Source: Herminiimonas sp. KBW02
Lineage (GTDB): Bacteria > Pseudomonadota > Gammaproteobacteria > Burkholderiales > Burkholderiaceae_D
Direction of reading: 5' to 3'
DNA: 64,000 bases
Assembly: GCF_003852535.1 (NCBI RefSeq)
Contig: NZ_QAJP01000004.1
Location: 544,719 to 608,718 of the forward strand
The notes beneath the pieces were generated by a model. The model was not told where the DNA came from. It did no database searches and saw only the letters and a program-made list of their open reading frames with translations. How positions within the stretch are numbered: position 1 is the first letter of the stretch; each line of letters begins with the position of its first letter. The position numbers and the translations under genes are program-made. Shown in pieces: positions 1 through 64,000 of this stretch.

Positions 1-63
1 TGCGACTTTTTTTTCCGATTTGGAAAGCGAGTCGTACTGTGTGCGTATGGAATCGAGCAGCAT
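1..63 (-). CDS. hexR: HexR/RpiR-type transcriptional regulator, N-terminal fragment cut by the window edge
   Basis: Reading leftward from an ATG at 63-61, 21 codons are open to the window edge and give MLLDSIRTQYDSLSKSEKKV plus one Ala. This matches the usual N-terminus of HexR/RpiR-family repressors, in which a short helix is followed by LSKSE(R/K)KVA leading into the helix-turn-helix. HexR regulators sense 2-keto-3-deoxy-6-phosphogluconate and control zwf, edd and eda, exactly the genes found here. The start lies 15 nt behind the zwf stop, so it is probably the third gene of a pgi-zwf-hexR transcript. Only the extreme N-terminus is visible, so the SIS sugar-binding domain cannot be checked. 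Another RpiR-family regulator is possible. Confidence 0.7.
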   Translation of the reverse strand, partial: MLLDSIRTQYDSLSKSEKKVA

Positions 64-78
64 GCCGGTGTGTTCCGC

Positions 79-1548
79 TTATTCCGGCAAGGCTTCTTCG
101 CGCCATTGCAGGCCGTCGCGGCCGATCAGCGAGCTGGATGCGGCCGGACCCCAGGTGCCGGATGCGTACGGCAACGGTTCATTGCCTTCCTGTTCCCAGT
201 AACGCAGTATTGGTTCTACCCATTCCCATGCCGCTTCGAGTTCATCGCTGCGCATAAACAGTGTCAGCTGGCCGCGCAAGACGTCCAGCAGCAGGCGTTC
301 ATAGGCATCCATGCGCGGTGCCTTGAAGGTTTCTGCGAAGTCGAGTTCCAGTTCGACTGGTTTCAGGCGCATGCCGTCGCCCGGTGTTTTCGCCATCAGA
401 TTGAGTTGCAGGCCATCATCCGGTTGCAGGCGGATCACCAGGCAGTTCGGCTGGAAGCTGCTGGTTGATTGTGCAAAGATCGAATGCGGAATCGATTTGA
501 AGCGCACCACGATTTCTGCCAGTTGGTCAGCCATGCGTTTGCCGGTCCGCAGGTAGAAGGGCACACCGGCCCAGCGCCAGGTATCGATCTCGGCTTTGAC
601 GGCAACAAAGGTTTCGGTATTGGAATCAGGGTCGGCAGTTTTTTCCTGGCGATAGGCCGGTACCGCGACACCATTGACGTGGCCGGCGCGGTATTGGCCG
701 CGCACGACGTTCTTGGCCAGCGTGTTTTGCGTGAATGGTTTGAGCGAACGCAATACTTTCAGCTTTTCATCACGGACTGCATCCGGTGTCACTGACAGTG
801 GTGGCTCCATTGCCACGATACACAGCAGTTGCAGCAAATGGTTTTGCATCATGTCGCGCAGTGCACCCGAGGTTTCGTAGTAACCCATGCGGTTACCGAC
901 GCCCAGTTCTTCTGCAATCGTAATCTGTACGTCAGAAATCCATTCACGACGCCACAACGGTTCGAACAGCACATTGCCAAAGCGCAGGGCCAGCAGGTTT
1001 TGCACTGCTTCCTTACCGAGGTAGTGATCGATACGGTAGATCTGCGATTCCTTGAAGACCTGGCTGACTTCCTGATTGATTTGTTTCGCGCTGGCGAGAT
1101 CACGGCCCAACGGTTTTTCCAGCACGACACGGGTTTGTTCTGTTGCGAGGCCACGTGCCGACAGATTGTGGCAAATGCTGGCGAACAGGGTCGGCGGCGT
1201 CGCCAGGTAAAACACCCGGGTCACGCTGCTGCTGTCGCGTAATACATCGTTCAGCGGCTGATAGGTCGTCGCATCGCTGGCATCCAGCGCAATGTATTTG
1301 ATGCGGGCGCAGAATTTGTCCCACACATTCTGACTGAAGGTCTTTTCACTGATGTGTGATTTGGCGTTTTCATTCACGGTCTCTATGAACTCGGCCGTGC
1401 TGCGCTCGTTGCGCCCGACGCAGATGATCTGTGCCGTGGCTGGCAAATCCCCGGCGCGGTCACGTGCATACAGCGCAGGAATCAGTTTGCGCATCGACAG
1501 GTCGCCGCCGCCGCCAAACAAGACAAGATCAAAATCAGTAAGAGCCAT
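79..1548 (-). CDS. zwf: Glucose-6-phosphate 1-dehydrogenase
   Basis: This enzyme oxidises glucose 6-phosphate to 6-phosphogluconolactone with NAD(P)+, the entry step to the Entner-Doudoroff and pentose phosphate routes in the cytoplasm. The 489-residue product has the usual family length. An N-terminal Rossmann start (LVLFGGGGDLSMRKL) is followed by the active-site signature RIDHYLGKEAVQN near residue 173, whose His and Lys are the catalytic and substrate-binding residues. The C-terminal half reads as the standard all-family domain (VPFYLRTGKRM). It lies 48 nt downstream of pgi on the same strand and 15 nt upstream of the HexR-like gene. No clear Shine-Dalgarno is seen before its ATG, so translation may depend on the upstream gene. 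No pgl gene is present in the window. Confidence 0.97.
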   Translation of the reverse strand: MALTDFDLVLFGGGGDLSMRKLIPALYARDRAGDLPATAQIICVGRNERSTAEFIETVNENAKSHISEKTFSQNVWDKFCARIKYIALDASDATTYQPLNDVLRDSSSVTRVFYLATPPTLFASICHNLSARGLATEQTRVVLEKPLGRDLASAKQINQEVSQVFKESQIYRIDHYLGKEAVQNLLALRFGNVLFEPLWRREWISDVQITIAEELGVGNRMGYYETSGALRDMMQNHLLQLLCIVAMEPPLSVTPDAVRDEKLKVLRSLKPFTQNTLAKNVVRGQYRAGHVNGVAVPAYRQEKTADPDSNTETFVAVKAEIDTWRWAGVPFYLRTGKRMADQLAEIVVRFKSIPHSIFAQSTSSFQPNCLVIRLQPDDGLQLNLMAKTPGDGMRLKPVELELDFAETFKAPRMDAYERLLLDVLRGQLTLFMRSDELEAAWEWVEPILRYWEQEGNEPLPYASGTWGPAASSSLIGRDGLQWREEALPE

Positions 1549-1596
1549 GATGAAGGGTTTTAATGTAAGTAAGTGTTCGTCAGAACGTTATTGTTT

Positions 1597-3237
1597 TTAG
1601 AGTGCAGCCTTGGCACGTGCGATCAGGCCATTGGTCGAGCTGTCATGTTGCTCTGGTTTAGCTTTATCGCTGAGTTCGGCTGCGATGTTTTTTGCCAGTA
1701 TCTTGCCCAACTCTACGCCCCATTGATCGAAACTGTTAATGCCCCAGATCGCGCCCTGCACAAACACCTTGTGTTCATACAGTGCAATCAATGCGCCCAG
1801 CGCGTGCGGATTCAGGGTTTCCATCAGGATGGTATTGCTTGGACGATTGCCCGGGAAGATGCGATGCGGCAATAGCTTCTGGATTTCAGCTTCAGGCAAA
1901 CCTTGCGCCTGCATATCGGCGCGTACTTCGTCGGCATTCTTGCCGCGCATGAAGGCTTCGGATTGTGCGAAGCAGTTTGCCAGCAACAATACCTGGTGTT
2001 GTTCGAGTGCGTGGGTAGGCTTCAGGGCCGCGATGAAATCGACTGCCATGATGTCTGTGCCCTGATGCAATAACTGGAAGTAGGCGTGCTGGCCATTGGT
2101 GCCGACATCGCCCCAGATGATAGGGCAGGTCGTGGTGCTGGTTTTGGCGCCATCGACTTGTACGCTCTTGCCGTTGCTTTCCATTTCCAGCTGTTGCAGA
2201 TAGCCGGGAAACAGACGTAAATCCTGATGGTAAGGCGCGATCGAAATCGAGCTGCTGCCGATAAAGTTGCGATTCCAGATGCCGATCAGCGCGAGGATGA
2301 CGGGCAGGTTTTCTTCCAGCGGAGCTTGCTGAAAGTGCTGATCCATTGCATGCGCGCCAGCGAGGAATTCACTGAAGCATTCCGGGCCGATCGACAGCAT
2401 CAGTGCGAGACCGATGGCCGACCACACCGAATAGCGACCGCCGACCCAGTCCCAGAACGGGAACATATTCTCCGGCGCTATGCCGAAGGCTTGCACCGCA
2501 TCGAGCTGGGTAGAGACGGCGACGAAGTGTTTGCTTAAATCGCTTTCCTTCGCATGACGCAGGAACCAGGCACGTGCGGACTGTGCATTCATCATGGTTT
2601 CGGCGGTATTGAAACCCTTGGAAGCAATGATGAATAAGGTCGTGGCAGGGTTGATGCGCGTGAGCAGGGCGTCGAGGTCGTGGCCGTCCACGTTAGAGAC
2701 AAAGTGCGTAGTCAGACGTGGATGGGCAAAGGAGCGCAGCGCCTGACAAGTCATCTTAGGGCCGAGATAGGAGCCGCCTATGCCTATGTTGACGACGTCT
2801 GTAATTTCACGGTTGTCATAGCCGCGCCACGCACCGGAACGGACGCGTTCGCTGAAGATGCCCATGCGATCCAGTACCGCATGTATTTCGGGAACGATGT
2901 CTTGCTGCCCCAGCACCAGCTTCTCATTGCGTGGTTTGCGCAGGGCTGTGTGCAGGACGGCGCGGTGTTCGGTACGATTGACTTCCTGGCCGGCAAACAT
3001 TGCATCGCGCTGCGCTTCGACTTGCGTTTCGCGCGCCAATGCGTACAGCAATGTCATGGTTTTGTCATCGACTATATTTTTCGAGTAGTCGAGGAACAGG
3101 CCAGCGCCTTCGGCGGATAATTTGCTGAAGCGGGCAGGATCTTGCGTAAATAAATGACGAACCTGCCGGTCTTTGTTTTCTGTATGGTGCTGTTGCAGCG
3201 CCTGGAAGGCGGCAGTAGCGGTAAGGGTCGTGCGCAT
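1597..3237 (-). CDS. pgi: Glucose-6-phosphate isomerase
   Basis: Interconverts glucose 6-phosphate and fructose 6-phosphate in the cytoplasm. Family motifs are intact: GIGGSYLGPKMTCQA, ASKGFNTAETM, the phosphoglucose-isomerase signature around WDWVGGRYSVWSAIGL, GDVGTNGQHAYFQLLHQGT and the C-terminal NSFDQWGVELGK. The open frame extends upstream to a GTG at 3270. I prefer the ATG at 3237 (MRTTLTATAAFQALQQH), because it gives a 546-residue protein of normal length with an N-terminus like known Pgi proteins. Neither start has a convincing Shine-Dalgarno. The gene heads a leftward pgi-zwf-hexR arrangement and is divergent from edd. Such an arrangement lets fructose 6-phosphate be recycled into the Entner-Doudoroff route. 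Confidence 0.96.
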   Translation of the reverse strand: MRTTLTATAAFQALQQHHTENKDRQVRHLFTQDPARFSKLSAEGAGLFLDYSKNIVDDKTMTLLYALARETQVEAQRDAMFAGQEVNRTEHRAVLHTALRKPRNEKLVLGQQDIVPEIHAVLDRMGIFSERVRSGAWRGYDNREITDVVNIGIGGSYLGPKMTCQALRSFAHPRLTTHFVSNVDGHDLDALLTRINPATTLFIIASKGFNTAETMMNAQSARAWFLRHAKESDLSKHFVAVSTQLDAVQAFGIAPENMFPFWDWVGGRYSVWSAIGLALMLSIGPECFSEFLAGAHAMDQHFQQAPLEENLPVILALIGIWNRNFIGSSSISIAPYHQDLRLFPGYLQQLEMESNGKSVQVDGAKTSTTTCPIIWGDVGTNGQHAYFQLLHQGTDIMAVDFIAALKPTHALEQHQVLLLANCFAQSEAFMRGKNADEVRADMQAQGLPEAEIQKLLPHRIFPGNRPSNTILMETLNPHALGALIALYEHKVFVQGAIWGINSFDQWGVELGKILAKNIAAELSDKAKPEQHDSSTNGLIARAKAAL

Positions 3238-3284
3238 GGGCGTTATATGCGATCTATGGTTGGTTTTCACTATACATCAGTTTA

Positions 3285-3301
3285 TGGTAATTTCACTACA
3301 A
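3285..3301. promoter_or_regulatory. HexR-like operator candidate on the pgi side
   Basis: TGGTAATTTCACTACAA is an imperfect palindrome, with half-sites TGGTAAT and ACTACAA around TTC. Five of seven positions are symmetric, and the right half fits the TTGT...ACAA / TGTARY type described for HexR. It lies about 50 bases upstream of the preferred pgi start. Its role is inferred from the HexR-like gene in the same unit. Confidence 0.4.
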
Positions 3302-3360
3302 ATAAATTTACGAGCGGCAATGCAAGACGCTATATTCGCAACGTTCGCTATTTGTAGTGA
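3293..3360. repeat. Perfect 11-base inverted repeat with 46-base spacer
   Basis: TCACTACAAAT at 3293-3303 is the exact reverse complement of ATTTGTAGTGA at 3350-3360. The arms share the TTGTAGT/ACTACAA half-site seen in the neighbouring operator candidates. With a 46-base spacer this looks more like two binding sites in opposite orientation, possibly bridged by looping, than an RNA hairpin. Confidence 0.5.
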
Positions 3361-3525
3361 GCCTGTAACGGATACCTGCTAGCAAGGAAAGTTCAATCTA
3401 ATCTCATAATTCCCGGGTTTGCTGCGGGATCGCACAGGAATGAATTTCTGGCGCGTAATGTAGTCATAGCGTAGTCATGACTTTCTGCACCCCGGTAAAA
3501 AATGACGATAGGTGGCTGTAAATTA

Positions 3526-3542
3526 TTGTAGTAAAATTTCAA
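3526..3542. promoter_or_regulatory. HexR-like operator candidate just upstream of edd
   Basis: TTGTAGTAAAATTTCAA has the half-site TTGTAGT and a right half ATTTCAA matching its complement at five of seven positions. It lies 24 bases before the edd start codon, where a bound repressor would block transcription. The TTGTAGT half-site recurs at 3352-3358. Confidence 0.45.
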
Positions 3543-3565
3543 AACTGTTTTTCTAGGGATTTAAT

Positions 3566-5494
3566 ATGTCGCTCCATCCTGTTGTGACTGCCGTAACCGC
3601 ACGGATCGTAGAGCGTAGCCGGCCGTATCGCGCTGCTTACCTTCAACGTTTGGAAAATACGCGTCAAAAGGGTGTGCAACGCAGTACGCTGTCCTGTACC
3701 AATCTGGCGCATGGTTTTGCCGCTTCTCCGGCCAACGACAAGCTGATACTCAAGCAGCAGGTCGCGCCATCGATTGCCATCGTCTCTGCCTACAACGACA
3801 TGCTGTCGGCGCATCAGCCTTTTGAACGCTTCCCGCACATCATCAAGGATGCGGTGCGCAAGGCCGGTGGCGTGGCGCAATTCGCCGGTGGCGTACCGGC
3901 TATGTGCGACGGTATTACGCAAGGGCAGCCGGGGATGGAGTTGTCGCTGTTCTCGCGCGACACGATTGCCATGTCTACCGCGATTGCCTTATCCCACAAT
4001 ATGTTCGACGCCGCCGTCTATCTGGGCGTATGCGACAAAATCGTACCGGGCCTGGTCATAGGCGCCCTGCATTTCGGTCATTTGCCTGCGGTATTTGTTC
4101 CGGCGGGGCCAATGACGAGCGGCATGTCGAATCCGGAAAAAGCCAAAATACGCCAGCTCTACGCACAAGGGAAAATTGGTCGCGACGAATTGCTGGAAGC
4201 CGAAGGCAAGTCCTACCACGACGCTGGTACCTGTACTTTCTACGGCACCGCGAACAGTAATCAAATGTTGATGGAAGTAATGGGCCTGCATTTGCCGGGC
4301 GCCGCTTTCATTACGCCGAATACGCCTTTGCGCGATGCCTTGACAGCCCACGCCGCACAACGTGCAGTCGAGATCAGTGCGCAAGGCCAGACTTACACAC
4401 CCGTCGGCCGCCTGGTCGATGAAAAAACCATCGTCAACGCCGTGATCGCATTGCTGGCTACCGGTGGTTCGACCAACCACACCTTGCACCTGGTGGCGAT
4501 GGCGAAGGCGGCAGGTATCGTGATCGACTGGGATGACTTTGATGCCTTGTCGGCAGTTGCACCGCTGGTGGCGCGTATATATCCAAATGGTGATGCCGAC
4601 GTGAATCACTTCCACGCTGCAGGTGGCACCGGTTTTGTGATTCGTGAATTGCTGGATGCCGGGCTCTTGCATGACGATGTCATGACCATCCTCGGCCGCG
4701 GCTTGCGCGCGCATGCCACCGAACCTTTCCTGCAAGGCGAGCAAGTGGTCTGGAAGCCGGCTGCAGCTGTCAGCGGCAATACCGATGTATTGCGTACAGC
4801 CGCTGCGCCGTTCTCCGGCGACGGCGGGATGAAGCTCATGTCCGGCAACCTGGGGCGCGCCGTGGTCAAGGTTTCAGCCGTCAAGGTGCAGCATCGCATC
4901 GTCACTGCTCCAGCCATCGTATTCGACTCGCAGGAAGCATTTATGCATGCGTATCAGGCCGGCGAGTTGAATCGTGACTTCATCGCCGTGCTGCGTCATC
5001 AGGGGCCACGTGCGAACGGTATGCCGGAATTACATGCGTTGACACCAGCGCTGGGCAGTCTGCAGGATGCAGGACGTCATGTTGCCTTGGTGACTGATGG
5101 CCGCATGTCCGGCGCATCGGGCAAAGTGCCAGCCGCCATCCACGTTTCGCCGGAAGTATTGGCGGGCGGTCCTCTGGGCCGTGTGCGCACCGGCGACATG
5201 ATCGAGCTCAACGCCGAAACCGGCGTGTTGCAGGCGCTGGTGCCGGAAGCCGAATGGGCGGCGCGCGGTGTAGAGCCTTCCGACCTGTCGCAGAATGAAA
5301 TCGGCATGGGCCGCGAATTGTTTGCCATGTTCCGCCATTCGGTCAGTGCGGCGGAAGAGGGGGCAACCACTTTCGGCTTGCCACCACCACTGCTGGAAGC
5401 GGATGAAGATAAAACGACCAATACGCTGGCAGTGCCGGACGATGAGCCGTTTGTCGATGAAGATAATCTGATAGAGCGACCTATAGGAAACTGA
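3566..5494 (+). CDS. edd: Phosphogluconate dehydratase (Entner-Doudoroff)
   Basis: Dehydrates 6-phosphogluconate to 2-keto-3-deoxy-6-phosphogluconate using an iron-sulfur cluster. It belongs to the IlvD/Edd family. Visible landmarks are [18 protein letters not shown], the cluster cysteine in [40 protein letters not shown] and [21 protein letters not shown]. The 642-residue length exceeds the roughly 600 residues typical of Edd. The surplus is a C-terminal acidic tail of about 35 residues ([19 protein letters not shown] and on) with no recognisable function. eda follows after 2 nt, so the two are cotranscribed and perhaps translationally coupled. Regulation by the HexR-like protein is likely from the upstream operator candidate. 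Confidence 0.97.
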
Positions 5495-5496
5495 AT

Positions 5497-6117
5497 ATGA
5501 ATCTGCTGGAAATCATGCGTACCTCGCCGGTCATCCCGGTGATCGCTATCGACGACCTGGCGCATGCAGTGCCGCTGGCGCGCGCCCTGGTGGCTGGCGG
5601 CATCCGCGTGCTGGAAGTGACCTTGCGCACCCAGCACGGTTTAAGTGCCATACGCGCGATTGCGGAGCAGGTGCCGGAAGCAATACTAGGCGTAGGTACG
5701 CTGACCCGCTCGGAAGACTTTGCTGCGGCACGTGATGCGGGTGCGGTCTTTGGGGTATCGCCAGGTTTGACCAAGGAATTGATCCAGGGTTCGCTGGCAA
5801 GTGGTTTGCCTTTGTTGCCGGGGGTGATGACGCCGTCGGAAGTGATGGCAGCGCGGGAAGCTGGGTTCCATCAGTTGAAGTTGTTTCCCGCAGTGCCTGC
5901 GGGTGGTGTTGGCATGCTGAATGCGATTGCCGGGCCTTTGCCGGATGTGTTGTTCTGTCCTACTGGCGGGATTTCGCAGGAGACTGCGGCGCAGTTCCTG
6001 GCTTGCAAGAACGTGGCTTGTGTCGGTGGGTCTTGGCTGACGCCTAAGGATGCACTGGCGGCTGGGGATTGGGATAGGGTTACTGCTTTGGCTAAGGCTG
6101 CAGCTGGGTTGAAGTGA
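5497..6117 (+). CDS. eda: 2-dehydro-3-deoxy-6-phosphogluconate aldolase
   Basis: Cleaves KDPG to pyruvate and glyceraldehyde 3-phosphate, the second specific step of the Entner-Doudoroff route. The 206-residue TIM-barrel protein shows the conserved RVLEVTLRT with the catalytic Glu, the GVGTLTRSEDF turn, and the Schiff-base lysine in HQLKLFPAV, followed by PDVLFCPTGGIS. It starts 2 nt after edd and ends just before a strong intrinsic terminator, so edd-eda is a two-gene operon. Nothing unusual is seen. Some family members also act on 4-hydroxy-2-oxoglutarate. Confidence 0.96.
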   Translation: MNLLEIMRTSPVIPVIAIDDLAHAVPLARALVAGGIRVLEVTLRTQHGLSAIRAIAEQVPEAILGVGTLTRSEDFAAARDAGAVFGVSPGLTKELIQGSLASGLPLLPGVMTPSEVMAAREAGFHQLKLFPAVPAGGVGMLNAIAGPLPDVLFCPTGGISQETAAQFLACKNVACVGGSWLTPKDALAAGDWDRVTALAKAAAGLK

Positions 6118-6130
6118 TAGGGGTGAGTTT

Positions 6131-6160
6131 AAAAAAAGCCGCTTTTTAGCGGCTTTTTTT
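6131..6160 (+). terminator. Intrinsic terminator of edd-eda
   Basis: GCCGCT at 6138-6143 pairs with AGCGGC at 6148-6153 around a TTTT loop. Seven A precede the stem and seven T follow it, so it may also work in the other direction. It begins 13 bases after the eda stop. Confidence 0.9.
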
Positions 6161-6212
6161 ATTGGTGGTTTGGTTGGCGTTCTGGTGTTGCTGAAGTTGT
6201 TCTTTCTTCGAT

Positions 6213-6253
6213 GAGAGGTGCGTTGCCGGGTGTGGCCCGGCAACGCACTTCTC
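6213..6253. other. Long perfect stem-loop without T-tract
   Basis: GTGCGTTGCCGGG at 6218-6230 pairs exactly with 6236-6248 around a TGTGG loop. The stem extends to about 18 pairs (6213-6217 with 6249-6253, one G-T pair). No T run follows on either strand, so it is not a classical terminator. It could be a REP-like element, a processing site or a structured RNA. Confidence 0.55.
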
Positions 6254-6433
6254 TACGGAGTGATAACCCCATCAGTATCCTTGGTAAGAAGCCTCACCGC
6301 TCATAAGTTGACAACAGTCACCACTAACTAATACCCCGTAGACACAAGCCAGATCTGTGTGTACGCTTAAACCAGCCACATCGCGTTACGCTTCAGTCCG
6401 CACTGCTATAGAAACAAACCGAAAGTTGAATCT

Positions 6434-8188
6434 ATGCATGGAGCTGAATTTATTCAGGATCTGGCGGTGATTATGTTGATCGCCGGTATCGTCACGATCA
6501 TTTTCCATTACTTCAGGCAGCCAGTCGTACTCGGCTACATCCTGGCCGGTGTCATTATCGGCCCGCACACCCCACCATTCGAACTGATACAGGATGACCG
6601 CACGATCAAGATCGTGGCGGAGCTGGGGGTGGTGTTCCTGATGTTTTCACTGGGGCTGGAGTTCAATCTCAAGAAACTCAGCCGGGTCGGTGTGACTGCA
6701 TTTATTGCCGCATTTGGCGAGATCGTCCTGATGACCTGGATAGGGTATGAGATAGGGCGGTACTTCGGCTGGAATACCATGGATGCGCTGTTCCTCGGTG
6801 CGATGCTGGCGATTTCTTCCACCACCATTATCATCAAGGCACTCGATGAGCTGGGGCTGAAACATGAACGTTTCGCCCAATTGATTTTCGGCATCCTGAT
6901 TGTCGAGGATGTGCTCGCGATCGGCATGATCGCGCTCTTGTCCGGTATCGCGATGAATGGTTCGGTCGATGCCGGCGATGTCTTTGTGACGGTCGGCAAG
7001 CTGTCCCTGTTCATGATCGTGACACTGGTGCTCGGCTTGTTGCTGGTGCCGCGCATCCTCGCTTATGTCGCCAGATTCAAAAGCAATGAGGTGTTCCTGA
7101 TTACGGTGCTGGGCCTGTGCTTCGGCTTTTGCCTGCTGGTGCTGCAGATGGAGTACAGCATTGCACTCGGTGCCTTCATGATAGGCGCGATCATGGCTGA
7201 AGCGCGACAGTTGCATTTGATAGAACGCCTGATAGCGCCGATACGCGATATGTTCAGCGCCTTGTTTTTTGTCGGTGTCGGTCTGTTGTTCAATCCGACG
7301 GTGCTGGTGACGTATGCGTGGCCGATTGCAGTGATTACGGTGGCGGTGGTGCTGGGCAAGGTGTTTGCCTGCGGCATGGGGACGTTTATTGCCGGCAACG
7401 ATGGCCGGACTTCGATGCGGGTCGGTATGGGCTTGTCGCAGATCGGCGAGTTTTCTTTCATCATTGCTTCGCTCGGCCTCACGCTGCAGGTCACCAGCGG
7501 TTTTCTGTATCCGATCGTGGTGGCGGTTTCAGCTGTTACTACCTTGCTGACGCCGTATCTGATCAGGTGGGCGGATCCTGTGTCGCTGCGGGCGGCGGCA
7601 GCGATGCCGGATGGCGTCAGTCGTCTTGCCCGTCGCTATACGGACTGGCTGCAGCATAAGCAGCCGGAGGGGGATCGCGCCGCCTTGTTCAAGATCATTG
7701 CGCGCATCGTGGCGCAGGTGATCGTGAATTGCGCGATGACGGCAGCAGTTTTCCTGGCCGGTATCTATATTTTTGGCGTGATAGAAAAACACCTTGCGGG
7801 TTCCGCTGCCGATGAGCATACGCAAAAGGCGATTGTGTTTGGTGGGGCGCTGGCACTGTCGTTGCCATTCCTGATTGCGACTTACCGCAAGCTGAATGCC
7901 TTGAGCCAGCTGCTGGCAGAGATCGTGATTGGTGACGGCGGGCGCTTTGTACATGGCCTGCGCCGTCTGATCTCGGAGGTGATTCCGGTGCTGTCTATCG
8001 TCGGCATACTGTTGCTGATTGGTTTGTTGAGTGCGCGCATACTGCCGCCGACTAATACCTTGATGCTGTTGCTGCTGGCTGCAGCGATTATCACGGCATT
8101 ACTGTGGAAGGCGTTCGTCCGCTGGCATACACGCCTGCAAATTGCCCTGTTCGAGACGCTGGAACATCCGGATGAAGAAAAAAATTAA
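6434..8188 (+). CDS. Kef-type cation:proton antiporter (CPA2 family) without RCK domain
   Basis: A 584-residue inner-membrane protein. Residues 1 to about 385 form the Na+/H+ exchanger-type domain of the CPA2 family, with a dozen or so hydrophobic segments. Recognisable stretches are FRQPVVLGYILAGVIIGPH, VVFLMFSLGLEF, the AISSTTIIIKAL turn, LGAFMIGAIMAEA and SQIGEFSFIIASLGL. KefB/KefC end in a cytosolic TrkA-N/RCK domain. Here the C-terminal 200 residues instead contain about four more hydrophobic segments and a short charged tail (LEHPDEEKN). It likely exchanges K+ or Na+ for protons. The substrate cannot be told from sequence. It stands alone between two intergenic gaps. Confidence 0.85.
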   Translation: MHGAEFIQDLAVIMLIAGIVTIIFHYFRQPVVLGYILAGVIIGPHTPPFELIQDDRTIKIVAELGVVFLMFSLGLEFNLKKLSRVGVTAFIAAFGEIVLMTWIGYEIGRYFGWNTMDALFLGAMLAISSTTIIIKALDELGLKHERFAQLIFGILIVEDVLAIGMIALLSGIAMNGSVDAGDVFVTVGKLSLFMIVTLVLGLLLVPRILAYVARFKSNEVFLITVLGLCFGFCLLVLQMEYSIALGAFMIGAIMAEARQLHLIERLIAPIRDMFSALFFVGVGLLFNPTVLVTYAWPIAVITVAVVLGKVFACGMGTFIAGNDGRTSMRVGMGLSQIGEFSFIIASLGLTLQVTSGFLYPIVVAVSAVTTLLTPYLIRWADPVSLRAAAAMPDGVSRLARRYTDWLQHKQPEGDRAALFKIIARIVAQVIVNCAMTAAVFLAGIYIFGVIEKHLAGSAADEHTQKAIVFGGALALSLPFLIATYRKLNALSQLLAEIVIGDGGRFVHGLRRLISEVIPVLSIVGILLLIGLLSARILPPTNTLMLLLLAAAIITALLWKAFVRWHTRLQIALFETLEHPDEEKN

Positions 8189-8315
8189 TAGGTTGATAAG
8201 TGCTGCAGAGCGGTCCCGGAGCGTAATTTTTGCCGCGATTTGCTGCATTTGGGGCTGGTGCCTCAGGGCTTCCGGTAAAATAGCAGCCTTCCTCAGACTT
8301 TTTCTTGCATAGCTC

Positions 8316-8987
8316 ATGACTCAAGACGAAATGAAACAAGCGGTGGCGCGTGCTGCCATCGATTACGTAGTGACGGGTGAAATCATCGGCGTCGGTACCG
8401 GTTCCACCGCCAATTTCTTCATTGATGAATTGGGCAAGATCAAGGAGCGCATCAAGGGCGCGGTAGCGTCGTCCGAAGCGACCGCTGAGCGTTTGCGCAG
8501 CCACGGTATTACCGTGTTCGACCTGAATGATATCGATACGATGTCGGTGTATATCGACGGCGCGGATGAAATTACCGCACAAGGCGCAATGATCAAAGGT
8601 GGCGGCGCGGCGTTGACGCGTGAAAAGATCGTGGCTTCGGTCGCCAAACAATTCGTCTGTATCGCTGACGGCTCCAAGCTGGTTGATAAGCTGGGCGCCT
8701 TCCCGTTGCCGGTAGAAGTGATACCGATGGCGCAGGCCGTAGTGGCACGCAAGCTGGCAGCACTCGGCGGTGAGCCACGTTTGCGCGTGAAAGACGGCAA
8801 GCCGATGGTGACTGATAACGGCTGTTACATCATCGATGTACTCGGTTTGCAAATCCAGGATCCGGCGGTGCTGGAAGCGCAGATCAACGATATCGTTGGT
8901 GTTGTGACAGTGGGTTTGTTTGCGCGCCGTGGTGCGAATATCGGTTTGCTCGGCACCGTCGATGGCGTCAAACGTTTGAACTTCTAA
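8316..8987 (+). CDS. rpiA: Ribose-5-phosphate isomerase A
   Basis: Interconverts ribose 5-phosphate and ribulose 5-phosphate in the non-oxidative pentose phosphate pathway. The 223-residue length is normal. Diagnostic motifs are [14 protein letters not shown] (substrate phosphate loop), the DGADEI stretch with catalytic acid residues, [13 protein letters not shown] with the conserved Lys, and the C-terminal [19 protein letters not shown]. It is a single gene facing the PAS-GGDEF-EAL gene, with a stem-loop between them. Confidence 0.97.
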
Positions 8988-9006
8988 GCGTCTTATCTTG
9001 CAGCCA

Positions 9007-9031
9007 GCAGTAGCCCGCAACAGGCTACTGC
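9007..9031. terminator. Stem-loop between convergent rpiA and PAS-GGDEF-EAL genes
   Basis: GCAGTAGCC at 9007-9015 pairs with GGCTACTGC at 9023-9031 around a 7-base loop. It includes the stop codon of the leftward gene. No T run follows on either strand, so its role as a shared terminator is only likely from position. Confidence 0.4.
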
Positions 9032-11118
9032 GTCAGCAAATCCACAAAGTTTTTATTCGGTATTGGCTTGCTCATCAAATAGCCCTGACCCTCATCGCAG
9101 CCGTTCTCCAGCAGGAAGCGGAACTGATCTTCGGTTTCTATACCCTCGGCCAGCACGGTCAGATTCAGATTTCTTCCGAGTGAAATAATTGCCTTCACAA
9201 TCGCCGCACTGTCCTGGTCGGTGGCGATGTCGCGCACGAAGGATTGATCTATCTTTAGTGTATCGACCGGGAAGCGTTTCAGGTAGCTCAGGCTGGAGTA
9301 GCCCGTGCCGAAATCATCCAGTGAGATTTTGACGCCGAGCGCGCGTAAGCGGGTCAGCAGCGCAAATGATTTTTCCACGTCGGTCGTCATCACGCTTTCG
9401 GTGATTTCGAGCTCCAGGTACTGCGCCTGCAAACCGGTTTCATCCAGGATGCGTTCAACGACTTCAACGATATCGCCGCGTGCCAGTTGGCGCGGCGACA
9501 GATTGACTGAAATCGGTATCGGCGGATAACCGGCGTCTTGCCATGCGCGGTTCTGACGGCAGGCGGTGCGCAAGACCCATTCACCGAGTGGAATGATGAG
9601 GCCGGTTTCTTCTGCCAGCGGAATGAAGCTGGCGGGTGACACCATGCCTGAATGCGCGCTGTTCCAGCGCACCAGCGCTTCGGCACCGATGATGCGATGG
9701 CTGGCAAGGCAGACTTTCGGTTGGTAATGCAGGACGAAATCTTCGTTGCTAATTGCCTGGCGCAGGCGATTCAGCAATTCCAGACGGTCGGTGACCGAGG
9801 TGTTCATTTCTGCCGAGAAGTACTGGAAGTTGTTGCGTCCCAGTTCTTTCGCCTTGTACATCGCGGAATCCGCATTTTTCAGCAGTGTTTCGGCATCGCG
9901 GCCATCATCCGGGCATAGCGTCACACCGATGCTGCAGGTGATCTGGAACTCCAGGTCGTTCGCTTTCCACGGTTGCGATACCTCATGCAGCACGCGCTGC
10001 ATGGTGTGGGTGATCGCTTCTTCGTTCGGCTGGTCGGTCAGCAGCAGTACGAATTCATCGCCACCCTGACGTGCCACGGTGTCACTCTCGCGCAGACAGG
10101 AGGTGAGGCGTTGCGCCGTGATTTTGAGTAGCTCATCACCGACCTGATGTCCGAGACTGTCATTGATGAATTTGAATTGATCCAGGTCGAGGAAGGCAAT
10201 CGCCGTCAGGTTGTCGTAACGTTCAGAATGCAGGACCGCCTGCTGCATGCGATCGTAGAGCAGGGTGCGGTTGGGTAATCCGGTTAAGGCGTCATGCGTG
10301 GCCTGGAACTGGATTTCTGCTTCATGTAATTTGCGTTCCGTAATGGCTTCAACGGTGCCTTCAAAAAACAGTAGCGCACCGTCACTGTTGTAGACCGAAC
10401 GGGCGTTCTCCGAAATCCAGATGATTTCGCCGTTACGGCGGTACACGCGCGATTCGAAATTGGTGACCACGCCATGTTTGGTCATCAGGCGCTTGAATTC
10501 GAGGCGACGCTGCGGATCGACATAAACCTGATGATCGATGTCGCGCAGCGTGGAAATCAGTTGCTGCGGACTATCGTAGCCGTACATACGGGCGAGTGCC
10601 GGGTTGACAGCGAGATAACCGTTATTCGGCGTCGATTGGTAAATCCCTTCTATCGCATTTTCAAAGATGCTGCGATAGCGACGCTCCGCTTCGCGCAAGG
10701 CTTCATCGGCCTGTTTGCGTTCGGTGATGTCCTGGATAAAGCCTTCTAATATGTCCCAGGTGTCGTGCGAAATATTGGTGCCGCGTTCCCATACATGGCG
10801 GACGCTGCCGTCGGCCCGTACGATGCGGTATTCGATATCGAAGCGACGGTTGTTCTGCACGGCCTTCAGTATCGTGTCGCGCACGTGTTGGCGGTCGTCA
10901 GGGTGGGTAATTTGTTCGTACGAGATACGACTGTTGAAGAGCAGGTCTTCTTCGGTATAACCGGTCAGCGCGAAGCAGCCTTCGCTGACGAATTCCATGG
11001 TCCAGTGGGCGTCGAGCCGGCAACGATAGACCATGCCTTCCAGGTTGGCCAACAATGTACTGAGCAAGCGGGCTTGCAGTGTCGGGTCAGCAGGATGGGA
11101 TGGCATGGAGAGCAACAT
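9025..11118 (-). CDS. PAS-PAS-GGDEF-EAL protein (cyclic di-GMP turnover)
   Basis: A 697-residue signalling protein with no membrane segment. Two PAS domains (about residues 15-130 and 140-260, the first ending in DILEGFIQDITERKQADEAL) precede a GGDEF domain (about 270-430) and an EAL domain (about 445-690). The cyclase motif GGDEF is intact, with an I-site RESD five residues before it, so product inhibition is possible. The phosphodiesterase signature is also intact: EALVRW, the Asn of SVNLSPRQL, ELEITES, LDDFGTGYSSLSYLK, KIDQSFVRD and AEGIETEDQ. Both activities are therefore plausible, with the PAS domains sensing redox state, oxygen or a ligand. No operon partner is evident. ATG 11118 is used; ATG 11106 is an alternative. 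Confidence 0.92.
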   Translation of the reverse strand: MLLSMPSHPADPTLQARLLSTLLANLEGMVYRCRLDAHWTMEFVSEGCFALTGYTEEDLLFNSRISYEQITHPDDRQHVRDTILKAVQNNRRFDIEYRIVRADGSVRHVWERGTNISHDTWDILEGFIQDITERKQADEALREAERRYRSIFENAIEGIYQSTPNNGYLAVNPALARMYGYDSPQQLISTLRDIDHQVYVDPQRRLEFKRLMTKHGVVTNFESRVYRRNGEIIWISENARSVYNSDGALLFFEGTVEAITERKLHEAEIQFQATHDALTGLPNRTLLYDRMQQAVLHSERYDNLTAIAFLDLDQFKFINDSLGHQVGDELLKITAQRLTSCLRESDTVARQGGDEFVLLLTDQPNEEAITHTMQRVLHEVSQPWKANDLEFQITCSIGVTLCPDDGRDAETLLKNADSAMYKAKELGRNNFQYFSAEMNTSVTDRLELLNRLRQAISNEDFVLHYQPKVCLASHRIIGAEALVRWNSAHSGMVSPASFIPLAEETGLIIPLGEWVLRTACRQNRAWQDAGYPPIPISVNLSPRQLARGDIVEVVERILDETGLQAQYLELEITESVMTTDVEKSFALLTRLRALGVKISLDDFGTGYSSLSYLKRFPVDTLKIDQSFVRDIATDQDSAAIVKAIISLGRNLNLTVLAEGIETEDQFRFLLENGCDEGQGYLMSKPIPNKNFVDLLTQ

Positions 11119-11283
11119 GTTGGTACAGGGTATCTAAAATCACAAATACTTACGCTTCCGACATCCGGTCGCGGCAGCGTATCGCTCAGGCTAATGCCTA
11201 CATTTCCATGTAGCAATATCGATGCCATCAAAAGCGACTTCTGGCAGCACTGTAATGGTGCAATATGCTACCTCAGAATACGC

Positions 11284-12150
11284 TTATCCCGGCAGGGTGT
11301 TGAGTGGAATTTTAAGGTAGCGTATGCCGTTGTTGTCGGCTGGCGGCAGGTTGCCAGCGCGGATGTTGACCTGGATGGCGGGCAGGATCAATGTCGGCAT
11401 ACCCAGGGTTTTATCGCGCGCGGTACGCATGGCGACGAATTCGTCTGCACTGATACCGGTGCGGATGTGGATGTTCTTGGTGCGTTGCTGCGCGACGGTG
11501 GTTTCCCATGCCGGTGCGCGTGCATTGGGTGGATAGTCATGACACATGAACAAGCGTGTCTGGTCGGGAAAGCGCAGGATCTTTTGCACCGAGCGATACA
11601 TGGTGTGGGCATCCCCGCCGGGAAAATCGCAGCGTGCGGTGCCGGCATCCGGCATGAAGAGGGTATCGCCGACAAAAATCGCATCGCCTACGTGATAAGC
11701 CATATCTGCTGGCGTGTGACCCGGCACGTACAAGGCCTGCGCCTGTAGCTTGCCGATTTGGAATACCTCGTCTTCGTCGAATAAGTAGTCAAATTGCGAA
11801 CCATCGAATTTGAATGCATCTTCAAGATTAAAGATGTCGTCAAAGACGCGTTGCACCTTGGTAATCATGCGGCCGATGGCGATGCGGCCACCCAGCTGTT
11901 GCTTCAGATACGGGGCGGCGGACAGGTGATCGGCGTGGGCGTGGGTTTCCAGTATCCATTCGACATTCAGGCCTTGTTGCCGGACGAACCGGATGATTTT
12001 GTCTGCTGAGGCGGTGCTGGTATGGCCGGATTTTGGGTCGTAATCGAGGACGGAGTCGATGATGGCGCACTCTGCAGCGCCTGTTTCATGAATGACGTAA
12101 CTGACGGTACCGGTTTCTGTGTCGAAGAAGGCTTGTACGACAGGCGACAT
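11284..12150 (-). CDS. MBL-fold metallo-hydrolase (glyoxalase II / persulfide dioxygenase-like)
   Basis: A 288-residue metallo-beta-lactamase-fold protein. The metal-binding motif HAHADHLSA near residue 60, the later His in VPGHTPADMAYHV, the bridging Asp in GDAIFVGDTLF and the distal His in FMCHDYPP are all present. They match the GloB/ETHE1 and Blh-type branch. Likely reactions are thioester hydrolysis or sulfur oxidation of a glutathione persulfide. The sequence alone does not decide. The frame is open to 12195, but the ATG at 12150 (MSPVVQAFFDTETGTVSYV) has GAGGAA seven bases upstream and fits family N-termini. A small gene lies upstream on the same strand, with a terminator between. Confidence 0.85.
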   Translation of the reverse strand: MSPVVQAFFDTETGTVSYVIHETGAAECAIIDSVLDYDPKSGHTSTASADKIIRFVRQQGLNVEWILETHAHADHLSAAPYLKQQLGGRIAIGRMITKVQRVFDDIFNLEDAFKFDGSQFDYLFDEDEVFQIGKLQAQALYVPGHTPADMAYHVGDAIFVGDTLFMPDAGTARCDFPGGDAHTMYRSVQKILRFPDQTRLFMCHDYPPNARAPAWETTVAQQRTKNIHIRTGISADEFVAMRTARDKTLGMPTLILPAIQVNIRAGNLPPADNNGIRYLKIPLNTLPG

Positions 12151-12202
12151 GGGCGTTTCCTCGCAAGGGGTGACGAACGATGAAGGCAGGGGCATGCAGA
12201 CA

Positions 12203-12228
12203 GAAAAACGGGTGCGCGTGGCACCCGT
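12203..12228 (-). terminator. Intrinsic terminator of the small leftward ORF
   Basis: ACGGGTGC at 12208-12215 and GCACCCGT at 12221-12228 form a perfect 8-base stem with a 5-base loop. On the minus strand it is followed by a run of five T. It sits 9 bases beyond the stop of the 56-residue ORF, which supports that ORF as an expressed gene. Confidence 0.75.
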
Positions 12229-12236
12229 TACTTGTA

Positions 12237-12407
12237 TCAGCGTGGCTTGTCGGCGATTTCCCGGGCCATGCGGTCTTGCCGGTCGTAGAAGTCCAGTGTC
12301 CCGATGTCGCCGCTGTTGCGCTGTCTGGATGGGATCAGATGTTCGATGTCGGCGACAAACTCGTCATCGATTTCCATATCCTCTTCGCTACCCCAACTCG
12401 TATTCAT
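12237..12407 (-). CDS. Small hypothetical protein, 56 residues
   Basis: An ATG at 12407-12405 opens a 56-residue frame beginning MNTSWGSEEDMEIDDEFVAD and ending in DRMAREIADKPR. A GGAGGA ribosome-binding site lies four bases before the ATG, and an intrinsic terminator follows the stop, so it has a complete gene layout. The product is acidic at its N-terminus and soluble, with no signal peptide, membrane segment or cysteine. I do not recognise the family. It could be a small regulatory or stress protein of this bacterial group. Confidence 0.6.
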   Translation of the reverse strand: MNTSWGSEEDMEIDDEFVADIEHLIPSRQRNSGDIGTLDFYDRQDRMAREIADKPR

Positions 12408-12480
12408 AAATCCTCCGTAAGCCGGTATTTTACGACGCAGCGACGCAAACGGCTAGTTGCTTGCGCTTGCCGTGCAACAC

Positions 12481-12810
12481 TTAGCCCAGCGAATCCGGCA
12501 CTTCGCCGCTGCCCGGCAGTTTGGCCGCCAGCACGGTGAGTTTTTCTATGACTGGCGGTTTGGCCAGCAATTGTGCGGCAACTTCTCCCAGCGCGGCGGC
12601 GATGGCGCCGTCGATGTGTGCTTGCCGCCCAGTCTCGTTTTCGAAGGCATCGAAGATAAGGAAGGTGCCGGCATTCAGTTTGACGGCAAACCAGGCCACG
12701 GTGGCTGGCTCACCCAGGGCGTACGGCAGTTGCGCACGCAGGAATTCTTCCAGTTCTTTTTCCTTGCCAGGTTTTGCTTCCAGGCGGACTTGCAATCCGA
12801 GGTTAACCAT
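12481..12810 (-). CDS. Putative quinol monooxygenase, ABM-fold protein (YgiN-like)
   Basis: A 109-residue ferredoxin-like alpha/beta protein of the antibiotic biosynthesis monooxygenase (ABM) type. The pattern is typical: beta-strand VNLGLQVRLEAKPGKEKELE, helix, TVAWFAVKLNAGTFLIFDAF, then FENETGRQAHIDGAIAAAL. Such small dimeric proteins act as cofactor-free monooxygenases or bind quinones and haem, and many remain uncharacterised. It is a single leftward gene with an AAGGAGAC ribosome-binding site before its ATG. No neighbour points to a pathway. Confidence 0.75.
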   Translation of the reverse strand: MVNLGLQVRLEAKPGKEKELEEFLRAQLPYALGEPATVAWFAVKLNAGTFLIFDAFENETGRQAHIDGAIAAALGEVAAQLLAKPPVIEKLTVLAAKLPGSGEVPDSLG

Positions 12811-13071
12811 AATGTGTCTCCTTTATCGATAGCGATCGGGGTACCCATGTGGTGCTGACAACAGTTGCTGACAACTTTTTCATTGCAGGCAATGAAAGAA
12901 CGGCAATTAATTGTAATCCTCATTTAGCCAGCGTGAATATGCGCGGGCATATAGAAGAATACTGATAAGTGTATGACAACATCGGCTGATGCGGGGCGGG
13001 CGAGAAAATAAACACTTGCCGCGGTCTATGACTTATCATCGTGACCCATTTCATTTTCACAGGTTTTTTCC

Positions 13072-14322
13072 ATGGCAAACGCATGCGGCGTCGATTTTGG
13101 GACGTCGAATTCGACAGTCGGCTGGAGCCGTCCCGGCCAGTCGGCACTATTGCAACTGGAAGATGGCAAGGTCACCTTGCCGTCCGTTGTTTTCTTTAAC
13201 GCAGACGAAGAGCAGGTTTACTACGGCCGCGCAGCGCTGGCAAATTACCTGCAAGGTTACGAAGGGCGTCTGATGCGCTCGCTCAAGAGCCTGCTCGGTA
13301 CCAGCCTGATCGACGACCAGACCGAGGTCATGGGCAAGGCCTTGCCTTTCCGTGCCTTGCTGACGCAATTTATCGCTGAGCTGAAGGACCGGGCGGAGAA
13401 AGCTGCCGGTCGCGAGTTTACGAGTGTGGTCATGGGGCGTCCGGTCTATTTTGTCGATGGCAATGAAGAGGCCGATATCCTGGCGGAAGATACCTTGTAT
13501 GAAATCGCACAGTCGGTCGGTTTCAAGGATATCGATTTTCAGTACGAGCCGATTGCTGCCGCCTTCGACTATGAGTCGCAGATAGACAAGGAAGAGCTGG
13601 TGCTGATCGCTGATATCGGTGGTGGTACCTCCGACTTCTCGCTGGTGCGGCTGTCGCCGGAACGGGCGAAAAAGGTTGATCGACGCGACGACATCCTCGC
13701 CACCGGAGGTGTGCATATCGGTGGTACGGATTTCGATAAATACCTGAGTCTGAGCAGCATCATGCCTTTGCTGGGTTTGGGCAGCCGCCTGAACAACGAT
13801 ACTGAAGTGCCATCCAGCTACTACTTCAACCTGGCGACCTGGCACACCATCAATCTGGCCTACTCGCAGAAGACCTGGCTGCAGATCAAGGATATCTATC
13901 GTGATGCACGCGACAAGCCCAAGCTGGACAGCCTGCTGCACCTGATAGAAAACCGCTCCGGTCACTGGCTGGCGCTGAAGGCGGAAGAGGGCAAAATTGC
14001 CTTGTCGTCGCAGATGGAAACCGAGCTGGTGCTGGATCGTATTGCACCGAGCACGACACTGACTTTGCGCCGTAATGAGTTTGATGAGTCCATCGCCCGG
14101 ATGGTGGGCTCGGTGGAAAGCACAGTCGCCAATTTGCTGAGCGACGCCGGCATTGCTGCGGCAGATGTCGATACCGTGGTGTTCACAGGTGGTTCCAGCG
14201 GCGTCCAGCTGTTGCGCGAAAAAATTAGCTCGCTGTTGCCGGATGCGCGCCGCGTAGAGGGTGATCTGTTCGGCAGTATCGGCGCCGGACTCGCGCTGGA
14301 TGCGGTCAGAAAATTCGGCTGA
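13072..14322 (+). CDS. yegD: Hsp70-family chaperone-like protein YegD
   Basis: A 416-residue actin/Hsp70-fold ATPase without the long substrate-binding domain and lid of DnaK. The phosphate-1 loop (GVDFGTSNSTVGW) is at the N-terminus, the phosphate-2 loop is LIADIGGGTSDFSLVRL near residue 180, and the adenosine motif is VVFTGGSSGVQLLREKI near the C-terminus. YPIAAAFDY-like EPIAAAFDYESQ also matches. This layout and length are those of YegD, a DnaK relative of uncertain role. It is a single gene followed by a strong terminator. Client proteins and physiological role are unknown. Confidence 0.88.
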   Translation: MANACGVDFGTSNSTVGWSRPGQSALLQLEDGKVTLPSVVFFNADEEQVYYGRAALANYLQGYEGRLMRSLKSLLGTSLIDDQTEVMGKALPFRALLTQFIAELKDRAEKAAGREFTSVVMGRPVYFVDGNEEADILAEDTLYEIAQSVGFKDIDFQYEPIAAAFDYESQIDKEELVLIADIGGGTSDFSLVRLSPERAKKVDRRDDILATGGVHIGGTDFDKYLSLSSIMPLLGLGSRLNNDTEVPSSYYFNLATWHTINLAYSQKTWLQIKDIYRDARDKPKLDSLLHLIENRSGHWLALKAEEGKIALSSQMETELVLDRIAPSTTLTLRRNEFDESIARMVGSVESTVANLLSDAGIAAADVDTVVFTGGSSGVQLLREKISSLLPDARRVEGDLFGSIGAGLALDAVRKFG

Positions 14323-14411
14323 TAGCACGCGTGAACCACACACGATAAAAAGATTTGCGGATACCGCCAAATCTTCATTGGCGATTCGTATTTGAAAATG
14401 GTATAAATGAT

Positions 14412-14439
14412 TTGCGCATCTATGATGCGCAATTTTTTT
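14412..14439 (+). terminator. Intrinsic terminator after yegD
   Basis: TTGCGCATC at 14412-14420 pairs perfectly with GATGCGCAA at 14424-14432 around a TAT loop and is followed by seven T. A weaker imperfect stem-loop (AAGATTTGCGG with CCGCCAAATCTT) lies upstream at 14350-14375. Confidence 0.9.
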
Positions 14440-14486
14440 ATATGCGCGGCGGCGCTACGTAATGAGGCTGTTCTTGCTCTTTGGAA

Positions 14487-14520
14487 TTGTCATCATGCGG
14501 TAACAATGCGAGCTTATCGT
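14487..14520 (+). promoter_or_regulatory. Weak Pho-box candidate upstream of ppx
   Basis: Heptamers TTGTCAT (14487-14493, 6 of 7 to CTGTCAT) and CGGTAAC (14498-14504, 4 of 7) are 4 bases apart. They are followed after 10 bases by TATCGT (14515-14520). This is the same spacing as in the pstS promoter in this window. The second heptamer is poor, so PhoB control of ppx is only a suggestion. Confidence 0.3.
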
Positions 14521-14634
14521 CACGAACTTTTCGCGCGGCATTGCAAGCTGGAATCGCAAGCTTTGCGTCAGTCGTTCGATATATAAAATACAGGCGTAAT
14601 ACAGATAAAGCAGGGGCGTGATTGAGAGGATGGA

Positions 14635-16089
14635 ATGTTTGCAGCGGTAGACCTCGGTTCGAATAGTTTTCGCCTGCATATAGGGCGACATGATGGCGAC
14701 ACCATGCGCATCATCAAGAGTGCGCGCGATCCTATACGTCTGGGTGCCGGTCTGGACAGCAAGGGCAACCTGACTGCGAAAGCAATGGAAAGCGCGATTG
14801 AGTCATTGGCGCGCTTCAATTCCATATTGAGTACTTTCCCGCTGAGTGCGGTGCGCGTTGTCGCGACGAATACGATACGTATCGCCAGGAATTCAGCCGT
14901 CTTTCTGCCGGCAGCGGAAGCGGCAATCGGCTATCCGATAGAAATCATCTCCGGTGAAGAGGAAGGCCGCCTGATTTATATGGGTGTGGCCAGCACACTG
15001 TCGCAGAATGAACGTCGCCTGGTGCTGGATATCGGCGGCGGCTCCACCGAGGTAATCCTTGGCAAAGGGCCGAAGATTGAACAGGTAGAATCCTTCAGTG
15101 TCGGCACCGTGCCGCAAAGTCTGAATTTTTTTCCGAACGGTGTGATTAATGCGGAGTCCTTCGATGCCGCCGTGCTGTCGGCGCGTTCGCGCTTCGAAGA
15201 TGCTGTGCCTTTGTACAAGCCTGAGTTGTGGAGTAACGCTTACGGTTCATCCGGCACCATGCGTGCGATTGCCGACGCCATCAGCAAGAATGGCCTGGGG
15301 GATGGCCTGATGTCACTGAAGAGCCTGGAAGCGCTACGCAAGCGCCTGATCCAGTTCGGTCATGCCGGCAATATCGACCTGGTCGGCATGAAAGCTGATC
15401 GCGCTGCCAGCATCACCAGTGGCCTCGCTATCCTGACTGCATTGATGCAAGAGTTCAGCATCAAGGTGGTAACGCCGATAGAAGCCGGTTTGCGCATGGG
15501 GGTGCTGTGGGACTTGCATTTGCGCGCTACCAAGCGTGACCGGCGCGAACAGTCTGCACGTGACTTCCTGCAGCGCTTCAAGGTGGATGAGAAGCGTGCC
15601 GAAAAGGCCGCACAAATTGCCAGTGCTTTCCTGGGTTTGCTCAAGCCGAACGACGAAACCTATACCAAACTCCTGTTCTGGAGCGGCCTGCTGCATGAAG
15701 TCGGCCTGGTCGTGTCGCATAGCGGCTATCACAAACATGCCGCCTACATGGTGGAGAACGCTGATTTGCCGGGCTTTACCACGCGTGAGCAACGTGTGAT
15801 GAGCGATCTGGTGCTGGCGCAAAAAGGTAATTTGCGCAAAGTGGCGGACCAGCTCAGTGATAGCAACTTTGCGAAGGCGGTAGTCGCATTGCGGCTGGCG
15901 CTGATGTTCATGCATGCGCGCATAGACGTCGCGACGGACGACATACGCCTGCGTATGAAAAAAGGCATAGAGCTGGAAATCCGCAAGGAGTGGGTGACCC
16001 AGCATCCGACCGTTGCCTACTGGATAGATAAAGAGAAAGAATGCTGGAGTGAAGTCGGCATCGACTTTTACGTCAAGCTGACTAACTAA
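14635..16089 (+). CDS. ppx: Exopolyphosphatase (Ppx/GppA family)
   Basis: Releases phosphate from the ends of polyphosphate chains, or hydrolyses pppGpp, in the cytoplasm. The 484-residue product has the ASKHA fold start FAAVDLGSNSFRLHIGR, the catalytic-Glu region IISGEEEGRLIYMGV, the phosphate loop VLDIGGGSTEVILG and the YGSSGTMRAIADA stretch. The C-terminal 170 residues form the HD-like domain typical of long Ppx proteins (LFWSGLLHEVGLVVSHSGYHKHAAYMV). Length supports Ppx rather than short actinobacterial forms, but GppA activity cannot be excluded. It is not adjacent to ppk here. ppk lies 9 kb away on the other strand. Confidence 0.92.
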   Translation: MFAAVDLGSNSFRLHIGRHDGDTMRIIKSARDPIRLGAGLDSKGNLTAKAMESAIESLARFNSILSTFPLSAVRVVATNTIRIARNSAVFLPAAEAAIGYPIEIISGEEEGRLIYMGVASTLSQNERRLVLDIGGGSTEVILGKGPKIEQVESFSVGTVPQSLNFFPNGVINAESFDAAVLSARSRFEDAVPLYKPELWSNAYGSSGTMRAIADAISKNGLGDGLMSLKSLEALRKRLIQFGHAGNIDLVGMKADRAASITSGLAILTALMQEFSIKVVTPIEAGLRMGVLWDLHLRATKRDRREQSARDFLQRFKVDEKRAEKAAQIASAFLGLLKPNDETYTKLLFWSGLLHEVGLVVSHSGYHKHAAYMVENADLPGFTTREQRVMSDLVLAQKGNLRKVADQLSDSNFAKAVVALRLALMFMHARIDVATDDIRLRMKKGIELEIRKEWVTQHPTVAYWIDKEKECWSEVGIDFYVKLTN

Positions 16090-16098
16090 GGTAATTTG

Positions 16099-16129
16099 CC
16101 GTCAGTGCTTGTCCAGGCAAGCCTGACGG
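16099..16129 (+). other. Stem-loop between ppx and the DedA gene
   Basis: CCGTCAG (16099-16105) pairs with CTGACGG (16123-16129), and GCTTG (16107-16111) pairs with CAAGC (16118-16122), with one bulged T. It ends 6 bases before the first ATG of the DedA frame and no T run follows. It could attenuate read-through or hide that start. Confidence 0.5.
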
Positions 16130-16135
16130 TTTAGC

Positions 16136-16768
16136 ATGGCCCGTTTTGATCATCTTCAGGAGACGGGTTTGTTCCATAGTATTGTCGATATCGTGTCGCA
16201 AGGCGGCTATCTCGGTATTTTCTTGCTGATGCTGGCAGAGAATGTCTTTCCTCCCATCCCCTCCGAACTCATCATGCCGCTGGCAGGCTTTGTCGCTGCG
16301 CGTGGTGAGCTGAATATCATCCTGGTGATACTGGCTGGTACCGCCGGATCGGTGGTCGGTGCCTTGCCCTGGTATTACGCGGGTGCCTTATTCGGTAAGG
16401 ATAGACTGAAGCGGCTGGCCGCCAGATATGGGCGCTGGCTGACGGTGTCGCCGGGAGATATCGATAAGGCATCGGCCTGGTTTGAGCGACATGAGGCAGC
16501 CGCGGTGTTTTTCGGTCGCCTGATTCCGGCGATACGGACACTGATTTCGGTGCCGGCAGGCGGCGTGAAAATGCCTATGCTGCCGTTTTTACTGTACTCG
16601 ACTATCGGTTCCCTGATCTGGACTTGCTTGCTGGCACTGACCGGCTACCTGCTGCAATCGCAGTATGAAGTCGTGCAGCACTATGTTGATCCGGTCTCAA
16701 AAGCAGTCGTCTACACAGTGATCGCCGTGTACATCTATCGTTTCATCCGCTTCAAGCCGCACGGCTGA
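16136..16768 (+). CDS. DedA-family inner-membrane protein
   Basis: A 210-residue integral membrane protein of the DedA/VTT (SNARE-associated) family, implicated in undecaprenyl-phosphate or phospholipid translocation and membrane homeostasis. Features are the short re-entrant segment with ENVFPPIPSELIMPLAGF, a GALPWYYAGALFGKDRL stretch, the conserved FFGRLIPAIRTLISVPAGG motif and two C-terminal hydrophobic helices. The first ATG (16136) follows a stem-loop and has no Shine-Dalgarno. A TTG at 16169 in the same frame has AGGAGA six bases upstream and gives a 199-residue protein that starts nearer the conserved region, so it is a credible true start. The lipid specificity is unknown. Confidence 0.88.
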   Translation: MARFDHLQETGLFHSIVDIVSQGGYLGIFLLMLAENVFPPIPSELIMPLAGFVAARGELNIILVILAGTAGSVVGALPWYYAGALFGKDRLKRLAARYGRWLTVSPGDIDKASAWFERHEAAAVFFGRLIPAIRTLISVPAGGVKMPMLPFLLYSTIGSLIWTCLLALTGYLLQSQYEVVQHYVDPVSKAVVYTVIAVYIYRFIRFKPHG

Positions 16769-16779
16769 ACGCCGCGGAA

Positions 16780-16811
16780 GCTGATTGCAGTTGCAGGCTG
16801 CTGCAATCAGC
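16780..16811. terminator. Stem-loop between convergent dedA-like and binding-protein genes
   Basis: GCTGATTGCAG at 16780-16790 pairs perfectly with CTGCAATCAGC at 16801-16811 around a 10-base loop. It sits between two convergent stops but lacks a T run on either strand. A shared termination role is likely from position only. Confidence 0.45.
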
Positions 16812-16817
16812 CATGCC

Positions 16818-17936
16818 TTAAAACACCAGGCCGTTCTTTTTGAACAGGGCAATGTCCAGATAGCCGGACAAGTGCTTGCTGTTGGGCGACGCCGTGACAG
16901 ACAGACCGCCCAGATCGATATTCACATCCTGGTTCAGCAAATCCTGCAGCGCGGCTTGATTGCTGCGCTTGCTTCTTTGGATCGCCCGAATCAGGGTTTT
17001 GGCCACGGTAAAACCTTCCAGCGTCAGAGATGACGGCGGTTCGTCGCGATACTTCTTCATCATGTTCAAATGTTCGAGCTGGATCGAGGATCGGCCGGTA
17101 TTCGGATTCGGTACTACCTGTGAAAAGACCGTCCATTCTACGGCGCGTGCGCCTGCCAGTTCGCGCAGGGTCTCCAGATTGATCAATGAGGTACCGGCGA
17201 CAAAGGTTTGTGCTGCGGTGCGACGGAATTCCTTCAGGAAGAGGGCGGTGCTGATGGTATCTGCGATGACGATGACAAAGCCGGGTTTGCTGCCCGCCAG
17301 GCGCGTGGCTTCCTGCGCGTTCAGTGTTTCGTTATTACCCAGTCTGGCCGCGCCGTTCAATTTCACGCCACGACCACGCAATTCTGCTGAAAGGTTGCGG
17401 AAAGCCTGCTGTGCCCACGGCGTGTCCTGGTAAGCGATGCCGACATCTTTCATGCCCAACTGGCTGAAGTGCGACAGGATGTGGCGCACTTCCTGCAGGT
17501 AGCTGGGGCGCCAGAACAGCACGCGGTTGCTATTGAGCTCGACTGTATCGACCAAGGGGGCAAACAGCAGCAGATTGCTGCGTTTAAAGGCAGGCGCATT
17601 CAGCACCGCCTGCGCGGTACTGTCGCCGACACCGCCGAGCAGGAAGTCAATCTGGTCGCGCTCTATCAGTTCGGTCACTGCTTTTGCCGCCACCGCAGGC
17701 TGGGCCTGGTCATCACGTACGACGTAACGAATGCGCTTGCCGTTGACGCCGCCGGCAGCATTCAATGCATCAAAATAGGTTTTAATCCCCGCTACGTAGT
17801 CGCGGCCTACTGAGGCATTCTGGCTGGACAGATCGATCGCCTGTCCGACGACGATGGTATTGGGCTCCTCCGCGGCGGCGGTGCTTGCAAGCAGGAAGGA
17901 GGTGGAGGCGATTGCGAAAAACCGGAGCAGGTTCAT
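16818..17936 (-). CDS. Periplasmic ABC-type substrate-binding protein, branched-chain amino acid/amide type, orphan
   Basis: A 372-residue protein with a signal peptide (MNLLRFFAIASTSFLLASTA, cleavage probably after AAA near residue 22) and a type I periplasmic binding-protein fold like LivJ/LivK. The mature start TIVVGQAIDLSSQNASVGRD, the internal DDQAQPAVAAKAVTELIERD and the FEGFT-like LTLEGFTVAKTLI region support this. Ligands in the family include branched-chain amino acids, amides, urea and aromatic compounds. The ligand cannot be told here. No permease or ATPase gene is nearby, so it either serves a distant transporter or works as a sensor. Its promoter region is shared with the histone-like gene. 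Confidence 0.82.
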   Translation of the reverse strand: MNLLRFFAIASTSFLLASTAAAEEPNTIVVGQAIDLSSQNASVGRDYVAGIKTYFDALNAAGGVNGKRIRYVVRDDQAQPAVAAKAVTELIERDQIDFLLGGVGDSTAQAVLNAPAFKRSNLLLFAPLVDTVELNSNRVLFWRPSYLQEVRHILSHFSQLGMKDVGIAYQDTPWAQQAFRNLSAELRGRGVKLNGAARLGNNETLNAQEATRLAGSKPGFVIVIADTISTALFLKEFRRTAAQTFVAGTSLINLETLRELAGARAVEWTVFSQVVPNPNTGRSSIQLEHLNMMKKYRDEPPSSLTLEGFTVAKTLIRAIQRSKRSNQAALQDLLNQDVNIDLGGLSVTASPNSKHLSGYLDIALFKKNGLVF

Positions 17937-18068
17937 GTTTGGAATGGAGTGAGCGTATTTGACCGCAATTCTGGTTTTGAATTGTGACGCCTTGATGAAT
18001 TTGCGCCTGTTGCAGCGCAGTCTTCATACACTCTTTTGCCCGCTGGCGCAGTGTTTATGCGTATTTTC

Positions 18069-18097
18069 TTGCAAAAAAAGAATAAACTATATATATT
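18069..18097 (+). promoter_or_regulatory. Promoter candidate for the histone H1-like gene
   Basis: TTGCAA at 18069-18074 and TATATT at 18092-18097 are separated by 17 bases inside a very AT-rich tract. A strong AAGGAGA ribosome-binding site follows before the GTG start at 18128. The layout fits a vegetative promoter for an abundant protein. Confidence 0.5.
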
Positions 18098-18127
18098 ATT
18101 TATACTATTAATTACAAGGAGAAGCCT

Positions 18128-18835
18128 GTGTCGAACGAAACAGAAGTCAAGGTGGAAGTGAAACCAGAAGCGCCCGTAGCTGCGCCAGCACCAGCGAAAA
18201 AAGCACCTGCAGCAAAGAAAGCTCCGGCTGCTAAAAAAGCGCCAGCGAAGAAAGCGGCGGCAAAAAAAGCAGTAGCAAGCAAAGCGCCGGCAGCCAAAAA
18301 AGCCGTCACTAAAAAAGCTGCTGCCAAACCTGCGGCCAAAGCGCCAGCAAAAAAAGTGACAGCCAAACCAGCAGCGACCAAGTCACCTGCAAAGAAAGCT
18401 GCAACCAAAGTCGCAACTAAGGCTACAACCAAGCCGGCAGCAAAACCAGTAACTAAGCCAGTAACTAAGCCAGCAACTAAGGCAACAGCAAGCAAGCGCG
18501 TTACCAAGGCAAGCAAGCCAGCGGTGAAGCCTGCAGCTAAACCAGCTACCAAACCGGCTACCAAACCAGCAGCGCCGGTATTGGCCAAACCAGTTGCAGA
18601 AGTGAAGGGCAAGAAAGCCAAGCTGGTACGCGATAGCTTCACCATGCCGGAAATCGAATATCAGGTCTTGAGCGAAGTAAAAAAAGCCTTCCTGAAAGCC
18701 GGTGTTGCGGTCAAGAAAAGCGAATTGCTGCGTGCCGGCGTCGCCCTGATCAAAGACATGGACATGAAGAAGCTCAATACGGTGATCGCGGCATTGTCGC
18801 CACTCAAGGCTGGTCGCCCGAAAAAATCCAAGTAA
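18128..18835 (+). CDS. Lysine/alanine/proline-rich histone H1-like DNA-binding protein
   Basis: A 235-residue, strongly basic protein starting at GTG (SNETEVKVEVKPEAPVAAPA). A short acidic leader is followed by about 150 low-complexity residues made of AAKKAPA, AKPAA, KPVTK and KPATK units. The last 70 residues are non-repetitive and look folded (DSFTMPEIEYQVLSEVKKAF, ending LKAGRPKKSK). The repetitive tail matches the bacterial histone H1-like/AlgP type, which coats DNA non-specifically. The C-terminal domain resembles one often attached to such tails in betaproteobacteria. The internal repeats invite length variation between strains. It is a single gene with a strong promoter-like region and two stem-loops behind it. 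Confidence 0.85.
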   Translation: MSNETEVKVEVKPEAPVAAPAPAKKAPAAKKAPAAKKAPAKKAAAKKAVASKAPAAKKAVTKKAAAKPAAKAPAKKVTAKPAATKSPAKKAATKVATKATTKPAAKPVTKPVTKPATKATASKRVTKASKPAVKPAAKPATKPATKPAAPVLAKPVAEVKGKKAKLVRDSFTMPEIEYQVLSEVKKAFLKAGVAVKKSELLRAGVALIKDMDMKKLNTVIAALSPLKAGRPKKSK

Positions 18836-18842
18836 GTATCAG

Positions 18843-18865
18843 ACTTCCTGCGCTACGCAGGAAGT
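18843..18865 (+). terminator. First stem-loop after the histone H1-like gene
   Basis: ACTTCCTGCG (18843-18852) pairs perfectly with CGCAGGAAGT (18856-18865) around CTA. It starts 7 bases after the stop and lacks a T run, so it may mainly protect the mRNA end. Confidence 0.5.
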
Positions 18866-18890
18866 TGCTCGCCTGTTGTTTCAGGGCAAA

Positions 18891-18919
18891 TAAAAACCGG
18901 TGCCATGCGCCGGTTTTTA
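18891..18919. terminator. Bidirectional intrinsic terminator
   Basis: TAAAAACCGG (18891-18900) pairs with CCGGTTTTTA (18910-18919), and the stem extends inward with one G-T pair. A-rich and T-rich flanks fit termination in either direction. Confidence 0.85.
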
Positions 18920-18952
18920 TTATGGCGCGCACGCACGTTTTCGAGTGTTGTC

Positions 18953-18992
18953 GTGTCATGAAAATGACATGCTCCTGTCATTTTGCTGAAGT
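18953..18992 (+). promoter_or_regulatory. Four tandem Pho-box heptamers upstream of the lipid operon
   Basis: Heptamers at exact 11-base spacing read GTGTCAT (18953), ATGACAT (18964), CTGTCAT (18975) and CTGAAGT (18986). They match CTGTCAT at 6, 5, 7 and 4 of 7 positions, with 4-base linkers. After the last heptamer and 10 bases comes TACGCT (19003-19008), a weak -10 at the same distance as in the pstS promoter here. AAAGGA at 19025-19030 then precedes the ATG at 19037. The 11-base periodicity is the hallmark of PhoB binding. Regulation itself is inferred. Confidence 0.65.
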
Positions 18993-19036
18993 AATCAACA
19001 GTTACGCTTCGTTCGTCACAATACAAAGGACGACAC

Positions 19037-19804
19037 ATGCGATTACTGAATGCTTCTGCCGATACCAATCTTGCTTCTCCCAAGCTGACGCTGAGCCTTG
19101 CCAGCACGCAAAAGGAAGTACGTGAAGTACAGCGTTTGCGTTACAAAGTTTTTATCGAGTCTATGGGACTGTCTTCACTGAAGAACGAAGAGAGACTCGA
19201 TAAGGATGAATTTGATGCGTACTGCGATCACCTGATCGTACGCGATTCGGAAACACTGAAAGTGGTCGGCACCTACCGCGTCATGAGCCCGCAAGCTGCG
19301 CGCAAGATGGGGCAGTTCTACTCCGAGCAGGAATTTGACCTGAGCCGCCTGAATAACCTGCGCAACAGCATTGCTGAAGCCGGACGTGCATGCATCCATC
19401 CGGACTACCGCAGCGGTGGCGTCATCATGCTGCTGTGGGCTGGCCTGGCCGCTTTCATGAAGAAAGAAAAATGCGAATACCTGATCGGTTGTGCCAGCGT
19501 CAGCCTGGCTGATGGCGGTCACAATGCGGCCGCGCTGTATCACTCGCTGGCAGAAAACAACCTGGCACCAGCCGAATATCGCGTCACACCACATTTGCCT
19601 TTCCCTATCGCCGAGCGCGAGCCTGGACATGTTGCGGTGGTGCCACCCCTGATTAAGGGCTACCTGCGCAGCGGTGCCTGGGTCTGTGGCAACCCGGCCT
19701 GGGATCCTGACTTCCACAGTGCAGACCTGTTCATGATGTTGCCACTGGCTAAGCTCGACGCCCGTTACGCACGTCACTACCTGAAAGAGGCGCAACCAGC
19801 ATGA
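19037..19804 (+). CDS. olsB: OlsB-like N-acyltransferase (ornithine lipid synthesis type, GNAT fold)
   Basis: A 255-residue acyltransferase of the COG3176/OlsB type. OlsB moves a 3-hydroxyacyl group from acyl carrier protein to the alpha-amino group of ornithine, making lyso-ornithine lipid. Family landmarks are the N-terminal EVQRLRYKVFIESMG, the acidic DKDEFDAYCDHLIVRD, VVGTYRVMSP, EAGRACIHPDYRSGGVIMLL and YLIGCASVSL. ATG 19037 has AAAGGA upstream. The stop overlaps the start of the PlcP-like gene by 4 bases (ATGA), so the two are translationally coupled. Four tandem Pho-box heptamers precede it, in line with phosphate-starvation induction of ornithine lipids known in other bacteria. OlsA is not in the window. 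Related autoinducer-synthase-like acyltransferases are an alternative. Confidence 0.7.
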   Translation: MRLLNASADTNLASPKLTLSLASTQKEVREVQRLRYKVFIESMGLSSLKNEERLDKDEFDAYCDHLIVRDSETLKVVGTYRVMSPQAARKMGQFYSEQEFDLSRLNNLRNSIAEAGRACIHPDYRSGGVIMLLWAGLAAFMKKEKCEYLIGCASVSLADGGHNAAALYHSLAENNLAPAEYRVTPHLPFPIAEREPGHVAVVPPLIKGYLRSGAWVCGNPAWDPDFHSADLFMMLPLAKLDARYARHYLKEAQPA

Positions 19805-20661
19805 AGCCACGCGACCAATTTTTGACGACTGATTTCATCGGTGCGGAAGTTGGCGCGAAGCGCGAGCCAGTTCGCTTCCGGACAATCTGGATTTCAGACC
19901 TGCACCTGGGAACGACTGGTTGCCAGGCGCAGCGCCTGCTGGAATTCCTGCGTAAAACGGAATCGGACACCCTCTACCTGGTCGGTGACATCATCGACGG
20001 CTGGCAACTCAAACGCCGCTGGTACTGGGAACAAGCGCATAACGACGTAGTACAGACGGTCCTGAAAAAGGCCAAGAAGGGTACCGAAGTGATCTTCGTA
20101 CCCGGTAATCACGATGAAGCGGTGCGCCAGTTCATAGATTTGGATTTTGGCGGCATCCGTATCCGTGATGAACTCATACACACGACGGCACAGGGCAAGC
20201 GCATGCTGGTGCTGCACGGTGACCGTTTTGACGGCGTGATTGCCTGTGCCAAATGGCTCGCCTATGTGGGTGACAACCTGTACACCGTCATCCTCAAATT
20301 CAATCAATGGTTCAACAGCTGGCGCGCCCGTGCCGGTTTGCCGTACTGGTCGCTGTCGCAGTACCTGAAGCTGAAAGTGAAGAACGCCGTCAGCTATATC
20401 TCTTCATTTGAAAACGCGCTGGCGGCTGAAGCCAAGCGTCGTGGACTGGATGGCGTGATCTGCGGCCATATCCACAAACCGGAGATCCGCGATATCGACG
20501 GCATTACATATTGCAATGATGGTGACTGGGTCGAAAGTCTGTCTGCTTTGGTGGAGGACGCGTCCGGTGCCTTGCGTCTGGTGACCTGGCAGGAAATCGT
20601 CATGTCGCACAAGGCAGCAAAACATGAAAAAGGTGAAGAATTATGCGTATCGCCATCGTAA
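19801..20661 (+). CDS. plcP: PlcP-like calcineurin-type phosphoesterase (phospholipase C / UDP-diacylglucosamine hydrolase family)
   Basis: A 286-residue soluble metallophosphoesterase. The five metal-binding blocks are visible: ISDLHLGT, LVGDIIDGW, PGNHDEAVRQF, VLHGDRFDGV and GVICGHIHKPEI. The family is usually annotated LpxH-like (UDP-2,3-diacylglucosamine hydrolase). The stretches RLLEFLR, LKRRWYWEQAHNDVVQ and YWSLSQYLKLKVKNAV read closer to PlcP, the phosphate-starvation phospholipase C of Sinorhizobium that degrades phospholipids to diacylglycerol. It overlaps the OlsB-like gene by 4 bases and the downstream glycosyltransferase by 19 bases. That context, with Pho boxes upstream, favours lipid remodelling over lipid A synthesis. 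A housekeeping LpxH elsewhere in the genome would settle it. Confidence 0.75.
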   Translation: MKPRDQFLTTDFIGAEVGAKREPVRFRTIWISDLHLGTTGCQAQRLLEFLRKTESDTLYLVGDIIDGWQLKRRWYWEQAHNDVVQTVLKKAKKGTEVIFVPGNHDEAVRQFIDLDFGGIRIRDELIHTTAQGKRMLVLHGDRFDGVIACAKWLAYVGDNLYTVILKFNQWFNSWRARAGLPYWSLSQYLKLKVKNAVSYISSFENALAAEAKRRGLDGVICGHIHKPEIRDIDGITYCNDGDWVESLSALVEDASGALRLVTWQEIVMSHKAAKHEKGEELCVSPS

Positions 20662-21692
20662 CCGATGCCTGGGAGCCGCAAGTCAATGGTGTGGTCAACA
20701 CACTGAAAGCGACGCGTAAGCAATTGCGCGCCAACGGTCACGCGGTGCTGATGGTGACGCCGGAAAACATGCGTAGCTATTCCTGCCCGACTTATCCGGA
20801 GATACGTCTGGCCTACAAGCCGTATGCCAAGGTTGCGGCGGCACTGGAAGACTTTGATCCGGATTGCATCCACATCGCAACCGAAGGCCCTATGGGTCTG
20901 GCGGCACGCCGCTTTTGTATCAACCGTGGGCTGGATTTCACTACCGCATATCACACCCGTTTCCCTGAATACCTGCGCGCACGTTTCCATTTGCCGCTGG
21001 CATTGACCTATCGCTGGCTGAAGTGGTTCCATAAACCAGCGAAGGCCGTTATGGTGCCGACGCCGCGCATGCAGGATGCGCTGGAAAAAAGCGGCTTCAA
21101 GAATGTCGTGCAGTGGAGCCGCGGTGTGGATACCGATTACTTCCGCCCGGGCCAGCGTGAAGAAGTGACACAAGAACGACCGCTGTACTTGTACGTCGGT
21201 CGCATTGCGGTGGAAAAAAATATCGAAGCTTTCCTGCAAATGGATTTGCCCGGCGCGAAGTGGGTGATCGGTGATGGCCCCATGCGCGAAGAACTGGAGA
21301 AGAAGTACCCGGAAGTGCATTTCCTCGGTGCCAAGCCGCATGATGCATTGCCGGCTTACTACAGCTGCGCCGATGTATTTGTATTCCCCAGCCGTACCGA
21401 TACTTTCGGCCTGGTACTGATCGAAGCAATGGCTTGTGGCGTGCCGGTGGCTGCCTATCCGGTCGAAGGGCCGATAGATGTGGTGGCACAAGGCAAATCA
21501 GGTGTATTGCATGAAGACCTGATGCGCGCCTGCTTCGACGCACTGAACCTGAAACGTTCAGTGGTGCGTGAGCATGCGTTGCATTACTCATGGAACGCCG
21601 CGACTCAGCAATTCCTCACGCATTTGCATCCGGTACGCAAAACCGACCACATCCCTATGGTGCCGCGCACCGCACCCAAGCCTAGCGTTTGA
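20643..21692 (+). CDS. GT4-family glycosyltransferase, Agt-like (diacylglycerol glycosyltransferase candidate)
   Basis: A 349-residue GT-B glycosyltransferase of family GT4. The N-terminal domain opens IAIVTDAWEPQVNGVVNTLK and holds HIATEGPMGLAARRF and TAYHTRFPEYLRAR. The C-terminal domain has LYVGRIAVEKNIEAFL, GDGPMREELEKKYP and the nucleotide-binding EX7E region in FPSRTDTFGLVLIEAMACG. This sequence type is that of Agt, which glycosylates diacylglycerol to glycolipids under phosphate limitation and is often encoded next to plcP. The start lies inside the plcP-like gene, so expression is coupled. The acceptor (diacylglycerol) and donor (UDP-glucose or UDP-glucuronate) are inferred from context. 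A mannosyltransferase role, as for MgtA-type enzymes, is the main alternative. Confidence 0.7.
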   Translation: MRIAIVTDAWEPQVNGVVNTLKATRKQLRANGHAVLMVTPENMRSYSCPTYPEIRLAYKPYAKVAAALEDFDPDCIHIATEGPMGLAARRFCINRGLDFTTAYHTRFPEYLRARFHLPLALTYRWLKWFHKPAKAVMVPTPRMQDALEKSGFKNVVQWSRGVDTDYFRPGQREEVTQERPLYLYVGRIAVEKNIEAFLQMDLPGAKWVIGDGPMREELEKKYPEVHFLGAKPHDALPAYYSCADVFVFPSRTDTFGLVLIEAMACGVPVAAYPVEGPIDVVAQGKSGVLHEDLMRACFDALNLKRSVVREHALHYSWNAATQQFLTHLHPVRKTDHIPMVPRTAPKPSV

Positions 21693-21701
21693 TGTTGCCA
21701 T

Positions 21702-21731
21702 GCGAGTGCGCGGCGTGCAGCCGCTACTCGC
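21702..21731. terminator. Stem-loop between the convergent glycosyltransferase and MFS genes
   Basis: GCGAG (21702-21706) pairs with CTCGC (21727-21731), and GCGGC (21710-21714) with GCCGC (21720-21724), around a small internal loop. No T run follows, so termination is inferred from position. Confidence 0.4.
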
Positions 21732-21750
21732 ACGGCGTTTCGACCTCAGT

Positions 21751-22926
21751 TCAAGTCTTTTCGCGGCCAGTCAGTATCGCAGTTCCTATTCCCATGACAG
21801 CGGCGATGCCGCCGATCAGGAACACCGACGCATAGCCATAGTGATCGGCAAACAAGCCTGCCACCGGCCCGGTCAAACCATAAGCGATATCCTGGAAGGC
21901 AGCGAAGCCACCGACGGCGGTGCCGCGTAATTGCGGCGGGACGCGCTTGACCACTTCCATCCCCATAGCCGGGAAGATCATCGAACAGCCGATACCGGTC
22001 AGCAGTGCTCCCAGCAAGGCCCAGGCCGGTTCGCTGGCGCTCCACAGCAGGAATTGACCGGTCGCTTCAATCGCCAGTGAAACGACGGCGACGCGGCTGC
22101 CGCCGACCTTGTCTGGCAAGTGAGCACAGAACAAACGCATGCCGACAAAGCCGGCGCCAAACAAGGTCAGGCCCAGGCTGCCGTAGGCCCAACCCTGATT
22201 GATGAAGTGCAGGGTGATGAAGGCACCGAGTGCGGCAAAGCCGACGCCTTGCAGCCCCACGGTCAGCCCCGGACGCCAGATGCGGCCGAGGATGCGCCAG
22301 AACGATACCCGTGCGCCGTTCTGCAGTGCGCCTTCCGGCATGTTTTTGATCATGGCCAGCCCGAGCAAAGGCAGGGCGGCACAGACCAGCATCAGGCCGG
22401 TAAAGCCAAAGTGCTGGAAGATCGCCAGTCCGAGCGGACTGCCAACCGCAAATGCACCGTAGAGAGCCATGCCGGACAAGGCGATGACGCGACCAGCGCG
22501 GGCGGGTCCCATCTGCTCTATGCTCCAGCCCAGCATGCCGACCAGCGCCAGGCTTTCACCCCAGCCCAGCAGCAGGCGGCCGACGATCAGCAAGCCATAG
22601 CTGAATGGAACAGGAAAGAGTGGCCAGGCCGAGATCCAGCACACCAGGCTGGCAATGGTGTAAATCACCAGGCCGCGCCGCATGCTGTGTTTGCCGCCTA
22701 TGCGGTCGGTCAGCGTACCGGCCTGGCTGCGGGTCAGTATGGTCGCGAGGAAGGTAATGCCGACGGCGAGGCCGGCGAGTACATTGCCGTATTGCAGTTG
22801 CTGGGTGACATATACCGGTAGTACCGGCAAGGACATGGCAACAGCGAGATAGGATAGAAAGAGGGCGAGCGTCTTCCAGATGAGTTGACGATACGCAGTA
22901 TCAAAACGCGGGGATGCTTCAGACAT
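21751..22926 (-). CDS. Major facilitator superfamily transporter (YhhS-like)
   Basis: A 391-residue inner-membrane carrier with 12 hydrophobic segments. The MFS loop motif after segment 2 is recognisable as SQAGTLTDRIGGKHSMRRG, and its counterpart in the second half is CAHLPDKVGG. The sequence resembles the YhhS/YfcJ group of uncharacterised drug or metabolite exporters. The open frame extends to 23004, but the ATG at 22926 (MSEASPRFDTAYRQLIWKTL) has CGGAG eight bases upstream and matches the family start better. It is a single gene convergent with the lipid operon. The substrate is unknown. Confidence 0.82.
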   Translation of the reverse strand: MSEASPRFDTAYRQLIWKTLALFLSYLAVAMSLPVLPVYVTQQLQYGNVLAGLAVGITFLATILTRSQAGTLTDRIGGKHSMRRGLVIYTIASLVCWISAWPLFPVPFSYGLLIVGRLLLGWGESLALVGMLGWSIEQMGPARAGRVIALSGMALYGAFAVGSPLGLAIFQHFGFTGLMLVCAALPLLGLAMIKNMPEGALQNGARVSFWRILGRIWRPGLTVGLQGVGFAALGAFITLHFINQGWAYGSLGLTLFGAGFVGMRLFCAHLPDKVGGSRVAVVSLAIEATGQFLLWSASEPAWALLGALLTGIGCSMIFPAMGMEVVKRVPPQLRGTAVGGFAAFQDIAYGLTGPVAGLFADHYGYASVFLIGGIAAVMGIGTAILTGREKT

Positions 22927-23245
22927 GTAACAGACTCCGTATAACACCATGGTCCCGGGAGCCCGCTGCAGCACATACGTCAGCGCACTCCCGCCATAAT
23001 CCATGACAGGTTGCGCGTTGATTGACGTAAACGCTTACGGCGTGCGCAGCTACGTGCGACAGCGCAGGCAGAATAACATGAAAAATTACGCGAATGAAAG
23101 CCTGCTGTTGCGGGAAAGCGCCGCCTGCGATGGCGCGGGCGGCATTCTGCAAAATTGAATAGATTTTGGTAACCGAAAACTATCGGATGAATCCGTACCC
23201 TGATCTGAGTTAACTAGCTAAATAATTCGTTCTTTAACTTATTAA
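22927..23245. other. Divergent intergenic region between MFS and SUKH-like genes
   Basis: No gene is supported in this 319-base stretch. It must hold two promoters. A 14-base palindrome CGTAAACGCTTACG at 23026-23039, with a central CG as in LacI-family operators, lies about 100 bases upstream of the transporter start. Nothing else stands out. Confidence 0.5.
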
Positions 23246-23881
23246 ATGGTATTGGCCATGGATGTATTAAAAGCGCGAATCAAAGAATTCAATGAAGCAA
23301 TTGCAAATCTGCCTGATGAGGATTCTGATTATCTGCACTACTTCGGAATAGAGAGTACCGGGCTGGCATCAGCAGAACAACTCAACGAACTGCTCCCTTT
23401 TTTTGATATGGAAGTGCCAGCCTACTATCAGCAGATAGGTGGTTTGCGGAATGACTCCGAAGACTATCATCTCAACATACCTTCAGTTTCTACATTGCTT
23501 GAAGAACTGAAGGCTGAGCGCAATTCTGACAAACGTTATTCCATGGGGCTGATAGATGCTATCAAGCACTCATGGGGGAATGATCGCCCGGAATTTCAGC
23601 ACATATCTCCAGTAGAAATTGATTACATCAATGCAAATTACAAATGCATAGGCTTCTATCGTTATGATGGGCAGTTGGAAGAAGCGTTTTATATTTACTT
23701 CGATGCCCAGCACCAGTTTGGACTGGCGCGCTACCATCAGGACGAATTTGATGAATTATGGGAAGAACATCTGACACCCATGCTTACGAAAAGCCAGGCA
23801 GATAAGTCCCTGGAGCAATTGCTGATTCAGGTTCTGGATTGCCTGGAAGAAGGCATAATGAACGATCTCGATGAAGATTAG
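23246..23881 (+). CDS. SUKH/SMI1-KNR4-like hypothetical protein
   Basis: A 211-residue acidic soluble protein. The stretch LNELLPFFDMEVPAYYQQIGGLR, followed later by YINANYKCIGFYRYDGQLEEAFYIYFD, resembles the SUKH (SMI1/KNR4) fold. In bacteria that fold is common among immunity proteins of polymorphic toxin systems and as stand-alone proteins. No signal peptide or membrane segment is present. No toxin gene lies beside it, so it is either an orphan immunity-type protein or has a separate housekeeping role. The first ATG at 23258 (MDVLKARIKEFN) is an alternative start to that at 23246. It is followed by a strong terminator. Family assignment is by eye only. Confidence 0.5.
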   Translation: MVLAMDVLKARIKEFNEAIANLPDEDSDYLHYFGIESTGLASAEQLNELLPFFDMEVPAYYQQIGGLRNDSEDYHLNIPSVSTLLEELKAERNSDKRYSMGLIDAIKHSWGNDRPEFQHISPVEIDYINANYKCIGFYRYDGQLEEAFYIYFDAQHQFGLARYHQDEFDELWEEHLTPMLTKSQADKSLEQLLIQVLDCLEEGIMNDLDED

Positions 23882-23943
23882 CCAGAAATTTGGCAGGATT
23901 GCCCTGAGAATAATGGATTATATTTAAGGGTATCGTGAATAAT

Positions 23944-23975
23944 AAAAAAGACAGGCTTCAAGCTTGTCTTTTTTT
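23944..23975. terminator. Bidirectional-type intrinsic terminator
   Basis: GACAGGCT (23950-23957) pairs with AGCTTGTC (23961-23968), one G-T pair, around TCA. Six A precede and seven T follow the stem. It ends the SUKH-like gene transcript. Confidence 0.88.
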
Positions 23976-24029
23976 ATTCGATTTAGTTTTGACCGCTTGC
24001 CAATAACGTTTTATCTGTAAGGACACCCT

Positions 24030-24371
24030 ATGAGCAATTTGCCTGCATGCCCTCAATGTCATTCTGCATTCACTTATGAGGATGGCAGCCTGTATATTTG
24101 CCCTGAGTGCGCGCATGAATGGTCGGGCCAGGCCGCAGTTGAAGTCACCGAGCAGGCGAAGGTGTACCGCGATGCGGTCGGGGCGGTGTTGCAGGATGGT
24201 GATACCGTGACCATCATCAAGGATTTGAAGTTGAAAGGTTCGGGCGGTGTACTTAAAGTAGGAACCAAGGTTAAAAACATCCGCCTGGTTGATAGCGACC
24301 ACGATATCGATTGCAAGATCGATGGCTTTGGCGCGATGAGCCTGAAGTCGGAGTTCGTCAAGAAAGTGTAA
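24030..24371 (+). CDS. yjdM: Zinc-ribbon protein of the YjdM/PhnA family
   Basis: A 113-residue protein with an N-terminal zinc ribbon ([16 protein letters not shown] and [11 protein letters not shown], four cysteines as two CxxC knuckles). A compact C-terminal beta domain follows ([32 protein letters not shown], ending [11 protein letters not shown]). This is the full-length YjdM/PhnA layout. The family was named after the phosphonate locus, but its members are not proven phosphonate enzymes and the function is unsettled. A TAAGGACA ribosome-binding site precedes the ATG. Its place near the phosphate genes may be chance. Confidence 0.9.
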
Positions 24372-24425
24372 GCGGTCGTTAGCGCCTGGTGCGCGCTGAC
24401 GCCAATACCGTCATGGAGTGATGCC

Positions 24426-24827
24426 ATGCAGTCGCCGCCGTTTGTAATGCGTGAAGAATGCCCGCAAGGACTGTGCACCTGCGAGCGCGATGAGTTGCTG
24501 GGCAAGCCGGCAGGCGATCTGCGTATCTTGCGCTTAACCAGGATGGAAGAAAAAAAGCTGATCGAGCGGATAGAGGCGATCAGCAGCTATGCCGATCTCA
24601 AGCATATGGAAGAGCGCATGTATGCCCAGTTGGGGATCGCGCTGCAAATCAGTCCGGGTCTGAATGAGGTGCGTACGGTGCGCGGCTTGAATATCGTGCT
24701 GGAAGAACAGCAGGGCTTATGTCGCAAGACGCGGCAAACGATACCCGCTGCCATACGCAAATGCCTGGAACGTAATCCTGAAATTACGTATGCCATCCTA
24801 GATAAGGACGGTTTGTTCGGCTTGTAG
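24426..24827 (+). CDS. Hypothetical protein, 133 residues, N-terminal Cys cluster
   Basis: I do not recognise this family. The N-terminus carries a cysteine cluster in REECPQGLCTCERDELLG that could bind a metal. A helical middle part follows (RMEEKKLIERIEAISSYADL) and then a C-terminal basic helix (RKTRQTIPAAIRKCLERNPE). The product is soluble and has no signal peptide. It follows the YjdM-like gene by 54 bases on the same strand, so the two may share a transcript, and it converges on sixA. The reading frame is well composed and fills the gap exactly, which supports a real gene. Confidence 0.65.
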   Translation: MQSPPFVMREECPQGLCTCERDELLGKPAGDLRILRLTRMEEKKLIERIEAISSYADLKHMEERMYAQLGIALQISPGLNEVRTVRGLNIVLEEQQGLCRKTRQTIPAAIRKCLERNPEITYAILDKDGLFGL

Positions 24828-24847
24828 TGAGCGGATCGCCCGGTTGT

Positions 24848-25306
24848 TTATTTGGTCAGCAGGTCAGGCGCCATGACTGCGCGCACATAATTGCCGGAAA
24901 TATCGCCGCGCTCGCGTTGCACTATCCACCAGACGTTACCTTTGCGGATAGTCCAGTCTTGCGGACTGCCGGTAACCAGCGTGGCTGCCAGCTGACCCAG
25001 TGCAGGCTGATGGCCGACGACCAGCACGGGCTCGCGGCTATCCGGCCAGTTGGTGGCAGCGAGGATTTTTTCGACAGTGGATTCCGGACTCAGGTCGTCT
25101 ACGATTTTGAACTTGCGGCCCAGCGCTTCCGCAGTCTGTACCGTGCGGGTGGCCGGGCTGACCAGGATCTTGCAGCTGTTCGGCAGATTGTGGTCCAGCC
25201 ACTCAGCCATTTTCCATGCCTGCTTGTGACCTTTCGCAGTCAATGCGCGGCCCTCGTCGGGTTCACCCATTTCCGCTTCTGCATGCCGCCACAAGATCAG
25301 TTCCAT
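24848..25306 (-). CDS. sixA: Phosphohistidine phosphatase SixA
   Basis: A 152-residue histidine phosphatase (phosphoglycerate mutase fold). The phosphate-accepting motif LILWRHAEAE is at the very N-terminus, ILVSPATRTVQTAE follows at about residue 50, and the second catalytic His is in VLVVGHQPALGQL. SixA removes phosphate from phosphohistidine in phosphorelay or phosphotransferase proteins. The start lies 3 nt after the ppk stop and has GGAG upstream, so it is the second gene of a ppk-sixA operon, an arrangement common in betaproteobacteria. The target protein in this organism is not evident. Confidence 0.9.
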   Translation of the reverse strand: MELILWRHAEAEMGEPDEGRALTAKGHKQAWKMAEWLDHNLPNSCKILVSPATRTVQTAEALGRKFKIVDDLSPESTVEKILAATNWPDSREPVLVVGHQPALGQLAATLVTGSPQDWTIRKGNVWWIVQRERGDISGNYVRAVMAPDLLTK

Positions 25307-25309
25307 TTT

Positions 25310-27427
25310 TTACTCCACAGGGCTGCCTAATACTTGCATTAAGTGTTGTTGCGCGCTGAATGCACCGGATTTACCGCGAGGCTTACGTTTTTGATAGACG
25401 CCGTTGGAATCTAGTTCCCATGAATTTGAATTGTCTTTGAGGTAGGGATTCAAACCTTCGGTAATGACACGTTTCTTCAGGGCCGGATCGAGTACCGGGA
25501 ACGCGACTTCGATGCGACGGAACAGGTTGCGGTTCATCCAGTCGGCGCTGGACAGATAGACATCGTGCGCCAGGTTGTTGCGGAAGTAATAAATACGGCT
25601 ATGTTCGAGGAAGCGGCCGACGATGGAGCGGACGCGGATATTCTCTGACAGGCCAGGTACGCCAGGACGCAGCGCACAGGCACCGCGCACGATGAGATCG
25701 ATTTTTACGCCATCGGCTGACGCCGCGTACAGCGCGCGGATGACGGATTCATCCAGCAATGCATTCATTTTGGCGATGATGTGGCCGGGACGACCCAGGC
25801 GCGCGATCTTCGCTTCATTGCGGATGGCGCGTATGAACTCCTTTTGCAGGGCAAAAGGCGCCAGCCACAGATGTTCCAGTTTCTTCGGTTTGGTCAGGCT
25901 GGTGAGGTGGATGAAGACTTCATTTACCTCGGTAGAGATAGCCGGATTGGCCGTCAACAGGCCGAAATCAGTATAAAACTTGGTGGTGCTCGGATGGTAG
26001 TTGCCGGTGCCCATGTGTGCGTAATAGCGCAGTGCGCCGGCTTCGCGGCGGATCACCAATGCCAGCTTGGCATGGGTTTTCAGGCCAACTACGCCGTACA
26101 CCACTTGCGCACCGGCGCGTTCCAGGCGATCAGCCCAGTTGATATTGGCTTCTTCGTCAAAGCGCGCCATCAATTCAACCACCACGGTCACTTCCTTGCC
26201 GCGTTGCGCTGCCAGGATCAGCGACTCCATCAGGTCGGAGTTCATACCGGTACGGTAAATGGTTTGCTTGATGGCGACCACGTCCGGGTCCTGCGCCGCG
26301 CTACGGATGAATTCGAGTACCGGCTGGAAGGACTGGAACGGGTGGTGCAGGAGCACATCGTGTTTGCCGATCACTGCAAACAAGTCAGCATTCGCCAGTT
26401 TCGGCGGATACATAGGGGAATAGGGTGGGAAACGCAGTTCCGGCTTGGTGACATGGTCGATCAGCTCGGACAGACGCACCATATTCACCGGGCCGTCGAC
26501 TGCATACAGGCGGTTTTTGTCGATGGAGAACTGTTCCAGCAGGAATTGTGACAGGTGCGGCGGGCAGTTTTTCGCGACTTCCAGGCGTACGGCGACGCCG
26601 AAGTTACGGCTCTGCAGCTCGCCTTGCAGGGCCTGACGCAGGTTTTTAACTTCTTCTTCATCTACCCACAGGTCGCTATTGCGTGTGACGCGGAACTGGG
26701 AGTAGGCCAATACTTCACGACCGCTGAACAGGTCATTGATGTGGGCGTGGATGATGGAGGACAGCAGGCAGAAAGAGACGCCGTTCCTGGATAATTCCGC
26801 CGGCAGCTGTATGACACGCGGCAAAACGCGTGGCGCTTTCAGGATGGCAATCGCGGTACCGCGGCCAAAAGCATCCTTGCCGGACAACTCCACGATGAAA
26901 TTCAGACTTTTATTGACGACTTGCGGGAAGGGATGAGCCGGATCAAGGCCGATAGGCGTCAGCAGCGGACGCACTTCCCGGTCGAAATAGGCTTTAACCC
27001 AGGCACGTTGTGCGTCATTGCGATCCTGGTCACGTAATAAATGGATGCCTTCCTGCGCCAGTTGCGGCAGTACGCTCTCATTTAATACCCGGTACTGACG
27101 TTCGACGATTTGATGACATTCAGCGCCGGCGACAGCCAATGCCGCAGACAGTGCAGGCGGTTCAATAAACTCGCCTTCTATATGGTTATTTGCCAGCAGG
27201 CTGGCGATCCTGACTTCAAACAGTTCGTCCAGGTTATTACTGACGATGCACAAATATTTCAAGCGTTCCAGCAGCGGGACGTCTGGGTTCTCGGCCTGGG
27301 CCAGTACCCGGCGGTTAAAGGCCAATTGTGACAATTCACGGTTTAAATAGATGGCGCTTTGCGGTAATACTGGGGCGGAAACGGCTTCTGCTATGACTTT
27401 CTTGTGCATTTTCTTGACTTTGGCCAT
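25310..27427 (-). CDS. ppk: Polyphosphate kinase 1
   Basis: Makes inorganic polyphosphate reversibly from ATP at the membrane. The 705-residue product has the four Ppk1 domains: the N-terminal helical part (SAIYLNRELSQLAFNRRVLA), head domain, and two C-terminal phospholipase-D-like domains. The autophosphorylated His lies in GLKTHAKLALV and the second conserved one in LEHSRIYYF. The frame is open to 27556, but ATG 27427 (MAKVKKMHKK) has GAGGT upstream and removes an implausible leader; ATG 27409 is another option. A Pho box on this strand (27458-27475) lies 30 bases upstream, so induction by phosphate starvation is likely. It is cotranscribed with sixA and divergent from pstS. Confidence 0.95.
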   Translation of the reverse strand: MAKVKKMHKKVIAEAVSAPVLPQSAIYLNRELSQLAFNRRVLAQAENPDVPLLERLKYLCIVSNNLDELFEVRIASLLANNHIEGEFIEPPALSAALAVAGAECHQIVERQYRVLNESVLPQLAQEGIHLLRDQDRNDAQRAWVKAYFDREVRPLLTPIGLDPAHPFPQVVNKSLNFIVELSGKDAFGRGTAIAILKAPRVLPRVIQLPAELSRNGVSFCLLSSIIHAHINDLFSGREVLAYSQFRVTRNSDLWVDEEEVKNLRQALQGELQSRNFGVAVRLEVAKNCPPHLSQFLLEQFSIDKNRLYAVDGPVNMVRLSELIDHVTKPELRFPPYSPMYPPKLANADLFAVIGKHDVLLHHPFQSFQPVLEFIRSAAQDPDVVAIKQTIYRTGMNSDLMESLILAAQRGKEVTVVVELMARFDEEANINWADRLERAGAQVVYGVVGLKTHAKLALVIRREAGALRYYAHMGTGNYHPSTTKFYTDFGLLTANPAISTEVNEVFIHLTSLTKPKKLEHLWLAPFALQKEFIRAIRNEAKIARLGRPGHIIAKMNALLDESVIRALYAASADGVKIDLIVRGACALRPGVPGLSENIRVRSIVGRFLEHSRIYYFRNNLAHDVYLSSADWMNRNLFRRIEVAFPVLDPALKKRVITEGLNPYLKDNSNSWELDSNGVYQKRKPRGKSGAFSAQQHLMQVLGSPVE

Positions 27428-27441
27428 TGGTGACCTCGCAG

Positions 27442-27475
27442 AGTGTAGTGGCCCATTATGACAACTTAATGACAG
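27442..27475 (-). promoter_or_regulatory. Pho box and -10 element for ppk-sixA
   Basis: On the minus strand CTGTCAT, linker TAAG and TTGTCAT occupy 27475-27458, matching the CTGTCAT consensus at 7 and 6 of 7 positions. After exactly 10 bases comes TACACT (27447-27442). A transcript from here would have a very short leader before ATG 27427, which slightly favours the ATG at 27409 or another start point. Confidence 0.75.
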
Positions 27476-27516
27476 GTTTTTTTGTCCAAAATCAAGTTTA
27501 TGACAGGAATTTTCCG

Positions 27517-27550
27517 AAGTCATAAAGCTGTCATAATTGTTCGCTAGAGT
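27517..27550 (+). promoter_or_regulatory. Pho box and -10 element for pstS
   Basis: AAGTCAT (27517-27523), linker AAAG and CTGTCAT (27528-27534) match CTGTCAT at 5 and 7 of 7 positions. After exactly 10 bases comes TAGAGT (27545-27550). The layout mirrors the ppk box on the other strand. A further single heptamer CTGTCAT on the minus strand lies at 27506-27500. Confidence 0.78.
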
Positions 27551-27587
27551 TCGCACTGTCTTATTTAGTTAACCCTAAGGAGCAGTT

Positions 27588-28631
27588 ATGCGATTGAATC
27601 AATTTGTTAAAACCGCCATGGTAGCTGCAGTCGCAGCGGTGGCGTTCTCTTCCGCAGTAGCAGCTGATATTACAGGTGCTGGTGCGACCTTCCCATACCC
27701 AATTTATTCCAAATGGGCTGAATCCTACAAAGCTGCAACCGGTACTGGCTTGAACTATCAATCCATCGGTTCCGGCGGCGGCATCAAACAAATCAAGGCA
27801 AAAACCGTTGATTTCGGCGCATCCGACATGCCATTGAAAGCAGAAGAGCTGGAAGCTGAAGGCTTGCTGCAATTCCCGGCAATCATGGGCGGCGTTGTGC
27901 CTATCGTCAACCTGGACGGCATCACCCCAGGTCAATTGAAAATGACGTCCGAAGTGTTGGCTAACATCTACCTCGGTAAAATCACCAAATGGAACGATGC
28001 ACGTATTACCGCATTGAACCCAGGTGCAAAACTGACAGACTCCGACATCACCGTCGTACACCGTTCGGACGGCTCGGGTACCACATTCCTGTGGACCGAC
28101 TTCCTGTCGAAAACCAATGCTGACTTCAAAGAAGGCGTGGGCGCAGGTACAGCAGTTAAATGGCCAGCAGGCGTGGGCGGTAAAGGTAACGAAGGCGTTG
28201 CAGCTAACGTACAACGTATCAAGGGTTCGATCGGCTACGTAGAATACGCGTACGCTAAAAAGAACAAAATGTCCCACACACAATTGAAAAACCGTGACGG
28301 TCAATTTGTACAACCTGACGACGAAACATTCAAGGCGGCTGCAGCTGGTGCTGAGTGGGCAAAAACCCCAGGTATGGGCGTGATCCTGACCAACCAGGCT
28401 GGTAAAGCTAGCTGGCCTATCACTGGCGCATCGTTCATCCTCTTGCACAAATCGCAAGCATCGGCTGAGCGCGCTAAAGAAGTGTTGAAATTCTTTGACT
28501 GGTCCTACAAAAATGGCGGCGCAATGGCTGCTGACCTGGACTACGTTGCAATGCCTGCACCAGTTGTGAAATTGGTTCAGGACGCATGGAAAGCAAATGT
28601 TAAAGATGCTTCCGGCAAGGCTATTTGGTAA
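27588..28631 (+). CDS. pstS: Phosphate ABC transporter, periplasmic phosphate-binding protein
   Basis: Binds phosphate in the periplasm and delivers it to PstCA. The 347-residue protein has a Sec signal peptide (MRLNQFVKTAMVAAVAAVAF, cleavage after SSAVA). The mature start ADITGAGATFPYPIYSKWAE is the PstS hallmark. Ligand loops are visible in SGGGIKQIKAKTVDFGASD and the VVHRSDGSGTTFLW stretch. AAGGAG precedes the ATG. Codon choice is visibly biased compared with its neighbours, as expected for a highly expressed protein. It is the first gene of pstSCAB-phoU-phoBR and lies behind a Pho box. A large stem-loop separates it from pstC. Confidence 0.98.
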   Translation: MRLNQFVKTAMVAAVAAVAFSSAVAADITGAGATFPYPIYSKWAESYKAATGTGLNYQSIGSGGGIKQIKAKTVDFGASDMPLKAEELEAEGLLQFPAIMGGVVPIVNLDGITPGQLKMTSEVLANIYLGKITKWNDARITALNPGAKLTDSDITVVHRSDGSGTTFLWTDFLSKTNADFKEGVGAGTAVKWPAGVGGKGNEGVAANVQRIKGSIGYVEYAYAKKNKMSHTQLKNRDGQFVQPDDETFKAAAAGAEWAKTPGMGVILTNQAGKASWPITGASFILLHKSQASAERAKEVLKFFDWSYKNGGAMAADLDYVAMPAPVVKLVQDAWKANVKDASGKAIW

Positions 28632-28669
28632 GAGCTGATTTAATCGTAGATTCAGTCGCTATTTAACTA

Positions 28670-28714
28670 AGGGCTGTCTCAGTCACGCACCGCAAGGTGC
28701 ACTGAGGCGGCCCT
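28670..28714 (+). other. Large intercistronic stem-loop between pstS and pstC
   Basis: AGGGC (28670-28674) pairs with GCCCT (28710-28714), CTCAGT (28678-28683) with ACTGAG (28701-28706), and GCACC (28687-28691) with GGTGC (28696-28700) around a GCAA loop. Small internal loops lie between. No T run follows. Such hairpins behind a binding-protein gene commonly protect its mRNA and lower permease expression. Confidence 0.65.
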
Positions 28715-28732
28715 GCTTAAAACCAAATAATT

Positions 28733-29761
28733 ATGAGCGCAAGTCTTAATACTATTCCTGCCCACGCAATGACTATCGATAAAGAAAATAGTGAAAGCGG
28801 CATCTTCAGCAAATCGCTGATGGCCACCATGCGCAAGCAGCGTCTGCAGGATTTTTTATTTCATAAAGTAACGTTCATCTTCGCGCTGAGCGTTTTGTTC
28901 GTTTTGCTCGGCATCATTGCATCCCTCATGATAGGGGCATGGCCAGCGTTAAAAGAATTCGGTCTGCCATTCGTGACCAGCGTTGAGTGGGATCCAGTCA
29001 ACGATCAATATGGCGCAGCAATTGCCATCGTCGGCACATTAGCTACTTCTCTCATCGCCCTGGCGATCGCTTTCCCGATCAGCTTCGGCATCGCTTTGTT
29101 CCTCACGGAAATCTGCCCGGCCTGGTTGAAACGACCATTGGGCACCGCAGTTGAGCTGCTGGCAGGTGTGCCAAGTATCATCTACGGTATGTGGGGTTTG
29201 TTTGTATTTGCGCCATTGTTCTCGGATTACATCCAGCCTGCGCTGGCTGCGACCCTGGGTCAATTACCGATTATCGGCAATTTGTTCAAAGGTCCGATGA
29301 TGGGTATTGGTATTTTGGCGGCAGGCATCATCCTGGCAGTCATGATCATCCCGTTCATCGCTTCGGTCATGCGCGACGTTTTTGAAATCGTGCCGCCAGT
29401 CCTGAAAGAATCAGCCTACGCACTGGGCTGCACCAAATGGGAAGTGGTACGCAAAGTCGTATTGCCGTACACCCGCATCGGTGTAGTTGGTGGCGTGATG
29501 CTGGGGCTCGGACGGGCGCTGGGTGAAACCATGGCGATTACCTTCGTCATCGGTAACGCGCACAAATTATCGTGGTCACTGTTTGCAGCTGGTAACAGTA
29601 TCGCATCGACGCTGGCAAATGAATTTGCTGAAGCGGAATCGGTATTGCACGTATCGTCGCTGTTTGCCCTCGGCCTGATTCTGTTCGTGATTACTTTCCT
29701 CGTCCTCTCGGCTGCGAAGCTGATGTTGATGGGCATGTCCCGCAAGGAGGGTGCTAAATGA
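28733..29761 (+). CDS. pstC: Phosphate ABC transporter permease PstC
   Basis: Inner-membrane permease of the Pst phosphate importer. The 342-residue protein has an N-terminal cytosolic stretch of about 45 residues and six hydrophobic segments. The permease coupling loop [20 protein letters not shown], and the following [14 protein letters not shown], are typical of PstC. A periplasmic loop ([19 protein letters not shown]) lies after the first membrane segment. Its stop overlaps the pstA start by 4 bases, so subunits are coupled in translation. It follows pstS after a stem-loop that probably lowers its level relative to PstS. Confidence 0.97.
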
Positions 29762-30618
29762 AAACCGAAACCATGAATCCGGTTTATCGGAAACGCCTGT
29801 TTATCCATCGCGTTGGTATCGCCTTGTCCTTCATGGCGATGTTGCTGGGTCTGTTCTTCCTGATGTGGATTCTGTTCACTCTGGTGATCAAAGGCGTCGG
29901 CGCAATCAATCTCGCGATCTTCACGCAAACCACGCCTGCGCCTGGTAGTGAAGGTGGTGGTTTGATGAATGCCATCGTCGGCAGCTTGCTGATGGTCGGC
30001 GCCGCAGTCTTTATCAGCACACCGATCGGTATCCTGGCAGGTATTTATCTGGCGGAATACGGTGAAGTCAGCTGGTTTGCCAAAGTTACCCGTTTCGTGA
30101 CCGACATCATGTTGTCTGCACCATCGATCGTGATTGGTTTATTTGTCTACGCAATCTACGTGGCGAACGTGAAGCACTTCTCCGGTTGGGCCGGCAGCTT
30201 TGCGATTTCCCTGATTGCGATTCCGGTCGTCGTACGTACTACCGACAATATGCTGAACCTGGTGCCAACCAGCCTGCGTGAAGCGGCATTTGCGCTGGGT
30301 GCACCGCGCTGGCGCGTTGCCACCTTCGTGCGTCTGCGTGCAGTCAAGGCTGGCGTCATTACCGGCGTTCTGCTGGCAGTCGCACGTATCTCGGGCGAAA
30401 CAGCACCATTGTTATTTACTGCGTTGAACAACCAGTTCTACAGCGCCAACATGAATGCGCCTATGGCCAACTTGCCAGTGGTGATCTATCAGTTTGCGAT
30501 GAGTCCTTACGACAACTGGCGTTCGCTGGCATGGGGCGGTGCATTGCTGATTACCTTCAGCGTACTGGCACTGAACATCCTGTCGCGTTCTTTGTTCAAT
30601 CAAAAAATCCATAACTGA
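29758..30618 (+). CDS. pstA: Phosphate ABC transporter permease PstA
   Basis: Second inner-membrane permease of the Pst importer. The 286-residue product has six hydrophobic segments and the coupling motif [19 protein letters not shown] that contacts PstB. It is followed by [18 protein letters not shown], matching PstA rather than PstC. It begins inside the pstC stop (ATGA) and ends 20 bases before pstB. Nothing unusual is seen in length or motifs. Confidence 0.97.
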
Positions 30619-30638
30619 ATTTAATCCAAGCGAACGCT

Positions 30639-31424
30639 ATGACTACTCAAACGTCTGTGGACATGACCAATAAAAAGACCCTCGAAATTGCCAACCTGAA
30701 TTTCTTCTACGGCTCCTTCCAGGGCCTGAAGAATATCAATCTCGATATTCACGATAAAAAGGTAACGGCATTCATCGGCCCGTCCGGCTGCGGCAAATCG
30801 ACTTTGCTGCGCACCTTCAATCGCATGTATGACCTGTACCCGGGTCAACGTGCCGAAGGCAAGATCATGTACCACGGCAAAAATATCCTGGAACCAGGTC
30901 AGGACGTGAACATGTTGCGCGCCAAGGTCGGTATGGTGTTCCAGAAGCCGACTCCGTTCCCGATGTCGGTCTACGACAACATCGCTTTCGGTGTGCGTCT
31001 GTATGAAAACCTGCCGAAAGGCGAAATGGACGAGCGCGTCGAATGGGCCCTGAACAAGGCGGCGCTGTGGACCGAAGTCAAGGACAAGCTCAATAAGAGC
31101 GGCCTGAGCCTGTCCGGTGGTCAGCAACAACGTTTGTGTATCGCACGCGGCGTTGCAGTGAAGCCGGACGTATTGTTGCTGGATGAGCCTACTTCGGCGC
31201 TGGATCCGATCTCTACCGCAAAAATCGAAGAGCTGATCAGCGAACTGAAAGGCGACTACACCATCGCCATCGTGACGCACAACATGCAACAAGCAGCACG
31301 CTGCTCGGATTACACGGCTTATATGTACCTGGGTGAGTTGGTCGAATTCGGTGAAACCGATCAGATCTTCATGAACCCGAACAAGAAAGATACACAGGAC
31401 TACATCACTGGTCGTTTCGGTTGA
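30639..31424 (+). CDS. pstB: Phosphate ABC transporter ATP-binding protein PstB
   Basis: Cytoplasmic ATPase that powers the Pst importer. The 261-residue protein has the Walker A motif [20 protein letters not shown]-loop [14 protein letters not shown], signature [14 protein letters not shown], Walker [14 protein letters not shown] and the switch His in [13 protein letters not shown]. The RTFNRM and NMQQAAR residues are specific to PstB. It forms the transporter with PstS, PstC and PstA. Together with PhoU it takes part in signalling to PhoR. Position in the operon is standard. Confidence 0.98.
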
Positions 31425-31494
31425 TTGAACAAGAATAAGAACGTGCAGCGTGCTGTACACAAACATTTAACTGAATTTATTTAGGAGAAACCTG

Positions 31495-32205
31495 ATGTCA
31501 GGCGAACACTCTTCCAAGCAATACGACATGGATCTGGAAACCATCCGTTCCAAAGTATTGTTGATGGGCGGCCTTGTTGAGAGCCAGTTCCACGATGCTG
31601 TGGCATGTTTTAGAAGCGGTAACATCGGCCAGGCCGAAACCGTGATCAAAGCGGATGAAAACGTCAATCACCTGGAAGTGTCGCTGGACGATGCATGCAG
31701 CCATCTGATCGTCAAACGCCAACCGGCGGCGAATGATCTGCGTACCGTGATGGCGACCATCAAGGTCATTACCGACCTCGAGCGCATAGGCGACGAAGCG
31801 ACCAAAATCGCACGTGCAGCCAAAAACATTACCGAGCGTGGCGTCACCACCATCAATCACTACGAAACCATCCGTGTGATGGCAAGCAGCGCCAGCAACA
31901 TGTTGCACGACGCACTGGATGCATTTGCGCGCCTAGATGGCAAGCAAGCGATCAAACTGATTGCGCAAGATGAAGCAGTGGACCACGAGTTCCGCTCCAT
32001 TATGCGTACGCTGATTACTTTCATGATGGAAGACCCGCGCACGATTTCCAGCGCGCTGGATACCTTGTGGGTGGCAAAGGCGATTGAACGCATCGGTGAC
32101 CACGCAAAAAATATTGCGGAATACGTGATCTACATTGTCGAAGGCAAGGATATTCGCCATACTGATTACGCTGCTACCCAATTGGACGAGCGCACCACTA
32201 ACTAA
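31495..32205 (+). CDS. phoU: Phosphate signalling accessory protein PhoU
   Basis: Negative modulator of PhoR and of Pst transport activity. The 236-residue, all-helical protein holds the two PhoU repeats, seen as DADENVNHLEVSLDDACSHL-type KADENVNHLEVSLDDAC in the first half and IAQDEAVDHEFRSIMRTL in the second. Each is followed by an (R)xxGDxAxNIAE-like motif (DLERIGDEATKIARAA and IERIGDHAKNIAEYV) that binds metal clusters in the family. A GGAGAAA site precedes ATG 31495. phoB begins 6 bases after its stop. Confidence 0.97.
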   Translation: MSGEHSSKQYDMDLETIRSKVLLMGGLVESQFHDAVACFRSGNIGQAETVIKADENVNHLEVSLDDACSHLIVKRQPAANDLRTVMATIKVITDLERIGDEATKIARAAKNITERGVTTINHYETIRVMASSASNMLHDALDAFARLDGKQAIKLIAQDEAVDHEFRSIMRTLITFMMEDPRTISSALDTLWVAKAIERIGDHAKNIAEYVIYIVEGKDIRHTDYAATQLDERTTN

Positions 32206-32211
32206 GCGATT

Positions 32212-32901
32212 ATGGCTGCTGAAAAACCTACTATTCTGATTGTTGAAGACGAACCGCCAATTATCGAGCTGGTGACATTTACCCTGAAAGGGGCCGGCTG
32301 GAACGTTGCTGCGGTTCAGAACGCAGGCGATGCCTGGGACTTCATCCAGCAACGCCTGCCGCAGCTGATCCTGCTCGACTGGATGCTGCCTGATCAAAGC
32401 GGTTTGCGTCTGTTATCGCGTATCCGCGCTGATCGCCAGTTCAATGAACTGCCTATCATCATGCTGACTGCAAAAAGCATGGAAGAAGACAAAATCGCCG
32501 GCCTCGACAATGGCGCCGATGATTACGTCACCAAGCCGTTTTCACCACGTGAACTGACGGCACGTATCAATGCACTGCTGCGTCGCAAGACGCCCGAGCA
32601 TTCGCAGACACTCATGACCGCCGGGAATATCAGCCTGGATCCGGTCAGCTGCAGCGTCAGCATGAACGATGAAAAAATCGACATCGGCCATGCTGAATTC
32701 AAACTGTTGAAATTCTTCCTCGCGCATCCGGACCGCGTATTTTCGCGTAGCCAGCTGCTGGACAAGGTATGGGGCGATCACGTCGTGATCGAGGAGCGTA
32801 CGGTGGACGTCCACGTGCTGCGTTTGCGTAAAGCCCTGAAAGACGCGGAACACTTGATCAAAACGGTGCGTAGTGTAGGCTATATGCTTTCTACGAAATA
32901 A
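32212..32901 (+). CDS. phoB: Phosphate regulon response regulator PhoB
   Basis: A 229-residue OmpR-type response regulator that binds Pho boxes when phosphorylated by PhoR. The receiver domain (1-120) has the acidic pair in ILIVEDEPPI, the phospho-acceptor Asp in LILLDWMLPDQSG, the Thr in IIMLTAKSM and the Lys in DYVTKPFSPREL. The C-terminal winged-helix domain ends in the recognition and wing region RTVDVHVLRLRKAL and TVRSVGYM. The Pho boxes in this window (27458-27475, 27517-27534 and the array at 18953-18992) are its likely sites. It lies between phoU and phoR, 6 and 16 bases away. Confidence 0.98.
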   Translation: MAAEKPTILIVEDEPPIIELVTFTLKGAGWNVAAVQNAGDAWDFIQQRLPQLILLDWMLPDQSGLRLLSRIRADRQFNELPIIMLTAKSMEEDKIAGLDNGADDYVTKPFSPRELTARINALLRRKTPEHSQTLMTAGNISLDPVSCSVSMNDEKIDIGHAEFKLLKFFLAHPDRVFSRSQLLDKVWGDHVVIEERTVDVHVLRLRKALKDAEHLIKTVRSVGYMLSTK

Positions 32902-32917
32902 GCCGACCAAGCTCTCT

Positions 32918-34237
32918 ATGAATCCTCAGTTGTTGTTCTGGGTACCCGCAAGCCTGCGACTATCCATCATCTTGATATTCGCAGGGATAGTCGGGTACTT
33001 CTTCGGCTGGTCCATCGGGCTGGCCGTTGCATTAGTACTGATGATCGCCCTGATCGTCGTACAGCTCAATTACCTGTATTTGCTGAGCGCCTGGCTCGAT
33101 CATCCGGATAGCGAAAAGCTGCCGGATGGCTGGGGCGCCTGGACCGATATCTTTTCACGCCTGTATCGCCTGCGTCGCGACGATGAACGCAATCGCGCCG
33201 AGCTGAGCGAATGGCTGGCGCGCTTCCGTCAGGCCATGAGCTTGCTGCCGGACGGCGTGGTCATCATGGACGACGTGCTCTTCCTCGAGTGGTGCAACCC
33301 GGCTGCGGAAAAACACCTGGGTCTGAACAATGGTCGTGACAAGGGCATGCGGGTCACCAATCTGATCCGTAATCCTGACTTCATCGATTACATCATTCTG
33401 GGACGGTACGAGCAGCCACTGACGCTGACGTTGAAGGATCGCAAGCTGATCGTACAGATCATCCCGTTTGAAAACCGTCGTCAGATCCTGGTCACGCATG
33501 ACGCGACTGAATCCGATCGTATCGAAATGATGCGTAGAGACTTCATCGCCAATGCCTCGCATGAACTGCGCACGCCGTTGACAGTCATTAACGGCTTCCT
33601 CGAAATTGCACAGGGTCAGCCCAACCTTGATCCGGATGTGCGGATGTCGCACCTGAATCTGATGATCGAGCAGGGCAAGCGCATGCAAAACCTGGTTGAA
33701 GACATGCTGACGCTGACGCGGCTGGAGTCGATTGACTATCCACTGCGCCCGGAACACGTGAACATCGGCAACCTGTTACGGCAAATCCTGCGGGAAGCAG
33801 AAGCCTTGTCCGGTGGTCGTCACACCATCTCATTGACGGTGGAAGGTCCGGACATCCAGGGCAGCACCGACGAATTGCGCAGCGCCTTTGGCAACCTGGT
33901 CTCGAATGCGGTGCGTTATACGCCGGAAGGCGGTCGTATCGACATCAAATGGCAGGATGTCGGTAATGGACCACAGTTCTCCGTCAAAGACAGCGGCATA
34001 GGCATACGTGCTGAACACATTGTCCGCCTGACCGAGCGTTTCTACCGCGTCGACAAGAGCCGTTCCCGTGAAACCCAGGGTACCGGACTGGGGCTGGCTA
34101 TCGTTAAACACGTGCTGCTCAGGCACGGTGCGGTGCTGGCGATTGAGTCGCAGCCGGAGATGGGGAGTACCTTCATCGTCAAATTTGACAATAGCGTGGT
34201 CGAAAACGACGCACTGCACCTGCTCAAAAGCCAATAA
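32918..34237 (+). CDS. phoR: Phosphate regulon sensor histidine kinase PhoR
   Basis: A 439-residue membrane histidine kinase. Two closely spaced N-terminal hydrophobic segments (about residues 13-55) are followed by a cytoplasmic linker, a PAS-type domain (MSLLPDGVVIMDDVLFLEWC), the HisKA box FIANASHELRTPLTVINGFL, and the ATPase domain with FGNLVSNAVRYTPEGG, DSGIGI and GTGLGLAIVKHV. The virtual lack of a periplasmic loop fits PhoR, which senses the state of Pst through PhoU rather than phosphate directly. It is the last gene of the pst-pho operon, and a stem-loop follows. Confidence 0.97.
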   Translation: MNPQLLFWVPASLRLSIILIFAGIVGYFFGWSIGLAVALVLMIALIVVQLNYLYLLSAWLDHPDSEKLPDGWGAWTDIFSRLYRLRRDDERNRAELSEWLARFRQAMSLLPDGVVIMDDVLFLEWCNPAAEKHLGLNNGRDKGMRVTNLIRNPDFIDYIILGRYEQPLTLTLKDRKLIVQIIPFENRRQILVTHDATESDRIEMMRRDFIANASHELRTPLTVINGFLEIAQGQPNLDPDVRMSHLNLMIEQGKRMQNLVEDMLTLTRLESIDYPLRPEHVNIGNLLRQILREAEALSGGRHTISLTVEGPDIQGSTDELRSAFGNLVSNAVRYTPEGGRIDIKWQDVGNGPQFSVKDSGIGIRAEHIVRLTERFYRVDKSRSRETQGTGLGLAIVKHVLLRHGAVLAIESQPEMGSTFIVKFDNSVVENDALHLLKSQ

Positions 34238-34242
34238 AATTG

Positions 34243-34274
34243 ATAGACAGGCAATTTCATGATTGTCTGTCTAT
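34243..34274 (+). terminator. Stem-loop after phoR
   Basis: ATAGACAGGCAAT (34243-34255) pairs with ATTGTCTGTCTAT (34262-34274), with one G-T pair. A T-rich but interrupted stretch follows. It separates the pst-pho operon from the polysaccharide cluster. Confidence 0.6.
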
Positions 34275-34392
34275 TTAAATGTATCTTTTAAATAGTTGCT
34301 TTTGATTAATTATTTTGCAATGCGGTAAAAATGGCTTATCAATCGACTAAAATACGGCAAGCGTATATTTAGTATGACTGAAAGTTATTTAG

Positions 34393-35826
34393 ATGCTTCT
34401 TCCCATCATTCTCTCCGGTGGCGCCGGTTCGCGTTTGTGGCCGGTTTCCCGTGAAGCCTTGCCCAAGCCGTTTATCGCCTTGCCAGACGGCGAGACCTTG
34501 CTGCAGAAGACACTCAAACGTGCGCTGGCCTTGCCTGGCGTAGAGCACATCCTGACGGTCACGAATCGTGATTACTACTTCCTCACACGCGACGAATACG
34601 AATCCAATGCGGATGACGCCGTAGCTGGTCGCGTCGTGCATGACTATTTGCTGGAGCCACTTGGTCGCAATACGGCCCCCGCGATTGCGGCGGCTGCCTT
34701 GCATGCATCGCGCAAATACGGTGATGAGGTGGTTTTGCTGGTGCTGCCCGCAGACCATCTGATCAAGGATCAACAGTCCTTTGCGCAGGCCGTGGCACAT
34801 GCGCAGGCGCTGGCTGTGCAAGGACATCTTGTGACTTTCGGTATACAGCCGACGGCGCCTGAAACCGGTTATGGCTATATAGAGAGTGGTGCTGCGTTGG
34901 CAGGGTCGGCTGGCAATAAAGTTGCCCGTTTTGTCGAGAAGCCGGATCTGGCGACTGCGAAGGATTACCTTGCTTCCGGGCGCTTTACCTGGAATTCCGG
35001 CATGTTTTGCTTTACTGCGGGAGCTATGCTGGCCGCGCTCCGGCTATGTGCTCCTGAAGTATTGGCGGCAGTAGAGCAAACCTTTGTTGCGACTGCCTTT
35101 GACAAGGATCCGGTGGTGCTGGACGCTGCGAGTTTTGCTCAGGCTCCGGATATTTCCATCGATTATGCTGTGATGGAGCGGGCCGACAAGGTCGCGGTTG
35201 TGCCGGTCAGTTTTGACTGGAGCGATATCGGTTCATGGTCTGCCCTGGCTGAACTGGTTGCGCCGGACGCGCGGGGTAATCGCGCCAGTTGTGACGCCGT
35301 ATTACTGGATGCCGATAACTGCTTTATCCAGAGCGATACCCGTATGGTCGCCGCAATCGGTGTTGATGATCTCCTGGTGGTGGATACGCCGGATGCCTTG
35401 CTGATTGCCCATAATTCCCGGGCGCAGGATGTTAAATCCGTAGTGGCGCAGCTGAAACTGTTATCGCATGCGACGGTGCATCATCATCGCAAGACCCATC
35501 GCCCCTGGGGCACATATACAGTGCTGGAAGAGGGGGAAGGCTTTAAACTCAAGCGTATCGTAGTTAAACCGGGGGCCAGCCTGTCATTGCAAATGCATCA
35601 CCATCGCAGTGAACATTGGGTGGTGGTATCGGGTACAGCCAAGGTCATTAATGGCGAGCGTGAAATTCTTGTCCAGCGTAATGAATCCACGTATATTCCT
35701 GCCGGTACCGCACATCGGCTGACGAATCCCGGTGTTGTGGATTGCGTCATGATAGAAGTACAAACCGGCGATTATCTGGGCGAGGACGATATTGTCCGCC
35801 TGGAAGATCGCTACGGTCGTGTTTAA
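34393..35826 (+). CDS. manC: Mannose-1-phosphate guanylyltransferase / mannose-6-phosphate isomerase
   Basis: A bifunctional 477-residue enzyme: the N-terminal nucleotidyltransferase makes GDP-mannose from mannose 1-phosphate and GTP, and the C-terminal cupin interconverts fructose 6-phosphate and mannose 6-phosphate. The pyrophosphorylase signature ILSGGAGSRLWPVSREALPK is at the N-terminus and FVEKPDLATAK near residue 180. The type II isomerase part shows RPWGTYTVLEEGEGFKLKRI and metal-binding QMHHHRSEHWVVVSG. It opens the surface-polysaccharide cluster and feeds gmd and fcl directly downstream. The upstream gap is AT-rich and probably holds the cluster promoter. Confidence 0.96.
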   Translation: MLLPIILSGGAGSRLWPVSREALPKPFIALPDGETLLQKTLKRALALPGVEHILTVTNRDYYFLTRDEYESNADDAVAGRVVHDYLLEPLGRNTAPAIAAAALHASRKYGDEVVLLVLPADHLIKDQQSFAQAVAHAQALAVQGHLVTFGIQPTAPETGYGYIESGAALAGSAGNKVARFVEKPDLATAKDYLASGRFTWNSGMFCFTAGAMLAALRLCAPEVLAAVEQTFVATAFDKDPVVLDAASFAQAPDISIDYAVMERADKVAVVPVSFDWSDIGSWSALAELVAPDARGNRASCDAVLLDADNCFIQSDTRMVAAIGVDDLLVVDTPDALLIAHNSRAQDVKSVVAQLKLLSHATVHHHRKTHRPWGTYTVLEEGEGFKLKRIVVKPGASLSLQMHHHRSEHWVVVSGTAKVINGEREILVQRNESTYIPAGTAHRLTNPGVVDCVMIEVQTGDYLGEDDIVRLEDRYGRV

Positions 35827-35845
35827 CCCATAGTAGAAAATAACC

Positions 35846-36931
35846 ATGCGTAAAGTTGCATTGATTACAGGTGTTACCGGTCAGGATGGAGCCTATCTTG
35901 CCGAATTTTTGTTGAACAAGGGATATGAGGTGCATGGCATCAAGCGCCGTACTTCCTTGTTTAATACAGATCGTATCGATCACCTGTATCAGGATCCGCA
36001 TGAGAAGGATAGACGTTTCATCCTGCATCATGGCGACATGACGGACTCATCCAGCCTGATACGCATCATCAAGCAAACACAACCAGATGAAATTTATAAC
36101 CTGGCGGCGCAAAGCCATGTAGCCGTCAGTTTTGAAGAGCCTGAATACACTGCCAATTCGGACGCGCTAGGCACCTTGCGCGTGCTGGAAGCCATCCGGA
36201 TTCTGGGTCTGGAAAAGAAATCGCGTTTTTACCAGGCTTCGACTTCTGAACTATATGGTTTGGTACAGGAAACACCGCAAAAAGAAACTACACCGTTTTA
36301 TCCGCGTAGCCCTTATGCAGTGGCCAAGCTGTATGCGTACTGGATTACCGTCAACTACCGCGAAGCCTACGGTATGTATGCATGTAACGGCATACTTTTT
36401 AACCATGAGTCGCCGAATCGTGGCGAGACCTTTGTTACGCGCAAAATCACCCGTGCGCTCGCGCGCATCAAGCTGGGGCTGCAAGATTGCCTCTTCTTGG
36501 GGAATATGGATGCGAAGCGTGACTGGGGGCATGCACGTGATTACGTCGAAATGCAGTGGTTGATGCTGCAGCAGGAACAGCCAGAAGACTTTGTGATCGC
36601 TACCGGTGTGCAATACAGCGTGCGCGACTTTGTCGATGCAGCAGCGAAAGAGCTCGGTATCACCATCACCTGGAAAGGTGAGGGCGTAGATGAAAAGGGC
36701 TATGACCAGGATGGTCGTTGCATCGTCTCTGTCGATCCACGTTATTTCCGCCCGACTGAAGTTGAAAGCCTGCTGGGTGACGCTTCCAAAGCCAAGGCGC
36801 TGCTGGGCTGGACGCCGAAAACCACATTTGACGAGCTGGTCGCCGAGATGGTCCGCGAAGATTTGAAGAGCGCGGAAAGAGACGAGTTGGTCAAGAAACA
36901 TGGCTACCAAACCATGGATTACCGCGAGTAA
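35846..36931 (+). CDS. gmd: GDP-mannose 4,6-dehydratase
   Basis: Converts GDP-D-mannose to GDP-4-keto-6-deoxymannose with NADP+. It is a 361-residue extended SDR. The Rossmann loop is [15 protein letters not shown], the catalytic Thr and Glu lie in [11 protein letters not shown], and the YxxxK pair is in [14 protein letters not shown]. The [13 protein letters not shown] stretch and the ending [11 protein letters not shown] are diagnostic for Gmd. It follows manC by 19 bases and precedes fcl by 12, so the three give GDP-L-fucose from fructose 6-phosphate. Confidence 0.98.
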
Positions 36932-36943
36932 GCGACTGTTAGT

Positions 36944-37903
36944 ATGAATCTCGATAGCAAAATTTATGTGGCCGGCCATCGCGGCCTGGTTGGATCTGCA
37001 TTGATGCGCGGACTGCATGCGCGCGGATATCGTAATCTGCTGGCCCGTACGCATGCCGAACTGGATTTAACGAATCAGGCTGCCGTGCAGGCGTTTTTTG
37101 CCGCGGAGAAACCGGAGTATGTGTTGCTGGCTGCTGCCAAAGTGGGTGGCATACACGCGAACAATATCTATCCTGCAGAATTCATACATCAGAATCTCGC
37201 TATCCAGACGAATGTCATCCATGAAGCATGGCGTAACGATGTAAAGCGACTATTGTTTCTCGGTTCTTCGTGTATTTATCCGAAGGATTGCCCGCAGCCG
37301 ATCAAGGAAGAGTATTTGCTGACCGGTGAACTGGAACCGACGAACCGTCCCTACGCGCTGGCAAAAATCGCCGGACTGGAAATGTGCTGGTCTTACAACC
37401 GCCAATACGGCTCGCGCTACATCACGGTGATGCCGACCAATTTGTACGGTCCTAACGACAATTTTGACTTGAATACCTCACATGTGCTGCCTGCCCTCAT
37501 CCGCAAAATGCATGAAGCCAAGGTGGCTAATGCGGATGAAGTCGTGGTGTGGGGCACGGGCACGCCTATGCGTGAATTTTTATATAGCGATGACATGGCG
37601 AATGCCTGTCTGCACCTTTTGGAGCAACCGGAAGGACAACTGGAAAGTCTGTTCAGCGATGTGCATCCTCCGCTGGTCAATGTCGGTTGCGGCACTGACC
37701 TGACCATACGAGAGCTGGCCGAGCTGATTCGTCAAATAGTCGGGTTTTCCGGCAAGCTGGTTTTCGATACCACCAAACCTGACGGCACCATGCGCAAGCT
37801 ACTTGATGTTAACAAAATGACGCAACTGGGCTGGCAAGCCAGCACTAGTATGCGAGATGGAATAACGATGGCGTATCAAACGTATTTGAAGGGTGGTGTA
37901 TGA
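36944..37903 (+). CDS. fcl: GDP-L-fucose synthase
   Basis: Epimerises and reduces GDP-4-keto-6-deoxymannose to GDP-L-fucose with NADPH. The 319-residue SDR has the Rossmann loop [12 protein letters not shown], the [12 protein letters not shown] stretch, the catalytic Ser/Cys region [33 protein letters not shown] with the YxxxK pair, and [11 protein letters not shown]. All are family-typical. Its stop overlaps the ugd start by 4 bases. No 4-reductase (rmd) for D-rhamnose is present nearby. Confidence 0.97.
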
Positions 37904-39243
37904 ACATCACTGTGATTGGATCAGGTTATGTAGGCCTGGTATCCGGCGCTTGCCTGGCTGATCTGGGCAACAACGTCATTTGCCTCGATGTAGATCCGAA
38001 AAAGATCGAGATGCTACAGGCTGGTCGCGTGCCTATCTATGAGCCGGGTCTGGACGAGGTGATCGCACGCAATGTGGCGGCAGGCCGCTTGCGATTTACC
38101 ACTGATGTGGCCGGGAGCGTCGCACATGGTTTGATCCAAATGATTGCGGTGGGAACGCCTTCAGGTGAAGATGGTTCTGCTGACTTGCAGTACGTAGTTG
38201 CTGCGGCGCGCGCGATCGGACGTGTCATGACCGAGTACAAGGTTATCGTTGATAAATCCACCGTACCGGTAGGCACAGCAGACAAGGTCCGTGCTGCTGT
38301 GCAGGAAGAACTGGATAAGCGTGGCGTCAAGATCGATTTCAGCGTTGTCTCCAATCCGGAATTTTTGAAGGAAGGGGCGGCCATTGACGACTTTAATCGC
38401 CCTGATCGCATTGTTATCGGCGCTGACGACCCGCAAGCAATTGAACATATGCGCAAGATGTATGCTCCGTTCCAGCGTAATCACGATCGTTTGATCGTGA
38501 TGGACGTCAGGTCGGCTGAGCTGACCAAGTACGCCGCCAATGCGATGTTGGCAACACGCATCTCATTTATGAATGAGCTGGCTAATCTGGCAGAAAAAGT
38601 GGGTGCCGATATAGAGCACGTGCGTAAAGGTATAGGTTCGGATCAGCGCATTGGCTACCACTTCCTGTATTCAGGGTGCGGCTATGGCGGTTCATGCTTC
38701 CCGAAAGACATCAGTGCCTTGCAACGTACTGGTGAAGAGTATGGTTTGCCGATGCAAGTGCTGGATGCAGTGGAACGTGTTAATGACGCGCAGAAATCAG
38801 TGCTGTTGCAGAAAGTTGATAAGCACTTTGGTGGTGATGTAAAAGGTAAACATTTCGCGCTGTGGGGCCTGGCGTTTAAACCGGGTACAGATGACATGCG
38901 CGAGGCTACCAGTCGTGTTGTGCTTGAAGGTTTGTGGCAAAGAGGCGCTACGGTTACAGCCTATGATCCGGTTGCGATAGAAGAAACCAGGCATATCTAT
39001 GGCGAACGCGCAGATTTGCAATATGCGGCTAATCCGCTGGAAGCACTGAAAAATGCGGATGCATTGATCATCGTAACGGAATGGAAGGCTTTCAAAAGCC
39101 CGGATTTTGCGGTGATTAAAGAGACGTTGAAACAGCCTGTTATATTTGATGGGCGTAATCTTTATGAGCCGGCTTCGGTAGATGCTTTGGGCTTGATTTA
39201 CTACGGCATAGGCCGTGGCCGCCATCAGTCAGTGCAAGCTTGA
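37900..39243 (+). CDS. ugd: UDP-glucose 6-dehydrogenase
   Basis: Oxidises UDP-glucose twice to UDP-glucuronic acid with NAD+. The 447-residue product shows the Rossmann start [55 protein letters not shown], the catalytic Cys in [16 protein letters not shown] and [15 protein letters not shown]. It overlaps fcl by 4 bases. UDP-glucuronate could enter the polysaccharide here, or serve as donor for glucuronosyl lipids made by the Agt-like enzyme upstream; the latter is speculative. Confidence 0.97.
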
Positions 39244-39251
39244 GTATCCAG

Positions 39252-41039
39252 ATGTCATCGAACAGCAAATTTTCGACCTTCCATAAAATATGGAGTTTGT
39301 TCACATCCGCAGAGCGGCGTCAGGCAATTGCATTGCTTGTGCTGATGTTTATTTGCATGTTATTGGAAACACTGGGCGTTAGTTTGATTGTTCCAGCGGT
39401 GGCTTTACTTACTGAAGGCAATATTGCGACTAATTATCCCGCGACTAAGCCTTTTCTGGAGTCGCTCGGCAACCCAACACAGCAACAACTAGTCGTGGGA
39501 GGCATGCTGTCCCTGGTCTTTATTTATCTGATCAAGGGAGTGCTTTTGGCGATACTTGCATGGCAACAAAACCGTTTTGCTTTCGATTTGCAGGTGCGTT
39601 TATCGCAACGCCTCTTTTCAATCTATCTAAGTCAGCCTTACACCTTTCATTTGCAGAGAAATTCTGCGCAGTTGATACGCAATGTCTCCAGTGAGGTGAA
39701 TATGCTCACGACTTATGGAGTCTTGCCGGCACTTATTTTGTTTAGCGAAACGCTGATAATGCTAGGTCTATGCAGTCTGCTTTTGTTAGTCGAACCGTTA
39801 GGTGCAGTGATTGCCGTGGGTGTACTGGGTATGGCTGCATGGGGATTTCATCGATTCACGCGCAGGCATATCAGTCGTTGGGGAGATGCCAGACAGTTGC
39901 ACGATGGCTTGCGTATGCAGCATTTGATGCAGGGGCTAGGAGGAGTCAAAGACGTTAAGTTGTTGGGACGTGAGACAGAATTCTTGCAAAAATATGAATT
40001 GCATAATGTGCAAGGCGCACGAGTAGCGCAAAGACAAGCGACTCTGCAATTGCTGCCGCGTTTGTGGTTAGAGGTTCTGGCTGTAGCCGGATTGGCAATA
40101 TTGGTGATTAGTATGTTGGCGCAAGGAAGGGCGTTGGATGTGGTGCTCCCCACTTTGGGGATGTTTGCTGCAGCCGCTTTCAGGCTAATGCCTTCCGTTA
40201 ATCGTATTTTGGCTTCTATTCAGTCTTTGCGATATGGACTCTCTAGTATTGAAACGGCGTATTCCGAAATTAAATTGGGCGCTCCTGAAGTGCGGAGCGT
40301 AGAGACTGGGGCGCGTTTTGCTAAAAATATAGAGCTAAATCACATAAGTTATTCTTATGAAAGCGCCGCAAAACCTGCCATTAACAATGTCTGCCTGAAA
40401 ATTAATCGAGGAGAGTCGATAGGTTTTATTGGGACGAGCGGTGCAGGTAAGAGCACTCTGGTGGACATCATATTGGGCTTGATTAAACCAAGCTCTGGTA
40501 GTGTTGATGTGGACGGTAAAGATATCCAATATGGTTTGCGTAACTGGCAAGACCAAATCGGTTATGTTCCCCAGGCTATTTTTCTGACTGATGACACTTT
40601 AAGACGAAATGTCGCATTTGGGGTTGCTGACGAAGAGATCGATGAGCAGGCGGTAGTAGACGCGATCAAGGATGCCCAATTGGAGCCGTTTATTGAGAGT
40701 TTGCCCGAGGGCTTAGCGACTATGGTTGGTGAGCGCGGAGTGAGACTGTCTGGTGGGCAGCGACAGCGTATTGGTATTGCGCGAGCGCTCTATCACAAGC
40801 CTTCGGTATTGGTGCTTGATGAGGCGACTAGCGCGTTGGATACCCCCACTGAATCTGAAGTCATGCGTGCAGTTCGTGCATTGAAAGATAAAACTGTATT
40901 AATAGTCGCACATCGTTTGTCGACTGTGGGTCATTGTGACAGGTTGTATCGACTTGACGGTGGCGAAGTTATCGCCGCCGGTGTTCCTGAGCAAATGGGG
41001 GTGGGGTTGACCAATGATCAAATTGGCAGTCCACCTTAA
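39252..41039 (+). CDS. ABC transporter, fused membrane-ATPase half (PglK/MsbA-like flippase)
   Basis: A 595-residue half-transporter. Six hydrophobic segments lie in residues 1-320, followed by an ATPase domain with Walker A FIGTSGAGKSTLVDIILG, Q-loop VPQAIFLTDDTLRRNV, signature LSGGQRQRIGIARALY and Walker B VLVLDEATSALDT. In polysaccharide clusters, proteins of this form (PglK, WlaB) flip lipid-linked oligosaccharides across the inner membrane in place of a Wzx flippase. The frame is also open from a TTG at 39240 overlapping ugd. I prefer ATG 39252, though it lacks a clear Shine-Dalgarno. No Wzx or Wzy protein is visible in the window, which strengthens the flippase idea. Confidence 0.82.
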   Translation: MSSNSKFSTFHKIWSLFTSAERRQAIALLVLMFICMLLETLGVSLIVPAVALLTEGNIATNYPATKPFLESLGNPTQQQLVVGGMLSLVFIYLIKGVLLAILAWQQNRFAFDLQVRLSQRLFSIYLSQPYTFHLQRNSAQLIRNVSSEVNMLTTYGVLPALILFSETLIMLGLCSLLLLVEPLGAVIAVGVLGMAAWGFHRFTRRHISRWGDARQLHDGLRMQHLMQGLGGVKDVKLLGRETEFLQKYELHNVQGARVAQRQATLQLLPRLWLEVLAVAGLAILVISMLAQGRALDVVLPTLGMFAAAAFRLMPSVNRILASIQSLRYGLSSIETAYSEIKLGAPEVRSVETGARFAKNIELNHISYSYESAAKPAINNVCLKINRGESIGFIGTSGAGKSTLVDIILGLIKPSSGSVDVDGKDIQYGLRNWQDQIGYVPQAIFLTDDTLRRNVAFGVADEEIDEQAVVDAIKDAQLEPFIESLPEGLATMVGERGVRLSGGQRQRIGIARALYHKPSVLVLDEATSALDTPTESEVMRAVRALKDKTVLIVAHRLSTVGHCDRLYRLDGGEVIAAGVPEQMGVGLTNDQIGSPP

Positions 41040-41064
41040 ACATAGAAGAACAGGTGATTCAATT

Positions 41065-42240
41065 ATGACTATTCCTTATGGTCGTCAAACCATATCCGAG
41101 GCCGATGTGCAGGCTGTTGCAGATGTTTTACGGTCAGATTTTTTGACCCAAGGTCCTGTAGTTCCTGCATTTGAAAGTGCAATTGCGAACTACTGTGGGG
41201 CGAGACATGCTCTTGCGGTTAATAGTGCTACATCAGCGCTACATATCGCGTGTCTGGCCTTGAAAGTTGGTATAGGGGATGTGGTTTGGACGACCCCAAT
41301 TACTTTTGTGGCGAGCGCAAATTGCGCAGTATATTGCGGCGCAGATGTTGATTTCGTGGATATAGATCCTGCCACATACAATATGAGCGTTGAGCGACTG
41401 GAAGAAAAGTTGATTCAGGCCGAAGTGGCTGGAAAGTTACCGAAAGTAGTTATTCCGGTTCACCTTTGTGGCCAGCCATGTGAAATGGAGGCTATCCATG
41501 CATTGTCACAAAAGTATGGTTTTAGCATCATAGAGGATGCCTCGCACGCCATAGGCGGACGTTATAAGGGCGAACCGATCGGGAATTGCAGGTATAGCGA
41601 CATTACAGTCTTTAGTTTTCATCCCGTAAAAATTATTACGACTGGTGAGGGTGGCATGGTTTTGACCAACGATGTTAAGTTGGCGAGCCATATGGAGCGT
41701 TTACGTAGTCATGGTATTACACGTGACCCCAGTCAAATGACTAAAACGCCGGATGGTCCTTGGTATTACCAGCAAATTGAGCTGGGTTTTAACTATCGAA
41801 TGACCGATATACAAGCCGCCTTGGGGCTAAGTCAATTGAAAAACCTGGATAAATTTGTCGCCAGACGCCATGTATTGGCGGATTCTTACAATGAATTGTT
41901 AAAAGACTGTGCGGTGACAACACCTTGGCAGCATAAAGATGGTTATTCAGGTTTACATCTGTATGTCATTCGGTTGCATCTAGATCCGATAAAGGTAAGG
42001 CATCGTGAGGTATTCGAGCGTTTACGTGTCGCTGGTATCGGTGTAAATCTTCACTACATACCAGTGTATAGGCAGCCATTCTATGAGCGACGGGGCTACA
42101 ACCCTGACGACTTCCCCGCTGCTGAAAAATACTATAGCGAAGCAATCAGCCTGCCGATGTATCCAGAGCTCACTGAGTCACAGCAGAAGGAAATTGTGCA
42201 TCGTTTGATTACTCCAATAGGACACCAGACCTTGTTTTGA
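41065..42240 (+). CDS. pseC: UDP-4-amino-4,6-dideoxy-N-acetyl-L-altrosamine transaminase (pseudaminic acid synthesis)
   Basis: PLP-dependent aminotransferase of the DegT/DnrJ family that aminates C4 of the PseB product in CMP-pseudaminic acid synthesis. The PseC-type start MTIPYGRQTISEADVQAVAD is clear. HALAVNSATSALHIACLAL, IEDASHAIGGRYKG with the PLP-contacting Asp, and the Schiff-base Lys in TVFSFHPVKIITTGEGGM follow. ATG 41065 was chosen over the upstream open codons because it fits the family start. The gene opens the pse block and is followed by pseF, pseGH and pseI. Its substrate-making partner pseB is absent from the window. Confidence 0.92.
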   Translation: MTIPYGRQTISEADVQAVADVLRSDFLTQGPVVPAFESAIANYCGARHALAVNSATSALHIACLALKVGIGDVVWTTPITFVASANCAVYCGADVDFVDIDPATYNMSVERLEEKLIQAEVAGKLPKVVIPVHLCGQPCEMEAIHALSQKYGFSIIEDASHAIGGRYKGEPIGNCRYSDITVFSFHPVKIITTGEGGMVLTNDVKLASHMERLRSHGITRDPSQMTKTPDGPWYYQQIELGFNYRMTDIQAALGLSQLKNLDKFVARRHVLADSYNELLKDCAVTTPWQHKDGYSGLHLYVIRLHLDPIKVRHREVFERLRVAGIGVNLHYIPVYRQPFYERRGYNPDDFPAAEKYYSEAISLPMYPELTESQQKEIVHRLITPIGHQTLF

Positions 42241-42294
42241 TAGAAGAGAGCTGTTCGATCGTTTTGCGGACTTTATTGTTTGACTTGGTTAAAT

Positions 42295-43005
42295 ATGAAA
42301 ATTGCAGTCATACCTGCGCGCGGGGGAAGTAAGCGAATTCCACGAAAGAATATCAAAAACTTTTGCGGGAAGCCGATGATTGCATGGTCTATTGAAGCGG
42401 CAAAAAAATCAGGCGTATTCGATCACATACTAGTGTCTACTGACGACGAAGAAATACGAGATATCGCATGTGGTTTGGGAGTGCAGGTTCCTTTTTTAAG
42501 GCCTCCTCACTTGTCTGACGATCATGCTGGAACAACTGAAGTAATCGGACACGCAACACAGTGGGCGTTAGATCAAAACTGGCCAATCACGGCAGTTTGC
42601 TGTATTTATGCCGCGTCGCCGTTCATACAGGGTGATGATATCAAACGCGGTCTGGAAATTTTGGAAGCTGGCGATTGGTCTTATGTGTTTCCTGCTGCTG
42701 ATTTTTCAGCGCCAATTTTTCGTTCATTTTCGCAGCAAAAAAATGGCGGTGTGGAGATGTTTTTTCCAGATCTTTTTCTGACGCGCTCACAAGATTTACC
42801 GAAAGCATTGCACGATACAGGACAATTTTATTGGGGACGTCCCTCTGCCTGGTTAGAAGGGGCACGTATTTTTGATAAGCATTCATTTCCGCTTTTGCTG
42901 CCCCGATGGCGGGTTCAGGATATTGATGATCAAGAGGATTGGATTAGAGCGGAGTTAATTGCTAAGCATATCTTGGAATTAAATAATGAAGATGGAATTC
43001 AATAG
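42295..43005 (+). CDS. pseF: Pseudaminic acid cytidylyltransferase
   Basis: Activates pseudaminic acid with CTP to CMP-pseudaminic acid. The 236-residue protein is of the NeuA/PseF type. The CTP-binding loop MKIAVIPARGGSKRIPRKNI is at the N-terminus, IAWSIEAAKKSGVFDHILVS follows, and the PseF-specific stretch ALHDTGQFYWGRPSAWLEG lies near residue 170, with DIDDQEDWIRAE at the end. ATG 42295 removes a short leader and fits the family. The stop at 43003-43005 lies inside the decayed gene described next. Confidence 0.93.
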   Translation: MKIAVIPARGGSKRIPRKNIKNFCGKPMIAWSIEAAKKSGVFDHILVSTDDEEIRDIACGLGVQVPFLRPPHLSDDHAGTTEVIGHATQWALDQNWPITAVCCIYAASPFIQGDDIKRGLEILEAGDWSYVFPAADFSAPIFRSFSQQKNGGVEMFFPDLFLTRSQDLPKALHDTGQFYWGRPSAWLEGARIFDKHSFPLLLPRWRVQDIDDQEDWIRAELIAKHILELNNEDGIQ

Positions 43006-43456
43006 TCAACAGGATGAATTCTGGAGACCATGCACGCGTAAGATTGCATAGAAAAGTCGGAAATTTGATTACTCTTTCAATGCCGAAACGTGGAAAGTGA
43101 TTTTGGAAAATAGTGAAGCGTTTGGTTGTGCAATTTTGGGTGGTGATTTCAAAAAAAGTATTCCTTGACTTGGTATTTGGCATGGTTTTCTGAGTCACAT
43201 TTATGCAAACCAATTAGCCCAATACATAAAAAGAAAGAAAATTGTTGATTGCTCAAAAATACCTGATAACCGGTGGGTATTCTTATTTTGCTTGAGTCTA
43301 AATGAGTCAAAGAAAAAATTATTCAAACTTGATTTTGACAAATGAATGCTGCGAAATTGAAGTTTAAAACTAATGGAATAAGGTTTTTCGAGTAGCTATA
43401 TCTATGACGTAGCAGGATTTGACGATGTAACTTGGTGGCCGTTTGAAAAACTATAA
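42986..43456 (+). pseudogene. Decayed gene, probably a pseudaminic acid-associated methylase
   Basis: The 437-base gap between pseF and pseGH is too long for this tightly packed operon. From ATG 42986, overlapping the end of pseF, one frame reads MKMEFNSQQDEFWRPCTRKI and then continues with only three stops to about 43343. Pieces include NAETWKVILENSEAFGCAIL and KKLFKLDFDK. A shifted frame ends in FDDVTWWPFEKL just where pseGH begins. QxxFW at the start, a kIL..t...i.sl.E-like block, LFKRDF and DDxTWxLxEK at the end are the order of motifs I recall for pseudaminic acid-associated methylases (TIGR03587). Internal stops, a frameshift and missing middle sequence mark it as broken. The family assignment is by eye. 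Confidence 0.5.
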
Positions 43457-44978
43457 AGAAAAAATTGCTTTTCGAGTTGACGCATCAAATTTGATCGGTA
43501 CCGGTCATTTAATGCGGTGTATTACGTTGGCTGACGGCTTAAAGCAAAAAGGGAGGAGAACTCGTTTTGTAAGTCGCAATTTGCCAGACTATTTGTGCTC
43601 AATGCTCAAAGAGAAAAAACATGAAGTTGCGCAACTTCCTTCATCAGTATCAAATATTGCATCTGACGACTTAAAACACTCTTCTTGGCTTGAGTGTGAG
43701 CAAGAGCAAGATGCTGTTGATACTGCTAACGCGTTGGGAGGTGAGACGTGGGATTGGATAGTTGTTGATCATTATGCACTTGATCATAGATGGGAATCAA
43801 TGCTGCGTCACGTCGCAAAAAAAGTAATGGTAATAGATGATCTTGCGGATAGGCGGCATGATTGTGATGTATTGCTTGACCAAAATCTTTATGTGGATAT
43901 GCAAGGACGATATGCGGGAAAAGTGAGCGCGAACTGCAAGCTCTTATTGGGACCACAATATGCCTTGCTTCGCAACGAATTTGGCGTTCTGCATAAAGTA
44001 GTGAAGCCACGTATTGGCGATGTTAAGAGGATATTGGTATTTTTTGGTGGTGTGGACGCGGATAACTACACGGGACATGCAATTGAAGCTCTATCTCGCC
44101 TCGCGATAGATAAATTTCATATAGATATAGTAATTGGCGCTCAACACCCATGCCGAGAGCGAATTATTGAGCTCTGTTCTGCTTACAATTTTCGTTGTCA
44201 TGTTCAGACAAATCAGTTGGCCGAACTAATGGCTGCTGCTGATTTATCCATTGGAGCGGGCGGTGTTGCATCGTGGGAGCGTTGCTGCGTAGGCTTGCCC
44301 AGTATTGTTTTCTGTTTGGCTGAAAATCAGCGCGAATTGATTGAAGACGCTGCTCAGCTGGGTTTGATATATGCCCCTGAAGTAGGCGAAGATCTTACGT
44401 ATGCGATAGAAACACATACACTTGCGCTAGTCGAAAATTCTAATCTAAGAAATTTCATGTCCAGAAATGGCATGGATGTAGTTGTCGGACAAGGCTTATC
44501 AATGGTTTTGATGTCATTAGCCATAGTGGACATTGAGATTAAGGAAGCGACTTTGGCTGATTCAGAAAATTTGTTCTGCTGGAGAAATCATCCGGAGATT
44601 CGTAAGTTTTCGCGCGATAACAGTGTTCTTGATTGGAGCGACCACCAGCGATGGTTTTTCGCAGTGTTAGAAGACCCACAAAGAGTATTGTTGATTGGTC
44701 GTGCGCCAGATGGGGCTCCTATCGGTGTGGTTAGATTTGATATGCAGAACAATGAGGCAGAGATTTCTATTTATCTCGTCCCAGATAAATTGACAAGCGG
44801 GTTGGGGAGGTCTTTGTTATTAAGTGCTGAGCAATGGCTTGCAAAAAGCTATCCAAATATTAGCCAAATTAAAGCCTATATATTGAACAAAAACAAACGT
44901 TCTTCGATGCTGTTTTCAAGATCCGATTATCAGATTGAGTCCACTCTTTATTCGAAAAGCTTGCATAGTAATGATTAA
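43443..44978 (+). CDS. pseG: PseG-PseH fusion: UDP-sugar hydrolase plus N-acetyltransferase
   Basis: A 511-residue two-domain protein covering two steps of pseudaminic acid synthesis. Residues 1-335 are PseG-like (IAFRVDASNLIGTGHLMRCI, VIDDLADRRHDCDVLLDQN, ADLSIGAGGVASWERCCVGL), removing UDP from the diacetamido-altrose intermediate. Residues about 355-505 are a GNAT domain like PseH (IEIKEATLADSENLFCWRNH, LTSGLGRSLLLSAEQWLA, LNKNKRSSMLFSRSDY), which acetylates the 4-amino group made by PseC. The start is a TTG at 43443 inside the remnant gene. Fusion couples the last two intermediate steps. The order in the protein (PseG before PseH) is opposite to the reaction order. Confidence 0.88.
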   Translation: MKNYKEKIAFRVDASNLIGTGHLMRCITLADGLKQKGRRTRFVSRNLPDYLCSMLKEKKHEVAQLPSSVSNIASDDLKHSSWLECEQEQDAVDTANALGGETWDWIVVDHYALDHRWESMLRHVAKKVMVIDDLADRRHDCDVLLDQNLYVDMQGRYAGKVSANCKLLLGPQYALLRNEFGVLHKVVKPRIGDVKRILVFFGGVDADNYTGHAIEALSRLAIDKFHIDIVIGAQHPCRERIIELCSAYNFRCHVQTNQLAELMAAADLSIGAGGVASWERCCVGLPSIVFCLAENQRELIEDAAQLGLIYAPEVGEDLTYAIETHTLALVENSNLRNFMSRNGMDVVVGQGLSMVLMSLAIVDIEIKEATLADSENLFCWRNHPEIRKFSRDNSVLDWSDHQRWFFAVLEDPQRVLLIGRAPDGAPIGVVRFDMQNNEAEISIYLVPDKLTSGLGRSLLLSAEQWLAKSYPNISQIKAYILNKNKRSSMLFSRSDYQIESTLYSKSLHSND

Positions 44979-46026
44979 TTCTATATCTATTTCTGGAAGA
45001 TTAATTGGGCAGCAATATGCTCCCTTTGTGATTGCTGAAATGTCTGGTAATCACAATCAATCTCTGGAACGAGCATTGCAAATTGTTGACGCGGCGGCGG
45101 AGACGGGAGCGCATGCGATCAAGATTCAAACGTATACTCCAGATACGATGACTTTGGATTTAGATGAACGGGAATTTCATATAAGTGACCCTAATAGTCT
45201 TTGGACGGGGACTTCACTTTACAAGCTCTACGGCGAGGCTTATACGCCTTGGGAGTGGCATAAGCCAATTTTTGATCGGGCACGAGAGTTGGGTCTTATT
45301 GCCTTTAGTTCGCCTTTCGATGCAACGGCAGTAGATTTTTTGGAGACTCTAAATGTGCCATGTTACAAAATAGCATCTTTTGAAAATACTGACATTCCAT
45401 TAATTCGAAAAGTCGCTGCTACCGGGAAGCCACTGATAATTTCAACCGGAATGGCCAATATAGCTGAGCTTGGAGAAAGTGTTGCTGCTGCGCGAGAAGC
45501 CGGTTGCAAAGATTTGATATTGCTTAAATGTACCAGCACTTATCCGGCAACTGCGGCTAATACGAACATACTCACAATTCCTAATATGCGTGATTTGTTT
45601 CAGTGCCAGGTTGGTCTTTCAGATCATACGATGGGAGTGGGTGTTTCGGTTGCTAGCGTGGCGCTAGGAGCTACTGTAATAGAAAAACATTTCACTTTAG
45701 ATCGTTCCGAGGGAGGGGTGGATAGTACTTTTTCAATGGAGCCATCTGAAATGAAACAGATAGTAGAGGAATCGGAGCGAGCTTGGCAGGCTTTAGGTGT
45801 TATAAGTTACGGCCCTACGGCTGCCGAAAAGAAATCAATTCAATTTCGACGGTCGCTCTATGTAGTAACAGATATGGCAATGGGGCAGGTTATAACACAT
45901 GAAAACGTGCGTGCAATTCGGCCTGGCTTGGGCATGGCTCCTAAATATTTAGAGTATATCTTGGGGAAAAAAGTGAATCAGGATATTAAGCGGGGAACGG
46001 CTTTTGATTGGTCCCTATTGGGCTAG
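44971..46026 (+). CDS. pseI: Pseudaminic acid synthase
   Basis: Condenses phosphoenolpyruvate with 2,4-diacetamido-2,4,6-trideoxy-L-altrose to give pseudaminic acid. The 351-residue protein has an NeuB-type TIM barrel (FVIAEMSGNHNQSLERALQI, ISTGMANIAELGESV, CTSTYPA, GLSDHTMGVGVSVASVALGA, IEKHFTLDRSEGGVDSTFSM). A C-terminal antifreeze-like SAF domain follows (RRSLYVVTDMAMGQVITHEN). EMSGNHN at the start is typical of PseI rather than NeuB or LegI. ATG 44971 overlaps the end of pseGH by 8 bases. It completes the CMP-pseudaminic acid set except for pseB. Confidence 0.94.
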   Translation: MINSISISGRLIGQQYAPFVIAEMSGNHNQSLERALQIVDAAAETGAHAIKIQTYTPDTMTLDLDEREFHISDPNSLWTGTSLYKLYGEAYTPWEWHKPIFDRARELGLIAFSSPFDATAVDFLETLNVPCYKIASFENTDIPLIRKVAATGKPLIISTGMANIAELGESVAAAREAGCKDLILLKCTSTYPATAANTNILTIPNMRDLFQCQVGLSDHTMGVGVSVASVALGATVIEKHFTLDRSEGGVDSTFSMEPSEMKQIVEESERAWQALGVISYGPTAAEKKSIQFRRSLYVVTDMAMGQVITHENVRAIRPGLGMAPKYLEYILGKKVNQDIKRGTAFDWSLLG

Positions 46027-46039
46027 CTCCAAGAGAAAA

Positions 46040-47005
46040 ATGGAAAATATGAGTTTAGATACCAGTGAAATTTTAAAATCCAATGCAAACAGCCTGCGCA
46101 ATCTAATTGTAGGGATGCGCTCCGCTTTTGCGCGTGGTGAAAATGTAATGGAGTATGCGCGTACATGTTTGGGGCAAGATTCTAATACGTCCGTTGCAAC
46201 CTTAATTGCCTATGATTTGCAGGCCGGTTCGTATGTACGTAACGCATTAGAAAATCCTGGCGGGCGCGATTTATGGTGTTCACAACTGGCGGAGATATTG
46301 AATCCACTCGTTGTCGAAGGGAGCTCCCTTCTTGAGGTTGGTTGTGGTGAGGCTACTACCCTGGCGGGCATTTTGCAGAAACTGACTCACACTCCGAATG
46401 CCTTAGGGTTTGATATTAGTTGGTCTCGTTGCAACTACGGTCTTCAATGGTTATCGCAAAAGAATGTGTCCGCTAATTTGTTTGTCGCAGATCTATTTGA
46501 TATCCCTTTGGCCGACCAGAGTGTAGACGTTGTTTATACCTCGCATTCTCTTGAGCCAAATGGTGGTCGAGAGGAGGACGCTATAGCTGAATTGTTGAGG
46601 GTGGCACGACGGGCTGTGGTACTGATAGAGCCTGCATATGAGTTGAGTGATGAGATTGCTCGTGAGCGTATGCGGGCTCATGGTTACGTTCGAAATCTGA
46701 GGCAAGTGGCTGAAAAATTGGAAGGCGAAGTAAGCGAATATAGATTGCTTGATTATTCTATTAATCCAAAAAATCCTAGTGGATTGTTATTGCTTAAAAA
46801 AAAGAACGCTCACTCAACTGAGCTCGCGCCGGTTTCGAATATCCAATGGAAATGTCCATTAACGTCTTCGCCAATGACACAAGGAACTTCCGGATTTTAT
46901 TCGGCCGAGACTGGAATTGTTTATCCTGTTCTTTCCGGTATTCCATTGTTGCGCGCAGAACATGCAGTGGTAGCGTCTGCATTTGAACAAAATCATTCTC
47001 TCTGA
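46040..47005 (+). CDS. SAM-dependent methyltransferase with Trm112-like C-terminal tail
   Basis: A 321-residue protein. Residues about 90-220 form a class I methyltransferase: motif I SSLLEVGCGEATTLAGIL, the acidic FDISWSRCNYG, then ADLFDIPLADQSVDVVYTSH and a motif near LLRVARRAVVLIEP. The last 45 residues read WKCPLTSSPMTQGTSGFYSA and TGIVYPVLSGIPLLRAEHAV, the pattern of Trm112/YcaR-type zinc-ribbon tails (CP..., gl.YPI.dGIP.Ll) but with only one Cys. It lies between pseI and the first amidotransferase and overlaps the latter by one base, so it probably modifies pseudaminic acid or the growing glycan. Target unknown. ATG 46040 or 46049 could be the start. Confidence 0.7.
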   Translation: MENMSLDTSEILKSNANSLRNLIVGMRSAFARGENVMEYARTCLGQDSNTSVATLIAYDLQAGSYVRNALENPGGRDLWCSQLAEILNPLVVEGSSLLEVGCGEATTLAGILQKLTHTPNALGFDISWSRCNYGLQWLSQKNVSANLFVADLFDIPLADQSVDVVYTSHSLEPNGGREEDAIAELLRVARRAVVLIEPAYELSDEIARERMRAHGYVRNLRQVAEKLEGEVSEYRLLDYSINPKNPSGLLLLKKKNAHSTELAPVSNIQWKCPLTSSPMTQGTSGFYSAETGIVYPVLSGIPLLRAEHAVVASAFEQNHSL

Positions 47006-48132
47006 TGAAATATTGCACTGTTTGTTTGCAGCCGGATACGCGGCCTAATACTCACTTTAACAGTGGGGGTGTGTGTCCTGCATGTGACTATTATCAGCAT
47101 TCACGATCTATTGATTGGCAAGAGCGATATGAAATATTGCGTGATCTTACCAAGACAATTAAACGAAAATCGGGTCAATATTTTGACTGCATAATTGGCG
47201 TAAGTGGGGGTAAAGATAGTACACGGCAGGCACTATGGGTGCGTGACAACCTTGGACTGAAGCCATTATTGGTTTGTCTAAGCCATCCCCCGCAGCAAGT
47301 GTCTCAGTTGGGAGTTGATAACATCTCAAATTTAATCAATCACGGTTTTGATGTCGTGTTGACGACGCCTGCGCCGGAGACTTGGCGTAGGCTGATGAGG
47401 GATAGTTTTTTTAAATTTACTAATTGGGCTCGTTCTACGGAGTTGGCATTATTTAGTTCAGTTCCGCAGTTGGCCATTAAATATAATATTCCCCTTATTT
47501 TTTGGGGTGAAAATCCGGCATTACAAGTAGGTGATCTCAAGACAATGGGAAATACCGGCTATGACGGCAATAATTTGCGCTATTCAAACACCCTTAGCTC
47601 CGGTCATGCATGGATGCTAGATGCAGGGTATGACGCCAATTCTATCCTCCCATATATTTATCCTGATATAGAAGCATTTGATAGTTCGAAAATTCAAATA
47701 GTATTTTTAGGTTGGTTTTTGGGAGATTGGGGGCTCCTGGAGAATGCTTCTTATGCATGCCCAGTTGGCTTGCATATCAGAGAAGAGGCACCTGAGCTAA
47801 CCGGTGATTTATATGGGCTGAGCAATTTGGATGAAGATTGGCACAATATGAATCAAATGATCAAATACTTGAAATTTGGTTTCGGCAAGATCACCGAGTA
47901 CGTGAATGAGGAGCTGCGCTCAGGGGCAATGGATAGAGCGACTGCAACAGATTTGGTCGAGCGGTACGATGGAAATTGTTCAGAAGCATATATTGATAGT
48001 TTTTGTGAGTTTATACAAATTACTAAGCAAGATTTTTGGGCCCATGTGAAGGAGTCTATGAACAAGGAATTATTTGAAATAGATGCAATGGGTAATATTC
48101 GTCGTAAATTCCAAGTTGGCGTGGGGTTATGA
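47005..48132 (+). CDS. N-acetyl sugar amidotransferase (WbuX/PseA type), canonical P-loop
   Basis: A 375-residue enzyme of the WbpG/WbuX/PseA group, which turns a sugar acetamido group into acetamidino using ATP and ammonia from a HisH/HisF pair. The N-terminal zinc ribbon has four Cys (YCTVCLQPDTRPN, CPACDYY). The PP-loop ATPase motif is canonical: IIGVSGGKDSTRQALWVRD near residue 65. LIFWGENPALQVGD and GLHIREEAPELTGDLYGL follow. It overlaps hisH by 4 bases, as expected for a complex. Given the pseudaminic acid genes upstream, the acceptor could be CMP-pseudaminic acid or its precursor (as for Campylobacter PseA), but this is inferred. Confidence 0.85.
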   Translation: MKYCTVCLQPDTRPNTHFNSGGVCPACDYYQHSRSIDWQERYEILRDLTKTIKRKSGQYFDCIIGVSGGKDSTRQALWVRDNLGLKPLLVCLSHPPQQVSQLGVDNISNLINHGFDVVLTTPAPETWRRLMRDSFFKFTNWARSTELALFSSVPQLAIKYNIPLIFWGENPALQVGDLKTMGNTGYDGNNLRYSNTLSSGHAWMLDAGYDANSILPYIYPDIEAFDSSKIQIVFLGWFLGDWGLLENASYACPVGLHIREEAPELTGDLYGLSNLDEDWHNMNQMIKYLKFGFGKITEYVNEELRSGAMDRATATDLVERYDGNCSEAYIDSFCEFIQITKQDFWAHVKESMNKELFEIDAMGNIRRKFQVGVGL

Positions 48133-48737
48133 GTACTACTGTGGGAATAGTTGACTATGGTATGGGTAACCATGCCTCTGTCGAACATACGCTTCGAGAT
48201 TTGGGATTCCGCGTACGCATTAGCGCGGATGCCGCGGTACTGAATGAGACCGACGTATTGCTGCTGCCTGGGGTCGGTGCTTTCCCAAGCGCGATGAAGG
48301 CATTGCATGAGCGTGGTCTCGTTAGTTATTTACAGGAGAAAGCGCGGTCCCAGTCCAAGATTATCGGTATTTGCTTGGGAATGCAGCTATTGGCCAGTGC
48401 GTCTTATGAGCACCGATACACCACCGGTTTGGATTTGATTCCGGGTGATGTGATGCCACTTCCTGATGCTAAATGGCATATCGGATGGAATACGATCGAA
48501 TGTGTAAAAACATCGCCTTTATTGCAAGCGAGTGATGGTCATCCTTTTTACTTTAATCATTCCTATGTTTATCGTGGGCCAGACGAATACCAGATTGGTA
48601 TCGCGCGAAACCCTCAGCCGATCACAGCGATTATTCGACGTGGCAATGTAATTGGATTGCAATTTCATCCAGAAAAAAGCCAAGCGGCGGGTAAAGAATT
48701 GTTGAGAAATATCATTACTGGATTGATCCATGCTTAA
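48129..48737 (+). CDS. hisH: HisH-type glutaminase subunit of the sugar amidotransferase
   Basis: A 202-residue class I glutamine amidotransferase. The nucleophile Cys is in IIGICLGMQLLA and the His-Glu pair of the triad is in GLQFHPEKSQAAG, so glutaminase activity should be intact. The start VGIVDYGMGNHASVEHTLRD is typical of HisH. Its place between two WbuX-type genes and beside a HisF-like gene, in a polysaccharide cluster, points to ammonia supply for sugar amidination rather than histidine synthesis. The P. aeruginosa wbpG-hisH2-hisF2 set is the known parallel. It overlaps both neighbours, by 4 and 8 bases. Confidence 0.88.
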   Translation: MSTTVGIVDYGMGNHASVEHTLRDLGFRVRISADAAVLNETDVLLLPGVGAFPSAMKALHERGLVSYLQEKARSQSKIIGICLGMQLLASASYEHRYTTGLDLIPGDVMPLPDAKWHIGWNTIECVKTSPLLQASDGHPFYFNHSYVYRGPDEYQIGIARNPQPITAIIRRGNVIGLQFHPEKSQAAGKELLRNIITGLIHA

Positions 48738-49515
48738 GAAGCGTTTAATTGGAGTGGTGACTGTCAAAAATGGCTGGGCGGTACAGTCATTTGGCTATAA
48801 ACGATATCTCCCTTTGGGTAAGCCGGAATGCTTGATTGAAAACCTGGATCGATGGGGCGCTGATGAAATTCTTGTTCAAGTTATTGATCGCTCCATTGAC
48901 AAGCTAGGACCAGATTTTAGTTTGTTGGAAAAAATTGGGCGTTTAGGATTGGAAACACCATTGATATACAGTGGTGGAATCCGTTCTGCAAACGATGGGG
49001 TTGCTGCTGTTCAACTCGGTGCTGATCGCCTAGTGTTAGATGCTCTTTTGCATGATGATCATGAATGTATTGCGGAACTGTCCCATAAACTTGGTGCTCA
49101 AGCACTCGTCGCTGCGCTCCCTCTTTCTCTATTAAATGGAGAGTTGAGGTGGCTGGATTATCGTACTCATACATCGAGTGCTATTTCGGACAAAGTATTG
49201 AATTTACTCCAAACTGGAGTCGTTTCAGAAATTCTAATTGTTGATTGGCTCAACGAGGGGGGCTGCGGTGTTTTTAATACTGCTCTTCTTGATACTTTCC
49301 CATCCCAACAATTGCCATTGATTGCTTTTGGAGGAATTGCGGGGCCGACGCATATTGAGTCTATTTTGGAAAGGGCCAGCACAATGGCAATTGCTATTGG
49401 TAACTCGTTGAGTTATCGCGAGCATGCTATTCAGAAGTGTAAAGAAGCACTGTTAGGTATGCCACTTCGTTCCCCTCATTACGAATCAAAGTATCCATTA
49501 TTAGCCCATGCATAA
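48730..49515 (+). CDS. hisF: HisF-like ammonia-channel subunit lacking cyclase residues
   Basis: A 261-residue TIM barrel clearly related to HisF (MLKKRLIGVVTVKNGWAVQS, IYSGGIRSANDGVAAVQLGA, LPLIAFGGIAGPTHIESIL). Aligned by eye to Thermotoga HisF numbering, the catalytic Asp11 is Thr (VVTVKNG), Asp130 is Pro (AALPLSL), and Lys19 is Gln. The residues at the ammonia-gate positions are kept or conserved: Arg5, Glu46, Lys99 as Arg, Glu167. The barrel therefore cannot be expected to make imidazole glycerol phosphate but could still pass ammonia from HisH to a WbuX-type synthetase. Overlaps of 8 bases on both sides tie it to HisH and the second amidotransferase. Confidence 0.82.
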   Translation: MLKKRLIGVVTVKNGWAVQSFGYKRYLPLGKPECLIENLDRWGADEILVQVIDRSIDKLGPDFSLLEKIGRLGLETPLIYSGGIRSANDGVAAVQLGADRLVLDALLHDDHECIAELSHKLGAQALVAALPLSLLNGELRWLDYRTHTSSAISDKVLNLLQTGVVSEILIVDWLNEGGCGVFNTALLDTFPSQQLPLIAFGGIAGPTHIESILERASTMAIAIGNSLSYREHAIQKCKEALLGMPLRSPHYESKYPLLAHA

Positions 49516-50746
49516 AAATAATTTTTGTAAGCGCTGCCTATACGGCACGGCTCACCCATTGGGTTTAATTCTTGACGAAGAGGGGATTTGTTCAGGCTGT
49601 CGTATTCATGAAGAGAAGGATAAGCTTGATTGGGGCGCGCGATGGGAAAAACTGCGCAGCCTAGTCCAACCTTATCGAAATACAGATGGTAAGAATTACG
49701 ATTGCATCGTGCCTGTTTCCGGGGCTCATGATTCATACTATATCGTGCATTTGATCAAGAAGGAACTTGGCCTTAATCCATTGCTGGTGACTTATAACAA
49801 ATATTTTAATACACCTCTAGGGATCAGGAATCTTGCGAATTTACGCATCCAATTTAACTGCGACATCCTTTACCAAAACATCAATCCAATATCGGTGAAG
49901 AACATCACCCGTACGACTTTGCGTCGTTTGGGCAGTATTTATTGGCCTGTATTGGCTGGGCAGACTGTATTCCCGGTGCAAACTGCTGTTCGATACAAAA
50001 TTCCACTCATTATATGGGGCGCTCACCAAGGACTGGAACAAGTGGGAATGTTTTCCCATGAGCATGAAGTTGAGATGACAAGGCGATATCGCAAAGATCA
50101 TGACTTGATGGGGCACGAGGCGGACGATCTGTTATCAATTTTTGATACTCTAAAAGAAGAGGATATCTGGCAATACCGATATCCGGACGATCAAGAGTTA
50201 AATGCAGTGGGGGTGAGAGGGATCTATTTGGGCAATTACGTTCGTTGGGACCCTAAAGCTCAGCATGAAAAAATGGTGACAGAGTATGGGTATCAGACTG
50301 CTAGTTTTTCTAGAACCTTTGACGCATACGATTTTGTAGACTGTTTTAACTACATGGATTTACATGATCAACTGAAGTTGTATAAGCACGGTTACTCCAA
50401 AGTGACTGATCATGCTTCCCGTGAAATTCGTTTTGGAAGACTTACACGGCAAGAAGGACATGCATTAGTTACGAAGTATGAGCAGCGTACTTTGAAATAT
50501 TCTGAGCAATTTTGCGATTGGTTGGGGATCGCTCCTCGTTCATTGCAATTTATGCTGGATATGCATCGTAATCCGGATTGCTGGGAACAGATCGAGCCGG
50601 ATAAGTGGATATTTAAAGGCTGGAGTGTGCAAAGAGCTGAAGGTTTGTCTTCGGAGGTGAGACCATCGGACTTGTTTCAAGTTAATAGTAGTCTTGAAAT
50701 GGATAGGGCGGCCTCCTATATCACCATCGGAAAAGGTTGGCCGTGA
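49508..50746 (+). CDS. Second N-acetyl sugar amidotransferase (WbuX type), variant P-loop
   Basis: A 412-residue relative of the amidotransferase at 47005. The N-terminal zinc ribbon is present (NFCKRCLYGTAHP, GICSGCRIHEE). The ATPase loop reads CIVPVSGAHDSYYIVHLIKK near residue 75, so the usual SGGKDS is SGAHDS, with Ser and Asp-Ser kept but Gly and Lys changed. Later blocks (LIIWGAHQGLEQVGMFSHEH, VGVRGIYLGNYVRWDPKAQH, FGRLTRQEGHALVTKYE) keep the family layout. Two different synthetases around one HisH/HisF pair suggest two acceptor positions or sugars, or one catalytic and one altered partner. It ends with an overlap into the next gene. Confidence 0.78.
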   Translation: MHKNNFCKRCLYGTAHPLGLILDEEGICSGCRIHEEKDKLDWGARWEKLRSLVQPYRNTDGKNYDCIVPVSGAHDSYYIVHLIKKELGLNPLLVTYNKYFNTPLGIRNLANLRIQFNCDILYQNINPISVKNITRTTLRRLGSIYWPVLAGQTVFPVQTAVRYKIPLIIWGAHQGLEQVGMFSHEHEVEMTRRYRKDHDLMGHEADDLLSIFDTLKEEDIWQYRYPDDQELNAVGVRGIYLGNYVRWDPKAQHEKMVTEYGYQTASFSRTFDAYDFVDCFNYMDLHDQLKLYKHGYSKVTDHASREIRFGRLTRQEGHALVTKYEQRTLKYSEQFCDWLGIAPRSLQFMLDMHRNPDCWEQIEPDKWIFKGWSVQRAEGLSSEVRPSDLFQVNSSLEMDRAASYITIGKGWP

Positions 50747-51792
50747 AACAGCGTGATGAGGACGCTATGGCGAATGATTTCGCTGGTGGTATGACTGACG
50801 AACAATTGGAAAAGGCTTGTAAGGTTGATGCGACGGGTATCGCAACCTGGCGTAACTGGACAACTGAAGTCTACAGTTTCGGTAAATGTTTTCGTTATTT
50901 GTCGAAGTATCCTCGGATATTTCCTTTGTACTGCCAAGCGGATCATGGGGTTGGATTGGAATCCCTGTTGCAGGTGCATGAGCTGAATGAGTCTGAGCGT
51001 ATACACTTCACATGGAATCCAGTTAAGGCGGAGCGATTTAAAGATTCGACTCATCCTCAGGTCGTGCGGATACCTCATCCTTGGATAGGGTACCGGAAGG
51101 GTCTAAACATAAAGCGGAAAGATCAACCTTCTGGAACGATCGTTTTTTTTACACATCTCGCACCCGGATTGGTTTGGGAAGGGCATGATTCTGACGAGTA
51201 CTTTTCAAGTTTACGTAATTTGCCAGAAAAGTTCCAACCGGTAGTTCTTTGTTTGCATATGCACGATATTAATGCCGGGCACCATAAGGAACTAAGACGT
51301 CATGGCTTTCCGTTAGTTACCGCAGGGAATTCGTCTTCCACAATGTTTGTAGATCGATTTTATAATTTAATCAAAAATTACTCTTACGCGACCTCCCAGG
51401 ATTGGGGGTCTCAGGTTGCGTACTGCGTAGAATTGGGAGTTCCCTATTTTTTTATGGGATCTATTCCCAAGCTTATAAATTTATCTCATCCGGGGCAAGT
51501 AATTGGTGAGGTGCCACGATATCAAGATGAAAAGCATGAACACCTAGTGTTACAAGCAGAGCGCTTATTTCGCTCGCCGGTTGACCAAGTCACACTTGAA
51601 CAAGCTACATTTGTTCGCTCTATGCTGGGACTGGATTCTAAATTGAATCAGGCTGACATCTCAAAAATTCTCTGGGGAGAATTTTACGCACACTGGAGAA
51701 ATTGGCCCCAAATGCTGAAGCCAATAGCGAGTCATCTCTTAAGGAAAATGGGACTATTAGAGATGGTCAGGAAAGTTTTAAAAAAATCATAA
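50743..51792 (+). CDS. Unrecognised protein of the polysaccharide cluster, possible GT-B-type transferase
   Basis: I cannot name the family of this roughly 349-residue soluble protein. It has no signal peptide. A block reads FPLVTAGNSSSTMFVDRFYN, followed by YATSQDWGSQVAYCVELGVP and YFFMGSIPKL. The T.GN...FV.RFY and S...GS...Y...LG.P.FF pattern resembles the donor-side half of GT-B-type capsule or sialyl-type transferases, where a Ser-containing loop meets a nucleotide sugar. A CMP-pseudaminic acid transferase is a tempting idea, given the neighbours, but is inference. GTG 50743 overlaps the previous stop (GTGA) and has AAGG upstream. A TTG at 50737 is the alternative. Confidence 0.55.
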   Translation: MKQRDEDAMANDFAGGMTDEQLEKACKVDATGIATWRNWTTEVYSFGKCFRYLSKYPRIFPLYCQADHGVGLESLLQVHELNESERIHFTWNPVKAERFKDSTHPQVVRIPHPWIGYRKGLNIKRKDQPSGTIVFFTHLAPGLVWEGHDSDEYFSSLRNLPEKFQPVVLCLHMHDINAGHHKELRRHGFPLVTAGNSSSTMFVDRFYNLIKNYSYATSQDWGSQVAYCVELGVPYFFMGSIPKLINLSHPGQVIGEVPRYQDEKHEHLVLQAERLFRSPVDQVTLEQATFVRSMLGLDSKLNQADISKILWGEFYAHWRNWPQMLKPIASHLLRKMGLLEMVRKVLKKS

Positions 51793-51831
51793 GGTGTTGT
51801 TTGAGCCAGATTCAAATTGGGAAAATCAAAT

Positions 51832-52605
51832 ATGAAGGCAGTCATTCTTGCAGGAGGGTTGGGCACGCGGATTAGCGAAGAAACTTCGACGCGGCCTAAA
51901 CCTATGATTGAAATTGGTGGGCGTCCAATTCTTTGGCACATCATGAAAATCTATTCAACGTATGGGATCAATGATTTTGTTGTTTGTTGCGGATATAAAG
52001 GCTATGTCATTAAAGAGTATTTCGCGAACTACTTTTTGCATATGTCTGACGTCACATTCGACATGCAAGCAAATAAAATGGAAGTTCATCAGCGCAATGC
52101 CGAACCCTGGAAGGTAACGCTGGTGGATACCGGTGACGAAACGATGACCGGTGGGCGTCTGAAAAGAGTGGCGCAGTATCTGGAAGATGAGCCGGAGTTT
52201 TGTTTCACCTATGGTGATGGGGTGTCAAATATTGATATCGGTGCGCAAATTGCTTTTCATAAGCAACATGGGAAGTTGGCAACGGTAACTGCTGTGCAGC
52301 CTCCAGGGCGTTATGGGGCGCTTGATATGGATGGTGAGGTCGTACGTGGTTTTATCGAAAAACCGCAAGGTGATGGCGGTTGGATCAATGGGGGGTTTTT
52401 CATTCTCTCCCCTAAATGCATTGATTTGATCGAAGATGACCGTACCTCCTGGGAAGGTCAGCCTTTAGCAAGGCTGGCTGAGCAAGGGGAGTTAAGGGCG
52501 TTTGAACATCGCGGATTTTGGCAGCCGATGGACACTTTACGAGATAAAAATCATTTGGAGGGTCTGTGGCAATCTAGTCAGGCACCTTGGAAGATATGGG
52601 CGTGA
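51832..52605 (+). CDS. rfbF: Glucose-1-phosphate cytidylyltransferase
   Basis: Makes CDP-glucose from glucose 1-phosphate and CTP. The 257-residue enzyme begins [20 protein letters not shown] and [20 protein letters not shown], the RfbF/DdhA signature, and has [35 protein letters not shown] and [16 protein letters not shown] 51832 fits the family start; codons before it are open from 51817. Its stop overlaps the rfbG start. It begins a CDP-sugar block and, with rfbG, supplies CDP-4-keto-6-deoxyglucose. Confidence 0.95.
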
Positions 52606-53666
52606 GTCATACTTTTTGGCAAGGAAAACGGGTCTTTCTGACTGGGCACACCGGCTTCAAAGGCGGCTGGCTTGCGCTCTGGCTTCAGTCTATGGGGGCT
52701 GAAGTACATGGTTATGCGCTGACTCCGTCAACAGATCCAAATTTCTTTACTGTCGCTAATGTTGGCAAACATATGGCGAGCAGTACGATCGCCGATATTC
52801 GGGATGCTTATTTATTACGAGCCGCGATGCAGCGCGCACAGCCTGAAATCGTGTTGCATCTTGCTGCTCAGCCATTGGTACGGTACTCATACGCGGAGCC
52901 AGTAGAGACATACGCAGTTAACGTAATGGGTACAGTGCATTTGCTGGAAGCTATTCGTGGAACGCCGTCAGTTAAAGCGGTGGTAAACGTTACTACAGAT
53001 AAGTGTTATGAAAATCGGGAGTGGGACTGGGGATATCGGGAAAATGAAGCCATGGGCGGATTTGACCCCTATTCGAGTAGTAAAGGATGTGCAGAACTGG
53101 TGACTTCGGCTTACAGGCGGTCTTATTTAGATTCGGCCGGAGTGTCGATTGCGAGTGCTAGAGCTGGGAATGTAATTGGAGGCGGGGATTGGTCGTCTGA
53201 CCGTTTGCTTCCTGATTTTCTCAGGGCCTTGGATCAAGGTGAGACGTTGACAATACGCTCACCAAATTCGACGAGGCCTTGGCAACATGTTTTAGAACCA
53301 TTATCAGGTTATTTGGCTCTTGCCGAGCGGCTTTATACGGATGGAAGCCGCTTCGCGGAAGCATGGAACTTTGGTCCTTTGGATGAGGACGCACGTCCCG
53401 TTCAATGGATTATCGAAAAAATGGCGGCAATGAACAATGGCGTTAAGTGGCAGCTTGATAGTTCACCGCAATTGCATGAGGCTAATTATTTAAAGCTGGA
53501 TAGTAGTAAAGCGAGTAATCGTTTGAACTGGAATTCTCAGTGGCGCCTGCAAACTGCATTACATAAAACGCTAGAGTGGCATACAGCGTGGAAGAATGCT
53601 GAAGATATGCGCACAGTTTCGTTGTCCCAGATATCTGAATACAGTGGCGCAAGGGAAGTGAAATGA
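52596..53666 (+). CDS. rfbG: CDP-glucose 4,6-dehydratase
   Basis: Converts CDP-glucose to CDP-4-keto-6-deoxyglucose. The 356-residue extended SDR starts with [20 protein letters not shown], and has [40 protein letters not shown] with the catalytic Thr/Asp region, and [20 protein letters not shown] with the YxxxK pair. All are RfbG-specific. The next enzyme of abequose-type pathways, the dehydrase RfbH, is absent. The 4-ketosugar must therefore go elsewhere, here most likely to the epimerase and C-methyltransferase downstream. ATG 52596 and GTG 52602 are both possible starts. Confidence 0.95.
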
Positions 53667-54232
53667 GTAGTGGCCGCTTTAGCTTCAGTCCAATTGGGGA
53701 GTTTGCAGGACTTTGTTTAGTGCAAAGAACGGCAATAGAAGATGAGCGGGGCTATTTGTCCCGGTTTTTTTGCGCTGAAGAATTTGCAAAAGCTGGCGTG
53801 AGTATGCCTGTAGTGCAAATAAATCACACGCTCACAAGAAAAAAAGGTGCAGTGAGGGGTATGCATTTTCAGCATATCCCGCATGCAGAAAAAAAACTGG
53901 TGAGTTGTATCAAAGGTGAAGTATGGGATGTCGCTGTCGACCTGCGTCAGAACTCGCCAACTTTTTTACATTGGCATGGCGAGGTTTTGTCGGCAGCAAA
54001 TCGTAAGAGCCTGTTGATTCCAGAGGGATTTGCGCACGGTTTTCAGACGCTTACTGAGGATTGTGAACTCATCTATTTGCACACAGAGGCTTACCATCAA
54101 GCCTCGGAAGATGCATTGAACGCACTTGATCCCGCGTTGAGTATCAATTGGCCTTTAGATATCGTCGAGCTATCGGATCGAGATCGTAAGCACATGTTTA
54201 TTGAACAGAATTTTCAGGGAATTATTTTATGA
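53663..54232 (+). CDS. RmlC-family sugar 3,5-epimerase
   Basis: A 189-residue cupin of the dTDP-4-dehydrorhamnose 3,5-epimerase (RmlC) family. Landmarks are RTAIEDERGYLSRFFCAEEF, VQINHTLTRKKGAVRGMHFQ with the catalytic His, KLVSCIKGEVWDVAVDLR and IPEGFAHGFQTLTEDCELIY. Its place between the CDP-glucose dehydratase and a C-methyltransferase suggests action on a CDP-4-ketosugar, at C3, C5 or both, rather than in dTDP-rhamnose synthesis; no rmlA, rmlB or rmlD is near. It overlaps rfbG and the next gene by 4 bases each. Confidence 0.88.
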   Translation: MSSGRFSFSPIGEFAGLCLVQRTAIEDERGYLSRFFCAEEFAKAGVSMPVVQINHTLTRKKGAVRGMHFQHIPHAEKKLVSCIKGEVWDVAVDLRQNSPTFLHWHGEVLSAANRKSLLIPEGFAHGFQTLTEDCELIYLHTEAYHQASEDALNALDPALSINWPLDIVELSDRDRKHMFIEQNFQGIIL

Positions 54233-55452
54233 AATGCCGTCATTGTCAGGCCGAATTGGCTTTGACCTTAGTTGATTTGGGTTCCGCCCCCCCTTCAAAT
54301 GCTTACCTGACAGAGCAGACTTTATCTGCGCCAGAAAAATATTTTCCGTTGCGAGTTCTGGTCTGTACGGATTGCTGGCTAGCGCAAACCGATGATTACA
54401 CCCAAGCTGACGAATTGTTTGATGCTGACTATGCTTATTTTTCAAGTACTTCAACGGGATGGTTGTCGCACGCTGCCAGATATGCAGAGAAGATGATTGA
54501 ACAGTTTAAGCTTGATAAAGACAGCCTTGTCATTGAGGTTGCTTCGAACGATGGCTATCTTCTACAAAATTTTTTAAGAGCTGAAATTCCATGTTTGGGA
54601 ATTGAGCCCACCGCGAGTACTGCTCTAGTCGCTGAGAAAATGGGTATTCCGGTATTACGTGAGTTTTTTGGTGAAGCTTTAGGAAAAAAACTGGCTGCTG
54701 ATGGTAAGCAGGCGGATTTGATCGCTGGAAACAACGTGTATGCACACGTACCTGATATTAATGACTTTACACGTGGCTTGAATGCTGCTCTTAAGCCAGG
54801 AGGAACGATTACCCTGGAGTTTCCGCATCTGATGCGACTGCTTGAGCATACTCAATTCGATACCGTCTATCACGAACACTTTTCTTATCTTTCTTTGTAC
54901 ACCGTCAGCCGTATTTTTGAAGCAGCCGGTCTGCGCGTATTTGATGTTGAAGAGTTGTCCACACACGGTGGCAGCCTGCGTATTTATGGCTGTCATCAGG
55001 ACGACGCACGATCGATTACGCAAGCAGTGACGGACATGTTGGCAGAAGAGAGTCGACGAGGCCTGCAATCAAGTGAGATATACGAAACTTTCCAAGTGAG
55101 GGCAGATAAGGTCAAAGATGACCTGCTTAGTTTTTTGATTGAAAAAAAACGTGCGGGTAGTAGTGTGGCGGCTTACGGTGCTGCGGCTAAAGGAAATACT
55201 TTATTGAATTATGCGGGCGTTAAGCCGGACTTATTGGCATTTGTTTGCGATGCTGCTCCCGCCAAGCAAGGCAAATATATGCCAGGTAGTCATGTGCCCA
55301 TTTTGGCGCCTAATGTTTTGGAGACACGACGTCCAGATTATCTGGTTATTCTTCCTTGGAATATTGCTTCCGAGGTGAAGCAACAAAATTCCGGGCTTGC
55401 TGCCCTTGGGACAAAATTTGTTACGGCCGTACCGAGGCTGGAGATCGTATGA
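54229..55452 (+). CDS. Sugar C-methyltransferase (TylC3/NovU type)
   Basis: A 407-residue enzyme with the three-part layout of nucleotide-sugar C-methyltransferases. An N-terminal zinc-binding part (KCRHCQAELALTLVDLGSAP, CTDCWLAQTDDY) is followed by a SAM-binding domain (DSLVIEVASNDGYLLQNFLR) and a C-terminal domain (SVAAYGAAAKGNTLLNYAGV, PDYLVILPWNIASEV). The catalytic-type stretch FDTVYHEHFSYLSLYTVSRI, with the Tyr-His-Glu-His motif, is intact. Such enzymes methylate C3 next to a C4 keto group, as in mycarose. Following rfbF, rfbG and an epimerase, the substrate is probably a CDP-4-keto-6-deoxyhexose. It is coupled at both ends by ATGA overlaps. Confidence 0.88.
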   Translation: MKCRHCQAELALTLVDLGSAPPSNAYLTEQTLSAPEKYFPLRVLVCTDCWLAQTDDYTQADELFDADYAYFSSTSTGWLSHAARYAEKMIEQFKLDKDSLVIEVASNDGYLLQNFLRAEIPCLGIEPTASTALVAEKMGIPVLREFFGEALGKKLAADGKQADLIAGNNVYAHVPDINDFTRGLNAALKPGGTITLEFPHLMRLLEHTQFDTVYHEHFSYLSLYTVSRIFEAAGLRVFDVEELSTHGGSLRIYGCHQDDARSITQAVTDMLAEESRRGLQSSEIYETFQVRADKVKDDLLSFLIEKKRAGSSVAAYGAAAKGNTLLNYAGVKPDLLAFVCDAAPAKQGKYMPGSHVPILAPNVLETRRPDYLVILPWNIASEVKQQNSGLAALGTKFVTAVPRLEIV

Positions 55453-56558
55453 AGTCGAGGATTCACTATACAAAACCTTCCATTACCGGATTGGAGGTTA
55501 GTTACGCGACTGATGCTGCGACCAACGGTTGGGGCGAAAAATGCTATGAGTATATCCATCGTTTTGAGGATGCTTTTAAAAAGCATCTAAACGTTCAATA
55601 TGCGATCGCCACCTCGAGTTGTACTGGTGCTTTGCATATGGGAATGGCAGCTTTAGGTATAGGTCCGGGTGATGAAGTGATTATGGCGGACACAAATTGG
55701 ATCGCGACAGCATCACCCATTGTGCATCTCGGTGCAAAACCGATTTTTGTCGATATCCTGTCAGACACCTGGTGCATCGATCCGGATTTGGTAGAGCAAG
55801 CAATTACTCCGAATACAAAGGCAATTGTCGCTGTGCATTTATATGGCAATCTTTGCGATATGGATAAGTTGCTAGCTATTGGGAAAAAGCACGGAATCCC
55901 GGTAATTGAGGATGCCGCTGAAGCCATAGGTTCTGTCTACCAAGGAAAACGAGCCGGCTCTATGGGAAGATTTGGGACTTTTTCGTTTCATGGAACCAAA
56001 ACTCTTACTACCGGCGAAGGCGGTATGTTCGTGACCGATGACGCTGCATTGTACGAAACCGTGCTCACATTGAGTAATCATGGACGTGCTCGAGGGCAAA
56101 GTAAGCAGTTCTGGCCTGATATGGTTGGATTTAAATACAAAATGTCTAACATTCAGGCGGCTTTAGGCTGCGCGCAGATGGAACGTATCGATGAGTTAAT
56201 CAAGCGCAAACGGGATATTTTCTATTATTACCGGGATCAATTGGTCGCTATACCCGGCATTTCAATGAATCCCGAACATTTGAATACGATCAACGGGGCA
56301 TGGATGCCCACGGTGGTGTTCGATGCAGAAACTGGGGTGACTCGCGAAAATCTGCAAGCTGCTTTTGCTGAGGAAAACATCGATGCAAGGGTCTTCTTCC
56401 ATGCGTTATCTAGTTTGCCTATCTTGGGAGGCGAACAAGGAAAGGAAATATCGTCCAGTGTGCCATTGAGAGCGATCAATCTTCCAAGCTTTCATGATAT
56501 TTCCCTTCAGGAGCAAGATAGGGTTATTAGTGTGATCAAAAACGTATTGAGATCATGA
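55449..56558 (+). CDS. DegT/DnrJ-family sugar aminotransferase (perosamine synthase-like)
   Basis: A 369-residue PLP enzyme. It shows IATSSCTGALHMGMAALGIG, DTNWIATASPIVHLGAKPIF, IEDAAEAIGSVYQGKRAG with the PLP-contacting Asp, and the Schiff-base Lys in FSFHGTKTLTTGEGGMFVTD. The RGQSKQFWPDMVGFKYKMSN stretch resembles GDP-perosamine synthase and other C4 aminotransferases. Its position after the C-methyltransferase suggests it aminates the C4 keto group of the methylated CDP-sugar. ATG 55449 overlaps the previous stop by 4 bases; the open codons further upstream run over the neighbour and are not used. Confidence 0.88.
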   Translation: MKSRIHYTKPSITGLEVSYATDAATNGWGEKCYEYIHRFEDAFKKHLNVQYAIATSSCTGALHMGMAALGIGPGDEVIMADTNWIATASPIVHLGAKPIFVDILSDTWCIDPDLVEQAITPNTKAIVAVHLYGNLCDMDKLLAIGKKHGIPVIEDAAEAIGSVYQGKRAGSMGRFGTFSFHGTKTLTTGEGGMFVTDDAALYETVLTLSNHGRARGQSKQFWPDMVGFKYKMSNIQAALGCAQMERIDELIKRKRDIFYYYRDQLVAIPGISMNPEHLNTINGAWMPTVVFDAETGVTRENLQAAFAEENIDARVFFHALSSLPILGGEQGKEISSSVPLRAINLPSFHDISLQEQDRVISVIKNVLRS

Positions 56559-57199
56559 AAAAGTACGTTATATGGGGATGTGCTGGCCACGCTAAAGTTG
56601 TAGCGAGCTTGATTAAATTGCAGGGCGGTATTGTCGCGGCCTTCTTTGATAATCGGGATGTCGCTACTGTATTACCAGATGTTCCGGTATTTAAGGGCGT
56701 CGATGGATTTCATGCCTGGCTAAAAGGATACGGGGACGTTTCCAATGTAACAGGCGTTGTCGCGATAGGAGGAGCACGTGGTGCTGATCGTATCCAGATA
56801 CAAAAATTATTTAGTGATTCCGGCTTACAGCTGGAGCCCTTGGTTCATCCGACAGCTTTGATTTGTAATACGGTATTTCTCGGTAATGGGTCTCAAGTGT
56901 TGGGACAAGCGATTGTTGCAGCCGATAGCGTCCTTGGAGAGGTTTGCATTATTAATCACAAAGCATCAGTGGATCATGAGTGTGTGTTGGGGGATGGCGT
57001 CCATCTTGCCCCGGGCGCAACATTGTGCGGATGCGTTCATCTCGGCGACAACGTAATGATTGGGGCTGGTGCTGTGGTATTACCTCGTTTGAGTATCGGC
57101 GCTAATACAATCGTAGGCGCAGGAGCAGTGGTTACCAAAGACTTACCGGAGGGTGTCGTTGTTACAGGTTGTCCTGCCAGAATAATTAGAAATATTTAG
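56555..57199 (+). CDS. NeuD/PglD-type sugar N- or O-acyltransferase
   Basis: A 214-residue left-handed beta-helix acyltransferase. The N-terminal Rossmann-like part (KYVIWGCAGHAKVVASLIKL) binds the sugar nucleotide. The hexapeptide repeats carry the catalytic His in EVCIINHKASVDHECVLGDG and end in VVTKDLPEGVVVTGCPARII. PglD enzymes acetylate the 4-amino group of UDP-sugars made by a DegT-type aminotransferase. This gene overlaps such an aminotransferase by 4 bases, so N-acylation of the CDP-4-amino sugar is the likely role. Acyl donor specificity is unknown. Confidence 0.87.
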   Translation: MKKYVIWGCAGHAKVVASLIKLQGGIVAAFFDNRDVATVLPDVPVFKGVDGFHAWLKGYGDVSNVTGVVAIGGARGADRIQIQKLFSDSGLQLEPLVHPTALICNTVFLGNGSQVLGQAIVAADSVLGEVCIINHKASVDHECVLGDGVHLAPGATLCGCVHLGDNVMIGAGAVVLPRLSIGANTIVGAGAVVTKDLPEGVVVTGCPARIIRNI

Positions 57200-57212
57200 G
57201 TGTCAGACAGTA

Positions 57213-58355
57213 ATGAGCATTTCTATCGACCGTCCTAAATATTCAATTTTGATACCAACTCGAAATGGAGCACAGTATCTGCCATTCGCAATCCAGAGTG
57301 CATTGAAACAAGGTAGTAAAGATTTCGAGCTAATAATAAGCAATAATCATTCTTCTGATGACACGCATGATTATCTGGCGACATTGGACGATCCACGTGT
57401 AAGAGTGGTTATGCCAGAACGGCCTTTATCCATGCCGGCACATTACGAATTTATCCTTTCCCAAGCTAACGGTGAGTGGATAACTATATTGGGCGATGAT
57501 GATGCACTCATGCCAGATTTCTTTTCTGATCTTGATAAATTGAATTTGGATCAAATTGATGCTTTGGTCAGTAGGCGGGCATATTATTTTTGGCCTGGCT
57601 GTGAGGATTTGTATGGGGATACCGTCGTCGCATATCAATCCAGAGTGAAAGCAGCAGTAAAGCGTAGCGGTTTGAATCTGTTTTTGTCACTTTGCTCAAT
57701 TGCTGTTTATACAGATATGCCGCAGGCATATACTACGGGCCTGATTCGTAAAAAACTTATTGATCAAATTAAGTCCGACTGTAATGGCCGCTTTTATTTT
57801 GCGACGAGCCCCGATGTTTACTCTGCAATAGCAATTGCTTGTAGGACCAAAAAATATTTGAGACTGGAAAAGCCTTTATTTTGGGTGGGAACTTCTGCCA
57901 AAAGTGTGGGTTTTTCTGGTGCCGGGAAAGCGAAAGAGCGATATAAAGAATTCTGGCAGCAATGTGCTGACGATGGTTTTCACATTACCTCTGCGATTCC
58001 TATGAATCTTTTTATTCTCAGAGATGGGGCATTGTTTACGTATGATGCTTTGCTTAATTCCCCACTGCCGGCGCCATTCTGGAAATCTGTTTTCGTTAAG
58101 TATTTTGTTTATGCCGGCGTCGCGCGCAAAAATAGTGATTTAAAAATGAAAGTAAAAGAAGAGTTGGGCTCTGAACTGAACACTTTTGTTCTCTCCTGTT
58201 GTTCACTCTTACTTTTTCTGATTGATAGCGTATATCAAATAAATTCAAAAAGATTGGGCTTAATAGATCGATTTGTATCAAAGAAAATTATTTCAAGTGA
58301 CAGGGGAAGATTTTCAAATATAGGTAAAGCTTCTGATGAATTGTCCCGCCTGTAG
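57213..58355 (+). CDS. Family 2 glycosyltransferase
   Basis: A 380-residue glycosyltransferase with a GT2 fold in residues about 10-120: YSILIPTRNGAQYLPFAIQS, IISNNHSSDDTHDYL and the metal-binding ITILGDDDALMPDF. The C-terminal half (DMPQAYTTGLIRKKLIDQIK) is specific to this subgroup, and a hydrophobic segment near residue 325 (LSCCSLLLFLIDSVY) may anchor it to the membrane. Donor and acceptor cannot be told. It starts 13 bases after the acyltransferase gene and is cotranscribed. Confidence 0.85.
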   Translation: MSISIDRPKYSILIPTRNGAQYLPFAIQSALKQGSKDFELIISNNHSSDDTHDYLATLDDPRVRVVMPERPLSMPAHYEFILSQANGEWITILGDDDALMPDFFSDLDKLNLDQIDALVSRRAYYFWPGCEDLYGDTVVAYQSRVKAAVKRSGLNLFLSLCSIAVYTDMPQAYTTGLIRKKLIDQIKSDCNGRFYFATSPDVYSAIAIACRTKKYLRLEKPLFWVGTSAKSVGFSGAGKAKERYKEFWQQCADDGFHITSAIPMNLFILRDGALFTYDALLNSPLPAPFWKSVFVKYFVYAGVARKNSDLKMKVKEELGSELNTFVLSCCSLLLFLIDSVYQINSKRLGLIDRFVSKKIISSDRGRFSNIGKASDELSRL

Positions 58356-58418
58356 TGCTTTTTACAGTGTTACTGATATCTATTCTCTGCTTAAGGTGTT
58401 GTTTGTCAAAAGGTTCTT

Positions 58419-59345
58419 ATGTCGTCCGGATTCGATGATTTGAAAAACGCGCCAATCGTTTTTTTTTGCTACAACCGTCTTCAACATACGCAAAGAACTA
58501 TTGAAGCCTTAAAAAAAAATACCTTGGCCTCGGAGAGTGATCTTGTAATTTATTCGGACGCCTCCAAGAACGACGCACATGTCGATGAGGTTGCGGCTGT
58601 GCGTGCTTATCTGAAGACTATTTCGGGATTTAGATCGGTAAAAATTATTTTTCGCCAAGAAAATATGGGCTTGGCTAGATCAATTATTGACGGTGTATCG
58701 GCAGTGGTGAATGAGTACGGTCAAGTCATTGTGTTGGAGGATGATTTGGTCACGAGTCCATATTTTCTTCAGTTTATGAACGATGGTTTGCGGCGTTATG
58801 AAATGAATAAAGAGGTTGCGAGCATCCATGGATACGTCTATCCAATTGAAAATTTGCCCGAAACCTTTTTTATGCGGGGAGCAGATTGCTGGGGATGGGC
58901 AACTTGGCGCGATCGATGGCAAATGTTTGAATCTGATGGTGAAATTCTTCTTTCTGAACTGGTGCGTAAGAAATTGACCCATTATTTCGATTTAAATGGG
59001 GCTTATCCATTTACGCAAATGTTGAGGGATCAAATATCAGGGAAAAATAACTCGTGGGCTATCCGTTGGCATGCTTCAGTTTTTTTGAATGAAAAATTTA
59101 CTTTGTATCCTGGGAAATCACTGGTTCTTAATATTGGTAACGATAACAGCGGAACACACAGTGGAAACACAGACGCTTTCTCTTCAGATGTCTCCGCGAC
59201 GGCAATAACAGTAAGAGCTATGCCTGTTGAAGAAGATGCGTTTGCATTAAATGCCTTTGGACGCTATTTTATAAAACTGCGTGGGGGATTGATCGGGGGA
59301 GTCAAGCGATTGTTATCTCGTGCTTTAAACGGATTTCTTAGATGA
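58419..59345 (+). CDS. GNT-I-like glycosyltransferase
   Basis: A 308-residue GT-A protein. PIVFFCYNRLQHTQRTIEAL opens the fold, and the EDD motif QVIVLEDDLVTSPYFLQFMN resembles the nucleotide-binding region of GNT-I-type transferases. FMRGADCWGWATWRDRWQMF is a block common to this bacterial subgroup of O-antigen and capsule clusters. The C-terminal helix is basic (KLRGGLIGGVKRLLSRALN), suggesting membrane contact. Donor and acceptor are unknown. It overlaps the following methyltransferase gene by 4 bases. Confidence 0.8.
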   Translation: MSSGFDDLKNAPIVFFCYNRLQHTQRTIEALKKNTLASESDLVIYSDASKNDAHVDEVAAVRAYLKTISGFRSVKIIFRQENMGLARSIIDGVSAVVNEYGQVIVLEDDLVTSPYFLQFMNDGLRRYEMNKEVASIHGYVYPIENLPETFFMRGADCWGWATWRDRWQMFESDGEILLSELVRKKLTHYFDLNGAYPFTQMLRDQISGKNNSWAIRWHASVFLNEKFTLYPGKSLVLNIGNDNSGTHSGNTDAFSSDVSATAITVRAMPVEEDAFALNAFGRYFIKLRGGLIGGVKRLLSRALNGFLR

Positions 59346-60148
59346 AGATAAAGCAGTTTATTCGAGACTGGTGTCCGCCGATTCTAATGAATTGGATTAG
59401 ATCTTTGCGGGCAAACAATGGTTTGTCATTTTCCGGTGATTATGCGTCATGGTCTGATGCGAAGATGAAGTCATCCGGTTATGATGCCGAACAGGTACTG
59501 CAGCGAGTTTCAGAAGCTGCGCTCAAGGTAAAACGAGGGGAGGCGCTTTTCGAGCGTGATTCAGTCTGTTTCGAAAAGGCGGAGTTTCGCTGGCCAGTTT
59601 TGGCATGTCTGTTATCGGTTGCTGCGTCGCGCAGCAGTAATTTGAATGTCTTGGATTTTGGCGGCTCACTAGGCAGCTTTTATTTCCAGCATAAAGATTT
59701 TTTTTCGAATTTGATGCAAGTAAGATGGGCCGTCGTCGAGCAGGCGCAGTTCGTAAAGTTCGGTCAAGAACACTTACAGGATGATGTATTGCGTTTTTAT
59801 GACTCTATTGAAAGCTGCTCGATACAGCAGCCAATAGATGTGGTTTTATTATCTAGCGTAATTCAGTATCTAGAGAAGCCTCGAGAAGTTTTAACCTCGC
59901 TGGCGGCGATTGGTGCCCCCTATATCTTGATTGATCGTACGTCGTTCATTGCGGATGAGTCTGATCGACTTACCGTTCAAACGGTGCCCAAAGCCATATA
60001 CGATGCTTCTTATCCGGCTTGGTTTTTTTCAGAAAAATTATTCCTGAAAACAATGTTGGACTTAAATTATCGTTTGCGGACCGAATTCCCATGTCCGGAA
60101 GTTATAGGCCTTGGCGAATATAAAGGAATGTTTTTTGAACGCGTTTGA
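59342..60148 (+). CDS. TIGR04325-type putative methyltransferase
   Basis: A 268-residue soluble protein. The start FIRDWCPPILMNWIRSL, the NGLSFSGDYASWSDAKMKSS block and the later VLDFGGSLGSFYFQHKDFF (SAM-type loop) match what I recall of the TIGR04325 family, putative methyltransferases of polysaccharide clusters. IDVVLLSSVIQYLEKPREVL and LIDRTSFIADESDRLTVQTV follow. It likely methylates a sugar of the glycan or of a lipid-linked intermediate. The target is not known. It is coupled to the upstream glycosyltransferase; a 92-base AT-rich gap follows. Confidence 0.75.
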   Translation: MKIKQFIRDWCPPILMNWIRSLRANNGLSFSGDYASWSDAKMKSSGYDAEQVLQRVSEAALKVKRGEALFERDSVCFEKAEFRWPVLACLLSVAASRSSNLNVLDFGGSLGSFYFQHKDFFSNLMQVRWAVVEQAQFVKFGQEHLQDDVLRFYDSIESCSIQQPIDVVLLSSVIQYLEKPREVLTSLAAIGAPYILIDRTSFIADESDRLTVQTVPKAIYDASYPAWFFSEKLFLKTMLDLNYRLRTEFPCPEVIGLGEYKGMFFERV

Positions 60149-60240
60149 AAAGCGGGATTTCCATATGCAGTATAAGCATGTAATTTTTACACTCCCTTCT
60201 CACATTTCAGTACGCCCTTGTTGAATAAAAAGAACTGCGC

Positions 60241-61197
60241 ATGCATACATTTTGTACTTTGTTTGATTCTAATTATTTGACCAGAGGATTGGCTTTATAT
60301 CAATCACTGAAAAACGTAGGTGAATCTTTTACTCTTTATGCCGTATGTTTCGATGACTTGGCCTATGAGGTGTTGTGTAGACTTGAACTGCCTGATCTTG
60401 TCGCAGTTTCTTTGGGTGAGTTTGAAACGGAAGCTTTGCTGGCTGTAAAAAAGGAGCGCACCTCGGGTGAGTATTGCTGGACATGTACACCTCACGTTAT
60501 TCGTTATGTGCTAGATACGTATCAGTTATCAGATGTTACTTATCTTGATGCAGATCTTTATTTTTATGGAAAACCATCGCTTTTGTTTGACGAGTTTCAG
60601 CAAAGTAACGCGTCAGTGTTGATTACTCCGCATCGCTATACACCACGGTACGACCAGTCTATTGCTTCGGGAATCTACTGTGTCCAATTCATGACTTTCA
60701 AAGCCAATGAAGATGGGTTGAAAGTTCTGCAGTGGTGGCAAGATCGTTGTTTGGAATGGTGTTTCAACCGTGTTGAGGACGGGAAGTTCGGAGATCAAAA
60801 ATACCTTGATGACTGGCCACAAAGATTCCGTGGTGTGCATGTTTTGCAGCATATCGGGGGAGGGGTAGCACCATGGAATGTTCAGCAGTATCTAGTCAAC
60901 TGGCGTCCCGATGAGCTCTGTGTGGATAATTTCCCGGTGATCTTTTATCACTACCATGGTTATAAAAAGTACGCAGACGGCGTCCATGACTTAGGCGGAT
61001 ACAAGCTTGGCAAGGAAGCCGTACAGTATTTATACAAACCATATGTATATGGTTTGAATGTAGCTGAAGAACAGATCAAAAACGTTTTCCCGGATTTCGA
61101 TCGCGGAAATGTTAAGAGACAGATATCGTGGAAGACCCCTTTGCGTAATTTGCGTCGGCGGCTCAAAGGAGAATTCAATGAGTATTCATTCGTATAA
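60241..61197 (+). CDS. GT-A glycosyltransferase (GT8-like)
   Basis: A 318-residue transferase. MHTFCTLFDSNYLTRGLALY opens the fold, and the donor-binding DxD lies in DVTYLDADLYFYGKPSLLF near residue 105. ITPHRYTPRYDQSIASGIYC, QKYLDDWPQRFRGVHVLQ and VIFYHYHGYKKY follow, as in GT8-like capsule enzymes. The C-terminus is basic (KTPLRNLRRRLKGEFNEYSF), suggesting membrane contact. Donor and acceptor are unknown. Its last 20 bases overlap the next gene. Confidence 0.8.
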   Translation: MHTFCTLFDSNYLTRGLALYQSLKNVGESFTLYAVCFDDLAYEVLCRLELPDLVAVSLGEFETEALLAVKKERTSGEYCWTCTPHVIRYVLDTYQLSDVTYLDADLYFYGKPSLLFDEFQQSNASVLITPHRYTPRYDQSIASGIYCVQFMTFKANEDGLKVLQWWQDRCLEWCFNRVEDGKFGDQKYLDDWPQRFRGVHVLQHIGGGVAPWNVQQYLVNWRPDELCVDNFPVIFYHYHGYKKYADGVHDLGGYKLGKEAVQYLYKPYVYGLNVAEEQIKNVFPDFDRGNVKRQISWKTPLRNLRRRLKGEFNEYSFV

Positions 61198-62179
61198 GAA
61201 TAAAAAAGTACTGATTACCGGCGGTTTGGGGTTTATCGGTTCAAATTTGGCCCGACGTTTAGTTGGCCTAGGCGCCCAAGTAACATTGGTAGATAGCCTG
61301 GTTCCTGTTTATGGCGGCAATCTATTTAATATTTCGGATATCAGAAATAGTGTTGCGTGCAATATTTCTGATGTTAGAGATCCGCATGCAATAACTTATC
61401 TGGTACAAGGCCAAGACTTTTTATTTAATTTGGCTGGACAAACCAGTCATATGGATTCGATGACGAGTCCACGGGAAGATTTGGAGATTAATGCCGCTGC
61501 ACAATTGTCGATTGTGGAAGCGTGCAGAGCCGTAAATCCGAATATCAAATTGGTCTTTGCCAGTACACGTCAGATTTACGGAAAACCCGATTATTTACCC
61601 GTAGACGAATTGCATCCGATTCGACCAGTCGATGTAAACGGCATTAATAAGCTGGCTGGCGAGTGGTATCACCTGTTGTACAACAATGTGTATGGTATCC
61701 GCGCCTGCGTTTTACGCTTAACGAATACCTATGGTCCTGCTATGCGCGTTAAAGACGCACGTCAGACATTTTTAGGGATTTGGGTGCGTTCTCTGATCGA
61801 GGGCGCGCCGATTAAGGTATTTGGCGACGGTAAGCAGTTACGTGACTTCAATTATGTCGATGACTGTGTTGACGCCATGCTGCTGGCGGGGGCTAGTGAT
61901 ATAGCTAACGGCAAGGTGTACAACCTTGGTAGTAAAGAGGTGATCAATCTGGGTGATTTGGCCGCCATGACGGTAGGGCTGGGGTATGGTGGGCAGTATG
62001 AGCTAGTTCCGTTTCCAGCAGAACGTAAAGCCATTGATATTGGTGATTATTACAGTGATTTTAGTCTTATTTCGCGCGAATTGGGATGGGAGCCGAGTGT
62101 AGGGCTGGAAGAAGGATTGAAAAAGACCGTGGAGTATTACATGGCGAATAATCAGCATTATTGGGACGCAAGCAAATGA
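61178..62179 (+). CDS. NAD-dependent sugar epimerase/dehydratase (extended SDR) with Asn at the catalytic Tyr position
   Basis: A 333-residue extended SDR acting on a nucleotide sugar. The Rossmann loop is VLITGGLGFIGSNLARRLVG, followed by LAGQTSHMDSM, VFASTRQIYGKPDYLPVDEL and LRLTNTYGPAMRVKDARQTF. The usual YxxxK is replaced: VDVNGINKLAGEWYHLLY has Asn four residues before the Lys. I recall this NGINK form from a subgroup near CDP-tyvelose epimerase-like enzymes, so it may be a family trait. ATG 61178 has AAAGGAG upstream. An ATGA overlap joins it to the aminotransferase, suggesting they act in series on one sugar. Confidence 0.8.
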   Translation: MSIHSYKNKKVLITGGLGFIGSNLARRLVGLGAQVTLVDSLVPVYGGNLFNISDIRNSVACNISDVRDPHAITYLVQGQDFLFNLAGQTSHMDSMTSPREDLEINAAAQLSIVEACRAVNPNIKLVFASTRQIYGKPDYLPVDELHPIRPVDVNGINKLAGEWYHLLYNNVYGIRACVLRLTNTYGPAMRVKDARQTFLGIWVRSLIEGAPIKVFGDGKQLRDFNYVDDCVDAMLLAGASDIANGKVYNLGSKEVINLGDLAAMTVGLGYGGQYELVPFPAERKAIDIGDYYSDFSLISRELGWEPSVGLEEGLKKTVEYYMANNQHYWDASK

Positions 62180-63279
62180 TATTGATGAATGACTTTAAGG
62201 CAGAGCCGGAAGAAATCCGTGAGGCTATGCTGGCTGCCACCAAGCGTGTGCTCGACTCTGGTTGGTACGTCCTGGGTAAGGAAGTTGAGAGTTTTGAAGC
62301 TGAATGGGCGACTCTTTGCGGTGTTGCGCATGGCGTGGGTGTTGGCAATGGCATGGATGCCATCGAGATAGCACTGCGCTCTCTGGATATTGGTGCGGGA
62401 GATGAGGTAATCACTACGCCCATGACGGCATTTGCTACTGTGCTCGCAATACTGCGTGCCGGTGCGGTGCCAGTATTGGCAGATATTGATCTGGATACGG
62501 CTTTGCTTTCCATCGAAAGTGTGAAGAGATGTATTACGCCTAAAACCAAGGCAGTGATCTTGGTGCATCTCTATGGACAGGTGCGCAATATGCAAGCATG
62601 GTCCGACTTATGCAATGAGAAACAGATTGTTCTGATCGAAGATTGTGCTCAGGCGCATCTGGCAAGTTCTGGGGGGCGGGCAGCGGGCTCTTTTGGTCAA
62701 GTCGCTGCTTATAGCTTTTATCCGACCAAGAATCTGGGAGGGCCTGGCGATGGCGGAATGCTGGTTACTTCTGATGAGATGATTGGTGCGAGAGCCGGTC
62801 GTTTGCGAAATTACGGACAAAGTGTGCGTTATCAGCATCCAGAGTTGGGCATGAATAGTCGCCTGGATGAGGTTCAGGCGGCCATGCTGTCAGCCCGGCT
62901 GAAATGGTTGCCTGAATTTACGGAGCGGCGGCGTGAAATAGCCGCGGCTTATCGAAAAGATATATCCAACCCATTAGTAAAAATGTTAAGTGAGCCAGAA
63001 GAGCCAGGTGCTCATGTCTATCACTTGTTTGTTATTACATGTGAGGAGAGGACGCGCTTGCAGGCACATTTGCAATCACAGGGTGTTCAGGCGCTGATTC
63101 ACTATCCGATTTCTATTCATCATCAAGAGCCATGTCTGGATATGGCGCGTGACCCGCTTGGTCTGAAAAATAGTGATTTCCACGCAAATGTCTGCCTCTC
63201 TCTGCCTTGTCATCCGCAAATGTCAGAGGATGATGTTCGCGCAGTAATTAAAGCCGTTAATGCTTTCGCATTAGCTTAA
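62176..63279 (+). CDS. DegT/DnrJ-family sugar aminotransferase (FdtB/QdtB-like)
   Basis: A 367-residue PLP enzyme. MILMNDFKAEPEEIREAMLA and VLDSGWYVLGKEVESFEAEW at the N-terminus are typical of the 3-ketosugar aminotransferase branch. GVGNGMDAIEIALRSLDIGA, IEDCAQAHLASSGGRAAGSF and the Schiff-base Lys in AYSFYPTKNLGGPGDGGML are clear. It is the second DegT-type enzyme after the pse block and overlaps the SDR by 4 bases. The pair may form another amino sugar of the glycan. No 3,4-ketoisomerase (FdtA type) is visible in the window, so a C3 amino product is uncertain. Confidence 0.85.
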   Translation: MILMNDFKAEPEEIREAMLAATKRVLDSGWYVLGKEVESFEAEWATLCGVAHGVGVGNGMDAIEIALRSLDIGAGDEVITTPMTAFATVLAILRAGAVPVLADIDLDTALLSIESVKRCITPKTKAVILVHLYGQVRNMQAWSDLCNEKQIVLIEDCAQAHLASSGGRAAGSFGQVAAYSFYPTKNLGGPGDGGMLVTSDEMIGARAGRLRNYGQSVRYQHPELGMNSRLDEVQAAMLSARLKWLPEFTERRREIAAAYRKDISNPLVKMLSEPEEPGAHVYHLFVITCEERTRLQAHLQSQGVQALIHYPISIHHQEPCLDMARDPLGLKNSDFHANVCLSLPCHPQMSEDDVRAVIKAVNAFALA

Positions 63280-63360
63280 ATGTTGAGGAATTTACGTAAT
63301 AAATTTATCAAATGAGATAGATTTTTTGCGGGGTGAGGCAAAAAATATGACAAGAACAAA

Positions 63361-64000
63361 ATGATTTGTCTTAATGCTGAATACAGCACAACCCGCCAGG
63401 TGGTGGGTATACCGGAGGCTAGTCAATCTGGCGTTGCTGCCATTGAAGGCCGCAGATGCTTGCCTCCCAACACCTTGCGTAGCGGTGAAGGCGGGCTGCG
63501 CTTGCAAGGGCACGGGAAGAGTGAAGACGAGCAGTCAGGACCGTTAGTAACGATCATTACCGCTGTTTTTAATGGCGAGAAAACCATAGAGCAGACGATA
63601 TTGAGTGTTATCAGTCAGTCTTACAATAATCTTGAGTACATCATTATTGATGCCGGATCGACAGACGGTACGATTGATATCATCAAAAAATATGAGCACG
63701 CGATCAACTATTGGGTGAGCGAGCCAGATGGTGGTATCTATGATGCGTGGAATAAGGGAGTAGCGCTGGCAAGTGGCACATGGATCGCATTTCTTGGTTC
63801 AGATGACCTCTATCGGGAGGGCGCGGTACAGGCCTATATAGATTTTGTCAGTAGCCGGACTGACCTCGATATCGAATATGTTTCATCGAAAATTAATCTT
63901 ACTAATGATGAAAAGGTGTTGCGCACTGTAGGCTTGCCCTGGAGCTGGGAAATTTTCCGCAAGTACATGAAAGTAGCGCACGTCGGTTCTTTGCACCATA
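63361..64000 (+). CDS. Family 2 glycosyltransferase, 3' end cut by the window edge
   Basis: An ATG at 63361 opens a frame that runs to the window end (213 codons). After about 65 residues of polar, Gly-rich leader (MICLNAEYSTTRQVVGIPEA and on) comes a clear GT2 domain: PLVTIITAVFNGEKTIEQTI, YIIIDAGSTDGTIDIIKKYE, WVSEPDGGIYDAWNKGVALA and WIAFLGSDDLYREGA with the metal-binding Asp pair. The EPDGGIYDAWNKG signature is typical of a common O-antigen/capsule GT2 group, and I recall a similar leader in relatives. The ribosome-binding site is weak. The C-terminus, donor and acceptor cannot be seen. Confidence 0.85.
   Translation, partial: MICLNAEYSTTRQVVGIPEASQSGVAAIEGRRCLPPNTLRSGEGGLRLQGHGKSEDEQSGPLVTIITAVFNGEKTIEQTILSVISQSYNNLEYIIIDAGSTDGTIDIIKKYEHAINYWVSEPDGGIYDAWNKGVALASGTWIAFLGSDDLYREGAVQAYIDFVSSRTDLDIEYVSSKINLTNDEKVLRTVGLPWSWEIFRKYMKVAHVGSLHH

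Follow-up and report, generated by a model that had tools for sequence, protein, structure and literature searches.

Described plcP and olsB systems

Operons in which a GT4-type agt gene directly follows plcP have been described as type 2 of Sebastian et al. (PMC4796936), as PA3219-PA3218 of P. aeruginosa (PMC8528852) and from Methylosinus (PMC9239053). Pho boxes upstream of plcP-agt are reported in PMC4796936 and PMC8528852, and the pair has been tested in P. aeruginosa through mutants and enzyme assays (PMC8528852) and in Methylosinus through a mutant (PMC9239053). The section of PMC4796936 on plcP contexts names six types, none of them led by olsB; types 3 and 5, in which other glycosyltransferases follow plcP, appear in that section with no mention of an olsB in front. 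In Burkholderia sensu lato, a scan with an 18-base matrix predicted a Pho box at an OlsB-type gene (PMC7814305), in a text that speaks of no phospholipase or glycosyltransferase, leaves the context of olsB as 'data not shown' and reports ornithine lipids of P. xenovorans at low phosphate in the same way. A further described system has the same activities under PhoB, but with plcP (tag 1390) far from olsA-olsB (0974-0975). The LpxH2 family, a GNHD-bearing sister group of LpxH with named members in S. meliloti and P. aeruginosa, has no assigned function in PMC3087551.

The locus analysed here shares a GT4 Agt-type gene directly after plcP with the type 2 operons and a Pho-boxed OlsB-type gene with Burkholderia sensu lato. 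It differs from the former in that olsB comes first, with the Pho promoter, and from the system with distant genes in that olsB and plcP stand under one promoter. Each gene type is known, and we found no description of their joined arrangement or of the interchangeable parts seen in relatives. With high confidence, we read the locus as a PhoB-controlled lipid-remodelling operon.

Three overlapping genes led by an OlsB-type acyltransferase

In the window, the whole 64-kb stretch of DNA analysed, which comes from a soil or water bacterium, three plus-strand reading frames overlap by 4 and 19 bases and encode an OlsB-type N-acyltransferase (19037-19804, 255 amino acids), a PlcP-type calcineurin-like phosphoesterase (19801-20661, 286 amino acids) and an Agt-type GT4 glycosyltransferase (20643-21692, 349 amino acids). 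An earlier, sequence-only reading had proposed just such a trio, and the frames, overlaps and families are borne out. A Shine–Dalgarno-like AAAGGA (19025-19030, plus strand) lies ahead of the first ATG, and a similar string was seen by eye in many relatives. The pstS-pstC-pstA-pstB-phoU-phoB-phoR cluster (27588-34237, plus strand), 6 kb downstream of the operon, is the presumed source of the regulator.

The first protein matches two OlsB models at 167.8 bits (cut-off 350) and 163.1 bits (cut-off 320), missing the curated equivalog score, yet these models are far ahead of all others; we therefore file it as OlsB-type and not as proven OlsB. Its Acetyltransf_5 domain scores 125.7 bits, and it is the only protein with such a match found in its own genome. 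A 3.5 Mb Sinorhizobium record holds one match to it, at 35% identity, and no solved structure matched it by sequence at E 0.01. A candidate for the partner OlsA is a C12 protein for which OlsA is the best model (118.5 bits against a cut-off of 300). This candidate is unlinked to the operon and its upstream stretch holds no two-unit box at 11/14 or better, which leaves the operon with no more than the first step of the ornithine lipid pathway. The shortfall against both OlsB cut-offs, and a match of 22 bits to the model of GlsB, a glycine N-acyltransferase, would suit an enzyme that makes another aminolipid, for example one based on glycine, glutamine or lysine. We consider this unlikely, given the 168 and 163 bits of the OlsB models against those 22, the OlsA-type partner candidate in the genome and the Pho-boxed OlsB homologues and low-phosphate ornithine lipids described in PMC7814305; an ornithine lipid is the favoured product.

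The third protein combines Glyco_transf_4 and Glycos_transf_1 domains, and its gene lies directly 3′ of plcP, overlapping it by 19 bases. In three family f11 genomes, presumably of Pseudomonas, the copy linked to plcP shares 51% identity with it and a second copy 35%; the greater likeness to the linked copy may hint at glucose as the sugar. Its best NCBIfam match is a GlcN-phosphatidylglycerol synthase model, at 83 bits and far under the cut-off of 480, which would allow for an acceptor other than diacylglycerol, such as phosphatidylglycerol, a polysaccharide or LPS; the solved structures near it belong to other glycosyltransferases and do not discriminate between acceptors. Such an acceptor nevertheless seems distinctly improbable, because the gene occupies the same position after plcP as those of tested Agt enzymes, because it resembles the linked f11 copy more than the second one and because other relatives fill this slot with MGDG-synthase-type proteins, one of which has a diglucosyl diacylglycerol synthase model as its best match (212 bits, cut-off 500). 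Glycosylation of diacylglycerol is thus the predicted activity.

The phosphoesterase is distinct from LpxH

The named families nearest to the phosphoesterase are LpxH models and LpxH structures, and 20 of the 25 plasmid-collection matches listed are annotated as UDP-2,3-diacylglucosamine diphosphatase, the other 5 having no annotation. Taken at face value, such names would place it in lipid A synthesis, as LpxH or a substitute for it, within an operon for general envelope biosynthesis. We regard this as very improbable. The protein scores 53 and 49 bits against two LpxH models with cut-offs of 134 and 190, missing the curated score, and the genome encodes a clear LpxH elsewhere (G000:C11:720747-721403), with 263 bits against a cut-off of 190 and 47 bits for the operon phosphoesterase. 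Across 100 genomes of the phylum, 25 LpxH matches lie above the cut-off (192-368 bits) and all others at 47 bits or less.

In a tree whose bootstrap was not fully settled, 51 PlcP-type rows, 50 of them chosen from fetched loci, split from 20 LpxH rows at 100/100, with the operon phosphoesterase on the PlcP side. The nearest named row, from Sinorhizobium (L100), falls on the same side, none of the rows being known as an experimentally tested PlcP; similarity and the tree point to orthology with the tested S. meliloti PlcP, the stretch around plcP being unannotated in the Sinorhizobium record. The third metal block agrees with the tree, reading GNHD in the operon protein (His104) and GNRD in LpxH. 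This residue is His in 50 of the 51 PlcP-type rows, where the motif is GNH(D/E), and Arg in all 20 LpxH rows. The same His/Arg difference has been published for LpxH2 versus LpxH (PMC3087551), in a report in which lpxH2 of P. aeruginosa failed to complement lpxH. We infer that the LpxH2 family is the PlcP family, and gene context here would supply the function. The sequence-only reading, which had placed the conserved blocks closer to PlcP than to LpxH, proposed a tree as a check and counted the lack of another lpxH towards its refutation, is upheld, and an LpxH identity is rejected by the separate lpxH, the tree split and the GNHD block. The PlcP-type protein is predicted to act as a phospholipase C, cleaving phospholipids to diacylglycerol.

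Proteins that carry the name UDP-2,3-diacylglucosamine diphosphatase in databases can be PlcP; among the 20 so-named plasmid matches listed, the one placed in the tree (H1, L101) lies on the PlcP side. The five weakest of these (31-45% identity) may be something else.

A tandem heptamer array precedes the operon

A putative PhoB-binding array (18953-18992, plus strand) stands before the trio, formed by four heptamers that start at 18953 (GTGTCAT), 18964 (ATGACAT), 18975 (CTGTCAT) and 18986 (CTGAAGT), exactly 11 bases apart. The weak -10 TACGCT (19003-19008, plus strand) follows 10 bases past the last heptamer, and the same 10 bases separate box and -10 at two comparison sites in the window, the Pho boxes of the pstS promoter (27517-27534, plus strand; TAGAGT) and the ppk promoter (27458-27475, minus strand; TACACT). 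Both the spacing of the heptamers and the shared -10 distance are as the sequence-only reading had given them.

Scored against CTGTCAT, the three-unit array reaches 18/21, the top of the 64-kb window on both strands; three-unit scores of at least 17 occurred in none of 20 shuffled windows. As controls, 20 further upstream stretches were hand-picked at ORF starts in the window, and none of them has such an array (0/20). When relaxed to two units and at most 3 mismatches, the pattern matches 11 times in the window, 3 of these within the operon array, against 5.2 expected, and 2 of 100 shuffles gave as many matches. By itself, the two-unit pattern carries little weight, unlike the complete array. 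A search of 18700-21800 for sigma-70 promoters with a consensus-like -35 gave none against 1.9 expected, as would be the case if a Pho box replaces the -35. The operon is preceded by a feature of the Pho regulon, tandem 11-base CTGTCAT-like repeats in place of a -35.

Among related loci, 37 of 55 have a similar array in front of olsB. The 55 include L008 (almost identical to the window in sequence), L009 (match starting at residue 109) and L069, L071, L076 and L087 (start uncertain); the window's own copies L001 and L003 and the locus L037 (upstream too short) were excluded. By eye, the -10-region string GTTACGCT or a similar one is present in many relatives' promoters. Relatives that lack plcP have the array as well, in 19 of the 20 tested out of 34 that carry olsB but show no match to plcP (108 olsB genomes minus 74 also with plcP). 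In 18 of the 55, the olsB promoter has no significant three-unit array; these take in every one of the 10 Herbaspirillum-labelled loci, of which 7 keep half an array by eye and 3 nothing recognisable. That the genes are kept in all ten would fit an array that is not a PhoB site, with the operon constitutive or under another signal. Yet this array is the best in 64 kb, shares its geometry with pstS and ppk, keeps its spacing across genera and is missing from the 20 control stretches, which makes a site for anything but PhoB highly improbable.

Among 25 hand-picked plcP-first or lone-plcP loci, the array was found at p 0.01 in only 11. Upstream of MGDG-synthase genes located elsewhere (20, hand-picked outside such operons, some from genomes without plcP), it was found in only 4, and Pho control of glycosyltransferase genes elsewhere is rejected as a general rule.

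Gene order and exchange of parts among relatives

Within the family, counting the genome itself and a near-identical one (G140), plcP is present in 76 of 145 genomes. The same olsB-plcP-agt trio recurs in 31 of the 76, own genome included, across 7 genera, and in 6 the third slot of the trio is taken by an MGDG-synthase-type glycosyltransferase, resembling types 3 and 5 of PMC4796936. In 8 more, olsB lies 2-3 kb downstream of plcP-agt; all five loci fetched from these have a diacylglycerol kinase in between, in the order plcP-agt-dgkA-sixA-olsB, and the more distant locus L120 reads olsA-plcP-agt-dgkA-olsB, so the linkage survives rearrangement. Overall, olsB is directly upstream of plcP in 48 of 76 and agt directly downstream in 42 of 76, with Agt counted at E 1e-60, a threshold that misses distant GT4 copies (as in L099). 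An MGDG_synth gene is directly downstream in 12 of 76, with PF06925 at 82-99 bits in all three proteins tested. In one family genome (G001), olsB adjoins agt with no plcP match.

Of 22 more distant plcP loci (L100-L121), 7 have a direct Agt of at least 48% identity next (L104, L105, L114, L116, L117, L118 and L120), their plcP being 52-64% identical to the operon copy. The other 15, the Sinorhizobium locus included, have no close agt directly behind plcP; in L108 and L109, a distant GT4 occupies that position. Alphaproteobacterial and Pseudomonas labels of the sampled genomes are inferred ones. Phosphate genes were seen near some relatives' loci, namely PhoX (Pfam, L053), ppk1 with Ppx (annotated, L101) and Ppx (Pfam, L090).

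A proposed lipid-swap unit

The tree, the diagnostic residue, promoter conservation, relatives' gene order and the replacement of the glycosyltransferase by another family of diacylglycerol-glycosyltransferase-like proteins support the remodelling reading, and with it the proposal of the sequence-only reading that all three activities are joined in one PhoB-controlled unit. PhoB binding, co-transcription, enzyme activities and substrates are here predicted from sequence. At low phosphate, phosphorylated PhoB, encoded 13 kb away, would bind the four 11-base repeats, which would replace the -35 and yield a single message for the three genes. PlcP would remove head groups from membrane phospholipids, leaving diacylglycerol, to which Agt would add a sugar, most likely glucose, giving a phosphate-free glycolipid. 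OlsB would N-acylate an amino acid, most likely ornithine, and the unlinked OlsA candidate would complete the aminolipid. Phosphate would thereby be released and membrane lipid mass maintained.

We lean towards a wider account, in which Burkholderiales possess a lipid-swap unit that is modular and under Pho control. In this account, plcP may have been captured by an ancestral olsB already under Pho control, the third slot accepting any available diacylglycerol glycosyltransferase (GT4 Agt, or the MGDG-synthase type together with a conserved unknown membrane protein) and diacylglycerol kinase joining elsewhere as a return valve. If this is true, a single promoter determines the proportions of aminolipid, glycolipid and recycled phospholipid.

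Lipid remodelling, so far described chiefly in marine bacteria, rhizobia, methanotrophs and pseudomonads, would become predictable from gene order alone in many Burkholderiales. The two third-slot families, GT4 and MGDG-synthase type, would offer a natural comparison of the glycolipid made, in near relatives and behind a like promoter.

Operon architecture and the putative PhoB array

The locus, in the window at G000:C11:544719-608718 of the 3.64-Mb genome, is most probably a lipid-remodelling operon under Pho control, with predicted activities. Its three genes on the forward strand, olsB-type (19037–19804), plcP-type (19801–20661) and agt-type (20643–21692), overlap by 4 and 19 bases, as a sequence-only reading had proposed. 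Also as proposed, they are preceded by four heptamers at an exact 11-base pitch (starts 18953, 18964, 18975 and 18986), with the weak −10 element TACGCT 10 bases past the last heptamer, a spacing shared with the pstS and ppk promoters, which lie 8.5 kb away. Elsewhere in the window are pstSCAB-phoU-phoB-phoR, ppk and a ppx-like gene. The gene directly upstream (18128–18835) encodes a product rich in alanine, lysine and proline, with no Pfam match, and lysine/alanine-rich ORFs resembling it lie near plcP in three relatives' loci (L049, L062 and L093). Visual inspection shows an inverted repeat followed by a T-rich tail at about 18892–18918, closing this gene; its 9-base loop exceeds the limit of the scan, so it is absent from the scan's list.

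With three units at 11-base pitch compared with CTGTCAT, the array scores 18 of 21, the top score in the window on both strands; shuffling the window 20 times yielded on average 0.05 sites scoring 16, and no site reached 17. A two-unit pattern with up to 3 mismatches is weaker evidence, with 11 matches in the window against 5.2 expected and as many in 2 of 100 shuffles. A significant array (p 0.01 against shuffles) precedes olsB in 37 of 55 related loci, and in 19 of 20 tested genomes with olsB and no plcP match, drawn from 34 such genomes of the family sample; none of 20 other upstream stretches of the window reaches that level. The failures carry weight: the array is not significant in any of the 10 Herbaspirillum-labelled olsB loci, of which 7 retain, by eye, the last units and the −10 element (for example, L014, TGTCATTTCCCTGAAATAATC...GTTACGCT). 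The other three (L029, L031 and L032) keep the trio with no array recognisable by eye before olsB, and its regulation may be altered there. Two counts speak against the Pho-operon reading: three-unit arrays occur in 11 of 25 loci with plcP first or alone, and before 4 of 20 MGDG-synthase genes outside such operons.

Identity of the three enzymes

The second product, 99% identical to PlcP of Herminiimonas contaminans, had been judged closer to PlcP than to the lipid A enzyme LpxH, and the evidence agrees. It scores 53 and 49 bits against LpxH models with cut-offs of 134 and 190, and the separate, true lpxH sought in the same genome was found at 263 bits; a survey of 100 genomes of the phylum gave 25 LpxH matches over the cut-off (at least 192 bits), all others scoring at most 47 bits. 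A 71-row tree separates 20 LpxH from 51 PlcP-type rows at 100/100; the program warns that the bootstrap is not settled and some long rows are unsure, but the branch carrying the split is very long. The third metal block reads GNHD in 50 of 51 PlcP-type rows, whereas all 20 LpxH rows have GNRD. The available sections of PMC3087551 draw this distinction between LpxH2 and LpxH, and also report that P. aeruginosa lpxH2 does not complement lpxH. Among 25 listed plasmid-collection relatives (H1–H25), 20 are annotated UDP-2,3-diacylglucosamine diphosphatase and 5 carry no annotation; for the closer ones the name is probably a misnomer. The Sinorhizobium 'plasmids' of 3.5 Mb resemble chromosomes.

The first product matches Acetyltransf_5 (125.7 bits), and two OlsB models are by far its top NCBIfam matches, at 168 and 163 bits against curated cut-offs of 350 and 320. 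A genome search found no second olsB-type protein; a 3.5-Mb Sinorhizobium record holds one match, at 35% identity. The likely OlsA (118 bits, cut-off 300) lies on a separate contig, adjoining a gene that by eye resembles pyrC, with no two-unit Pho box upstream. That both candidates fall under curated cut-offs counts against the reading.

The third product, a GT4 enzyme, is 51% identical to a glycosyltransferase taken from gene positions to be plcP-linked, and 35% to a second copy, in three genomes of one family (f11), presumably Pseudomonas. According to the part of PMC8528852 available, the plcP-linked Agt1 of P. aeruginosa takes UDP-glucose and Agt2 takes UDP-glucuronate, and we infer that the f11 copies correspond to these. 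Since the third gene is nearer the plcP-linked copy, glucose is the likelier predicted sugar.

Conservation and reordering of the operon

Among 145 family genomes, 76 have plcP, 108 an olsB-type gene, 46 agt (at E 1e-60) and 73 MGDG_synth, the MGDG-synthase-type glycosyltransferase family; across the phylum, plcP occurs in 104 of 249 genomes. Within the 76, olsB lies directly upstream of plcP (<200 bases) in 48, and directly downstream (<400 bases) lies agt in 42 or an MGDG_synth gene in 12. The exact olsB-plcP-agt trio is found in 31 genomes of 7 genera, this one included; in two of the 31 (G128 and G062) the trio is followed by an MGDG_synth gene. The order olsB-plcP-MGDG is found in 6 genomes of 3 genera. 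Eight genomes of 6 genera carry plcP-agt with olsB 2.1–3.0 kb downstream on the same strand. All five of these loci that were fetched (L088, L089, L090, L091 and L095) have a diacylglycerol kinase (Pfam for L090 and L091) and a SixA-type phosphatase between agt and olsB, and a Ppx-like gene past olsB on the opposite strand (ORF table; Pfam for L090). In L120, a locus from a different family of the same order, the genes run olsA (divergent), plcP, agt, dgkA, olsB. A prokaryotic diacylglycerol kinase also follows plcP-agt in Pandoraea-type loci (L072, L073, L075, L078, L080 and L082); in the Herminiimonas genome it sits elsewhere. A kinase in this position suggests that surplus diacylglycerol is returned to phospholipid. 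Of the computed evidence for the operon's function, the strongest is linkage that outlasts both reordering and the swap of one enzyme for a member of another family predicted to act alike.

Behind the MGDG-type third gene, 17 of 20 MGDG-bearing loci among 80 related loci encode a membrane-like protein about 157 residues long. Loci with this protein are L050 (6063–6536), L018, L021, L026, L028, L037, L046, L047, L049, L051, L053–L055, L057, L060–L062, L092, L093 and L097. One copy gave no Pfam or NCBIfam match, and across 114 loci the protein was never found without an MGDG-synthase-type gene. PhoX lies upstream in 10 of the 80 loci (Pfam for L053).

The linkage has exceptions, which count against the reading. 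Among 22 more distant loci (L100–L121), a close agt directly follows plcP in 7 and is missing there in 15, including Sinorhizobium; two of the 15 (L108 and L109) have a distant GT4 instead. Six genomes of one genus (g32) and Undibacterium loci (for example, L034, L040 and L048) have olsB-plcP with no adjoining glycosyltransferase. In G001 (L096, G001:C1:3003000-3010500, 2659–4637), a genome lacking any plcP match, olsB and agt adjoin; the pair can thus exist without a PlcP-type phospholipase.

Relation to described systems

The available sections of PMC4796936 sort plcP contexts into six types, with agt the commonest neighbour and putative Pho boxes; the context section does not name olsB as a neighbour, whereas in the Herminiimonas operon olsB adjoins plcP. 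In the accessible text of PMC7814305, Pho boxes precede olsB in Burkholderia sensu lato and P. xenovorans makes ornithine lipids at low phosphate (data not shown there); neither 'phospholipase' nor 'glycosyltransferase' occurs in that text. In P. putida BIRD-1, PlcP, DagK, OlsA and OlsB are PHO-dependent (PMC5082522), and in Methylosinus a plcP-agt mutant lacks the glucuronosyl glycolipid and ornithine lipid appears at low phosphate (PMC9239053). The sequence-only reading knew of no description of the three-gene combination; we likewise found none among the best 7 to 20 open-licence papers of each search, and a lower-ranked or subscription paper could hold one. Its proposal that three remodelling activities are joined in one Pho-controlled unit is supported, with the enzyme activities predicted. 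The operon combines known parts in a new arrangement that is common in its family, and a member of one or the other of two glycosyltransferase families occupies the third slot.
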